Positions 1 to 38,050 of a DNA stretch of 38,050 bases are shown piece after piece. The translations under genes were made by a program, and so were the position numbers. Location of the stretch: positions 1-38,050 of IMG/VR virus record IMGVR_UViG_3300021957_000116; one strand, 5' to 3'. The DNA comes from a virus. The notes beneath the pieces are model-generated. The model did not search any database. It saw nothing but the letters and a program-made list of their open reading frames with translations, and had not been told where the DNA came from. The stretch's first letter is position 1. Every line of letters begins with the position of its first letter.

Positions 1-114
1 GTCAGCAAACGTTACAATACCGTCACTAGCAATTCCGATAGCTGTAGGAGAGGAAACGCTACCAATTGTACCAGCGTCTTTAATCTTGATATCGTCAGCA
101 AACGTTACAATACC
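1..114 (-). repeat. 114-bp segment duplicated exactly at 871-984
   Basis: Bases 1-114 match bases 871-984 without a mismatch; position 115 is the first difference. The offset of 870 bp equals 290 codons, so both copies are in the same frame. The match may extend left of the window. Confidence 0.9.
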
Positions 115-2028
115 TGTTGAAGCTATAGTAATAGCTCCGGTAGAAGATGCTACCCCTATTGTCCCGCCATCTTTTATGAGAATGTCGTCTTTAAAAGTAA
201 CAATACCGGCGGAAGAAACAGTCATTGCGTCAGCAGCAGATGCCACCCCGATTGTTCCACCATCTTTAATCTTAATATCGTCAACAAAGGTAACTACCCC
301 GTCTGAAGCAATCTGTATTGCTGCCGTAGAGCCTGCAGAGCCTATATTTCCGTCATTAGGAACAAGAACCCCTGCATCTCCTGAAAGTACTATGGATTCT
401 GCAGTAATATGTCGAGCGTCTAAATTAGCCGCACTTGTTGCACTAATAGCAGTATTAGTATGAGGAGAAGAGGTATGAGCTACCACAACTTTGTTTACTG
501 ATTCGTCATAACCAACAAAAACATTACCTTGTGCTCCCCGACTCATCATAAGCCCTGTATCTAAACTAGGAGTTCCTGACGCCCCAGAAGCAGTTAAAAT
601 AATCCTATCTTCAACTGTTAGGTTAGTAACGTTTTGGTCTACGGTATCGCCACTAACTATTAAGTTACCTGTAATTGTTAAATCGTCCGACACAGTAACT
701 GCGCCATCTCCGGCAACAGTAATAGCTCCGGGGGCGCTAGCTGACCCAATAGTGCCACTATCTTTAATTTTAATGTCATCCACAAAGGTTACTATACCGT
801 CACTAGCGATACTAATAGCTGCAGGTGTTGTAGCGCTACCAATTGTCCCAGCGTCTTTAATCTTGATATCGTCAGCAAACGTTACAATACCGTCACTAGC
901 AATTCCGATAGCTGTAGGAGAGGAAACGCTACCAATTGTACCAGCGTCTTTAATCTTGATATCGTCAGCAAACGTTACAATACCGTCACTAGCAATTCCA
1001 ATGGCTGTAGGCGAGGAAGCGCTACCAATTGTACCAGCGTCTTTAATCTTGATATCGTCAGCAAACGTTACAATACCGTCACTAGCAATTTCGATAGCTG
1101 TAGGCGAGGAAACGCTACCAATTGTACCAGCATCTTTAATCTTAATGTCATCTACAAACGTTACTATACCTGTTGAAGCGATACTAATAGCGGAAGTAGA
1201 ACTTGTAACACCGATTGTTGCAGCGTCTTTGAGGATGATATCATCTTTAAAAGTAACTATACCACCACTGCTAATTTGTACGGCATCAGTGGCTCCCACA
1301 GATCCAATATCTCCATCATTTGGAATTACAATCCCACCAGAATGAGTTGTTTGTTGACTGAAGGTTGTTTTACCATCCGAAGCAATTGCTATTGCATCTG
1401 TGTCAGATGTATGTCCAATGTTTGTTCCATTAACTATGATATTATCAACAGTTAAACTTGTTAGTGTACCTAATGATGTTATGTTTCCCTGTGCGGCAGT
1501 AGATAACGTACCAGAAAGACTAGTAGCACTTAAAGCTCCGACATTAGCTGATCCTCTAACATCTAATCTAAAAGGTGTTATAGAGCCATCTATGTCACCA
1601 TTGCCCTCTCCAATAATAACGTTACCACCAACAGGGTTTGCCGAAGTTCCATACTGAATAATAACGTTAGCAGGACTTCCAATAGTTATAGAGGTAGTTT
1701 CGGGAGTAAGGTTAGATACTCCAAGAGAAGTAGATTCGTTTGTTGTAATAGTTCCTGTAAAATTTGTTCCAGCTAAAATACTGGCAATATTAGCTTCCGC
1801 AGCGTCAACGTTACCTTTTACACTATTAACATTAGCAGTAACAGTGTTAATATTAGCAGTAGTAGCGTTTAGGTTTGCTTGAACAATACCCGGATCTACA
1901 CCGTCTTCTACATGTCTAGCTAAAATAACGTTATCACCAATGTGTCTAGACACAATACTATTATCCGCAATATTATTTGCAGATATTGCGTTAGACCCCA
2001 TTACTGTACTTGTGACTTGGGTAACCAT
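1..2028 (-). CDS. Repeat-rich tail fibre / structural protein (3' end outside window)
   Basis: The frame opens at ATG 2028 and stays open for 676 codons to the left edge, so the C-terminus is missing. A GGAG lies 9 nt before the ATG and overlaps the stop of the upstream gene. The N-terminal part has short heptad-like TANVNSV and EANIAS segments, followed by a TSLGTLTSLTVDN module and then many 31-residue modules of the form IKIKDAGTIGSVSS...IASDGIVTFADD. A middle domain (LTITGNLIVSGDTVDQ...) resembles a module I know from marine phage fibres. The same modules occur in the fibre at 34669-36423. By composition and position after gpJ it is probably a trimeric beta-rich fibre or side protein that contacts the host. 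No catalytic motif is visible and the receptor cannot be inferred. The plus-strand open frames in this region are antisense echoes of the repeat. Confidence 0.85.
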   Translation of the reverse strand, partial: MVTQVTSTVMGSNAISANNIADNSIVSRHIGDNVILARHVEDGVDPGIVQANLNATTANINTVTANVNSVKGNVDAAEANIASILAGTNFTGTITTNESTSLGVSNLTPETTSITIGSPANVIIQYGTSANPVGGNVIIGEGNGDIDGSITPFRLDVRGSANVGALSATSLSGTLSTAAQGNITSLGTLTSLTVDNIIVNGTNIGHTSDTDAIAIASDGKTTFSQQTTHSGGIVIPNDGDIGSVGATDAVQISSGGIVTFKDDIILKDAATIGVTSSTSAISIASTGIVTFVDDIKIKDAGTIGSVSSPTAIEIASDGIVTFADDIKIKDAGTIGSASSPTAIGIASDGIVTFADDIKIKDAGTIGSVSSPTAIGIASDGIVTFADDIKIKDAGTIGSATTPAAISIASDGIVTFVDDIKIKDSGTIGSASAPGAITVAGDGAVTVSDDLTITGNLIVSGDTVDQNVTNLTVEDRIILTASGASGTPSLDTGLMMSRGAQGNVFVGYDESVNKVVVAHTSSPHTNTAISATSAANLDARHITAESIVLSGDAGVLVPNDGNIGSAGSTAAIQIASDGVVTFVDDIKIKDGGTIGVASAADAMTVSSAGIVTFKDDILIKDGGTIGVASSTGAITIASTGIVTFADDIKIKDAGTIGSVSSPTAIGIASDGIVTFAD
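851..1129 (-). repeat. Three tandem near-identical 93-bp units (31-aa repeats) in the fibre gene
   Basis: Units begin at 851, 944 and 1037, each exactly 93 bp, and differ from each other by only a few bases. A fourth, more diverged unit starts at 1130 and older units continue on both sides. The unit encodes one 31-residue module (KIKDAGTIGSVSS...IASDGIVTFADD), so gain or loss of a unit stays in frame. Confidence 0.9.
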
Positions 2029-2040
2029 TAAATAATTCTC

Positions 2041-2499
2041 CTATTTATCAGAGTCTTCTTCTAGTTCTTTGAAAAATTCCTCTAAATAATCTTTTTGTTC
2101 TAGCTCTTCTGATTCTGTATCTTCAAAAAATTCTTTAATAAAATCTTCTACCTGCTCGTCTACTGAAGGAGGCTTGAGAAGTTCGTCCCATTCTTCTTCA
2201 ACACAAGCCCTTGTAACTAAATCTCTAAAGTAGTCTTTTTCTTCTTCAGTTAAATCGGTATTAGGAGTATCATCTAAAAATTTCTTTTCATACATTTGCA
2301 TTTCTGGTTTTTCTTCCATAAATACAGAATAACAAGAACCTTCTAAAATTTCCCCTAGTTTAGTTTCAGATTCAATAAATTTATCAAAAGGTAAACTTCT
2401 CTCAATTTGAGTTCCTTTTTCCCCTTTTTCAAATTTTCTATAACTACAATACACTAATTTTCCCTCTGTGTCAAAGGCATTAAATTTAACAATTTCCAT
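2041..2499 (-). CDS. Acidic protein of unknown function
   Basis: This is a 152-residue protein I do not recognise. The first ~50 residues look like a small beta-rich domain (EIVKFNAFDTEGKLVYCSY). The last ~70 are extremely acidic, with EEEKDYF, FIKEFFEDTESEELEQ and a C-terminal LEEDSDK. There is no signal peptide or membrane segment. It lies between a collar-domain protein (10 nt gap) and a large fibre (12 nt gap) on the same strand, so it is probably co-translated with them. Its small size and position suggest a fibre assembly chaperone or a minor structural protein, but nothing in the sequence proves this. Confidence 0.8.
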   Translation of the reverse strand: MEIVKFNAFDTEGKLVYCSYRKFEKGEKGTQIERSLPFDKFIESETKLGEILEGSCYSVFMEEKPEMQMYEKKFLDDTPNTDLTEEEKDYFRDLVTRACVEEEWDELLKPPSVDEQVEDFIKEFFEDTESEELEQKDYLEEFFKELEEDSDK

Positions 2500-2509
2500 A
2501 ATTCTCTCC

Positions 2510-3538
2510 TTAAAGTTTTATAATAAAATTAACCACAACAGTTGGAAATATCATGTTGGGGGTAATGGCTGAGTGAGCTGCCACAGCTGTCACAGCTGTA
2601 GAACCACTAGCATCTTTAGCACCTGTTGAAAAGGTTGCTGTTGTTACTGAGTGCGCACTAATTGACGTAGATTCTGTTACTTTTGCAGAACTAGCAGACA
2701 TTGCGTGGGTATGAGTTCCTAAAGTGCTATTATTTGCGCCTTTTCCAAGAATTAACTTGTCTCGTAAATCAGGAACGTTAAAGGTATTATTACCGTTTCC
2801 TGTTCCAAAAGAGGTACTCACTACTCCAAATAAATTAGCGTTAACTCCTGTGCGTGAAAGAGCACTTCCATCACATAACACATAACCGGAGGGCGCTGAT
2901 GACCCCCCGTATGCAGAAATAACTCCTGTGGGTACTAACGCAGTTTCTATAAAATTGTCCAATTCATGTACTGATATTGAGTCTGCGGTTATTTTTACAT
3001 TACTAACATTTCTATCAGTAATTTTTGCAGTAGTAACCGCCCCAGCAGCAAACATAGCAGAGGTAACTGATCCGTTTGTAGGTGGTATGCCTACATCTAT
3101 AAAGTTTGAAGCGCTATTAGCTCCTTTTACCATAAGGCGCACATTTGAGGCTGACGAATCAAGACTTACCATTAGTTCTCCGACTTGATAAGTTCCAATG
3201 TTAGCAGTAGCTCCTACAATGTTATTCTCATATCTTGCCCCAATACCTACTCTTGTAAAAGTACCTCCAGGTCCTTCTCCGCCTTTTACGTCTGCAGTAG
3301 GTACATTTACATATAAAGCTTTGGTGCTTGAATTATAGTGCAAAATACCCGATGTCCTAGAGTCGGTAAAGGCTACAGTACTTCCTCCGTCATCTTGAAA
3401 ATTTGCCGCAACAGGTCTTGCGTCAGAATAAAAATTTTGTGCTAAAGATTGTAAACTACCATTTATTTGTCCACGAAACGCAGACAAAGCAGTAGATGCA
3501 GATGTTAGCACAAAAGTATTCGAAGTTCCTATAGCCAT
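2510..3538 (-). CDS. Tail fibre protein with C-terminal Phage_Collar domain
   Basis: This 342-aa protein has a unique N-terminal ~200 residues: an alpha-helical start, then beta-rich repeats such as AAGAVTTAKI and SNVKITADSISVHELDN. A collar-type domain follows at about residues 204-262, with the hallmark strings PSGYVLCDGSALSR, GTGNGNNTFNVPDLRDK and LGKGANNS. The last ~75 residues are rich in Ser, Thr and Ala and end in TVVVNFIIKL. The collar family (T4 gp12-like receptor-binding tips) is found in distal fibres. From the collar domain onwards it closely matches the protein at 34088-34651, while the N-terminal parts differ. It starts 13 nt after gpJ with an AAGGAG about 9 nt before the ATG. 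It is probably a tip or side fibre that works with gpJ in adsorption. Confidence 0.88.
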   Translation of the reverse strand: MAIGTSNTFVLTSASTALSAFRGQINGSLQSLAQNFYSDARPVAANFQDDGGSTVAFTDSRTSGILHYNSSTKALYVNVPTADVKGGEGPGGTFTRVGIGARYENNIVGATANIGTYQVGELMVSLDSSASNVRLMVKGANSASNFIDVGIPPTNGSVTSAMFAAGAVTTAKITDRNVSNVKITADSISVHELDNFIETALVPTGVISAYGGSSAPSGYVLCDGSALSRTGVNANLFGVVSTSFGTGNGNNTFNVPDLRDKLILGKGANNSTLGTHTHAMSASSAKVTESTSISAHSVTTATFSTGAKDASGSTAVTAVAAHSAITPNMIFPTVVVNFIIKL

Positions 3539-3551
3539 TAATATTCTCCTT

Positions 3552-6500
3552 TTATGTTCCTAAAGCTATTAAGTCCACAACAGTTCCTACTGCTGGTTCC
3601 GAGTTTGAACTGAAAATTACATTGATATTCGCTCCAGTTCTAGTTGACCCTAACACGAAGCAAACAGGTGCTGCGGATACATTTGCAGTGCTTACAATAG
3701 TGGCAGAAAATGTGGGAGTATCAAAAAAATCCGTACTTGTATAGTCAACTGCAGTATTTCCGCCAGTGTCACTATCTCCTGCAAAAGTAACTCTAGTTCT
3801 AAATTCTTTACTAGGTGAGTCAACCGTGTATTCAAATTTATCAAGAGTATAATTAACTTCTTGAGGTTTTGAATTTGTTACCGTATGTTTAAATTGAAAG
3901 AAACGAGCTCTTCTATCCCCTACAGCAAAATTCTGAAATCTATCTCCTAAATTTCCTTGAAAAGTACTAATATTTACATTTCCGTTAGCAAAAAATGGGT
4001 CTGTTTCTGAAGTTCTAAGTTCAATTACACTCGTATCTAAAGAGTTAGAATCTCCTAAGAACGTAGTTGATCCAATCGAAGCGTCAGAAAACTGGTTTAG
4101 ATCTACTAGTTTATAGGATGAGGTTTTAGTTGTCAAGTTAGCAAATGTATTACCTCCTGTAGATACCCCGTTAGCATGGAACACTTCTCCTAACAGAACT
4201 GCATCAGCATTAATTACACTTGCAATTAGTGCATAAGAGTTAGCGTTAGAAGTGTCATCTACATGTTGTCCATCAGTAGTTTGGCTGGCATTCCAAATAG
4301 CATACACGTTACCAGAGGCACCTCCGCTTATCAAAGTTTTATTTAAATCACTATAAGTTACTGTAGCAGCACTAGTATTAGAAAACCCTAATACAGTGCC
4401 GATTCCTTGAGAGCCTCCTAAAGCGGTATCATGTAAAATACTAGCGTTAGCTACGTCATCTTGTGGCTCTACAATACCAAAAGCAATATTGGTGTGTAAA
4501 GAATTAAATGTAGTAGTGGTTGTAGCAGTTCCAACAATGTTAGCCGTGAAACTAATTGTTTTAACTTGTCCTATATCTCTAATAGGAGTTTGGTATGTTG
4601 CAGAAGATTCTGCTAACAAGTCCGTAGGTGACCCAGAAATAGCAGAGTATCCAGTAGTAGTTCCATTAGCATTATCTATTATATGAGAGTTAAAAGAGCC
4701 CGGTACTCCTGCATCGAAATGAGAACTTAGACCCCCGGTGTTAGAGTTAGCAAAACTTGGAAAGTTAAACTCTCCTCTATTAGTGTTGGGAATTCCCGCA
4801 AACACATTACCGTTCGGAGCGTCTTCGCTATATGCCTGTAGCAAGAATAGAGAAGAAAGCTTAGTTGAAGTAAAGGTAACACCTACAATAGTGTCACTCA
4901 AATTACCGCTAGTATCACGAGTTTTAGCTAAATAAGTAAAAGTACCAAAGGTATCAATTGGGGCTGATTTCTTTGTAGACCCAGAACTAACTACTATATA
5001 TTCCGAAGCAGTTACGAAAGTACTAGCAAAATCTGCTTCTGTTATAGACCCAGCTGCTCGTTTAATAACAATGTCTCGTAAATCTGCGTCAAATAGGGAA
5101 CCGTCTTCTTTTTTTACATATACCCATGAAAATTGTAACTCTTCTCCAACCTGTGCTACACTAAAGTTGGAAACATTTTGTGGAGGAGCAGTTTTTCCAG
5201 CAATTGATTGAGTTTTTTCTAAAGTAACTCCCCGAATAGTTCCGTTTAAGGGAGTAACTCTAACAGTTATGTTGTTAATTCCTGATGTGCTTCCTCTATC
5301 AACATTATTTATAGCAAACCTAATCTTACCATCAGGGTCAACTCCTTGTGAAGAAACTTTTACAGTTTGGAAATTAGTTAAGTCTTCTGCAGCCCCTCCA
5401 AGCTTATAAGATATTTCATAATCTGTAACTTCTTGGTCTGTAATGTGATCATAATTTATATTAATTCTAACAGCGGCTCCAACAGTTTGTTCAATATATA
5501 AACTTTCTGTAATTTCTAAGTTTTCTACTTTTTGAATAGGAACTTGATTAATTAAAATACTTTCTGTAGCGGGAGGGCTTTTTCTGGCTGCATTATTAAT
5601 ATTTCTTGCTCTAAATACATATAGTCCTGGGTCTTGGTTTTTTAATAGCCTATCTGCAGGCAGTCCGATAGAGTCAAAATCCGCAGGAGTTAGGATGGAA
5701 TAAATTGCATTATTAGCTAGGCTGAAAGACCCAGGGTATAGATTAGTGTCATAGTCAAAGGTAAAAGCAGATCCAATAACATTATTAGTTACTCCAATAG
5801 GATCATTACTAATATTAATAGCAGTAGTTCCTCTCGTATTAGCTAAAAGTTTTGACCCTAATTTTACTCTATATATATTATTAGAAGTTAGTGCAACATT
5901 ATGAGAAGGGCTATCTGTAGAGTAAGTAGTATCTACAATACTATATACATTTCCGCTGAAGAATTGTAAGTTATCTCCCAATTCTACCGTAGGCACAGTA
6001 TAATAATCTGCTTCTACTCTACTAGTAACTTCATTACTTAATCCTGTAATAGTTACAGAATCGTTGCTTGAAGAAGTAAAATTCCAAGACGAAATGGGTA
6101 TTTGTAACCCATCTACGAACACTCTTACAGATTCTTTAAAAGGTGCTCCTCTTACTAGTGGTTGAATAAAATTAGTGTCGGAAACAAGGTTACCTGTAAT
6201 AACATTAGATTGAATTTCTGTGAACGAAGTTCCAGCAATATACATTTCTCTATTATCAAAAAATCTAGTATCCACTAGTTGATTAAGAGTAACAAAAAAA
6301 GGCGGAGTAGGCAAAGAGTTAAATACAGTTGAACCTCCTGAATGCTCATTTTCTATTATAATACTTCCATTAGATACCGTTAAGTCTGAACCAATTACGT
6401 TTGCAGTAAAATTAACTAAACGAGTACCGTGATCAACAAAACCAAATCCACCACTAGAAACAGATTTCTGGTTCAAATCAAAAGCAACTTTATCGAAACC

Positions 6501-9500
6501 TTTTAGTCCACTATCAAAAGTAATACCGTCATTAACCTCTAAAACATGTTTCATGAAATTAGTATCACGTACTTGATGTAAACTAGCTACTTTAAATACA
6601 ACATTACCGTTTGAAGTATCTGTAACATCTGGATTATCGACTGCATCACAAATAAGTCTAATTTCTCCAGTGTTAGTTTTAAAACCGTTTTTACCTGATA
6701 GAATAGATATTTCCCCATTAGCTAAAGGACTTGTGTTAGAAGCTGTCATAGCTTTAGGAGAGACATCGGCCCCACTAGTAAGATATGAAGAAAAAATAGC
6801 ATCTGGGCGACCAATCTCCACTTCAGTTTGTAAAAATAAAGGATATCCTGTTTGATCGGTTGATATATCAACTAAAATATCATGAGTAACAGATCCGTCA
6901 TCTACTCTTCTGGGTCTGGCCTGTAAATTTAACTCTGGAGTAGGAGGGGGAGTTAAGGAAGAAACGGTATCATCATACCTAACTGGTACATAAGCTATTA
7001 AAGAATCAGAATCTACATATACATTAGAAATATACTCAATTCCTGTAACAGTTATTTCTTCATCTTCATTTCTTCCAATAGTAGTTATTTTAAATAATCT
7101 GTCATTTTGGTTATCATAAAAATTATCAGGATTAACTTCTCCAAAAGTCCACAAATCTCCTTTTTGTGGAACATTGTTAGCTAAGAAGTCTTCTCCGTCC
7201 ACAAAACCTTTAGAGTTATAGTTCCATCTGCTTATAGTCGTAACCTCAACTAGATCTACCCCTGAATCAGCATTACTTGTTGAAAGAGTTTGAAAAGCGG
7301 TATTAGAAACTAGGTAATAGTCTATTCTATCCGAATCCATTTTAATTACTCTTATCGCCAAAGGTTGTGTATTAGAGGTAAAAGTGCTAGAGGTAATAGA
7401 AGGACTAGTAAAATGTTCCAGTAGAATATTAGCATTGCCTGTAGTTGAAGAGTCTGCCGCTACTTTTCCACCAAAACCGTAAGCTAATCCATGTGATTTA
7501 GTAGCAACTGTGACGATATCTCCAACAGTTAGGTTAAGAGCGTCTGCTCCCGCAACAAATTCAACTTGTCTGCGTAAAAATTTAGAAGCAGCAATCATAT
7601 ATTGTCCATACCTAGAAGCTTGGCTTCTTCGGGTTACTCCTGCTAAATCCATTTGTTTAATATTTTCAATCTGGTTTCTGTCTCTTAAAGCTTCTTGGTC
7701 GTCAATTCGTATAACTTCGCGCTTAAAGTGATTCGAAGGTTCTATATAAGAAATATCACATCCAGTAATAATATCACTTTCTTTAGTTCCAGAAAATTTT
7801 AAGGTATCTTTTTTGATATTAGCATCGTTGAAAATAGCTACAGGAGTGTCATCCGGCATATCAACGTTTAGTGTTACTTTTCCAGCAGAATAATATAAAA
7901 GACCTCTAAATGTTGAAGTAATTTTATTTATTGTGTCCATTACTTGTACATCTTCTTGAATACTTAAATCACTTATAAATCTTCTTTCTTTAACCTGCAC
8001 TCCCCTAGGAAGACCAACAAGGGTTTCTTTAACTGTTGAAAATAAATTTCTAGGTTTGTGTCTAAAAGTACCGTCACCAAAACCGTCCACACCTGTAAAC
8101 TTTCCAGTAGTGGCATCGCAACAGTCACAATATTGAGCGACTTTATAAAACATAAATTTATCTATGTTTTCTTCCTCAATTCCTAGCCCATAAGTTTGAT
8201 TAGTTAAAATATCATATATTATCCAAACAGGGTTTTGAGTCCACGAGTATGTAAAAGTACCGTCCCATACCCCTTCATAAATAACAGGATTAGCCCCATA
8301 TTGTTCTGTAGTTAACACAGCCGTTGATGTAGCAGTCATACCTGTTAGTGTGTGACTAGCCCCAGATCCTGATGTTATATCAATAGCAGTTCCGTCAGTC
8401 GCCGCCTGTGCTGATACTGCTAATTTTACGGTATTAGCATTAACTTTAATAATGAACATACCTCCAGAGGCGGTGCTGATACCCGTTCCTGAAATAGCGG
8501 TTCCCCCGCCCGCACTATAAGTTACTTGATCTCCTGTAGCAAAAGGATGTCCTGTAAGTGTTATAGTATCAGATCCATCACTAACTGCGGAAGCTCCATT
8601 AAAGGTTACTGCCGCAGGAGCTGCAATAGTAATTGTTGGAGCGCTAGTATACCCCGTTCCTTGGCTCGTTACCGTAAGTGCTGTAACTTTTCCTGTTGTA
8701 AGCGTAGCGGTCGAGGTCGCAGTAGAACCCCCACCACCACTTATAGACACCGTAGGGGCAGAGGCATATCCAGAACCTGCGTTTGTTATTGTTAAAGATT
8801 CAACTTTTCTTTCGGCGCTTCCATCTATGTTTGTCTGTAGATAATAGCCTTGCTGCGTGTACCCTATTTGAGTAGCCTCACCATCTATGGAAATAGAACC
8901 TGTTTCAGGAACTTCTAACTGCCTCCAGTCAATTTCTCCATCAGTTAAAGTAGGTTGATTATAATTACTAGGAACTTTTACTAGTAGTCCTTTAACCAAA
9001 GAACTAAATGTTGGAACTCTTCCTTCATGCTCATTAAAAGATTTAATTGCATACCCAATTAACGCTGTTCTAGGATAGGCCATATCATCATATTCGATCT
9101 CATCCCAACCAACAAATTGAATATTGTCTGCGATCCGGTTAGAGTCACTATCGCTTGAAGTCTTTTCTACTGTAAATTTATATCCATTTACACTTTTACT
9201 TGCGTCAGGTATTACAATATCTCTTTGAAATTTAAATCTAGTATTTGTTTTACCGCTAACGGTATGTTCATCCTCAGCAATAGTTGTTACGCCAGTACTA
9301 TCAAAAACCGTAATTTTTACAGTTACGCTAGTTCCAGAAACATTACCATTTGCATCAGATTTTTGTAGTCCTTGAATAACAAAATTAAACCGTAAAGCAT
9401 CCCAATCTTTTGTACTAGTACTTTGTAATGTGACTGAAGCTTTCGGAATTCCCTCTACATTACCATTCTTTAGTCCAACAGCATTATTTAAGTTTTGGGG

Positions 9501-10265
9501 AGTAACTGTTTCAGCACCAAAAACATCCATAGCTCCTTGAGTTATGGTTCCTGTAGTTGTTAAAGTTTTAAATACTTCGTTATTTTCTGTGCCATCTCCT
9601 TCAATATTAATTAAATCATCAGACACCCCTTCATTAATTTCTATATCTTGAGGGCCGTTAGGATTAATTCTATAAATAGGACCTTCACCCAATGCAACAG
9701 TTAGAAATAAAATATCAGTAGAAAATAAAGTATTAGGGTCTTCGCGAGCAGCAGGGGCTGCACTACCGCCTTTTCCACCACCCCCTTTATTAGATAGTCT
9801 GATTCCTTGACAAATATAGTTGTGATAAGTATTAACAGTTAAGTTGTATACTGTCTCATCTAGATAATCTTCGCTTTCAATTGATAAAATCTTACTAGAA
9901 TCATTATCTTCTAAAGTTAGATATTCTCCAACTGCCCAATCTTTAGCTTCTTTATATTCATTGTTTTCATCATATAAATAATGGTTATCTGTAACTCTCA
10001 ATACACCTTTTTCGTGGGTAATGGTTAAAATATAACCCACAGTTTCAGAAGGAATATGCTCCCAAGTCTTTTCTACAAAAGATACCCAACGTTTATCATT
10101 CTCATCAAAACAATATACTTTATCATTAAGTTTTATGTCTTCAATAGGAATTTCACCTCTAGTAGTAGATACTAAAGAACCTGCAGGAAAACAGCCGCCT
10201 TTGTTTCCTGAAATAAAAGGAGTCTGCCCTCCCTGTACGTTAACATATTTTTTATAAACACTCAT
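3552..10265 (-). CDS. J: gpJ-like host specificity / central tail fibre protein with N-terminal Hint domain
   Basis: At 2237 residues this is the largest gene, in the lambda J position after two gpI genes (ATGA overlap). The J family signature begins with a Gly-rich linker ([20 protein letters not shown], residues 161-180), then [10 protein letters not shown] and YEGVWDGT...[15 protein letters not shown] near 663-693, followed by fibronectin-like segments (for example [16 protein letters not shown]). A complete Hint (mini-intein-like) domain occupies residues 25-159, just before the Gly-rich linker. A further insertion of GSGY..APT repeats lies at about 484-653. In lambda, J forms the tail-tip hub and central fibre and binds the receptor; the same role is inferred here. 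The C-terminal ~600 residues have no recognised domain and are the likely receptor-binding part. It is about twice the length of lambda J (1132 aa). Confidence 0.93.
8307..8816 (-). other. GSGY-repeat insertion in gpJ (residues ~484-653)
   Basis: Two copies of an [14 protein letters not shown] / [14 protein letters not shown] module with [13 protein letters not shown] between them are followed by a ~90-residue module ([21 protein letters not shown]). The insertion separates QTNIDG from [12 protein letters not shown], which are adjacent in ordinary J proteins. The stretch looks less AT-rich than its surroundings by eye. Confidence 0.65.
9789..10193 (-). other. Hint / mini-intein-like domain inside gpJ (residues 25-159)
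   Basis: The domain starts with block [21 protein letters not shown], at Cys25. Block B follows as [11 protein letters not shown], with the T-x-x-H pair Thr92/His95, then [10 protein letters not shown]. Block F/G follows as [21 protein letters not shown], ending at Asn159. The domain is about 135 residues with no room for a homing endonuclease. The expected penultimate His is Ser158, and the residue after Asn159 is Lys160 rather than Cys, Ser or Thr. That fits a bacterial-intein-like (BIL) or cleavage-type Hint better than a classical intein. The flanks are similar (GNKGG before, SNKGGGG after), so excision would leave an intact Gly-rich linker. Confidence 0.85.
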
Positions 10266-10972
10266 GCTGCAAATTGCTCCGAAACTTGTATTTGGTCATT
10301 TTTTCCATGATTAAATGATTTAATATACCCCGATATTAAATGTCCACCAATTCTAGTCATTCCATATCTCATTCCTACAGGAACTCCTGAATTAATTGTG
10401 TTAGTTAGTCCAGTGAATAAATTGTTTTCTGTCCTTGAACCATCGTCTGTAAAAGTCCTATTATTGGAGTTACTTTTAGGTGAGGACTGGGCCAGCGCCA
10501 TTATTCCTTGTAGTGCAAGAGACGCGCCAAACATAGCTATTTGTGAAAAACTAACACTCATACCTGCTACCGTAAAAGCAGTTGTTCCCATTCCCATTGT
10601 AGGCCCCATAGCTCCTACTATGGCAGGAGCCATATAGAACGCCACAGCAATAAGGGCGATACCTATAACTACCATTGCAATTCCACCACCTTTTCCTCCG
10701 CCACCTACGATAGAGGGAACTAAATAATAAACTTCATCGTTTAGCTTTTTATTAGCTTCTACATCCGCTAAACTCACTCTTTTTTTATTTTTATTTAAGA
10801 TAAAAAAATCAGTAGTTAATTTGTTTTTGTTTTGTTTAACAAACTCTGCAAATTTTGGAAAAGAATTTACTAAGAAACTCATTAAAGAATGGTAGTCTTT
10901 AACTTCTACTTTTATTTCTTTTCTATCTTTAAAATACTTTGTTGCATTTTGGTGTATAACTAAAGTAATCAT
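10262..10972 (-). CDS. I: gpI-like tail tip assembly protein, second copy
   Basis: This 236-aa protein has the lambda gpI layout. An N-terminal ubiquitin-like beta domain ([14 protein letters not shown]..., residues 1-90, with FPKFAEFV) is followed by a Gly-rich hinge (GGGGKGGG). A long hydrophobic Gly/Ala segment spans about 95-165, and the conserved tail reads [10 protein letters not shown]...VPVGMRYG...[15 protein letters not shown]. It is clearly paralogous to the protein directly upstream (10969-11640), and the two genes overlap by ATGA. Another ATGA overlap joins it to gpJ. In lambda, gpI is needed for tail-tip assembly around J and is absent from the finished tail. This copy has a longer hydrophobic block than its partner. 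Confidence 0.87.
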
Positions 10973-11640
10973 GTTGCAAATTGCCCCGATACTTTAATCA
11001 AAGCTCCTTTTCCGTGATTAGTAGTTTTTATATATCCACTTACTAATTGTCCCGCAGATCGTACTTGTCCATAAATTATAGGCACGTTGTTATTACTTGA
11101 GGTCGTGTTTGTTAAACCATTAAACAAATTATTATCTATTCGTTCTTGAACATCAGGTGTTTGTTTTTCTGGAGGTTTGGGTACTTTTGTAAATAATCCC
11201 ATAACCCCGCTTAATACCATGTTTAGTCCAGTAGAAAACGCTAGTTTTCCTAGCGTAGTTCCCATAAAGGAGGTTGCGGCTAAACCTGGAAAAGCAAAAG
11301 GAGCCGCAATTAACGCAATCCCAATAGCTATTTGTAAAAAAGATCCTTTTTTACCTCCTGCTCCACCAAGAATAGGGCTAATGTATATCTCTTCGTGATT
11401 AGCCCTAAGTCTATTGTATTGATAAATTTCACTTTTTATAATTTTTCTATCTTTATCTAACAAACAAAGATTTTCAGATATGTTTTCTGTTTGAATTTTT
11501 CTAATATACTCTCCAAATTTTGGAAAAAGATTACACACAGCAGAAATTAAAGATTCAAAATCATCACACACAACAGTATGAGTTTTGATTCCAGTTGTAT
11601 ATTTTAATAAAGAATTGTGAAAAGTTAGTGTTATTTTCAT
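10969..11640 (-). CDS. I: gpI-like tail tip assembly protein, first copy
   Basis: This 223-aa protein has the gpI domain order. An N-terminal ubiquitin-like domain (MKITLTFHNSLLKYTTG..., with FPKFGEYIRK) is followed by a GGAGGKKGS hinge at about 94-102. A hydrophobic helix-rich segment follows (QIAIGIALIAAPFAFPG). The conserved C-terminal region reads NNLFNGLTNTTSS...VPIIYGQVRSAGQLVSGYIKTTNHG. It overlaps the JAMM gene by 4 nt and the second gpI copy by 4 nt, so translation is probably coupled. The order M-L-K-I-J matches lambda. Having two gpI genes is unusual; the copies have diverged strongly in sequence but keep the same layout. Confidence 0.87.
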   Translation of the reverse strand: MKITLTFHNSLLKYTTGIKTHTVVCDDFESLISAVCNLFPKFGEYIRKIQTENISENLCLLDKDRKIIKSEIYQYNRLRANHEEIYISPILGGAGGKKGSFLQIAIGIALIAAPFAFPGLAATSFMGTTLGKLAFSTGLNMVLSGVMGLFTKVPKPPEKQTPDVQERIDNNLFNGLTNTTSSNNNVPIIYGQVRSAGQLVSGYIKTTNHGKGALIKVSGQFAT

Positions 11641-12005
11641 ATTAAATGTTTTTCAACAAATTCATCGAATTTAAGTGCGTCTACGTTTTTATCTAACCAG
11701 TAGATATAAAATTTATTATTAAAACCGACAACAAACTTAAACTCTTCAAAAACTGCTCCTTTTTTATCTTCTTCGCTAGGAAGAGGATTTTCTTCCCCTG
11801 GATGTGAGTGAAATATCCCCCAACAATTATCTTCATATTCAAAAAGACTTTCGGGATCAACAACAAAACTATCTTTAGGAAAAGGACTTATATTTTTACA
11901 CGCTACATACTTAAAATCTTTTGTTATTAGCCCACAACATTCTCTAGGATATTCTGCTTGTGCATGCTTTCCCATGTCACTAATTAGTGTTGAAAATAAA
12001 GTCAT
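11637..12005 (-). CDS. JAMM/MPN (Mov34-type) metalloprotease-like tail protein, gpK N-domain equivalent
   Basis: This 122-residue protein carries a full JAMM zinc motif. Glu22 lies in ECCGLITK, then H66-S-H68-P with Ser77 and Asp80 (HSHP-x7-S-x2-D). These residues bind zinc and catalyse isopeptide or peptide cleavage in the JAB/MPN family. In lambda gpK this domain is fused to an NlpC/P60 domain; here it stands alone, after two separate NlpC/P60 genes. It overlaps the upstream NlpC gene by 26 nt and the downstream gpI gene by 4 nt. The role is inferred as tail-tip maturation or peptidoglycan-related processing during entry. The substrate is unknown. Confidence 0.9.
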   Translation of the reverse strand: MTLFSTLISDMGKHAQAEYPRECCGLITKDFKYVACKNISPFPKDSFVVDPESLFEYEDNCWGIFHSHPGEENPLPSEEDKKGAVFEEFKFVVGFNNKFYIYWLDKNVDALKFDEFVEKHLI

Positions 12006-12426
12006 CTGACATTCCTATCCATTTAAACATTCCTACTGTATAATTTTTATAATATCTGCCATAAGGAGCAACCCAACTTTTATGATCAATCATAGTTTGT
12101 AACATTTTATTTTTTTCTACCAACAAAGCACAATGGTTAGTAACGTTAGTTGACCCAAGAGACATTGTTATAATATTAAATTCCTCTAAATCTTCGGTTT
12201 TTTTCCATCCATATGCTTCAGTGCTTGCAGCATCCATAGATCTTTCGTGTGTTTTAGTATACCAATCTTCGTCCACAATATTACACCAGTATGTAGTATC
12301 GTAGGGTATATCAATGCCTAATTGTTCTTTATAAACTAACCTACAAAGATTAAAACAATCAATACCTGTTTCAATATTATTGCCTAAATGTCTATAAGGA
12401 AACCCTTTATATTTATCATACCACAT
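11980..12426 (-). CDS. NlpC/P60-like peptidase in the tail tip, second copy
   Basis: This 148-aa protein has an NlpC/P60-type core. Cys24 lies in GIDCFNLCRLVYKEQLG, the expected nucleophile context. A second conserved position, His98, lies in TNHCALLVEKNKMLQT, and Asp114/His115 are candidates for the third polar residue. Lambda gpK carries this domain and it is thought to act on peptidoglycan peptides during DNA entry. The gene overlaps the preceding NlpC/P60 gene by 11 nt and the JAMM gene by 26 nt. It differs considerably from its neighbour, so this may be an old duplication or two separate acquisitions. No signal peptide is present, as expected for a virion protein. Confidence 0.82.
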   Translation of the reverse strand: MWYDKYKGFPYRHLGNNIETGIDCFNLCRLVYKEQLGIDIPYDTTYWCNIVDEDWYTKTHERSMDAASTEAYGWKKTEDLEEFNIITMSLGSTNVTNHCALLVEKNKMLQTMIDHKSWVAPYGRYYKNYTVGMFKWIGMSDDFIFNTN

Positions 12427-12847
12427 TCTGCGGGTCTTTTCGTCTTAAAATAAAATGTATTTTATCTCTCCACTCTTGATTCAGTGCTGTTATTCTAGAG
12501 CTTGTTTCTTCTTCCACATGTATAAAATTATTATTTACGGTATACATACCAAAATGAATTGGTCTATTCTTTTTTGACTTAAATAATATTACATCATATT
12601 CTTCTATTTTTGTCAAATCAACTTTTATTGCGTTTAAGTTAACCCACTCTTCTATTTTTTTTAAAGTTATTTTAAACTTCCAACGACTACCTTCTGAAGG
12701 TTTTCCTTCTACTAAGTTTAAATGGGTCCACAAACTTTGAAAAACATTACATTTTAACTCTTCTTTATATATTTTTTCAATCAATGTTATACAGTTTATA
12801 TTTTGATAATCATGTTTTATTCCTAAATATTTTGTATAGTTCGTCAT
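12416..12847 (-). CDS. NlpC/P60-like peptidase in the tail tip, first copy
   Basis: This 143-residue protein has a minimal NlpC/P60 fold. YLGIKHDYQNINC leads to Cys19, the likely nucleophile, followed by ITLIEKIYKEEL. His98 lies in RPIHFGMYTVNNNFIH, with His110 as a possible third residue. It begins at a TAATG junction with the gpL gene, which is the lambda K position. Together with the next two genes it provides what lambda makes as one polypeptide (NlpC plus JAMM). One of the two NlpC proteins may be structural and the other catalytic; both keep a Cys/His pair, so the sequence does not say which. Confidence 0.82.
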   Translation of the reverse strand: MTNYTKYLGIKHDYQNINCITLIEKIYKEELKCNVFQSLWTHLNLVEGKPSEGSRWKFKITLKKIEEWVNLNAIKVDLTKIEEYDVILFKSKKNRPIHFGMYTVNNNFIHVEEETSSRITALNQEWRDKIHFILRRKDPQNVV

Positions 12848-14823
12848 TATTTAGGAATAGTCCTTCCTGTACCGGGGAATCCACCAAAATGTATAGTATT
12901 GTTTCTAATTTGACAAGATTCAAAACTTTTTCCACACTCGTCTTCGGCTATACTTCCAGCTGTTTGGTTGTTAGCAGCAATTGGGTTTGAGTTAGCAGTA
13001 GCGGTAGTACCTGGAATAGTACCCCCCGCAGGTCCTGGATATTGGCATTCTTCTCCTTTATATATCCATTGACAGGTATTTTTATAATATTTTCTACGAG
13101 GCAAAATCAGCTTAAAAAATTGTAGCCAACTAGTTAAAGTAAAACTAGCTACTTTTTCATCTAAGTTTTGGAGAGAATCAATTTTAAAACTATCTTCTAC
13201 ATATGCTTCATCATCCGCGTCTGCATTTTTTATTAGTAAGTGATCGCCTTGTCCCAATGTTAGTGCTGTATTAGTAAAAATAAATCTTTCTTCTTCAATT
13301 GCTTGAATCGTGGCAACAAAGGTATTAGCTCTAACAAAAACTTCGTCTCCGACCCTGTAAGGAAGAGTTGTTGTCATTTCTAGTACATTTGAATAAGCTG
13401 ACCTAACTTTAGCATACTCAGGCCAATAGTCTAAGAAATTAGCAAAAGTTGATTGTATTTCTACTACACCTCCTAACAAATCTCTGGAGTCCAACTTTTC
13501 TCTTTTCCAAGTACCGTTAACAGCTTCAGTAGTAGAGACGGTAAAGCTTGCGTTATTCTTCCCATAGGAGTCTGTTATTACTTGGCTGTAGCTTAAACCG
13601 TTACTTCTGGCCCGACTTAATACATCGCTATGTTCTTGTTCTGTATATGTCGCACCTGCTGGAATGGTCCTGGGGTCAATTCCTGTAACAACTTCTCCAT
13701 TTACTACAGCAAAACAAGCATTAGCTGTGTTATTACCCACTAAATCAGGGTTTTCACAAAGTTGAGTAATTAACCCATCAAAATTAGATATGTCAATAGT
13801 AACTTCGTTGATAGTTCCCGAAGAATCTATTTCTATCCCACCACTATTAATAGGCATAGGGGTATAATTAATTCCCCCAAATTCTACATTATAAGTTACG
13901 TCTGTATTTAAATCTCCTCTAATTTCAGCAAAACGCATAGGGAAACCGTCCGGCCAGCTTCTACCAAACCCTTCTCCTCCCGGGTTGCCTTGATCGGTTG
14001 AAGGGTACCACTCTCCTGGGTAATAAATTGAAAATAAACGAACTAAAGGATTTTGAACAAAAGAATTTCTTTCTCTAATATAATTAGAGTTAGCTATAGA
14101 CGTAACATTAGTATTAGCCCCTTTTATTTGTTCTGAAAAAGCTTTAGCTTGAAAAGGAATAGACTCAGTATTTCCTTCATCAACTCGCACAACTACACTA
14201 GTTAAATTGGCATGTACCCAATTATCATATCCAATAGAGTAAGTAAATTCAGAATTAGAAGCAGAAACTGCAAAAGTATCTGCAATACTGCTCAGAAGAA
14301 AATCATAAATACCACTTTCTTCCTGTCCCTTAATTCTTAAGTTATCTTGGGTATGCGTATCCCCAGAAGTAACTGCCCGAATAGGTTTAAAATCAAAACC
14401 AGTATCTCCTAAAGTTGTACTAGGATAGTTAATTAAAGTTTTATCAATTTGCCTATTATTAACAAAAACAGAAAAAGAATCTGAAGTTAAATTACTTCTA
14501 CTTAAAACACCAAGAGGTAAAGAAAAGGTATTAGTAGTCCCATTAATTTGAAAAGAATTACCATTTACACTTAAAGAAGCACTATTAGTATATGTTGCTG
14601 CCTCAACGTTTGAGGAAATTCTATTAAAAATAGGAGAAACATTCTCTCCTTCAATAAATTCTTGATTAACATTAGCTACTTTGATTTTAATATTAGAGTT
14701 AGCTTTATCCGTAGCAACTACTGTCCCAGTAGTACTAGTGGTTTCTGAGAGAATAGTATCTCCCTTATTGATAATGCTAGGATTGTCAATTGTTAAAATG
14801 TAATCGTAAGTGCGGGTAGTCAT
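12847..14823 (-). CDS. L: gpL-like minor tail protein with four-Cys cluster and large N-terminal extension
   Basis: The C-terminus has the gpL signature: CQWIYKGEECQYPGP, then CGKSFESC and HFGGFPGTGR. The four cysteines are C584, C593, C630 and C637; the 9- and 7-residue spacings match those of lambda gpL, where they bind a [4Fe-4S] cluster. The gpL core seems to start near residue 260 (SFVQNPLVRLFSIYYPG). It is interrupted by a helical segment (EQEHSDVLSRARSNG) similar to short structural modules in other virion proteins. Residues 1-250 are extra beta modules (FSVFVNNRQIDKTLINYP and similar). At 658 aa it is nearly three times lambda gpL (232 aa). Both junctions with its neighbours are TAATG. 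Role: tail-tip baseplate component next to gpM. Confidence 0.88.
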   Translation of the reverse strand: MTTRTYDYILTIDNPSIINKGDTILSETTSTTGTVVATDKANSNIKIKVANVNQEFIEGENVSPIFNRISSNVEAATYTNSASLSVNGNSFQINGTTNTFSLPLGVLSRSNLTSDSFSVFVNNRQIDKTLINYPSTTLGDTGFDFKPIRAVTSGDTHTQDNLRIKGQEESGIYDFLLSSIADTFAVSASNSEFTYSIGYDNWVHANLTSVVVRVDEGNTESIPFQAKAFSEQIKGANTNVTSIANSNYIRERNSFVQNPLVRLFSIYYPGEWYPSTDQGNPGGEGFGRSWPDGFPMRFAEIRGDLNTDVTYNVEFGGINYTPMPINSGGIEIDSSGTINEVTIDISNFDGLITQLCENPDLVGNNTANACFAVVNGEVVTGIDPRTIPAGATYTEQEHSDVLSRARSNGLSYSQVITDSYGKNNASFTVSTTEAVNGTWKREKLDSRDLLGGVVEIQSTFANFLDYWPEYAKVRSAYSNVLEMTTTLPYRVGDEVFVRANTFVATIQAIEEERFIFTNTALTLGQGDHLLIKNADADDEAYVEDSFKIDSLQNLDEKVASFTLTSWLQFFKLILPRRKYYKNTCQWIYKGEECQYPGPAGGTIPGTTATANSNPIAANNQTAGSIAEDECGKSFESCQIRNNTIHFGGFPGTGRTIPK

Positions 14824-16454
14824 TAATCATAAACCTCTTTTAGTTTAAAATTAACTGTATAATAGTTAGTTTGTAAACTAGTATTTGACGAGTCAGAAAA
14901 AACATGAGAAACCTGTAAAGAACCATCAAATCTTGCTTGTATTGTACCATTTTCATTGATGTGTGTCAAATCAAAAGTGAATGTCTCAAAAGATCCGTTC
15001 CTTGCGATATAGAACTGCTCGATTGCGTGTTTTTCTACACCTGTAATATTTGTATAGGTTAAATCAAAATCACGCTTAGAACGGCGACTTCTTAATCTTC
15101 TTTTTTCATATCCGCCCTGTGATTCAAAGTTAATTACGTCAAATTCACGATTAGTGGAAAAACCTCGATCAGGTTTTCTGTCTTCCATAGAGGTAAATCT
15201 ATCAAAGGTGTCAACGTCACTAGTAAAACGTCTAATAACCAAAACATCGTCAGATTGTAGAGGTGTGTGTATTCTTGTAGCGGCAACGACCGGAGTTTCA
15301 AAAGTACCTGTTCTAACAGGGCTATTATTAACAAACCTAAAAGAGTCTATAAAACCTTTTAAATGCTCTCTAGTATCGGCACTAGTTGTATTTATACGCC
15401 CTATCTCAAAAGCACCGGTAGGATTGATAGTGTAAGTACTACTAGCGTCAAACTGAACCACAGAGCCATTGACAAATAATGCAGTGTTTCCAGTTTCTTT
15501 GTTATGAGCAACTGCGACATGGGTAAAAGTGTCTGCGCTAATAGAGCCTCCCTGCACGTCTGCTACAACCGAACCGCTTTCTTTTACTAGCCACTGCATT
15601 TTATTATTAGCCAATCTACTAAGTTTTACAAAATTATTATCATCAGTCCTATGAGAAAAAACTGTATTGGCTTGACTTGCATCTTCAAAACGAGCAAAAC
15701 ATTCTATGCAAAAACTACCTTCATACTTAAATTCTGCGCTATCTGCAAAGCTAATTAAATCATTTGTCCCATCAAAAGATGCAGCAGAATTTCCAAACTG
15801 TTTAGTGTCACTTAATACCGCTCCAGTAACTGTAGCAGCGCCGTGAGCTTTGGGACTTTCATCAGTAAAATTAGTCTCAAAATTTAAAAGTAGTGCAGTA
15901 TCCTCAAAAGTTCCTATGCTAATGCCCGCATTTCCTAGATTAAGAGAAACATTTTGTGTTGTAACTGCTGGAGATGTGTTTGATGCGGGATGTACGTACT
16001 GAGTAGATGCCTGTTCTACACCAGAAACTGTGACTAATAATTGGTCTGTGCTATTTACATTTTCTTGAAAAGGAAGCGCAAAGTTTTGTGTAACCCCATT
16101 AATAACATAAGTATTTGCTTGAACTACGGTAGCAGTGTTACTATATTCAATATATTTTACTGTTTGAGCTTTTCTAGAAGTTCTAAACCTAGCAGGTACA
16201 GTAATAATTTTTAAACTCAAAGAGTCCGCCGAAGGAGCTGTTACAAAAGTGATTGTAGCTCCAGAATTACTGACTGAATATGTCGAAGTAGCCTGTTCAA
16301 TACCGTCTACAGTAACAACTACTTCTCCAACATGTTCAATAGTATGGGGATGTACGTTAAAGTTAGTGGCACTTCCTGTACTTGAAAAATTTATTGTACT
16401 AATAGTATCAAAAGCAGTAGTAGTTATAGTTGCATCTGTAGGATAAGTAGCCAT
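14823..16454 (-). CDS. M: gpM-like minor tail protein with beta modules and LamG domain
   Basis: This 543-aa protein directly follows the tape measure (TAATG junction). The C-terminal ~115 residues (from about 430: DRGFSTNREFDVINF...RRSKRDFDLTYTNITG...IEQFYIARNGSFETFTFD) have the length and pattern of lambda gpM. N-terminal to this come two repeated beta modules (VVVTVDGIEQATSTYSVS at 45-62 and LLVTVSGVEQASTQYV at 139-154) and a LamG/concanavalin-like domain at about 185-395 (SAASFDGTNDLISFAD, FTHVAVAHNKETGNTALFVNG, HLKGFIDSFRFV). Lambda gpM is only 109 aa, so the extension is phage-specific and probably exposed on the tail tip, where it could bind carbohydrate. The beta modules also resemble the C-terminus of the fibre at 36866. 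Confidence 0.8.
   Translation of the reverse strand: MATYPTDATITTTAFDTISTINFSSTGSATNFNVHPHTIEHVGEVVVTVDGIEQATSTYSVSNSGATITFVTAPSADSLSLKIITVPARFRTSRKAQTVKYIEYSNTATVVQANTYVINGVTQNFALPFQENVNSTDQLLVTVSGVEQASTQYVHPASNTSPAVTTQNVSLNLGNAGISIGTFEDTALLLNFETNFTDESPKAHGAATVTGAVLSDTKQFGNSAASFDGTNDLISFADSAEFKYEGSFCIECFARFEDASQANTVFSHRTDDNNFVKLSRLANNKMQWLVKESGSVVADVQGGSISADTFTHVAVAHNKETGNTALFVNGSVVQFDASSTYTINPTGAFEIGRINTTSADTREHLKGFIDSFRFVNNSPVRTGTFETPVVAATRIHTPLQSDDVLVIRRFTSDVDTFDRFTSMEDRKPDRGFSTNREFDVINFESQGGYEKRRLRSRRSKRDFDLTYTNITGVEKHAIEQFYIARNGSFETFTFDLTHINENGTIQARFDGSLQVSHVFSDSSNTSLQTNYYTVNFKLKEVYD
15270..15902 (-). other. LamG-type (concanavalin-like) domain in the gpM-like protein
   Basis: Residues ~185-395 run from LLLNFETNFTDES through SAASFDGTNDLISF and HVAVAHN to HLKGFIDSFRFVNN. 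This is the usual strand pattern of Laminin_G_3 domains. It resembles the LamG domain inside the connector at 25466-26779. Confidence 0.7.
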
Positions 16455-19400
16455 TACGATAAGTTCCCCCTAATTGATCTTCTAATCGGTCCATTGTTTT
16501 GCATATCTCTAGTCACAATGTCTACAATGATAGCCTCTGGAGTAACAGAAACACGGGGTTTACCTTCAGATTCTTGGGCAGTTCCTGTATTGTTCATATT
16601 AACTACAACATTAGGATTATTAGGCATCGTTCCGTGAGCGTTCATTGCATTTAGTGCGGGTCCCCCAATAGCTTTTGCCATTGGCTTACGAATTACAAAC
16701 TCACCTGGCTCTAACATAGCAGGAACTCTATCTCGTAGCGCCCCACCTGAAGCCATGCGCCTTACAGGACCTCCTGCAGCTGCGCCGGGTCCAAATAAAG
16801 AACCAGCCAGCATTTTTATACCCTGGCCAGCTATCATTCCTACGATACTTCCAACAACGCTTCCTGCAGGACCACCAATTAGTCCACCAGCTAAAGCCCC
16901 TAAACCTGCTCCAGCCATTCCAGCAAAATCAGCAAGATTTTCAAAACTGAATGCTGCAGTATCCGCCGCTGCGGTTACACCTTTAGTAGCGTCAAGTTGT
17001 GTAGTTGCTGCTTCCGTGCTTTTGACTACAGCGCCTGTGTTCTTGTCTGTCGCAGTAGTTGATTGGCCTGTTGTTTTTACGTTTTTGCGTAGACCGGCAG
17101 TTTGCCCTGCAAGATCAAGAGAAGAACCTGTAGGATCAGCAAAGTCTTGTACAAGCACAGGAGAACCAATTCCTCCAACGCCTCCTACAACTTGAACTCG
17201 TTGAACGTCCATTCCTAGTCCCTCAAAGATGCTCATTTGTTTATCAAAAATATCTTTTAAATTACCTTGTGCTGTTTGAGCAATTTGTTGGCTTACCCCA
17301 GTTTGTTGTTGAATAGCTGTCACTACCGCTTGTTGAGGGCTGGGTCCACCACCAAACATGCTTGCTAAATTACCAATTCCTTCTTTAACAAATTCTTTGA
17401 TAGGATTAATAACAAACTCTTCAGTAACACTAGTAGTTACATCTTCTAAAATTCCAACAAACAAATCTTTAACGCCTTGCTTGAAGTTTTCCATAGTAAG
17501 AGTGCCTTCTCGGATAGCTCCGAAGAAGTCTTCGACAGCACCTCCTAGACGGTTTTGTATTTTTTCACTAATATCATCTAAAACTTTACGAATAGAATCA
17601 CGCTCTCTATCTAGAGCAGCTTGCCGGGCCTCAGCGTTATCTTGAACCGATGTTTTTTCCCTTGCAAGGCCTTCTAGTTTAGCTTTTTCGTTGGCATCAA
17701 TGATGTTAAACTCTTTAAACTGTCCCTCAATCTTTTTAGTTAATAACGTAGCTTCATTTTCTAAAGCTGTTCGAGCAGTAGCGTTTGCAGTAGTAGCAAT
17801 TTGGGCCTCTACTGTTTGTCTCTTTTTAATATTGGTTAAAAGAGCAGAGTTAGCTGATTGGTCAAGTTGATTAATTCTCATTTTTGAAGAGAATTCGTCT
17901 GTTAAAGCTTGGTTACGTTCTAAATAACCTTGTCTAGCTAATGCATTATTTTTCTTTATTTGCTCGTCAAGGTTATCAAAATCAGCTTTAATCTTATCTT
18001 GTTTTAAGTTTTCTAACTGACTGGTTATGTCCCTACCTGTCTCAAGTTGGATAAATTCAGTGATTGCTTTAACAAAAGCAGTATTGGGACCTAAGACCTT
18101 TGCCAGTTGGTCTACTACCTCTACTTGTACTCGAAGAGCATCAAGTTGTTGGTTAGCTTGCTGTACTTGGAATTGTCGATTTGCTTCTCTTGCATCATTT
18201 TGTGCTTGAGCTGCCCTAGTTTGTGCAGCAATTAAATCTGCTTGAACTTTTAAAGCTTTACCTTCTCGTATAACTTTATTTCGTTCCATTTCCGCGTTAG
18301 CAGCAGCAATTACACGCTCCTGCTCTTGAACGCGTACTAAGGTAGCTAACTCTTCTTGTTTTGCTGCTCGCTCATTCATGTTTTGTCGAATAGCTTCTCT
18401 TAAAATTTCTCTTGCTGTTTCTGCTTCAAATCTAGCAACTCGTTCTTTTTCTGCAATTATCTTTAGCTGATTATCAAGTTCTTTGTTGATAATTTCTTCT
18501 TGTTTTTGACGAATTGATTCTAGCGTATTTAAATTTGGAAACGCTTGCATGTCAGCAAGTTGTGCTTGCGAACCACGAATTCCAGCTTTTCTTGCGCCCT
18601 GAGCACCCGCAGCCGCACCGGCTCTGCCTATTTCAGCTAGCGCTCGTTGTTGCATAAGAGCATCTTGATTAAGCTGATTCATTTGTCTCTGAAAATCTAA
18701 TTCTTGTTGTTTTGCTTTGCCCAATTCTTCTTGTAGTTTTTTCTGAGCTTCGAGTAGTTTTACGGCTTCTTGAGCGGCGGTATTTGCTCGTCTATCTGAA
18801 GCCTGAGTCTCTGATATATCTTGTTGAATTGACTTAACATCATTCTGTGCTCTTAGTACAGATAACTGTCCTTCAAGGTTTATTCTAATTTTTTCTTGAG
18901 CCTTTGCTTGTTTTTCTATTTCTTTAGGCAAGCCCATTTGTAAACCTGTTAAAATTTTAGCAGCTTTAACTCCGTTTTCTAGGTTTCTATTTTGGAGTGC
19001 ATCTAATGTTTTGCCTTTATCTTTTAATTTTTGTAATTTTTGACCTTCCATCACAATGTTTTGTAAAAGCGAGGCTTGTCTTTTGGCGGCGGTGTCTCCT
19101 TCTTTTGATGATAATACATTTGTAAAAGCAGCTTGATCGACAAGCTTAATAAATTTACCAAAGTTATCTGTTAATCCCTTAGAAATTGTTTCTGCTATTT
19201 TTAATTGTCGTAAATTTTCTTCTAATTTCGCTGCTTTTGTAGCAGCTTTATCTAACGCATTGGGGAAGTCATCGAAATTGTCACCACCAAAGAATTCTAA
19301 TATCTTTCTTATTCCTAGTAACTTTTTAGATAGTGTTTCAGCACTGGCAGAGCCTCCCTCAAAAGAGTCTTCTGCAGATTTTAACACATTACCTAAAATA

Positions 19401-21439
19401 GATAGTTTTTTGTTTACGTTTTCAACTTCTACAGATCCTCTTTTGTTTTTAATAGCAAACTGCTCTAAAAACTGTTCTACTGTTTGTCCTTCTTCTGCTA
19501 TATTTCGTAGACCTGCGGCAGCTTGCTCTGCGCTAACTCCGGCTGCTCTTGCACCTCTTCCAATTGCTTGACTTGCCTTACCGAAGGCACCTGCAGCTTC
19601 TCTATTTAGTTGAATTGCTATTGCTAAAGCGGTATTACTATCATCTGTTGCAGCAGCTTCCGCAACGCGAGATGATTGCGTTTTCATTGCTTGCCTAAAT
19701 ACTTCTCCCGCCGCCTGTATTTCTTCACTGCTGCCGCTCACCCGTAACTCTTTATATTTTCTGTATTTTTCAGATAATTGGTTGAATATGCCAGCTTCTA
19801 GAAAACTCGCATCTCTAAGATTCCTCTGATTATTTTTTACTGCTGTCAAAATATCATTAAAAGCATTATTTATTGCATCAGGAGCGTCATCTTTAAGAGT
19901 CTCACTAAACTTTTTAATCTCGTCTTCTGCAACACCAGCAAGTCTTAGTCTATCTTGAACTGCTGCACCGCCTCCAGCAGCAGCTACCGCTACTCCTGCA
20001 AGACCTGTTTTTAAATCTTCCACTTCTTGTCCAACCCCACTAATCATTTCTTTTAGTTCACCTAAAAAGTCAATACCAAGAATAGTACCTGCTAGTTGCG
20101 CAATACTAATAAAAGCAAATAAACCACTAACAACACTTTTTAACATACCAAAACCTATAGCTAACCCTCTTACAGAAATATTAAGAGTGTTTGCTATGCG
20201 AATAAAAGCTCTTGTCCTAAGACCTGCCCCTTTAAGGGCAAGATCGTTTCGCACGATTTGAGCGTTGAGTCTATCATAGGAGGTAGTCCCTACTTTCATA
20301 GTTTTAATTTGATCTTTTAAAGCTTGATTAACTTTGTTAAGCTCAGAGAACGTTCCTATGGACCCTTTCCTCATTTGGTCTAATCCTGCTCTTGCAGCGA
20401 CAGCAGCATCACTGTCTCCTCTAATTGCAAGACCTTTAATGCCTTCCTTTTTTACCCCTGTAGCTGCAGACGATTGAAGTGCTGCTAAAGCTCCGGCACT
20501 ACCAGCTGTGCCTACATCAGCTAACTTAGCAGTAAAAGCACTTAAATTAGCGATAGCCCCAGCGGCAAAACCCCCAATTACTTGTGCGGCTTTACCAAAG
20601 ACCAAAGCGATAACTGCTCCAAAAGCTAGAACAGCGTTACCTTCTACAGATAAAAAATCTATAAAAGGTTTTAAAGCTCCAGCAATAAGCTGTCCAAATT
20701 GAATGGCTAATGTTTGAATTTGTACGATGAATTTTTCAAGAGATGCTTGTGTAGTATCTGCCGTGGTTGATATTGAAGAAAACTTTTTCTCACCCTCTTC
20801 AATCACTGCGTTTGCAAAAGCTTGTCGTTTTTCATAGTTAGTTAAACTAGAGGCTGCAACATTTAATTTAGCCGCATAAGCTTCCACTGCAGGGTCGATT
20901 CTAGCAAAGATACCTAGTTCGTCTAAAAGTTCTGGTTCTAACTTAGCTGTACCTCTGACTACTCGTTGTAGTGAATCTGTTAAATTTCTACCCAAAGCTC
21001 TTGAGGCTTTAAAAGATATGTCAGTTAATCGTTCTATTTGTTCTCCACCAAGGCCTGCAGATAGGGCAATGTTGATATTTTGGGCGGCCTCTTCTAAAGC
21101 AATTTGTCCTTGTGTAATATTACCAACAGTTGCTAATATATCATTACCAGCTACTCCAATTTCAGCAGCTAGAGCTTTAGTACCAGCAACAACGGTTTCA
21201 AATTGTGCAACTCTTTGTAAGGCAGCAAAAGCCTGCTGTAAAGCAAAGATATTAGCAGCAGCTCCAGCATAGGCAGCAACAAACCCCCCTAAACCAGATG
21301 CTTGAGCGGAAAATTGTCTACTTGTCGATGCGCTAGCTTGACCTAGACGAGTTTGAGCGCGACCAACACTTTCAATGTCTTTGGCCGCTTTCTGGCTTCC
21401 TTTAGTCTCAACTGCAATCTGTATTTTGCTTTTTGCCAT
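16454..21439 (-). CDS. Tape measure protein
   Basis: At 1661 residues this sits exactly in the tape measure slot, 2 nt after the tail chaperone frame and before gpM. The N-terminus (KIQIAVETKGSQKAAKDIESVGRAQ...) is typical of the family. Hydrophobic segments occur in the first third (NAVLAFGAVIALVFG; VSGLFAFISIAQLAGTILG). Long Gln/Arg/Glu-rich coiled coils fill the middle. A glycine-rich hydrophobic region (AGAGLGALAGGLIGGPAGSV) precedes the C-terminal signature VPAMLEPGEFVIRKP. No lytic enzyme domain is apparent. Taking roughly 0.15 nm per residue for a stretched helix, it would predict a tail of about 200-250 nm, well above lambda. Its coiled coil is presumably wrapped by the chaperones encoded just upstream before the tail tube polymerises. 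Confidence 0.95.
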   Translation of the reverse strand: MAKSKIQIAVETKGSQKAAKDIESVGRAQTRLGQASASTSRQFSAQASGLGGFVAAYAGAAANIFALQQAFAALQRVAQFETVVAGTKALAAEIGVAGNDILATVGNITQGQIALEEAAQNINIALSAGLGGEQIERLTDISFKASRALGRNLTDSLQRVVRGTAKLEPELLDELGIFARIDPAVEAYAAKLNVAASSLTNYEKRQAFANAVIEEGEKKFSSISTTADTTQASLEKFIVQIQTLAIQFGQLIAGALKPFIDFLSVEGNAVLAFGAVIALVFGKAAQVIGGFAAGAIANLSAFTAKLADVGTAGSAGALAALQSSAATGVKKEGIKGLAIRGDSDAAVAARAGLDQMRKGSIGTFSELNKVNQALKDQIKTMKVGTTSYDRLNAQIVRNDLALKGAGLRTRAFIRIANTLNISVRGLAIGFGMLKSVVSGLFAFISIAQLAGTILGIDFLGELKEMISGVGQEVEDLKTGLAGVAVAAAGGGAAVQDRLRLAGVAEDEIKKFSETLKDDAPDAINNAFNDILTAVKNNQRNLRDASFLEAGIFNQLSEKYRKYKELRVSGSSEEIQAAGEVFRQAMKTQSSRVAEAAATDDSNTALAIAIQLNREAAGAFGKASQAIGRGARAAGVSAEQAAAGLRNIAEEGQTVEQFLEQFAIKNKRGSVEVENVNKKLSILGNVLKSAEDSFEGGSASAETLSKKLLGIRKILEFFGGDNFDDFPNALDKAATKAAKLEENLRQLKIAETISKGLTDNFGKFIKLVDQAAFTNVLSSKEGDTAAKRQASLLQNIVMEGQKLQKLKDKGKTLDALQNRNLENGVKAAKILTGLQMGLPKEIEKQAKAQEKIRINLEGQLSVLRAQNDVKSIQQDISETQASDRRANTAAQEAVKLLEAQKKLQEELGKAKQQELDFQRQMNQLNQDALMQQRALAEIGRAGAAAGAQGARKAGIRGSQAQLADMQAFPNLNTLESIRQKQEEIINKELDNQLKIIAEKERVARFEAETAREILREAIRQNMNERAAKQEELATLVRVQEQERVIAAANAEMERNKVIREGKALKVQADLIAAQTRAAQAQNDAREANRQFQVQQANQQLDALRVQVEVVDQLAKVLGPNTAFVKAITEFIQLETGRDITSQLENLKQDKIKADFDNLDEQIKKNNALARQGYLERNQALTDEFSSKMRINQLDQSANSALLTNIKKRQTVEAQIATTANATARTALENEATLLTKKIEGQFKEFNIIDANEKAKLEGLAREKTSVQDNAEARQAALDRERDSIRKVLDDISEKIQNRLGGAVEDFFGAIREGTLTMENFKQGVKDLFVGILEDVTTSVTEEFVINPIKEFVKEGIGNLASMFGGGPSPQQAVVTAIQQQTGVSQQIAQTAQGNLKDIFDKQMSIFEGLGMDVQRVQVVGGVGGIGSPVLVQDFADPTGSSLDLAGQTAGLRKNVKTTGQSTTATDKNTGAVVKSTEAATTQLDATKGVTAAADTAAFSFENLADFAGMAGAGLGALAGGLIGGPAGSVVGSIVGMIAGQGIKMLAGSLFGPGAAAGGPVRRMASGGALRDRVPAMLEPGEFVIRKPMAKAIGGPALNAMNAHGTMPNNPNVVVNMNNTGTAQESEGKPRVSVTPEAIIVDIVTRDMQNNGPIRRSIRGNLS

Positions 21440-21441
21440 AC

Positions 21442-22211
21442 TTATTTCCTTGCTTTACGTTGTGCTTCGTAATGTTTGCTCGATTCTGCAATAATAAATT
21501 GTAATAACTCAAAAGCATCTCGGTTACCTTCAATACCGTATAGCTCCATGATATCACCAAGACCTGCAAAGTCTTTACCTAACCATATTCCATTCATCCC
21601 TTCTATTTTATCCGGCAATGCTTGAAAAAGTGTTACTGCGATTGCTGCCTCATATGACAAATCATTGAAAGTCATAGGCATTTCATCGGGGTTTGGTTCC
21701 CAACCCATCTGTTCACACATTAACAAGTAGTGTTCTTGGGTTATTCCCCCTGCTTGGAACTGGTGCTGGAGGAATTTTTCAAGTTTTTTACGTCATTTTC
21801 CTTTTTTGTAATAGAAAATTGTTCAAACTCATTCATAGTATCTGTGATAAACTGATCAAATACTGTAGAATTAGTAATTAAACTTAACGCTTCTTCTTTA
21901 GAATAGTCAATTGGCTCTTCTACGTCGTCTCCGCTGATATCAACAGGTAGTAGTAACGGAAGATGTTTAACCTTAAGACCTTTCCAGCCTTTAATTGCTC
22001 TTTCACAATAGGCGGCTAAAAACTTATCATTATCAATTTCTTCTTCTCTTTGTCGAGTACGTTTATTAAACTTAAAGGTTAGGCTCGCGTTGCGAATCTT
22101 CATTAAATCCTCTCTATTTAAATATACTAGACTAATAACAAATTCCTCAATATCTGGGAATTCAACGTCGACAACTGTTTCAGTTGCCATTAGGGATGCG
22201 ATCTTACTCAT
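21442..22211 (-). CDS. Tail assembly chaperone G-T fusion made by -1 frameshift
   Basis: A ribosome that slips back one base at A AAA AAC (21789-21783) leaves the 156-codon frame after Asn143. It then reads CTT GAA AAA TTC ... into the second frame, adding 113 residues for a 256-aa product. The joined sequence (LEKFLQHQFQAGGITQEHY then LLMCEQMGWEPNPDEMP) reads naturally through the junction. The second frame's own start candidates, a TTG at 21726 and an ATG at 21720, have no convincing ribosome binding site. In lambda and most siphoviruses the equivalent G and GT proteins coat the tape measure and recruit tube subunits. Coordinates cover the whole locus; translation changes frame at 21783. 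Confidence 0.85.
21741..22211 (-). CDS. Tail assembly chaperone (gpG-like, unshifted product)
   Basis: This 156-aa protein lies between the major tail protein and the tape measure, the fixed position of gpG-like chaperones. It has a beta-rich start (TVVDVEFPDIEEFVISLVYLNRED), a central basic stretch (KFNKRTRQREEE), a helical part with AAYCERAIKGWKGL and a disordered Ser-rich end (SSSTSSKQGE). The end is probably not functional by itself, because the -1 frame overlaps it. The ATG is preceded by AGGAG at 22225-22221, 9 nt away. This ribosome binding region is exactly complementary to a loop in the leader just upstream, so translation may be regulated. Confidence 0.88.
   Translation of the reverse strand: MSKIASLMATETVVDVEFPDIEEFVISLVYLNREDLMKIRNASLTFKFNKRTRQREEEIDNDKFLAAYCERAIKGWKGLKVKHLPLLLPVDISGDDVEEPIDYSKEEALSLITNSTVFDQFITDTMNEFEQFSITKKENDVKNLKNSSSTSSKQGE
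21743..21775 (-). promoter_or_regulatory. Frameshift-stimulating hairpin
   Basis: Seven bases after the heptamer, ATTCCTCC (21775-21768) can pair with GGGGGAAT (21750-21743) to form 8 base pairs with one T-G pair. The loop is 17 nt. The spacing is in the range normal for -1 frameshift stimulators. The 3' arm runs into the zero-frame TAA stop. Confidence 0.7.
21783..21789 (-). promoter_or_regulatory. -1 ribosomal frameshift slippery heptamer A AAA AAC
   Basis: In the chaperone frame the codons are GTA AAA AAC TTG, which gives the canonical X XXY YYZ heptamer A AAA AAC. Slippage of both tRNAs by -1 leads straight into the second chaperone frame, which is open from 21793 to its stop at 21442. 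The site lies 13 codons before the zero-frame stop. Confidence 0.9.
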
Positions 22212-22311
22212 TTTTCCCCTCTCCTTTCTATATAAAAAGGGTGTCCATCGATTTCAACTTGAGGTCAGCCGAGGGGAAAAGCTGAACACATTGTTAACAC
22301 GATGAACACCC
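22212..22311 (-). promoter_or_regulatory. Structured leader / terminator-like element before the tail chaperone gene
   Basis: Read on the minus strand, GGGTGTTCATCG (22311-22300) pairs with CGATGGACACCC (22250-22239), 12 positions with one wobble, and is followed by TTTTT. That is a terminator-like arrangement with a long loop. Inside the loop a small hairpin has stem TCAGC/GCTGA (22285-22281 with 22269-22265). Its loop contains TTTTCCCCTC (22280-22271), the exact complement of GAGGGGAAAA (22221-22212), the stretch between the AGGAG and the ATG of the chaperone gene. Two readings are possible: a partial terminator after the abundant major tail protein, or a pseudoknot that masks the chaperone ribosome binding site. 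Confidence 0.6.
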
Positions 22312-22326
22312 ACATGAAATTTTATT

Positions 22327-22349
22327 TTAGTTACCCCTCTAATAACTAA
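22327..22349 (-). terminator. Hairpin just after the major tail protein gene
   Basis: Four bases after the stop of the major tail protein, TTAGTTA (22349-22343) and TAACTAA (22333-22327) form a 7-bp stem around a 9-nt loop, followed by AATAAAATTT. The stem is AT-rich and the T tract is poor, so it could be a weak terminator or a 3'-end stabiliser. The loop carries AGAGGGG, which can pair with the CCCCTC of the leader loop downstream. Confidence 0.45.
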
Positions 22350-22353
22350 ATTG

Positions 22354-23655
22354 TTATGCTGCTTTAACAACAAATGTTACGTTAGCACCTGTACCTTTTT
22401 GAGCAGTTGTTTCTTGCGCTAAGAACTCAGCGCTAATGCCAACAACATCTTCAATTGAGTGTGTTGGGAAACTAAACTGAGTAGCCTGCATATCAATTGC
22501 GAAATAAGGAGCCGTAGCGCCACCAATTTTAAGGTTGGCTTGGGTTCCTTGAGCGATTGTAGTAGCAGTATTTGCAACAATGTTTCTTAAGAAAGCAGCA
22601 GAATTATCACTTGCTGTTGCGCCACTTCTTAGATACGCGCTAATTGACCCTGAAATTGTTTGCGCGCCTGTAAACTGCGTAATAGGTGAGTTAAGGCTTG
22701 AAAGTTCTTCGGGTGTTAAATATGTCATATTATTATTAACATCAAAAGTTAGTCCTGTAACAGGGAATGTATGACTTGCTGTATCTCCGCTTGTGGTATC
22801 AGTAATATCAATAGTTGATAGCCGGTTCTGAATGAATTCGGCACTAGTAGCAGCTCCTGCAACGTTATAAGAGTTCCAAGGATGATACTTACTAGTATTT
22901 ACTGTTGCACCATCAGTCTTGAAAATATCAATTGTAGACCCGCCAGCGACTGTAGTACCATTATTTAGAGTACCACCAAAAACGTTAATAGCAACGTCTC
23001 TTGGCGCTCCTGTAAGCTCTACAAGGTTGGTAGCAAAACCAGTCCAAGTAGTAGTAGCAATTCCGTCAATAGCGGCATCAATAGATGCTTGGTTAACAGC
23101 AGCATTAGCTAGTTGGTAAACAACGTTATCAACTTTCATATATAAATGTGCTTCTGTAGCGGTTGCAAAGTTTGGGTCACAAGCAGCAACGTTAGAGGTA
23201 GCTGCACGACCGAGATTTTCCCATTTAGCAATGGACGTATCTGCAGTGCCTTGCCACGCACTTTGCATTTGGGTTCCTGTGGCAGGGGCAGTTGCACAAA
23301 GCAATGCTTGCCATAAAAACCAGTCTGCAACAGGTGTAGCGTTACCATTTTCAAGTAAGTTAGTTGCAGCTGCCCCGTCAATTGAAGTGGCTCGTGTGGG
23401 TTTCAAATATGCCTGGAAGTTCCAATCAACTGGGTTAATAGCTGTATTGAACCTCTGTTGAGAACGATCAGGAGATGTTCCACTTTCGAGCGAAGTGATG
23501 TCTGTAGTTGCCGCTGATTGACTAAATGCATATCCCGCAAGTACTTCAACCTGCCAAGTATTGGCAGGGCTCATTGCGGTTGCGGCAGCGCCACCATTGA
23601 GATCAACGGTGGAGTAGAAAATTTTTGTATTTCTTTGTAAGTTAAGCGATGCCAT
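22354..23655 (-). CDS. Major tail (tube) protein
   Basis: This 433-aa protein begins MASLNLQRNTKIFYSTVDLNG and contains ANTWQVEVLAGYAFSQSAATTDIT, SLESGTSPDRSQQRF and NPVDWNFQAYLKP, typical of siphovirus tail tube proteins. Its place after the tail terminator and before the frameshifted chaperones fits lambda gpV. The C-terminal half (FTGAQTISGSISAYLRSG...FPTHSIEDVVGISAEFLAQE) has the beta-sheet pattern of tube subunits. The middle (~150-270) is probably an exposed insertion, since the protein is longer than lambda gpV (246 aa). Strong stems follow the gene, consistent with high, separately tuned expression. Confidence 0.87.
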   Translation of the reverse strand: MASLNLQRNTKIFYSTVDLNGGAAATAMSPANTWQVEVLAGYAFSQSAATTDITSLESGTSPDRSQQRFNTAINPVDWNFQAYLKPTRATSIDGAAATNLLENGNATPVADWFLWQALLCATAPATGTQMQSAWQGTADTSIAKWENLGRAATSNVAACDPNFATATEAHLYMKVDNVVYQLANAAVNQASIDAAIDGIATTTWTGFATNLVELTGAPRDVAINVFGGTLNNGTTVAGGSTIDIFKTDGATVNTSKYHPWNSYNVAGAATSAEFIQNRLSTIDITDTTSGDTASHTFPVTGLTFDVNNNMTYLTPEELSSLNSPITQFTGAQTISGSISAYLRSGATASDNSAAFLRNIVANTATTIAQGTQANLKIGGATAPYFAIDMQATQFSFPTHSIEDVVGISAEFLAQETTAQKGTGANVTFVVKAA

Positions 23656-23669
23656 TTCTTAAAGCTCCT

Positions 23670-24122
23670 TTAATCTTCTATTTCATACCCGATGTTTATA
23701 AAGACTTCTCCGAGACCGTATGGTTCGATAAGTCCCTCATCTGTAGAAATATTTGATATATTAAATTGTAGTATTCCTTTATCAGATTGACTTGATATGT
23801 TATATATAACATGTTCCACGTCGTCGATTAGGTTTTCTAACCCGTCCTGCGCCTCTTCTTGTTTTACATAACATCTAATAACTATAGGAAGATTAGCTAA
23901 AGTAAATCCCTGAGTCTGATAATCTCTGGTTTCTGCTCCTGCACTTAAATATAAGGCAGGAAAGTCGTTTACTTCATCAATAAATTTTAGTTGCCTAAAA
24001 ACATTATTTGCTAAATTAAAGTTATAAGTGTAAGAGGCACCAAAAGTTGAAGAGTCACCATTAATTTTTTTTAATTCTGTGACAAGGAAATTTACAATAT
24101 CTCTTCTTCGACTGTTTGCCAT
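23670..24122 (-). CDS. Tail terminator protein (gpU-like)
   Basis: This 150-aa protein begins SRRRDIVNFLVTELKKING, the helical start common in tail terminators. A beta core follows (DFPALYLSAGAETRDYQTQGFTLANLPIVIRCYVKQEEA), then a helix (DGLENLIDDVEHVIYNI) and a final strand pair ending in INIGYEIED. The helix-beta-helix-beta pattern and the position just before the major tail protein match lambda gpU, which caps the tail tube and joins it to the head. The gene is preceded by an 87-nt non-coding gap containing a good promoter-like sequence, so it may start its own transcript together with the tail genes. Confidence 0.75.
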   Translation of the reverse strand: MANSRRRDIVNFLVTELKKINGDSSTFGASYTYNFNLANNVFRQLKFIDEVNDFPALYLSAGAETRDYQTQGFTLANLPIVIRCYVKQEEAQDGLENLIDDVEHVIYNISSQSDKGILQFNISNISTDEGLIEPYGLGEVFINIGYEIED

Positions 24123-24148
24123 TTATTTTTTTCCCTAGCCTATATAGA

Positions 24149-24177
24149 AGTATAACAGACCATTTTGTTGTCTGCAA
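24149..24177 (-). promoter_or_regulatory. Candidate promoter before the tail genes, with inverted repeat
   Basis: On the minus strand TTGCAG (24177-24172), a 17-nt spacer and TATACT (24154-24149) form a sigma70-like pair. The -10 matches the consensus at 5 of 6 positions and the -35 at the first three. An inverted repeat CAGAC-N9-GTCTG (24156-24174) fills the spacer and touches the -35 box. It could be an operator or a short RNA hairpin. The gap of 87 nt is one of only four larger intergenic gaps here. Confidence 0.45.
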
Positions 24178-24209
24178 TCTATAAATTTTTACATCCAATA
24201 AATATCTAT

Positions 24210-25466
24210 TTAAAAACCTTTTAAAACATTAAATTGTCTTCCAACTCTTCGTTGGGTTATGTTTCTAATACTTCCTTCAATAGTTTCATTGGGGTTTCTT
24301 GAAGTATCTTGGTGTACTTGATATATAGGATTGTAATAGTATCTAATTAAGCTACCTCTAACCTGAGTTATAACACTTCTAACAAAGCGTCCACTTCTAT
24401 TTGTTAGTATTTCATCGCTCAGAGGAGGTCCTTGTAAGGGTCCTTTAGGCATTCTCGCAAATAATGATCTTTGAACTGCTGCAGTGAGTTGAGAAGAAGA
24501 AATAGTAGCTTGCATCTCCTTCTTTTTTCTTGGGCCTCCCTTGCGTGAACCTTTAATTTTACCTTTTGTCATTGGAATACTAGCGCCTGATGGGTATTCC
24601 ATTATCATATCAAAATCAATACCGGATGCTTGATTGGTTACTTTTCGTCTACCTGGTAAAGTAGCTAGTGCTTTTTCAAACTCTTTTGCTGTCTCAACAG
24701 TTATTGCAGGTCCTGCATCTAATATTGATTTTATTAATTGTCTCTCAAAAGATTCGCTTAATTTTAAAACAATGGCCGCAGGCTTAGTTAATTCTGTAAC
24801 AAAAGGAGGAGAAGTAAATTTGTTTAAAGGAAATGCTATATTTATTACATCTACTGCAGTAACTTTGTTACCCCCACTTTTTTGAACTTTAGAAATCTGT
24901 AAAACTCTTGCTTTACGATAAAACTGCATAAATAAATCGGGGTCATTTTCTTTAATTAAGTTAAAAAATCCACCAGCCCCTCCTAAAGCGGTTCTAGCAG
25001 CTTTTAAGATTCCTTGTTTATCCTCTATGTCTACTCCTGGGTCTGCTGTTTGAGCTGCTCTTTTTATAGAATCTGTTAAAGATAATGAACCTACTTGTTG
25101 TCCTCCTTCAATAGCAAAAGGAGAAACTTGTCCAATAGTAGCACCACCTTTTCCTCCTCGGGTTGCTTTTAGCTCTGTTTCTGTTATTTCTTCTAGCCCA
25201 AGAGCTGCAGCTAAAGGTGCAGATATTTCTTCTGCGTTAATCTCAAAATCTGGAACTAGACGGGCGCTACCACCTCTAACTGTTGCTTTATAAAATCTAC
25301 CTATTGATTGTTCTAAAGCAGTTTGACTAATTTTTCTGGTTGCTTTTCCGCCAAGAAGAGGTTTCCCTCCTTTTTTAACTCCACGTAAAAAATCAGCATA
25401 ATTATCTAGTAACTCTGGTTCTGTAATTCTTACATTAAATGCTGTAATCCCTGCAGGAGGTGCCAT
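24210..25466 (-). CDS. Neck / tail completion protein candidate, unrecognised family
   Basis: I do not recognise this 418-aa protein with certainty. It lies between the gp6-like connector (1-nt overlap, TAATG) and the tail terminator, where lambda gpZ or HK97 gp10-type completion proteins are found. The N-terminal half is mixed alpha/beta with Gly/Lys-rich loops (RGVKKGGKPLLGGKATRK; ATRGGKGGATIG). The middle contains GGKGK-like basic patches (KGKIKGSRKGGPRKKKE, about 303-319) that could contact DNA. The C-terminus (ILTNRSGRFVRSVITQVRGS...YYYNPIYQVHQDTSRNP) is likely the folded structural part and looks the most conserved. No enzyme motif is visible. A head-tail joining role is inferred only from position. 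Confidence 0.7.
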   Translation of the reverse strand: MAPPAGITAFNVRITEPELLDNYADFLRGVKKGGKPLLGGKATRKISQTALEQSIGRFYKATVRGGSARLVPDFEINAEEISAPLAAALGLEEITETELKATRGGKGGATIGQVSPFAIEGGQQVGSLSLTDSIKRAAQTADPGVDIEDKQGILKAARTALGGAGGFFNLIKENDPDLFMQFYRKARVLQISKVQKSGGNKVTAVDVINIAFPLNKFTSPPFVTELTKPAAIVLKLSESFERQLIKSILDAGPAITVETAKEFEKALATLPGRRKVTNQASGIDFDMIMEYPSGASIPMTKGKIKGSRKGGPRKKKEMQATISSSQLTAAVQRSLFARMPKGPLQGPPLSDEILTNRSGRFVRSVITQVRGSLIRYYYNPIYQVHQDTSRNPNETIEGSIRNITQRRVGRQFNVLKGF

Positions 25467-26779
25467 TATTCAATTATCCTATATAAATCTAGAACTCTTT
25501 TAATATGGGGCGGGAAGTTTGCAGCAAGAGCAGGTCTAGTTACCGACTCTCCTGCAAGAGCGAAACCAGAACGGTCTTGCTCCTCTTTGTGTAATAGCTT
25601 TATATAATCTAGTGTCGCTAATTTTAAATCTTGTGGCACATTACCCGACTCATACCCCGCACGATAATTAACACGAATAGCTTGGGGAAAGTTTTGAAAA
25701 GCTTTTGGTCCTTGTAAAGTTAGTTTTTGATAACCTGCACCAGAACCAGTATTACGACTAATTTCTCCTGTGTCCTTTTTAAATACAAATTCTTCTTGAG
25801 AAGCATGGGTATCATTAACATCTACTGCCGCATTAGCACCCTCAAAGTGGAGTAGTAGTTTAGTTTCATCGTCTGTTAAATGTTGATACTCAGGAGTGTC
25901 AAAAGCATCTGTATAGTGTGCTGATTTAGAAATTCGTAGTTCGTCCATATATCCTGTAAAATGGGCAGGAGTAGTATTACCAGATTTTGCAATAAGCAAT
26001 TCGCCACTAAAATTTGGAGCATCAACTGTTTTAGCAATTGTAGCAGTACTACCAATCTGACTTCCATCTCTAAATAATTTAAGAGAAGTTCCGCTTTTAC
26101 TTACTGCAAGATGATGAAAAGTGTTAGCTGTATAGCCACTGGTAGCGGCGTGTGCTACATTCATAACTTCAGTACCAGCATCTACGACTCTAAACTGTAA
26201 CCCTTCTACTGCATTATATCTAAATTGCCAAAAATCGTTAGCATCTTGATATTGTTCCACTAACACTTGTGATGCAGAAAAACTAGAAAATCTAGCTTGT
26301 AAATCAATAGTAAAATCTTCTGTATCAAACCACCAATCATCACCATTAGATGCTGATAGATAATCTCCATTTCCGTCAAAATATACGGAAGATTGTCCAA
26401 ACTTTTTAACTCTTGTTGTAATATGTGTGTCCCCATTTGTTGTTATGGTGTGGTTGTCCGAATCTTGATCCACCAAAAGCCCGTCCGCTGCAGGGGGGTT
26501 TAAACTTTCATACCTTGTTCCATTATATTCAAAAACTGAATGCACATTTGCAAGAGGTAAACGAGAGGCAAAAACTGAACTGTAACCACCATCAAAAGTT
26601 TCTGAGTAGTTATTTGCCAGTACCTCTCGTTCAATATAGTGTTCTACCACACCACAAGCATAATTAATTACATTAGCTAACCTACCATCATGGGTAGTGC
26701 TATTAATACTTAGATAGTCTTTAGTTTCTACTAATGTAACATATGGATATTTACCTAAATTACTTTCTGTGATAGCCAC
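25466..26779 (-). CDS. HK97 gp6-like head-tail connector interrupted by a LamG domain
   Basis: The N-terminal ~90 residues (VTLVETKDYLSINSTTHDGRLANVINYACGVVEHYIERE...) and the C-terminal ~80 residues (AIRVNYRAGYESGNVPQDLKLATLDYIKLLHKEEQDR) together make a normal-sized gp6-type connector: helices plus the V-x-Y-x-AGY...VP..L strand-helix unit. Between them, at about residues 128-315, lies a LamG/concanavalin-like domain. It shows SSVYFDGNGDYLSAS, FTIDLQARF, FHHLAVSKSGTSLKLFRDG, HFTGYMDELRIS and KLLLHFEG. The connector ring sits below the portal in the neck, so the inserted domains would project as a 12-fold collar. It starts 12 nt after the small acidic gene. Confidence 0.82.
   Translation of the reverse strand: MAITESNLGKYPYVTLVETKDYLSINSTTHDGRLANVINYACGVVEHYIEREVLANNYSETFDGGYSSVFASRLPLANVHSVFEYNGTRYESLNPPAADGLLVDQDSDNHTITTNGDTHITTRVKKFGQSSVYFDGNGDYLSASNGDDWWFDTEDFTIDLQARFSSFSASQVLVEQYQDANDFWQFRYNAVEGLQFRVVDAGTEVMNVAHAATSGYTANTFHHLAVSKSGTSLKLFRDGSQIGSTATIAKTVDAPNFSGELLIAKSGNTTPAHFTGYMDELRISKSAHYTDAFDTPEYQHLTDDETKLLLHFEGANAAVDVNDTHASQEEFVFKKDTGEISRNTGSGAGYQKLTLQGPKAFQNFPQAIRVNYRAGYESGNVPQDLKLATLDYIKLLHKEEQDRSGFALAGESVTRPALAANFPPHIKRVLDLYRIIE
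25835..26398 (-). other. LamG-type domain inserted in the connector protein
   Basis: Residues ~128-315 have the Laminin_G_3 pattern: FGQSSVYFDGNGDYL at the start, FHHLAVSKSG in the middle and FTGYMDELRISKSAHYTDAF near the end. The host protein resumes its connector fold afterwards, showing an in-frame insertion rather than a terminal fusion. Confidence 0.75.
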
Positions 26780-26791
26780 CCTCTGTTCTCC

Positions 26792-27070
26792 TTAAGTCTT
26801 ACTAAATAAAGATTTTTTAGTTTTTACTGCAGGCTTAACTTCTTCTACTGCTTCTTCCTTAACCTCTTCTACAACAGGCTCAGGAGCTGGTTCGGGTTCG
26901 GGAGCAACTTCTACTACTTTTGGATTACCCTGCCACTCAGCAACAAACTCATCAAGCACAGCTAAACCATAACCATGTTTCATGGCCCAGTTTTTAACTT
27001 CTTCTTCTGTTTTTAAACCTTCTTCTTTGACTTTTTCAACATCAGAAACAGTGTCTGCATAATTTGTCAT
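26792..27070 (-). CDS. Small acidic head/neck protein of unknown function
   Basis: This is a 92-aa protein. Residues ~10-50 look like a short helical domain (VEKVKEEGLKTEEEVKNWAMKHGYG...LDEFVAEWQG). It is followed by a disordered Pro/Glu/Val-rich linker (APEPEPAPEPVVEEVKEEAVEE) and a basic tail ending KTKKSLFSKT. It lies between the major capsid gene and the connector. A hairpin precedes it, and an AAGGAG sits near its ATG. Its position would suit a decoration protein, a scaffold helper or a capsid-associated peptide, but I recognise no family. Confidence 0.78.
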   Translation of the reverse strand: MTNYADTVSDVEKVKEEGLKTEEEVKNWAMKHGYGLAVLDEFVAEWQGNPKVVEVAPEPEPAPEPVVEEVKEEAVEEVKPAVKTKKSLFSKT

Positions 27071-27093
27071 TTATTTTCTCCTTTTACTAGAAA

Positions 27094-27123
27094 GGGGAGG
27101 CAGATAAGAACACCTACCTCCCC
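27094..27123 (-). terminator. GC-rich hairpin after the major capsid gene
   Basis: On the minus strand GGGGAGGTAG (27123-27114) pairs with CTGCCTCCCC (27103-27094), 10 positions with one G-T pair, around a 10-nt loop. TTTCTAG follows. The stem is strong but the T tract is short, so a leaky terminator (attenuator) or an RNA 3'-end stabiliser for capsid mRNA is more likely than a full stop. Confidence 0.65.
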
Positions 27124-27156
27124 TGGGGTATAACTAAGTATGTTACCTAGTAAGTA

Positions 27157-28557
27157 TTAACCAGCTTCAATTAATGATGCATATGCGAAGTTTGTTGCAT
27201 CAAGAGCAGCGTTACTGTTAGAGCTAAGTGCTTTGAAATCAAAGCGGGTGCTCATGTACATTGCTGTAACCTGCTGGCGTGGTTCATACTCGCTCTCAAT
27301 CTCCATGCCTCGGCGTTCCCCGATGAGGAATCCTGGCTTGTAGACTAGAACACCGAGTTCGTTTCCGGTAGAACCTACATTATCCATGAACTCAGAGATA
27401 ACAATTGGAATACCATAAATGGCACCTACTGCACCTGTGAGATACGTGGCATTTGGTCCGAACTTATCGACAGTGCGGAAGTCAGAGAAGCTAACTAGCT
27501 CGTTGTAGCCTTCAACAGAAGTTACGTAAACTAGGTGATCTCCAAGCTGTAGACCATACTTACCCATCTTCGCACGGGCAGAGGCAATGTCTGAAGCATC
27601 AGCTTTGTCGTTTCCACTACCTGTAGTGGTTCTTAGACCAGAAATATCGTCGGCAAGAGTAACAAGACCTTTAATTACTGACGCATAACCTGTTCCTGCT
27701 GCGATAGCATTGGTTGGTGCTGCTGTAAACCCTGTAAGGGCGCCTGTTCCACGAAGGATTGCCTTGTCGATTGCGCGAGCAACACGGCGTGTAGCTGCAC
27801 GACGAAGGAAGTCCATTAGGGGTAGAACTGTGTCTTCTTCTTCATCCTTGGCAAGGTGAGTTGTTGCCATGAACTTATGAGGTGTGAGTTCTACTGCACT
27901 GATTGTGTTCTGGTTTGAAGTTGGAACGTTTGTTGCGTCTGCAATGCCTGTGGCAAAAGTGCCAGAAGCAAACTGAGCAACATCACCGTCAGTGTCTTCC
28001 TTAGCAACAGGAATTCTGAAAGTCTTTGCATCAACTTGAATTCTGTCGAACATAGGAGCAATAACGAGCTGCTGTTCCATTTCTTCGTATACATTAGATG
28101 AGAAATTTGAAAGGAACTGATCAACAGCTGTGACCGCCTTAATTTTCTGACCCATCTTAGTGTCGAAGGGGTCGCGACGGCCTAGGGCCTGGGAAAGCAT
28201 ATATGCGTTCGCCATTTCCTTCTCGGAGAACTGCTCTCTGCTTGTATGAGAAGTTTCCTGATAGACCATCTTGGACTGTGATAGAGCAGAAATTTGCTCT
28301 TCGTACTTTTTCATTTGAGCCTTAAGTTCAGCAACCTGCTCTGTTTCAACAGGGGTGTACTCTGAACCTTTTTTGTCCTGGGCATCAGCCTCAGTTAGAA
28401 TTGCCTCACCAGTCTTTTCAACAAGCTCGGCAACTCGTGGCTCGGAAACCTGAGCAGGGGCACTCTTTACTTCAACTGCGGGTGCAGCTGGAGCAGGTGT
28501 TTCTGTCTCGGCTTCGGTTTTAACAACGATTGGATCGCCAACGTCTTGTGTCGCCAT
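27157..28557 (-). CDS. Major capsid protein from internal start (nested, in frame)
   Basis: The ATG at 28557 (Met539 of the long frame, MATQDVGDP) has AAGGAG (28572-28567) with 9 nt between GGAG and the ATG. This is as good as any gene start in the window. The product would be 466 aa: an N-terminal Ala/Pro/Glu-rich stretch and coiled coil (about 90-100 residues, comparable to the HK97 delta domain), then the complete HK97 fold. That is a normal capsid precursor length. It would supply the hundreds of copies needed for a shell while the full fusion stays minor, similar in principle to lambda's nested C/Nu3 genes. Whether both are made cannot be decided from the sequence. Confidence 0.65.
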   Translation of the reverse strand: MATQDVGDPIVVKTEAETETPAPAAPAVEVKSAPAQVSEPRVAELVEKTGEAILTEADAQDKKGSEYTPVETEQVAELKAQMKKYEEQISALSQSKMVYQETSHTSREQFSEKEMANAYMLSQALGRRDPFDTKMGQKIKAVTAVDQFLSNFSSNVYEEMEQQLVIAPMFDRIQVDAKTFRIPVAKEDTDGDVAQFASGTFATGIADATNVPTSNQNTISAVELTPHKFMATTHLAKDEEEDTVLPLMDFLRRAATRRVARAIDKAILRGTGALTGFTAAPTNAIAAGTGYASVIKGLVTLADDISGLRTTTGSGNDKADASDIASARAKMGKYGLQLGDHLVYVTSVEGYNELVSFSDFRTVDKFGPNATYLTGAVGAIYGIPIVISEFMDNVGSTGNELGVLVYKPGFLIGERRGMEIESEYEPRQQVTAMYMSTRFDFKALSSNSNAALDATNFAYASLIEAG

Positions 28558-30171
28558 TTTATCATTCTCCTTTGAATTAGTAGTTTTATGACCGTGAAGC
28601 ATTAGAGCTAAATCTTTTTCCTCAACTTCACCTGATTTAATCGCATTCAGCTCTTGAATTTGATTTATCATATGATTCGCAACTTGATAATTTGTATCAG
28701 TCCATTCGTCGAATGGAGTGATTTTTAAATTAATAGTTTTGTTCAATTTTTCTTGATCATCTTCGGTTTTTACCTTAGATTTCACATCGTAAAGCTCTTT
28801 TTCACTCAAAGTAACGAATGATTCGAAGCTTTCTTTGATAGCTACTCTATCTTTGTCAGTAAATTTGACCTCTGGAACAGTTGTTAGTGTAATATCAAAC
28901 TTAGTTCCTAAATCCCAGTTATTAACAACAGATAAAGTTTTTGCATCAACGTTAATAGTATTATCCAATGATTCGCCATTTAAGTCAACTTGTAAAAGTT
29001 GATAAAATGGGTTTTGGGCAGTCGCAAGTTTTGTAACTTTCCACCGCTTATCATCGAATTTAACAAAATTTTCGTGTGTTAAACGTGATGTTTCCGCACT
29101 GAGAAGATTAACAAAAGGAATGGGTTCGTAAGGATCAGCACTAATAGCTTCTTCCTCATCGTCTATTTCCTCTTTCTCCGTTTCGATAATATCTTCTTCA
29201 GAAGCAACTGTAATAGTTACTTCTTCTGATTTTTCTTCAACGGCCTCTTCAACAGAAACATCGGATGACTCGGTAAGATCATCTTCAGTCTTAATTTCTG
29301 AATCTTCACTCATTTCTTCATCTCCTTTTCTGTTTTCCGATTCTGTTAAGAGATTCATAGACCCATTACCCATCGTCTCAGATGGGGACTGCGGTCTTTG
29401 TTCCTCTACACTTTGCTCATTTTGCATTTCACTAGGTTTAACCATAAAAACAAGCTCATGCTTATGAGAAGTAGGCTTTGTAGCCTCTAATAATTTATAA
29501 TATTTGACATCATGGAAGTGTTTTTCTCCATGAGAGGTATAAGTAGTAACTCCGTTACCGTTTTCATCTACTTCAACAGTATGATAATGTCCACCTACGT
29601 ATGCGGTAACTCCTACACTAACATCCGTAGCTTTTTCGATAATTTCGTTTTCATCTTTTTCAAATTGTTTTTTAAAAGTTTCGTAATCTGAGTCAGATTC
29701 GAAGTTTTTTCTAACGCTAAATAAACTCTCTTGATTACAAGGGACAGAAACAACACTAATTTCCATTAGCTCTACATCAGTAATTAACATAGTGTCCGAA
29801 TCTCTGTCATAAGCGCCGTCTTTTACTTTAAATCCTACGCTAAAACTTTTTAATGCTCCATCTTCGATTAAGGTTTGTACTCCATGTAATTTTTCAGCAG
29901 CTTCACTAACAGCAGCCTCTACATAAATACCTTTTTTATCGACGGTAACCTTATCTACACGGCCAATGGGTTTACCGTGGTCATGTTGATATAGTAATAC
30001 GGGGTTTTTTCTATAGTTTTCAACGCCTTTTGCCCAAGCAGTCGCAGGGATAATATCACCCGCTCGATCTTTATCGGCAGTATTGGCATATCCAGCAATT
30101 TTAAGGGGTTTATTGTTTTTTCTTGCGCCTTTTGTTTCTAAAACGCTAGTTAAATATAATGTCTTATTCAT
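27157..30171 (-). CDS. Prohead protease - spacer - HK97-fold major capsid protein, single reading frame
   Basis: There is no stop in 1004 codons. Residues 1-~160 are an HK97-type prohead protease (S78 family): LKIAGYANTADKDRAGDIIP, LLYQHDHGKPIG with candidate catalytic His63/65, LKSFSVGFKV with Ser111, and ELMEISVVSVPCNQ. Residues 188-240 are His-rich (GGHYHTVEVD, HGEKHFHDV, SHKHEL). Residues 288-345 are highly acidic, followed by an unrecognised ~180-aa region. From Met539 comes the capsid protein: a coiled-coil delta-like segment (VAELKAQMKKYEEQISALSQ), then the HK97 fold (QVDAKTFRIPV, RRVARAIDKAIL, GIPIVISEFM, GFLIGERRGMEIE). The protease would remove the N-terminal parts. It begins at a TAATG junction with the portal gene. 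Strong internal ribosome sites precede Met287 and Met539, so free capsid protein is probably made in excess over the fusion. Confidence 0.9.
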   Translation of the reverse strand: MNKTLYLTSVLETKGARKNNKPLKIAGYANTADKDRAGDIIPATAWAKGVENYRKNPVLLYQHDHGKPIGRVDKVTVDKKGIYVEAAVSEAAEKLHGVQTLIEDGALKSFSVGFKVKDGAYDRDSDTMLITDVELMEISVVSVPCNQESLFSVRKNFESDSDYETFKKQFEKDENEIIEKATDVSVGVTAYVGGHYHTVEVDENGNGVTTYTSHGEKHFHDVKYYKLLEATKPTSHKHELVFMVKPSEMQNEQSVEEQRPQSPSETMGNGSMNLLTESENRKGDEEMSEDSEIKTEDDLTESSDVSVEEAVEEKSEEVTITVASEEDIIETEKEEIDDEEEAISADPYEPIPFVNLLSAETSRLTHENFVKFDDKRWKVTKLATAQNPFYQLLQVDLNGESLDNTINVDAKTLSVVNNWDLGTKFDITLTTVPEVKFTDKDRVAIKESFESFVTLSEKELYDVKSKVKTEDDQEKLNKTINLKITPFDEWTDTNYQVANHMINQIQELNAIKSGEVEEKDLALMLHGHKTTNSKENDKMATQDVGDPIVVKTEAETETPAPAAPAVEVKSAPAQVSEPRVAELVEKTGEAILTEADAQDKKGSEYTPVETEQVAELKAQMKKYEEQISALSQSKMVYQETSHTSREQFSEKEMANAYMLSQALGRRDPFDTKMGQKIKAVTAVDQFLSNFSSNVYEEMEQQLVIAPMFDRIQVDAKTFRIPVAKEDTDGDVAQFASGTFATGIADATNVPTSNQNTISAVELTPHKFMATTHLAKDEEEDTVLPLMDFLRRAATRRVARAIDKAILRGTGALTGFTAAPTNAIAAGTGYASVIKGLVTLADDISGLRTTTGSGNDKADASDIASARAKMGKYGLQLGDHLVYVTSVEGYNELVSFSDFRTVDKFGPNATYLTGAVGAIYGIPIVISEFMDNVGSTGNELGVLVYKPGFLIGERRGMEIESEYEPRQQVTAMYMSTRFDFKALSSNSNAALDATNFAYASLIEAG
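29311..29325 (-). promoter_or_regulatory. Internal ribosome binding site at Met287 of the protease-capsid frame
   Basis: AAAAGGAG ends 8 nt before ATG 29313-29311 (MSEDSEIKTED), in frame with the long gene. A product from here would lack the protease and begin with the acidic spacer. It may represent a scaffold-capsid fusion or mark a former gene boundary. Confidence 0.5.
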
Positions 30172-31445
30172 TAATTTTCATCCTCTATTGTAGTAGAGTC
30201 CTCTAGACTTTCTTCTGCGGTAGGTCTACCTCCCTGAGTCGCATCTGTAGCACTTCCTGTAATATTTTGAGGAATTCTAATGCCGTCTGAGTCTCCGTCT
30301 TCAAGTTTTGGAAATCTTAATCCAACTCTAGCCTCGTTCGGTGTAATAATTCCTGTATTAACCAACGTTGAATAGTAAATAGCTTGAGTTCTGTTATCAG
30401 GTTGTAAAGATAGTATAGCAGTTTTATCTGGTCGTATACTAATGTTATTATTAAAGAAGTGAGAAAAAGCACTACAAAATTGTTCTAAAATAGGCAGTAC
30501 TGTGTGGTTATAAAACAAAACTTGATTAGCCTGAATATTAGCATTATTACCACTTTTTAGCATAACATATGGTACTCCAAGAGCCTTTGCCATATCCTGT
30601 TGAATTCGTTCAATTGAATTTTCAAAATCTAATTCATTAAAATTTATCTGAGAAAACTTATCAATTTTTAGTCCACCATCCAAAATTGCAGGAGAACGTG
30701 CTCCGTTAAATAAACTAGTATAACTTTGTCTCCAAGATTCTAGAAGTCTATATTTAATTTTTTGACTTAAAACATTATCTGTAGTAAGAACAAATCCGGG
30801 TACTGCATTATTTTTAAAGAATTGTCTTTGGAAGTTAATCATATAATAATAAAGCTCAAAAAGTCTTTCTAAAGGACGAAGTCTACTATACCCCCTAAAG
30901 ATGCTTTCTTCATTCTCACTCTTAACATGAATTATTTCACTAGGTAAAAACTGAATAGCTTCTGATTTTCTCGATTTTCCATAACCAAATAAATCTGATT
31001 CACTTTGGTTTCTCAAAAGATAATTATAATGAGAAACAAAAGCCCTTTCATCTGGTACAATTTCCATATCATTTGCAGGAATTACGTAAATAGCGCCACC
31101 TTCTTGGTCTTTGTCATAATAGAAAAAGGCGTTACCATCTAGAAAAAAATCTAGAAAAGCACGCCTAAACAATCTAACTCTATCTTCAAATGGATTAGGT
31201 TTATTTTGTAACAGTTTGTGAACTTTTTTAGACGGAGAACCTCCTTCGATTACTAAAGGCACCTCTATTAAAGCATTAATAACTATGTCTACTGAGCGAT
31301 GAACAATTTCAATCTCTCTATAAGCTTTTTCAAAGTCTACAATATTGTCAGGGCTTGAAAAAGGTTCCTGAGAAGCAATAGATGGCTGTACAGGATTTAG
31401 TTTTTCTGAAAGATATTGTCTCCATGATGGAACATCATTTGCCAT
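30171..31445 (-). CDS. Portal protein (HK97/SPP1-type)
   Basis: This 424-aa protein lies directly before the protease-capsid gene, the standard portal position. Recognisable portal elements are YREIEIVHRSVDIVINALIEVP near the start and LLQNKPNPFEDRVRLFRRAFLDFFLDGNAFFYY (wing/stem region, about 98-130). IQFLPSEIIHVKSENEES and YRLLESWRQSY follow, as does the clip/crown part with DMAKALGVPYVMLKSGNNANIQANQVLFYNHTVLPILEQF. The C-terminus is acidic and disordered (LEDSTTIEDEN). The protein forms the dodecameric DNA channel that binds the terminase and the connector. Its stop overlaps the next start by one base; the upstream neighbour, an HNH nuclease, ends 3 nt before it. Confidence 0.93.
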   Translation of the reverse strand: MANDVPSWRQYLSEKLNPVQPSIASQEPFSSPDNIVDFEKAYREIEIVHRSVDIVINALIEVPLVIEGGSPSKKVHKLLQNKPNPFEDRVRLFRRAFLDFFLDGNAFFYYDKDQEGGAIYVIPANDMEIVPDERAFVSHYNYLLRNQSESDLFGYGKSRKSEAIQFLPSEIIHVKSENEESIFRGYSRLRPLERLFELYYYMINFQRQFFKNNAVPGFVLTTDNVLSQKIKYRLLESWRQSYTSLFNGARSPAILDGGLKIDKFSQINFNELDFENSIERIQQDMAKALGVPYVMLKSGNNANIQANQVLFYNHTVLPILEQFCSAFSHFFNNNISIRPDKTAILSLQPDNRTQAIYYSTLVNTGIITPNEARVGLRFPKLEDGDSDGIRIPQNITGSATDATQGGRPTAEESLEDSTTIEDEN

Positions 31446-31448
31446 TTG

Positions 31449-31814
31449 TTAATTCTTCTCCTTTTGAATTTCTACCCAATTTTTTACTTTCTTTACCACG
31501 GAATTATCATATCGTTGTCCAAATATATTGTGTAATCTTTCGTGGTGTTGTTTACACAGAGTGAGAGCATTATCATTAGATAGCTCCCAGAAATAGTCTT
31601 TTTCAAACTGTTCTCTATAAATATTTATTTCTTCTACAGTGGTTATTTCGTCTATATTATTTTTTGCACACCAAGAATTAAATAACTCAGAAACACTATA
31701 AAGATGATGAAATTCTAATTTATCTGTAGAAGCACAAATATAACAATTATCTGTTTTTTGATATCTCTTCTTTAAGTAATCTCTAATATATTTTACAGGA
31801 AATCTTTTTAGCAT
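31449..31814 (-). CDS. HNH endonuclease in the packaging module
   Basis: This 121-aa protein has a zinc-type HNH motif. C24-x2-C27 is followed by the LEFHHLYS pair His36/His37, then NDNALTLCKQHHERLH, with Asn82, C87-x2-H90 and His91/His95. These are the residues expected for the beta-beta-alpha-metal nuclease site. The N-terminus is basic (LKRFPVKYIRDYLKKRYQK). It lies between a glycosyltransferase-like gene and the portal. HNH proteins next to terminase genes in HK97-type phages assist DNA cleavage during packaging, and that is the most likely role. A free-standing homing nuclease is the alternative. No small terminase gene is seen in the window. Confidence 0.9.
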   Translation of the reverse strand: MLKRFPVKYIRDYLKKRYQKTDNCYICASTDKLEFHHLYSVSELFNSWCAKNNIDEITTVEEINIYREQFEKDYFWELSNDNALTLCKQHHERLHNIFGQRYDNSVVKKVKNWVEIQKEKN

Positions 31815-31826
31815 ACCAGATAAATT

Positions 31827-32495
31827 TTAATTATTTTGAAAACTATGAAGATTTTGAAAATCTTTTAGTACTTTCCACCGTAATTCTTTGTGATTTTTAT
31901 GTGCATTTAGTCCCACATCTTTTTCCGGTAACAATTCTACTTCAGTTGAAATAGTTTTGTGTTTAGTCTTATAAAAATGAGACATAGACAAAGACACTAA
32001 TATGTCATCACCTCTTTTTATAGTTCCCCAAGGTTTTATGTACTCATCAAAAACACTTTTTAAACTATCATTGTTTACTGCAACACAAGAACCTACAGCT
32101 ATGTCCACATCTTTATCTACACACCACACATCTTTTAACTCTTCGTAAGATTTTGCGTCTTCTAAGTTGTTTTTTCCATAAATACTTATCAAAGAAGTGG
32201 GGTATTTTTCAACTGTTTTTCTCAATTTTAATAAACAATGTTTGGTTGGTAAAATATCATCATCTAAAATGATAGAATATTTAAATTTAGATTTATTTGC
32301 CCAATACCAGCGGTCAATACACCATTTATTTTGTTCATTATTATGAAATAATACTTTTGATACTTCAAGTTTTGTGTTATTTCCATTATTTACCACTAAT
32401 ATCGGCATAAATCCTTGAAAAGTATATGCTATTCTTAAAACATTTTCTAATCTTTTGTAATTTAAAATTATTAACTGAGTGTCCCTTAAAATCAT
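31827..32495 (-). CDS. Glycosyltransferase-like protein (GT-A fold, GT64-like)
   Basis: This 222-aa protein starts with a Rossmann-like strand (TQLIILNYKRLENVLRIAYTFQ) and has VVNNGNN near 34-40. A D-x-D type metal site lies in YSIILDDDILPT (Asp78-80). Further on are GSCVAVNN and a second acidic motif, RGDDILVSLSMS (161-172). The order (N-Y-x-R, D-D-D, G-D-D) resembles GT64/exostosin-type domains that transfer sugars from nucleotide donors. It overlaps the terminase gene by ATGA and is thus tightly linked to packaging genes, though it has no packaging role; it may be a moron. It could glycosylate virion proteins or alter host surface glycans. The acceptor is unknown. Confidence 0.78.
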   Translation of the reverse strand: MILRDTQLIILNYKRLENVLRIAYTFQGFMPILVVNNGNNTKLEVSKVLFHNNEQNKWCIDRWYWANKSKFKYSIILDDDILPTKHCLLKLRKTVEKYPTSLISIYGKNNLEDAKSYEELKDVWCVDKDVDIAVGSCVAVNNDSLKSVFDEYIKPWGTIKRGDDILVSLSMSHFYKTKHKTISTEVELLPEKDVGLNAHKNHKELRWKVLKDFQNLHSFQNN

Positions 32496-33760
32496 GCAGC
32501 AAAAATTCCCACAGAACGTTTTTGGTGAGTATAAATTGCATATCTTACCGCATCACTCGCATGAGAAGCCCAATCATGTACTGGTTTTGGGTTTTCAGTT
32601 TTAGGGTTCCACTTATAACTACTTAAAGAAGAATAAGTATGCCCACATTTATTAACATCAACTAGTAGTCTATCATTTTCAATTAAAACTTGTACTGCAG
32701 CAATACCATCATTTACTGATTTTATAGCATTTTCACAATATATATCATAATCATATGCTAAATCTGCTTTTAGTTGTTGTGCCGCACTATCAATGTAGAT
32801 TGAATCAATACCCCACTCATCTACTTTTTCTTGTATTTCTTCTGCAAGAGTACTAGTGGTAGTTTCATTTGACACATATTCATCAACTAAATAAAATTCT
32901 TCTCCATCTGTAGCCATCACAATAAAGACATTCTCATCTCTATACCCTACGTCCAGTCCGGCTATAAACTCATAACGTCTATCTCTAGCTTGAATGTGTT
33001 CTAAGTCTATTAAATGTTTCTCTTCATTTAAATCATAAACTTGTAATTCAGTAGTTGTCCACTCACATTCATATTCTTGAGCAAAAAGTTTTCTGGTACT
33101 AGACTTTTTAGCTTCTTCAATATCTTTCTCTTTTAAAAAAGGGTTAGACCTCCAAGTATATAACCCCGATCCCCAATCTGGATACTCTTCATCTTCTGCT
33201 CTTAAAAAATAATTGTAAAGGTAATTACCTTTTCCTCTAGGAGTTGAAATAAATAAAGCTCTAGAATTTTCATATGTTGATAGGGCCGGTCTTAAATCTC
33301 TTGTAAAATATTCATCGTCATCAATAATTGCGGCCTCGTCTACAATTAACAAATTAGCAGCTCTACCAACTAAACTATCTCTATTATTAGCACTAAGTAA
33401 TCTAAAAGTTGAACCATTAATTAGTCTTACTACTTTGTCTTTTTGATTAAATCTATCCACTTCTATTTGTAAATTTTTAATAATATCAGTTGTATAGTCC
33501 CATATGATAGAAGACAAAGAAAAGTTAGGAGCAACAATCATAACTTGTTGGTTAGGCTCTAATAGTTTAGCAAACGCTAAGATAGAAGCAGACAAACTCT
33601 TTCCCGTTCTTCTAGCAGATACGTGAACCCAAAAACGATTTTCAGATAAGCCATTCACCATGCCCCACTGAGAGTCGTTAAACTGAATTCCTCGGTGTTC
33701 TCCTACAACAATTTTACCTAAAAGTCTCTCAATTGGGACTTTAAAAAAATTTTCTGACAT
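32492..33760 (-). CDS. terL: Terminase large subunit
   Basis: This 422-residue protein has all TerL hallmarks. The Walker A motif SARRTGKS is at 48-55, Walker B LLIVDEA is at 137-143 with catalytic Glu142, and the coupling motif STPRGKGN is at 172-179. The RuvC-like nuclease follows, with Asp270 in AGLDVGYRDE, Asp324 in IYIDSAAQQ and Asp403 in HASDAVRYA. It pumps DNA into the prohead through the portal and cuts the concatemer. It is a complete gene of normal length. The upstream neighbour is the XhlA-like membrane protein (16 nt gap) and the downstream neighbour the glycosyltransferase. The small subunit is not in the usual place beside it. Confidence 0.96.
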   Translation of the reverse strand: MSENFFKVPIERLLGKIVVGEHRGIQFNDSQWGMVNGLSENRFWVHVSARRTGKSLSASILAFAKLLEPNQQVMIVAPNFSLSSIIWDYTTDIIKNLQIEVDRFNQKDKVVRLINGSTFRLLSANNRDSLVGRAANLLIVDEAAIIDDDEYFTRDLRPALSTYENSRALFISTPRGKGNYLYNYFLRAEDEEYPDWGSGLYTWRSNPFLKEKDIEEAKKSSTRKLFAQEYECEWTTTELQVYDLNEEKHLIDLEHIQARDRRYEFIAGLDVGYRDENVFIVMATDGEEFYLVDEYVSNETTTSTLAEEIQEKVDEWGIDSIYIDSAAQQLKADLAYDYDIYCENAIKSVNDGIAAVQVLIENDRLLVDVNKCGHTYSSLSSYKWNPKTENPKPVHDWASHASDAVRYAIYTHQKRSVGIFAA

Positions 33761-33776
33761 TTCCCCTCGTCTTATC

Positions 33777-34073
33777 TTACTTAAATATGTTTGTTAGTCC
33801 AGCTAAAATAGCTACAACAGCTGCTACTAAAGAGCCCACCCAAAGTAGCGTTCTAATACTAGTTTTTCCTTGAGTTGCCATTGTTTTTAGGTCTACGATT
33901 TCTTTGTGTAAGTTTTCAATCCTCTTATCTGTTTTATCTTGGTTCTGAAGAATTTTTTCATAACGTTCTTTACACACAGCTTCATGAGTGTTCAAAGAAG
34001 CTTTCGTTTCTTGAGTTCTCTCATGTAATGTATTAACATCTTTTGCTAAATGGTCTGTAGTAACCTCTGCCAC
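33777..34073 (-). CDS. XhlA-like coiled-coil membrane protein
   Basis: This 98-aa protein has a soluble helical part (residues ~1-65: KDVNTLHERTQETKASLNTHEAV...ILQNQDKTDKRIENLHKEIVDLK) with a heptad pattern. It is followed by one C-terminal membrane segment (TLLWVGSLVAAVVAILAGLTNIF, about 74-97). This is the layout of haemolysin XhlA-type proteins, which work with holins in some phages. A tail or terminase-associated membrane factor is an alternative. It lies between a collar-domain fibre gene and terL, so it is not in a lysis cassette; no endolysin or second holin is visible in the window. Confidence 0.72.
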   Translation of the reverse strand: MAEVTTDHLAKDVNTLHERTQETKASLNTHEAVCKERYEKILQNQDKTDKRIENLHKEIVDLKTMATQGKTSIRTLLWVGSLVAAVVAILAGLTNIFK

Positions 34074-34087
34074 TAAACTTCTCCTTT

Positions 34088-34651
34088 TTATGTTTTAATT
34101 ATAAAATTAACTACGACTGTTGGAAAAGTCATGTTAGGTGTAATAGCTGAGTGAGCAGCTACAGCAGTAACAGCAGAACTTGTTGAAGAGTCTTTCGCTG
34201 ATGTAGCAAAAGTTGCTGTTGTGAGTGAGTGGGCGCTAATTGATGTAGATTCTGAAGGCTTAACAGAGCTTGCTGACATCGCGTGAGTTGTAGTTCCTAG
34301 GGTACTGTTGTTAGCTCCCTTTCCTAGTGCTAATTTATCTCTAAAATCTGGAACGTTAAAAGTTGTATTACCATCTCCCGCTCCGAAACCTGTTGCAATT
34401 GTCGCAAAAAGATGTGCGTATGTTGATCTTGAAACAGCGCTACCGTCACAGATAAGATAGTTAGCGGGAACAGTTGCTCCTCCAAAACCCATGATAGCTC
34501 CAGAAGGAATTACTTCAAAGCCTCCAGCAGTCGATCCATCATGGATACGAATACTTTCGGTATCTGTATCTAAAGAAAGTTCTCCGACAGCTCCTGTAAA
34601 ACTATCATTTTGTGATGTTGTGCCTCTTCTAAATTGTACTTGAGTGGCCAT
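34088..34651 (-). CDS. Short tail fibre protein with Phage_Collar domain
   Basis: This 187-aa protein starts with the QFRRGTT...FTGAVGELSLDTD...IRIHDGST module (residues 5-42), common at the start of phage fibre and collar proteins. The collar domain follows at about 50-107 (ANYLICDGSAVSRSTYAHLFATI, GAGDGNTTFNVPDFRDK). Residues 108-187 match the C-terminus of the protein at 2510-3538 closely (LGKGANNSTLGT, SISAHS, AAHSAITPNM, TVVVNFIIK). The shared part probably forms the receptor-binding tip. It starts 17 nt after the large fibre gene at 34669 and ends just before the XhlA-like gene. Confidence 0.88.
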   Translation of the reverse strand: MATQVQFRRGTTSQNDSFTGAVGELSLDTDTESIRIHDGSTAGGFEVIPSGAIMGFGGATVPANYLICDGSAVSRSTYAHLFATIATGFGAGDGNTTFNVPDFRDKLALGKGANNSTLGTTTHAMSASSVKPSESTSISAHSLTTATFATSAKDSSTSSAVTAVAAHSAITPNMTFPTVVVNFIIKT

Positions 34652-34668
34652 TTGTTTTTCTCCTTAAA

Positions 34669-36423
34669 TTATAGTGCGCCTAAGTCTAGTGTTGCTAATG
34701 TAGTTTCAAAGGGCATATCTAATAAATCGTTAATTTGAGCAATTCCTTGTCCAAAAGGGTCTGTTGTAGAGTCGGTTAAGTTTCCTAAATCAATATCAGA
34801 CGCCAAATTTACAGAGGGATCGGCTCCTCCAGAGGCTGCAGCGGCAAAAGATAGAGTACCAGAACCGTTTGTTGTAAGAACTTGGTCTGCGTCACCGTCT
34901 GCCGTGGGCATATTAAATGCAACACCGTTTGATGTAAGAATAAGCTTACTTCCATCAGATGAAATAGCTTCATCAGCATCGTGTAATTGTAATGTAGGGG
35001 AGCCTCCGGTGTCCGTTAATTTTAGTCCAGTATTGTGAATATGAGTTAAAACAATTTCATCATTTCCACCAAAAGAAATTGTTGCTCCATCATGTTGTAG
35101 TTCTAAATCTTGTGTAAGAGTAACATCTCCGTCTGAACCAATAGAGATAGCATCTGTGTCTGAAGTATGTCCGATGTTTGTCCCATTGATAATAATATTG
35201 TCAACTGTGAGGGTAGTTAGCGTTCCAAGTGATGTAATATTGCCTTGTGCAGCAGTAGAAAGTGTTCCCGCAATACTACCACCAGAAACATTAATACCAG
35301 CACTGAATACTGGTATTTGGTTCATTGTAACTACGCCGTCTGAAGCAATAGCAATCGCATCTGTGTCGCTAGCACTACCAATGTTACCAGCATCAGCAAT
35401 AACAAGACCAGCTCCAGATGTAATTACTGCACCCGAAACTATTTCATTACTAAAGGTTGCTTTACCTGCTGCACTACCATCAAGAGTAAGGAATGTAGTA
35501 TCTACACCACCATCTGTTCCCTTGAGGATAATATCAGAATTATTTGCAGCCGCATCAATAGTAATATTGCCCGAACTTGTTGTAAGAAGAACTGCTGCGT
35601 CACCAGCAGTAATATCATCTGCCGCCGCACTAGTGTGGTCGCCAATATATGTTTTTAACCTTGACATTGTGGCTTTTCTGTTTGTGCCATTAGCCCCGTC
35701 GTCAATGATGAACAAGTCTGCATCAACAATTGCAGCACCAATGTCTGTTGCACCATCTATGTCCAGATCAGCAACCGCAATAGACCCATCAGGAAATACT
35801 GGTGCTTGACTGAACGTAACAACTCCGTCTGAAGCAATAGCAATGGAATCTGTATCAGAAGTGTGCCCAATATTTGTTCCGTTAATAATGATATTATCAA
35901 CGGTCAGCGTTGTCAATGTACCCAAAGAGGTTATATTGCCTTGAGCGGCAGTAGCAAGTGTACCAGCAATAGTACCGCCCGACACATTAATACCGGCACT
36001 GAATACTGGTATCTGGTTCATGGTAACAACACCATCAGAAGCAATTGTAATAGCATCAGTATCAGATGCTGAACCAATCGTACCACCGTCTTTAATCTTA
36101 ATGTCGTCTTTAAAAGTTACAATACCGCTAGAGCTAATCTGTATTGCATCAGTTGCCCCCGCAGAGCCTATATCACCATCATTAGGAATAACTATGTTAC
36201 CACCAGTGGTCATTGTACCCCCACCGGTATAGGTTCCTCCACCTGTGATATTACCACCAGTTGAAAGAGTAGTAGTAATATGAGCATTACCTGTCACATG
36301 AACATTAGCTGTTGGGTTCATTGACGCACCGAATGCTATTCTATTTTCAGTCGCGTGTACGTTCGCTACATTAGTAACGTCTGTACCAAGTCCGCCTAAA
36401 AATTTATCGACTCTTGTTACCAT
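34669..36423 (-). CDS. Large repeat-rich tail fibre / structural protein
   Basis: This 584-aa protein consists of beta modules. Residues ~1-70 (NVANVHATENRIAFGASM...) look like an attachment part. They are followed by Gly/Thr-rich repeats (GGGTYTGGGTMTTGG) and then modules of the type IGSASDTDAIAIASDGVV. Two copies of a ~60-residue block (AGTL.TAAQGNITSLGTLTTLTVDNIIINGTNIGH) are offset by 232 residues. At the DNA level these copies differ mostly by silent changes. A C-terminal part (LQLHDADEAISSDGSKLILTSNG) ends in DLGAL. The same modules occur in the fibre at the left edge. The ATG directly follows the TAA of the 43-aa gene. Confidence 0.87.
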   Translation of the reverse strand: MVTRVDKFLGGLGTDVTNVANVHATENRIAFGASMNPTANVHVTGNAHITTTLSTGGNITGGGTYTGGGTMTTGGNIVIPNDGDIGSAGATDAIQISSSGIVTFKDDIKIKDGGTIGSASDTDAITIASDGVVTMNQIPVFSAGINVSGGTIAGTLATAAQGNITSLGTLTTLTVDNIIINGTNIGHTSDTDSIAIASDGVVTFSQAPVFPDGSIAVADLDIDGATDIGAAIVDADLFIIDDGANGTNRKATMSRLKTYIGDHTSAAADDITAGDAAVLLTTSSGNITIDAAANNSDIILKGTDGGVDTTFLTLDGSAAGKATFSNEIVSGAVITSGAGLVIADAGNIGSASDTDAIAIASDGVVTMNQIPVFSAGINVSGGSIAGTLSTAAQGNITSLGTLTTLTVDNIIINGTNIGHTSDTDAISIGSDGDVTLTQDLELQHDGATISFGGNDEIVLTHIHNTGLKLTDTGGSPTLQLHDADEAISSDGSKLILTSNGVAFNMPTADGDADQVLTTNGSGTLSFAAAASGGADPSVNLASDIDLGNLTDSTTDPFGQGIAQINDLLDMPFETTLATLDLGAL

Positions 36424-36555
36424 TTATTTCTTCCTTTTTCTAGTGGCAGCTTTTACATACCTTTGATTCTTTTTCATAGATTGTGTAGGCTTAGTCCTTG
36501 AAAAACCGCCACGGACTGGTTGTAATTTTTTATGTGCAGGACCGATACGGGGCAT
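36424..36555 (-). CDS. Very small basic protein (43 aa)
   Basis: ATG 36555-36553 overlaps the stop of the 75-aa gene (TAATG), and an AAGGAA lies about 9 nt before it. The frame ends at a TAA immediately followed by the ATG of the large fibre. The product (MPRIGPAHKKLQPVRGG...AATRKRKK) is rich in Lys and Arg. Perfect packing between two genes on both sides argues that it is real. I recognise no family; binding to nucleic acid or a role as a small assembly factor would fit the charge. Confidence 0.65.
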   Translation of the reverse strand: MPRIGPAHKKLQPVRGGFSRTKPTQSMKKNQRYVKAATRKRKK

Positions 36556-36782
36556 TAACGATATTTCCTTGTAACCATATTTTTAAATGGAGTTTTTGAT
36601 GCACAAAATTCTTCCTCACTCATTCCTGTGGGGCGGCGACCAACAGCTTTAGTTACCATTCTACCAAGGGGGGTATAAAAAGCACACCAAGGCTGTGCTT
36701 TTTTCTTACGACTATCTCTGCTCATTGTTTCCCAACGAGCTGGCCCATAGTCTGACTTTGGAATCCTTTTCATTTTTGCCAT
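36555..36782 (-). CDS. Small basic protein of unknown function (75 aa)
   Basis: This 75-residue protein is highly basic: AKMKRIPKSDYGPARWETM, SRDSRKKKAQPWCAFY, TKAVGRRPTGMSEEEFCASK and a C-terminal MVTRKYR. It has two cysteines, too few for a standard zinc finger, and no membrane segment. An AAGGAT lies a few bases before the ATG. It is the first gene after an 83-nt gap with a promoter-like sequence and is followed by another small basic gene. I do not recognise the family. The neighbours are fibre genes, so a structural or assembly role is possible, as is a nucleic-acid-binding one. Confidence 0.75.
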   Translation of the reverse strand: MAKMKRIPKSDYGPARWETMSRDSRKKKAQPWCAFYTPLGRMVTKAVGRRPTGMSEEEFCASKTPFKNMVTRKYR

Positions 36783-36816
36783 AAAGTTTTTATCCTTTTT
36801 AAAAAATGCTCTTTAT

Positions 36817-36845
36817 AATTTACTTTACATTAGGGTAGAAGTCAA
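36817..36845 (-). promoter_or_regulatory. Candidate promoter in the gap after the right-end fibre gene
   Basis: On the minus strand TTGACT (36845-36840), a 17-nt spacer and TAAATT (36822-36817) form a sigma70-like pair. The -35 is nearly consensus; the -10 matches at 4 of 6 positions. It lies 35 nt before the ATG of the 75-aa gene, in an otherwise AT-rich gap, and would drive the packaging and head genes. Confidence 0.4.
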
Positions 36846-36865
36846 ATTAAAATTTATAAACTATG

Positions 36866-38050
36866 TTATAATTTGCGTATTTCTAACTCAAGCCCAGAAG
36901 CTAACGTAGCATCCTTAAACTGTACATTATGTGTAGAGTTTCCTAGCACATATTGATTTTCGTTTTGATATATTCCATTTAAATAAACTAAAACTTTGTC
37001 TAAATTAGAAGTTGTTCCCCCAGTTGCATAACTATTTGCAGTGCTAGTAATATGTAGGATATTAGATAATACTAAATCAGTGGTAGCGGCTTTTGCATCT
37101 AATTGAGTTTGAATAGCCGAACTTACCCCATCAAGGTACCCAAGCTCTGTGGAAGTAACATCTGAAACACCGACTTTACCTGAACCACTAGAGACTAATG
37201 CTCTTGACGCAGTTAAATCAGCGTCGTCTATTGTAGTTGCTGCACCTGTAATAGTTGCTTGTTTTGCATTTAACTGAGTTTGAATAGCAGAACTGACGCC
37301 ATCAAGGTACCCTAGTTCTGTAGCAGTAACGTCTGAAACACCCACCTTACCTGATCCACTCGAAACTAAGGCTCTTGATGCGGTTAAATCTGATGTTGTT
37401 ATTGTTGATACGGCACCCGCAATATTTGAGGTACGTCTTGACTCTAAAGCAGCATTATTAGAAGCAGCTACAGTAACGTTAGCGTCTCTTCTAGTTTCTA
37501 ATCCATTAATTTGTGTTTGTATAGCACTAGTGACTCCATCAAGATGTCCCACTTCCGTTGCAGTAACTGCTGATACAGCTACTTTACCTGAACCATCAGA
37601 GACTAAAGCTCTTGAAGCAGTTAAATCAGCGTCATCAATAGTCGTAGCTGCTCCTGTGATAGTTGCTTGTTTTGAGTTTAACTGTGTTTGTATAGCAGAA
37701 CTAACGCCGTCAAGATATCCTAATTCTGTAGCGGTGATGTCTGAAACAGCTACTTTACCTGAACCATTAGTTACCATAGCTCTAGAGGCTGTTAAATCAC
37801 TAGTAGTAATAGAAGACACAGCTCCAGCAATATTAGCAACTCTTCTAGCCTCAATAGCTGTCTGCTCTGTTACGTTAGCAACTCTTCTAGCTTCTACAGC
37901 AGTAACGATTGCAGCGTTAGCAGTTATCCTAGCTTGTAACGCTGTATCTTCTGTACTATGGGCATCTAATTGGTCTTGTATAGAGCTTGTAGCGTCTACA
38001 TATCCTAACTCTGTAGAAGTAACTGACGCTAATACGGCTACTTTACCAGA
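36866..38050 (-). CDS. Repeat-containing tail fibre protein (5' end outside window)
   Basis: The reading frame is open to the right edge (77 codons beyond the GTG at 37819), so the true start lies outside the window. The visible 394 residues hold about five copies of a module: TAS.ALVS.GSGKV.VSDVTATELGYLDGVSSAIQTQLN.KQATITGAATTIDDADL. This is a familiar repeat of phage tail fibres, with the ELGYLDGVSS...QTQLN motif. Short heptad-like segments (ARRVANVTEQTAIEARRVANI) separate the modules. The C-terminus (DKVLVYLNGIYQNENQYVLGNSTHNVQFKDA...LEIRKL) is a small beta module also found in the gpM-like protein. The function inferred is a host-contacting fibre. Confidence 0.85.
   Translation of the reverse strand, partial: SGKVAVLASVTSTELGYVDATSSIQDQLDAHSTEDTALQARITANAAIVTAVEARRVANVTEQTAIEARRVANIAGAVSSITTSDLTASRAMVTNGSGKVAVSDITATELGYLDGVSSAIQTQLNSKQATITGAATTIDDADLTASRALVSDGSGKVAVSAVTATEVGHLDGVTSAIQTQINGLETRRDANVTVAASNNAALESRRTSNIAGAVSTITTSDLTASRALVSSGSGKVGVSDVTATELGYLDGVSSAIQTQLNAKQATITGAATTIDDADLTASRALVSSGSGKVGVSDVTSTELGYLDGVSSAIQTQLDAKAATTDLVLSNILHITSTANSYATGGTTSNLDKVLVYLNGIYQNENQYVLGNSTHNVQFKDATLASGLELEIRKL

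Follow-up and report, generated by a model that had tools for sequence, protein, structure and literature searches.

Few parts of tailed phages are as conserved as the adaptor rings, which are usually regarded as plumbing. The head completion protein of phage DT57C consists of a helical domain (residues 1-43 and 112-170) with a lumen-facing hairpin and a small beta-barrel (residues 44-111) that contacts the portal (PMC10713586), and the homologous adaptors of T5 and DT57C are dodecamers (PMC11313276, PMC10713586). In lactococcal 936 phages, the neck passage structure bears carbohydrate-binding modules, and one of these modules was shown to bind host cells (PMC6669499). Mycobacteriophage Douge has Ig-like, fibre and CBM domains that bound mycobacterial glycans in an array assay, and the phage adsorbs more slowly to a host mutant without the glycan (PMC13033339). 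The archaeal virus HFTV1 has often been observed bound head first (PMC9973310). An earlier note on the DNA analysed here had stated that a connector ring in the neck is not normally a glycan-binding site, which is overstated given the 936 modules and the outer beta-domains carried by the adaptors of R4C (PMC10276861) and 812 (PMC12886913). Here, we describe a lectin-type domain in the adaptor ring across a clade of uncultured phages.

The adaptor gene and its T5-type surroundings

The window, that is the whole stretch of DNA analysed, is a virus record of 38,050 bases whose relevant features are collected in Table 1. In the adaptor protein, Laminin_G_3 (PF13385) matches residues 135-287 (E 5.8e-15; 56.2 bits, Pfam cut-off 27.6) and the head completion family PF24163 matches residues 367-434 (E 3.8e-8; 34.1 bits, cut-off 27), both passing. 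Its C-terminal part also matches the PHROGs head-tail adaptor family phrog_442 (residues 319-435, E 1.8e-20) and has two head completion proteins, 8hqo and 9ilp, as its PDB relatives, and its middle matches several PHROGs families of LamG-bearing virion and baseplate proteins. The Pfam gp6-like connector family PF05135 gives a weak match at residues 14-57 (E 0.08; 13.7 bits, under the cut-off of 21.2), a threshold that two insert-free relatives exceed (L119, 22.8 bits; L161, 26.0 bits). The window protein is related to PF05135 connectors and not filed under that family; the earlier label "gp6-like connector" captures this relationship, but "T5-type head completion or adaptor protein" is the better description. 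Across 25 aligned family members, matches at E<=0.1 were found to the head completion family in 25, to Laminin_G_3 in 23 and to Phage_connect_1 in 23; the two without LamG are L119 and L161, the former matching PF24163 across residues 4-202. One full-length relative, from an uncultured virus, is already in the databases under the name "putative structural protein" (A0A218MK94; TM 0.89, 50% identical).

Table 1. Positions of the adaptor gene, its parts and other genes of the neck and tail in the window
Feature	Position	Strand	Basis or remark
Portal protein	30171..31445	-	PF04860, E 1.5e-50
Prohead protease fused with major capsid protein	27157..30171	-	Pfam; single 1004-aa frame, long middle part
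T5-type head completion/adaptor protein with inserted LamG, whole gene	25466..26779	-	437 aa, single open frame, GTG start
N-terminal connector part, residues 1-97 (helices and first attachment-domain strands)	26489..26779	-	
Inserted stretch, about residues 98-326	25802..26488	-	Boundary from insert-free homologues, which lack the stretch
LamG domain proper, residues 108-324	25808..26458	-	Pfam match and fold comparison
C-terminal connector part, residues 327-437 (remaining attachment domain, helices, lumen hairpin region)	25469..25801	-	
418-aa protein at the position of T5 tail completion protein p143	24210..25466	-	Without any Pfam or PHROG match
Tail terminator, T5 p142-like	23670..24122	-	E 8e-12 to T5 p142
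Major tail tube protein, T5 pb6-like	22354..23655	-	E 3e-28 to T5 pb6
Tail protein, 543 aa, with second LamG (residues 215-388)	14823..16454	-	DUF2460 match nearer the C-terminal end

Comparison with cultured phages supported homology over both the N- and the C-terminal flank. Over 172 columns, the lumen hairpin region included, a connector-only profile aligned with five T5-type homologues of cultured phages at an hhalign probability of 98.7, and two insert-free relatives gave a probability of 98.8 against the cultured-phage homologues. Individual tblastn matches to cultured phages were weak, and no whole-protein relative was found in them (0 of 341 matching records reached 80% query coverage). 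The gene order of portal, protease-capsid, connector, 418-aa protein, terminator and tail tube is contradicted by none of 139 connector loci, as far as each extends and counting separately any loci that overlap or that come in pairs from a single contig, and the same neck order is seen in records of T5-like Escherichia, Salmonella and Vibrio phages, in which p143 lies between adaptor and terminator. From these alignments and this gene order, we identify the window protein as a T5-type head completion or adaptor protein of a family related to gp6. The window departs from T5-like phages in two neighbouring genes, in that they encode the prohead protease and the major capsid protein separately, unlike the fusion at 27157-30171, and in that its 418-aa protein is far longer than T5-like p143 (PF25747, 248-255 aa).

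Predicted fold and place in the ring

An AlphaFold2 model from a 25-row alignment reached a mean pLDDT of 81.6 and a pTM of 0.74, with the stretches below a pLDDT of 50 including residues 249-254, 344-359 and 411-416. Its order is two helices, strands at 55-91, a beta-sandwich at about 111-309, strands at 330-373 and helices at 382-407 and 423-430. When model residues 106-323 were superposed on known structures, the PAPP-A LamG domain gave a Z of 18.3 (rmsd 2.9, 184 residues aligned), and the arabinan-binding domain of AbnA (Z 17.8) and the pentraxin PTX3 (Z 17.4) also matched. As modelled, the inserted domain is a complete LamG/ConA-like jelly-roll fold. Foldseek and VIA comparisons of the full model listed chiefly LamG-type matches, and among the matches listed there was no connector chain, which is no argument against connector identity. 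A ring model of the insert-free relative L119 reached a mean pLDDT of only 49.2 and was set aside.

The earlier note had proposed a complete LamG domain within a head-tail connector, with connector sequence on either side, and had named as adverse outcomes a prediction lacking the LamG fold and flanks of some other type. The fold is modelled and both flanks (residues 1-97 and 327-437) belong to a T5-type adaptor, so this proposal stands. The extent it gave, 25835-26398, covers most of the domain (residues 128-315) but not the whole insert.

By our own reading of the alignment, LamG sits in a hairpin turn of the attachment domain, at about residues 77-83 in the numbering of the 170-residue proteins. 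This domain corresponds to the portal-contacting beta-barrel of DT57C. Placed there, the insert should, by homology, point outwards close to the capsid, and twelve LamG copies, if the ring is built as in T5 and DT57C, probably form an outer crown round the neck ring.

Insert carriers, empty sites and the history of the domain

The earlier note had suggested a survey of homologues for inserts at the same loop. We found at least 103 IMG/VR contigs with the insert in a full-length connector, at least 4 with a full-length connector that lacks it and at least 10 with a partial one; these numbers do not measure prevalence, because the viral scans were pattern-based and their queries came mostly from insert carriers. 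The 57 unique proteins fell into 26 clusters at 90% identity, 24 of which (one cut by a contig end) have 220-234 residues between the connector halves, and two of which have 12-14. The insert-free sisters share their neighbours with the window, their portal being 54% and their tail tube about 50% identical to its own. A first connector-only pattern scan of genomes confirmed none of 70 stretches; a second scan, of bacterial and archaeal genomes, found eight relatives, all in metagenome-assembled genomes. Five of these eight loci are titled Gammaproteobacteria or families thereof, titles that do not reveal the phage hosts. Seven encode a full-length protein (194-217 residues), and in all seven the loop is uninterrupted, as the insert is also missing from all five cultured-phage homologues compared. 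The insert is not peculiar to the virus of the window.

The connector tree (40 rows) placed all 26 insert-bearing rings in one clade (SH-aLRT 96), with the 14 insert-free rings all outside. Because the carriers share one clade, we infer that LamG was gained once, in an ancestor, and then retained. In the LamG tree (97 rows, including 70 of 175 free LamG representatives), the connector LamGs clustered together, requiring 2 changes against a shuffled mean of 23.2, a number reached in none of 500 shuffles. The connector and LamG trees were both built quickly, with SH-aLRT as the only support measure. Ring and LamG distances were correlated (Mantel r 0.84; none of 999 permutations as high). The LamGs of three connectors (L001, L007 and L010) are more alike than their rings, the L001-L010 distance being 0.30 for the ring and 0.20 for LamG; the window type and L010 are likewise such a pair, and there is a hint of LamG exchange between related phages within the clade.

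The domain has been maintained. In 27 close pairs of 300, some with dS >1, median omega was 0.145 for LamG and 0.110 for the ring, the LamG value being the higher in 21 of the 27 and reaching at most 0.218. Based on these values, LamG is under purifying selection: kept, changing slightly faster than the ring, and not hypervariable. A fast-changing hypervariable domain, as in diversifying receptor-binding proteins, was not found among these pairs. Polar residues such as Q161, R163, Q176, D179, N207 and H210 are common to the connector LamGs of the window's group and rare in free phage LamGs, a pattern that suits a fixed partner, be it a sugar, the capsid or another protein. The Pfam matches, the many insert-carrying contigs and the low omega rule out a chance match or a chimera as the source of LamG in the connector. 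We saw no sign of a recent gain, in that the G+C of the insert (0.367) is the same as that of its flanks (0.369 and 0.385) and of the window (0.373), and no repeat framing the insert was found.

A strand of the LLLHFEG type (window 25802-25870, minus strand) precedes the LamG units in free phage arrays and follows the unit in connectors. Of the 50 (of 53) connectors that have an anchor motif, 31 carried the LLLxF-type motif at the C-terminal end and none carried it upstream; of 65 (of 220) free phage LamGs, 24 had it upstream and 7 after the unit. With a stricter motif, the counts were 1 upstream and 31 after in 49 connectors, and 6 upstream and 3 after in 43 free LamGs. This motif search is rough, and it hints that the insert was cut from a LamG array in a shifted (permuted) register.

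The second LamG of this phage, on its 543-aa tail protein, is only about 28% identical to the connector LamG, which rules out the latter as a recent copy of it. It is the sole intruder among the connector LamGs on the quick LamG tree, where it sits on a long branch, and a common source of the two domains is possible from that placement. Other genes of the window also have unusual features. The 2237-aa J-like tail tip protein (3552-10265, minus strand) has a Hint/intein-like domain near its start, with matches to PT-HINT (31-161), Hint (21-108) and Intein_splicing (124-155) at E 3e-6 to 1.4e-4; C25 is, by our reading, a likely first residue of this putative splicing element. Two adjacent genes matching the tail assembly protein family phrog_32 (10262-11640, minus strand) and two matching NlpC/P60, one of them barely under the cut-off (11980-12847, minus strand), are apparent tandem duplications. 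Upstream of the terminase and apart from the tail genes lies a gene for a small protein (34088-34651, minus strand) that combines an Mtd N-terminal domain with a tail collar domain.

Possible roles of the crown, and comparison with known systems

Our favoured reading, in which we have slightly less than even confidence, is that LamG is an accessory, weak glycan-binding decoration that aids adsorption; we favor it because the lectin fold occurs at two sites of the virion, the second being the tail protein, and because the rings of relatives work without LamG. The dodecameric ring would sit under the portal, with its helical part and lumen hairpin retaining their usual parts in gating and tail docking, and the LamG domains would project outwards as a crown at the capsid-neck junction. 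There, weak and multivalent binding of host-surface or extracellular glycans could prolong contact until the tail tip meets its receptor. By analogy, the neck modules of the 936 phages (PMC6669499), the glycan-binding domains of Douge (PMC13033339) and the head-first attachment of HFTV1 (PMC9973310) speak for this reading. LamG is accessory to ring function, because sister phages manage without it. LamG folds bind proteins and calcium besides sugars, and we count against the glycan reading that the best fold matches of this domain include PAPP-A and pentraxins. A domain so near the capsid could also simply rest on it, as was argued for R4C (PMC10276861). The other of the two best-fitting readings, which we rate only somewhat lower, is that LamG is a structural brace resting on the capsid around the portal vertex; it would span the 12-fold/5-fold mismatch and make the head-neck joint stiffer, the lectin fold being a mere scaffold. 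The Ig-like attachment domain of the R4C adaptor touches the capsid, and its authors prefer stability over adsorption as its role (PMC10276861); the beta-sandwich domains of the 812 adaptor likewise contact the capsid (PMC12886913). The location of the insert in the capsid-near attachment domain, the steady purifying selection and the conserved polar positions would all suit such a fixed partner. A brace is, however, absent from sister phages with the same neck genes, it fits poorly with the faster change of LamG than of the ring in most pairs, and bracing of the capsid is impossible for the lectin-type fold on the tail protein.

The protein-binding capacity of LamG folds would also serve a crown that docks another phage protein (a whisker, a collar or a capsid decoration) instead of the host. 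Neck rings of T4, XM1 and others do bear collars for fibre attachment (PMC11313276), but we recognised neither a collar gene nor a whisker gene next to the connector within the window, where several genes are without a family match, and we consider this docking role unlikely. Since LamG lies in the portal-holding attachment domain and the lumen hairpin is on the same chain, glycan binding at the neck could alter the ring and help to time DNA release, making the crown a sensor with a trigger outside the tail tip; we regard this as highly improbable. Least probable of all is that LamG was acquired by chance and is useless: the sister phages without it would fit, but it was kept in 26 of 26 clustered representatives of a diverse clade, at low omega.

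The LamG-bearing adaptor has partial counterparts in several known systems. The window protein shares with T5 p144 and the DT57C head completion protein (PF24163; PDB 9ilp, 8hqo) a helical domain interrupted by a beta attachment domain, the gene order, the T5-type terminator and tail tube, and an aligned lumen hairpin region, but those proteins have 170 aa and no inserted domain. The 936 neck passage structure is alike in having sugar-binding-type domains at the neck, but these belong to a separate collar protein with coiled-coil arms and a BppA-like module, outside the adaptor ring (PMC6669499). The R4C roseophage adaptor is a dodecamer with an extra beta-sandwich on its outside beside the capsid, but this is an Ig-like domain at the N-terminus rather than a LamG inserted in a hairpin, and a stabilising role is favored by its authors (PMC10276861). 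The adaptor of Staphylococcus phage 812 has an outer beta-sandwich domain touching the capsid; that phage is contractile, and the available text of its report does not describe the domain as LamG or sugar-binding (PMC12886913). Douge resembles our proposal in spreading many weak glycan-binding domains that aid adsorption across the virion, but places them on capsid, tail tube, fibre and baseplate rather than on the adaptor (PMC13033339). Cyanophage structural and baseplate proteins (PHROGs 701, 3545 and 13163) contain LamG modules of the same domain family (26-37% identical among the matches listed), but their annotations are baseplate wedge or large structural protein and not connector.

We rejected one candidate precedent, BFVD H8ZN75 ("Gp14 neck protein"), whose name we take as a misnomer: its record has giant virion proteins beside baseplate wedge genes. 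A word search of the P-SS2 siphovirus paper gave no mention of lectin, LamG or connector, and among the open-licence PMC papers listed we saw none on a connector with a LamG or lectin domain. The clean insert-free relatives make it testable whether beta-domains on phage necks are adhesive or structural. Should the crown bind glycans, adhesion would reach from the head-neck junction as far as the tail tip; should it act as a brace, it would illustrate the ease with which phages convert lectin folds into structural parts. Decorated adaptors that touch the capsid (R4C, 812; PMC10276861, PMC12886913) and sugar-binding modules at the neck (936; PMC6669499) are already known; what is new here, relative to that open-licence literature, is a lectin-type domain within the adaptor ring itself, gained once and with clean insert-free sites in relatives.

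Follow-up and report, generated by a model that had tools for sequence, protein, structure and literature searches.

In phage lambda, an in-frame internal start inside the protease gene yields an abundant assembly protein (C/Nu3); this nested product is a scaffold and not the capsid protein, which has its own gene. In HK97, the capsid protein carries at its N-terminus a delta domain that is removed by the phage protease gp4, which is encoded by a separate gene and occurs at about 60 copies per prohead (PMC12749128). Approximately the first 160 residues are likewise removed from the T5 capsid protein pb8 (PMC11313276), whose mature chain starts after K159 in the sequence context LK/AVN (K159/A160). 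In T5 (genes T5.150 and T5.149, the latter pb8) and in Serratia phage Kamaji, the genes for the protease and the capsid precursor are neighbors, separated by a stop codon and 15–17 nt; the protease has 210 aa in T5 and 199 aa in Kamaji, and the precursor 458 aa and 469 aa, respectively. How tailed phages load the correct small number of protease molecules into each procapsid is only partly understood.

Genes that combine the two functions are also on record. The title of Effantin 2010, as cited in PMC3121763, names a “tripartite capsid gene” of Salmonella phage Gifsy-2. In the Gifsy-2 record, of which the capsid gene was analyzed, the domain layout places a ClpP-type protease, a scaffold-like region, and the capsid in one gene, with a strong internal ATG (codon 221) just after the protease domain. 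Arthrobacter phage Circum has an apparent “major capsid and protease fusion protein,” in a paper that describes the fusion and not a nested start (PMC5513430). Relatives of the Circum protein over most of its length were found in 243 phage records, and fusions of this type include those of Gordonia, Streptomyces, and Curtobacterium phages and of Lactococcus phage 1706. In most of the 11 Circum-type genes sampled, an ATG (or GTG/TTG) that is in frame and has a strong Shine-Dalgarno (SD) sequence lies between protease and capsid, a raw count with no shuffled baseline. We found no description of a nested start in protease-capsid fusions in the openly accessible literature, a scope outside of which the Gifsy-2 paper falls.

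The window analyzed here is a stretch of 38,050 nt of viral DNA (IMG/VR record IMGVR_UViG_3300021957_000116), in which a single minus-strand gene (27157..30171) stays open for 1004 codons. It joins a protease, a His-rich segment, an acidic linker, a middle domain, and a T5-type capsid precursor in one frame, and all of these parts, like the other features located below, lie on the minus strand. The initial annotation gave the extent of the gene correctly, as translation shows, and left the strand unstated. It had also placed an HK97-type protease at one end and a complete capsid protein at the other, and both were recovered as Pfam matches: Peptidase_S78 at aa 19–153 (29713..30117; E = 1.1e-19, 71.6 bits against a cut-off of 21) and Phage_capsid at aa 689–985 (E = 1e-17). 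The protease residues H63, S111, and E137 (window numbering) are invariant in an alignment of 28 sequences. The start codon of the full-length fusion (30169..30171) overlaps the stop codon of the portal gene located directly upstream (30171..31445; Phage_portal, E = 1.5e-50) as TAATG, and the SD sequence in front of it, AGAGGA, is the weaker one.

Five scans of IMG/VR gathered some 300 loci, many of them overlapping. Protease and capsid domains share a single open frame at 274 loci, representing 148 distinct proteins that fall into 56 clusters at 90% identity and 17 at 70%; the loci that bear only gene fragments are truncated by the end of a contig. The clusters share descent, so that counts per cluster are not independent trials and overstate the evidence. 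The search for the same fusion in related contigs, suggested at the outset, found it at the 274 loci. Among the 274 loci no stop codon was found at the junctions in any reliable close relative, and the Demerecviridae arrangement of separate, adjacent protease and capsid genes gives way to one frame in all of them. In the sole apparent split (locus L265), 74 nt are deleted compared to an intact contig that is 99% identical; the deletion breaks the capsid frame, and the split is most likely an assembly error. In ten longer contigs of up to 173 kb, there is one protease match and one capsid match each, both located in the fused gene, and no second protease or capsid gene was found in these ten records, which may be incomplete. 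A scan of prokaryote genomes with two patterns returned no relatives. On the whole, the architecture of the gene is well supported by these comparisons.

Among cultured phages, the closest relatives found were those of the T5 type, whose S78 protease and capsid are approximately 31–34% identical to the fusion. The T5 capsid chains 8zvi/8ho3 match positions 17–446 of the 464-position profile built for the 466-aa form (E = 4e-32), and the Kamaji precursor aligns to aa 539–1004 across nearly its full length. Since the precursors of Kamaji and T5 match aa 539–1004, codon 539 occupies the place where a separate capsid gene begins. Alignment with the delta domain of T5 pb8, together with the helices of the structural model, delimits a predicted helical delta (scaffolding) domain at aa 539–678 (28138..28557), followed by the mature capsid protein with the HK97 fold (aa 679–1004; 27160..28137). 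The T5 cleavage site K159/A160 aligns with K678/A679, where cleavage is accordingly predicted here, and the lysine is invariant in 143/143 relatives. A motif search of the relatives found no consistent or repeated cleavage motif between the protease and the middle domain. The fused family shares with T5 and other Demerecviridae the order terminase-portal-protease-capsid, a precursor of near-equal length with a delta domain, and the K/A cleavage context. It differs in having one frame where T5 and Kamaji have two genes, and T5-like phages possess neither the middle domain nor the His-rich segment and have an extra gene between portal and protease. Most probably, the fused family arose by loss of the stop codon and by gain of the His-rich segment, the linker, and the middle domain. 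Relatives with separate genes had been named in the initial annotation as grounds for abandoning the fusion. Reliable close relatives show none; distant T5-type relatives are indeed split at the place of codon 539, for which reason the fusion looks derived and the claim of a fusion is not wrong.

Codon 539 is an ATG (28555..28557) that would open a predicted precursor of 466 aa, and it is preceded by AAGGAG (28567..28572) with a spacer of 9 nt, overlapping Lys-Glu codons. A strong SD sequence (duplex of about -8.5 kcal/mol or lower) precedes the capsid ATG in 56/56 clusters defined at 90% identity, whereas synonymous shuffling predicts a comparable sequence in approximately 3.6 of the 56. Of 725 other in-frame ATGs located in the bodies of the protease and the mature capsid protein, a single one has an SD sequence as strong. 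The SD energy is usually about -6 kcal/mol at the fusion start versus about -8.7 kcal/mol at the capsid start, all energies being calculated against the usual bacterial 16S 3' end, which may not match the anti-SD of the host. In one relative (L077) the SD sequence is retained as GAGGAG despite different encoded residues. Among aligned relatives the start is Met in 143/143 and Met-Ala in 142/143. Codon usage also changes at this place: pooled over 28 representatives, the maximum of the change point is located 5 codons before codon 539, and in 27 of the 28 single genes the shift exceeds the largest of 20 shuffles, in a few of them narrowly, although change points in single genes scatter by tens of codons. 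Codon 539 is therefore an internal start that is conserved, in frame, and equipped with an SD sequence of its own, and the evidence supports that it is under constraint at the DNA level and, at that level, real.

The region between the protease and the capsid precursor had been described as an acidic spacer. An acidic linker is present (aa 241–344; 29140..29451), predicted to be disordered (pLDDT < 50) and variable in length among relatives, but the alignment and AlphaFold2 add a His-rich segment before it and a folded domain behind it. The His-rich segment (about aa 185–240; 29452..29619), recognized by alignment and motif count, has the pattern HYH..H..HFH..HKH, and many relatives have an RPxSPSE-like linker motif behind it; the segment is absent from one clade (L071–L080). 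The middle domain (aa 345–538; 28558..29139) was delimited by alignment and modeled as a small beta barrel with five helices (pLDDT 81, pTM 0.76), and its helical part is missing in some clades. The model of the full-length protein is poor (pLDDT 48) and was used for linker disorder and rough secondary structure only. No confident family or fold match to the middle domain was found in Pfam, PHROGs, PDB folds, or BFVD, and no tblastn match in isolate phages. Its best match in BFVD is the prohead protease of the haloarchaeal virus HSTV-2 (E = 7e-3, probability 1.00, TM 0.42), for which hhalign gives a weak result (E = 0.01, probability 4%), so that this match is no more than a lead. As a counterpart, the gene that Kamaji has in addition between portal and protease was considered and rejected, showing no similarity. 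What remains is a conserved, uncharacterized domain tied to head assembly.

A further in-frame ATG is located within the linker at codon 287 (29311..29313), where a linker-middle-capsid product of 718 aa is predicted to begin, with AAGGAG (29322..29327) at a spacer of 8 nt. Both internal starts, their SD spacing of 8–9 nt, and the product lengths of 1004, 718, and 466 aa had been noted in the initial annotation and hold up on inspection of the sequence and recalculation. The two starts differ in their conservation. The codon-287 ATG and its SD sequence are common to the nearest clade only, and other clades have strong starts elsewhere between the protease and the middle domain. Altogether a strong ATG is found in this zone in 40/56 clusters, against 7.8 expected, and 16/56 are without one, so that a start in the zone is frequent and its position is not conserved. 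From this pattern, the start probably yields an extra, dispensable product.

Considering these observations together, we favor, with a probability of roughly 0.68, a reading in which abundant capsid precursor is joined during assembly by a rare protease-capsid fusion, whose protease part then releases itself at the cleavage site K678/A679. The weaker first ATG, overlapping the portal stop codon, would give little of the 1004-aa protease-middle-capsid fusion, while the strong internal ATG at codon 539 of the same message would supply the bulk 466-aa precursor, consisting of the delta domain and the HK97 fold. Such a yield of little fusion and much precursor from one message is strongly suggested by the sequence. 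By analogy with the biology of T5 and HK97, the capsid part of the fusion would then bring it into the procapsid, so that the protease would end up inside the shell in a proportion determined by the start sites. Once the shell has assembled, the protease would cut the capsid subunits at the T5-type site K678/A679; this would also release the protease itself together with the middle and delta domains, and a standard mature subunit would remain in the wall. A third start, located at codon 287 in the window, would probably add a middle-domain-capsid form in most clades. The ratios of the proteins and the role of the middle domain are inferred. The strong internal starts in Gifsy-2 and in most of the sampled Circum-type fusions speak for this reading; the 16/56 clusters that lack a strong start in the codon-287 zone, and the failure to find a consistent cleavage motif between protease and middle domain, speak against it. 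The layout of the fused gene may in this way govern the number of protease molecules that each shell receives, a dosage that could be tested by a single start-codon change.

Alternatively, the capsid start may be real and the fusion a tolerated read-through, in which case the useful product would be the protease with the middle domain, while the capsid tail would play no part in targeting. T5-type cousins do manage with a free protease. Under such circumstances, one would expect the tail to have been lost by a stop codon or frameshift in some lineages. It was lost in 0 of the 148 distinct proteins, and the sole split case is the 74-nt deletion that disrupts the capsid frame itself. Furthermore, linker lengths differ widely, each time by a multiple of three: the distance from the middle domain to the capsid takes some 20 different values among the aligned relatives and is in frame every time. 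A distance that varies and yet always stays in frame suggests that it is important for translation to run on into the capsid. This favors co-assembly over tolerated read-through, and we regard the latter as rather unlikely.

A second possibility is that one full-length polyprotein supplies capsid at 1:1 with protease and that the internal starts are unused. The one-gene arrangement of protease, scaffold, and capsid indicated by the title on Gifsy-2 offers a precedent, but Gifsy-2 has its own strong internal start after the protease domain. An unused start is also difficult to reconcile with the capsid-start SD sequence (56/56 clusters versus 1/725 control ATGs), with Met-Ala in 142/143 relatives, and with codon usage that switches at the capsid start; a polyprotein of this kind is therefore improbable. 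It is more doubtful still that the extra capsid protein comes from an internal promoter or mRNA end and not from internal translation on the long message. A sigma-70-like match is present at 28988–28960 (minus strand; 10/12 positions), but single matches count little where 26 promoter-like matches were found versus 17 expected in shuffles, and a promoter would supplement the conserved start codon, not replace it. Finally, the concern that a sequencing or assembly error masks a stop or frameshift between separate genes, raised in the initial annotation, can be set aside, as the same open frame is kept in independent contigs from many samples and in 148 distinct intact relatives; the protease-capsid fusion is conserved and is not a sequencing error.

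A fusion of protease and capsid is not unprecedented. The expectation stated at the outset, that protease, scaffold, and capsid are usually separate or that only the scaffold is fused to the capsid, omits the fusions of Gifsy-2 and the Circum type, which like the gene described here keep the domains of the protease and the major capsid protein in a single open frame. Gifsy-2 resembles the fused family in that one gene holds protease, scaffold-like region, and capsid and has a strong internal ATG; it differs in its ClpP-type protease, its Phage_capsid_4 capsid, and its lambdoid background, and it has no strong-SD ATG directly at the capsid domain. Circum-type genes, like the fused family, join an S78 protease to a Phage_capsid-family protein, both types scoring in the two Pfam families, the Circum type weakly, and most of those sampled have strong in-frame internal starts. 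Their sampled members are 650–810 aa long compared to 1004 aa, their internal starts are less uniformly placed, and they have no known counterpart of the middle domain. HK97 shares the N-terminal scaffold domain on the capsid protein and differs in its separately encoded protease. New in the present family are the T5-type lineage, the added conserved domain, and the fixed strong nested capsid start. With lambda C/Nu3 it shares an in-frame start inside a protease gene, which is predicted here to give an abundant assembly protein, the capsid precursor.

More tentatively, and with less than even confidence, separate lineages that fused protease to capsid may each have kept or gained a strong internal start, such that the ratio of two or three start sites on one message would fix the number of protease-bearing subunits covalently built into each procapsid; the middle-domain-capsid form from the third start of the T5-type lineage may then be a size or maturation factor. 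For a widespread, uncultured T5-like family, the answer to protease loading appears to lie in the gene, as a covalent fusion with a conserved, stronger internal start. As a warning for annotation, the capsid genes of this family are hidden within long “protease” genes.

An archaeal host was considered and finds no support in the polymerases: no family B polymerase was found in the ten long contigs, and family A is present in two of them. Elsewhere, the window carries the head and tail module of a siphovirus, with terminase, portal, tail terminator, major tail protein, tape measure, and a J-like tail protein. Directly 3' of the capsid stop codon, a terminator-like hairpin with a 14-bp stem is located at 27093..27124 (minus strand), in a region with a folding energy of -32 kcal/mol (z = -3.8).

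The helical part of the middle domain of the fused head gene, which comprises a small beta barrel and five helices (window 28558-29139, minus strand), bears a weak likeness to a prohead protease, that of the haloarchaeal virus HSTV-2, in the C-terminal portion of that enzyme (E = 7e-3 at probability 1.00 with Foldseek; E = 0.01 at a probability of 4% with hhalign). In four related loci from IMG/VR (L062, L063, L064 and L068), the domain is reduced to its beta-barrel part; the helices are absent and the fusion frame is unbroken. Within the linker, which is otherwise variable, a short RPxSPSE-like motif following the His-rich segment (window about 29371-29400, minus strand) is conserved in many relatives, and this sequence could serve as a cleavage or docking site.

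Circum-type protease-capsid fusions, which resemble that of Arthrobacter phage Circum, were also observed to have strong internal starts, in frame and lying between the two domains, in the cultured-phage loci L314 (3037-5013), L315 (5266-7428), L316, L320 and L324.

Shortly downstream of the capsid fusion lies a second unusual fused head gene (window 25466-26779, minus strand), in which domain matches place a lectin-like LamG/ConA domain at residues 135-287, joined to a C-terminal head-completion/adaptor domain at residues 367-434. Among the tail genes there are two pairs of adjacent minus-strand genes whose members share family matches, one pair matching phrog_32 (window 10262-10972 and 10969-11640) and the other phrog_329/2552 (11980-12426 and 12416-12847); both pairs therefore look like tandem duplications. 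Two further minus-strand genes with common tail-collar/fibre family matches (window 2510-3538 and 34088-34651) sit at opposite ends of the window.
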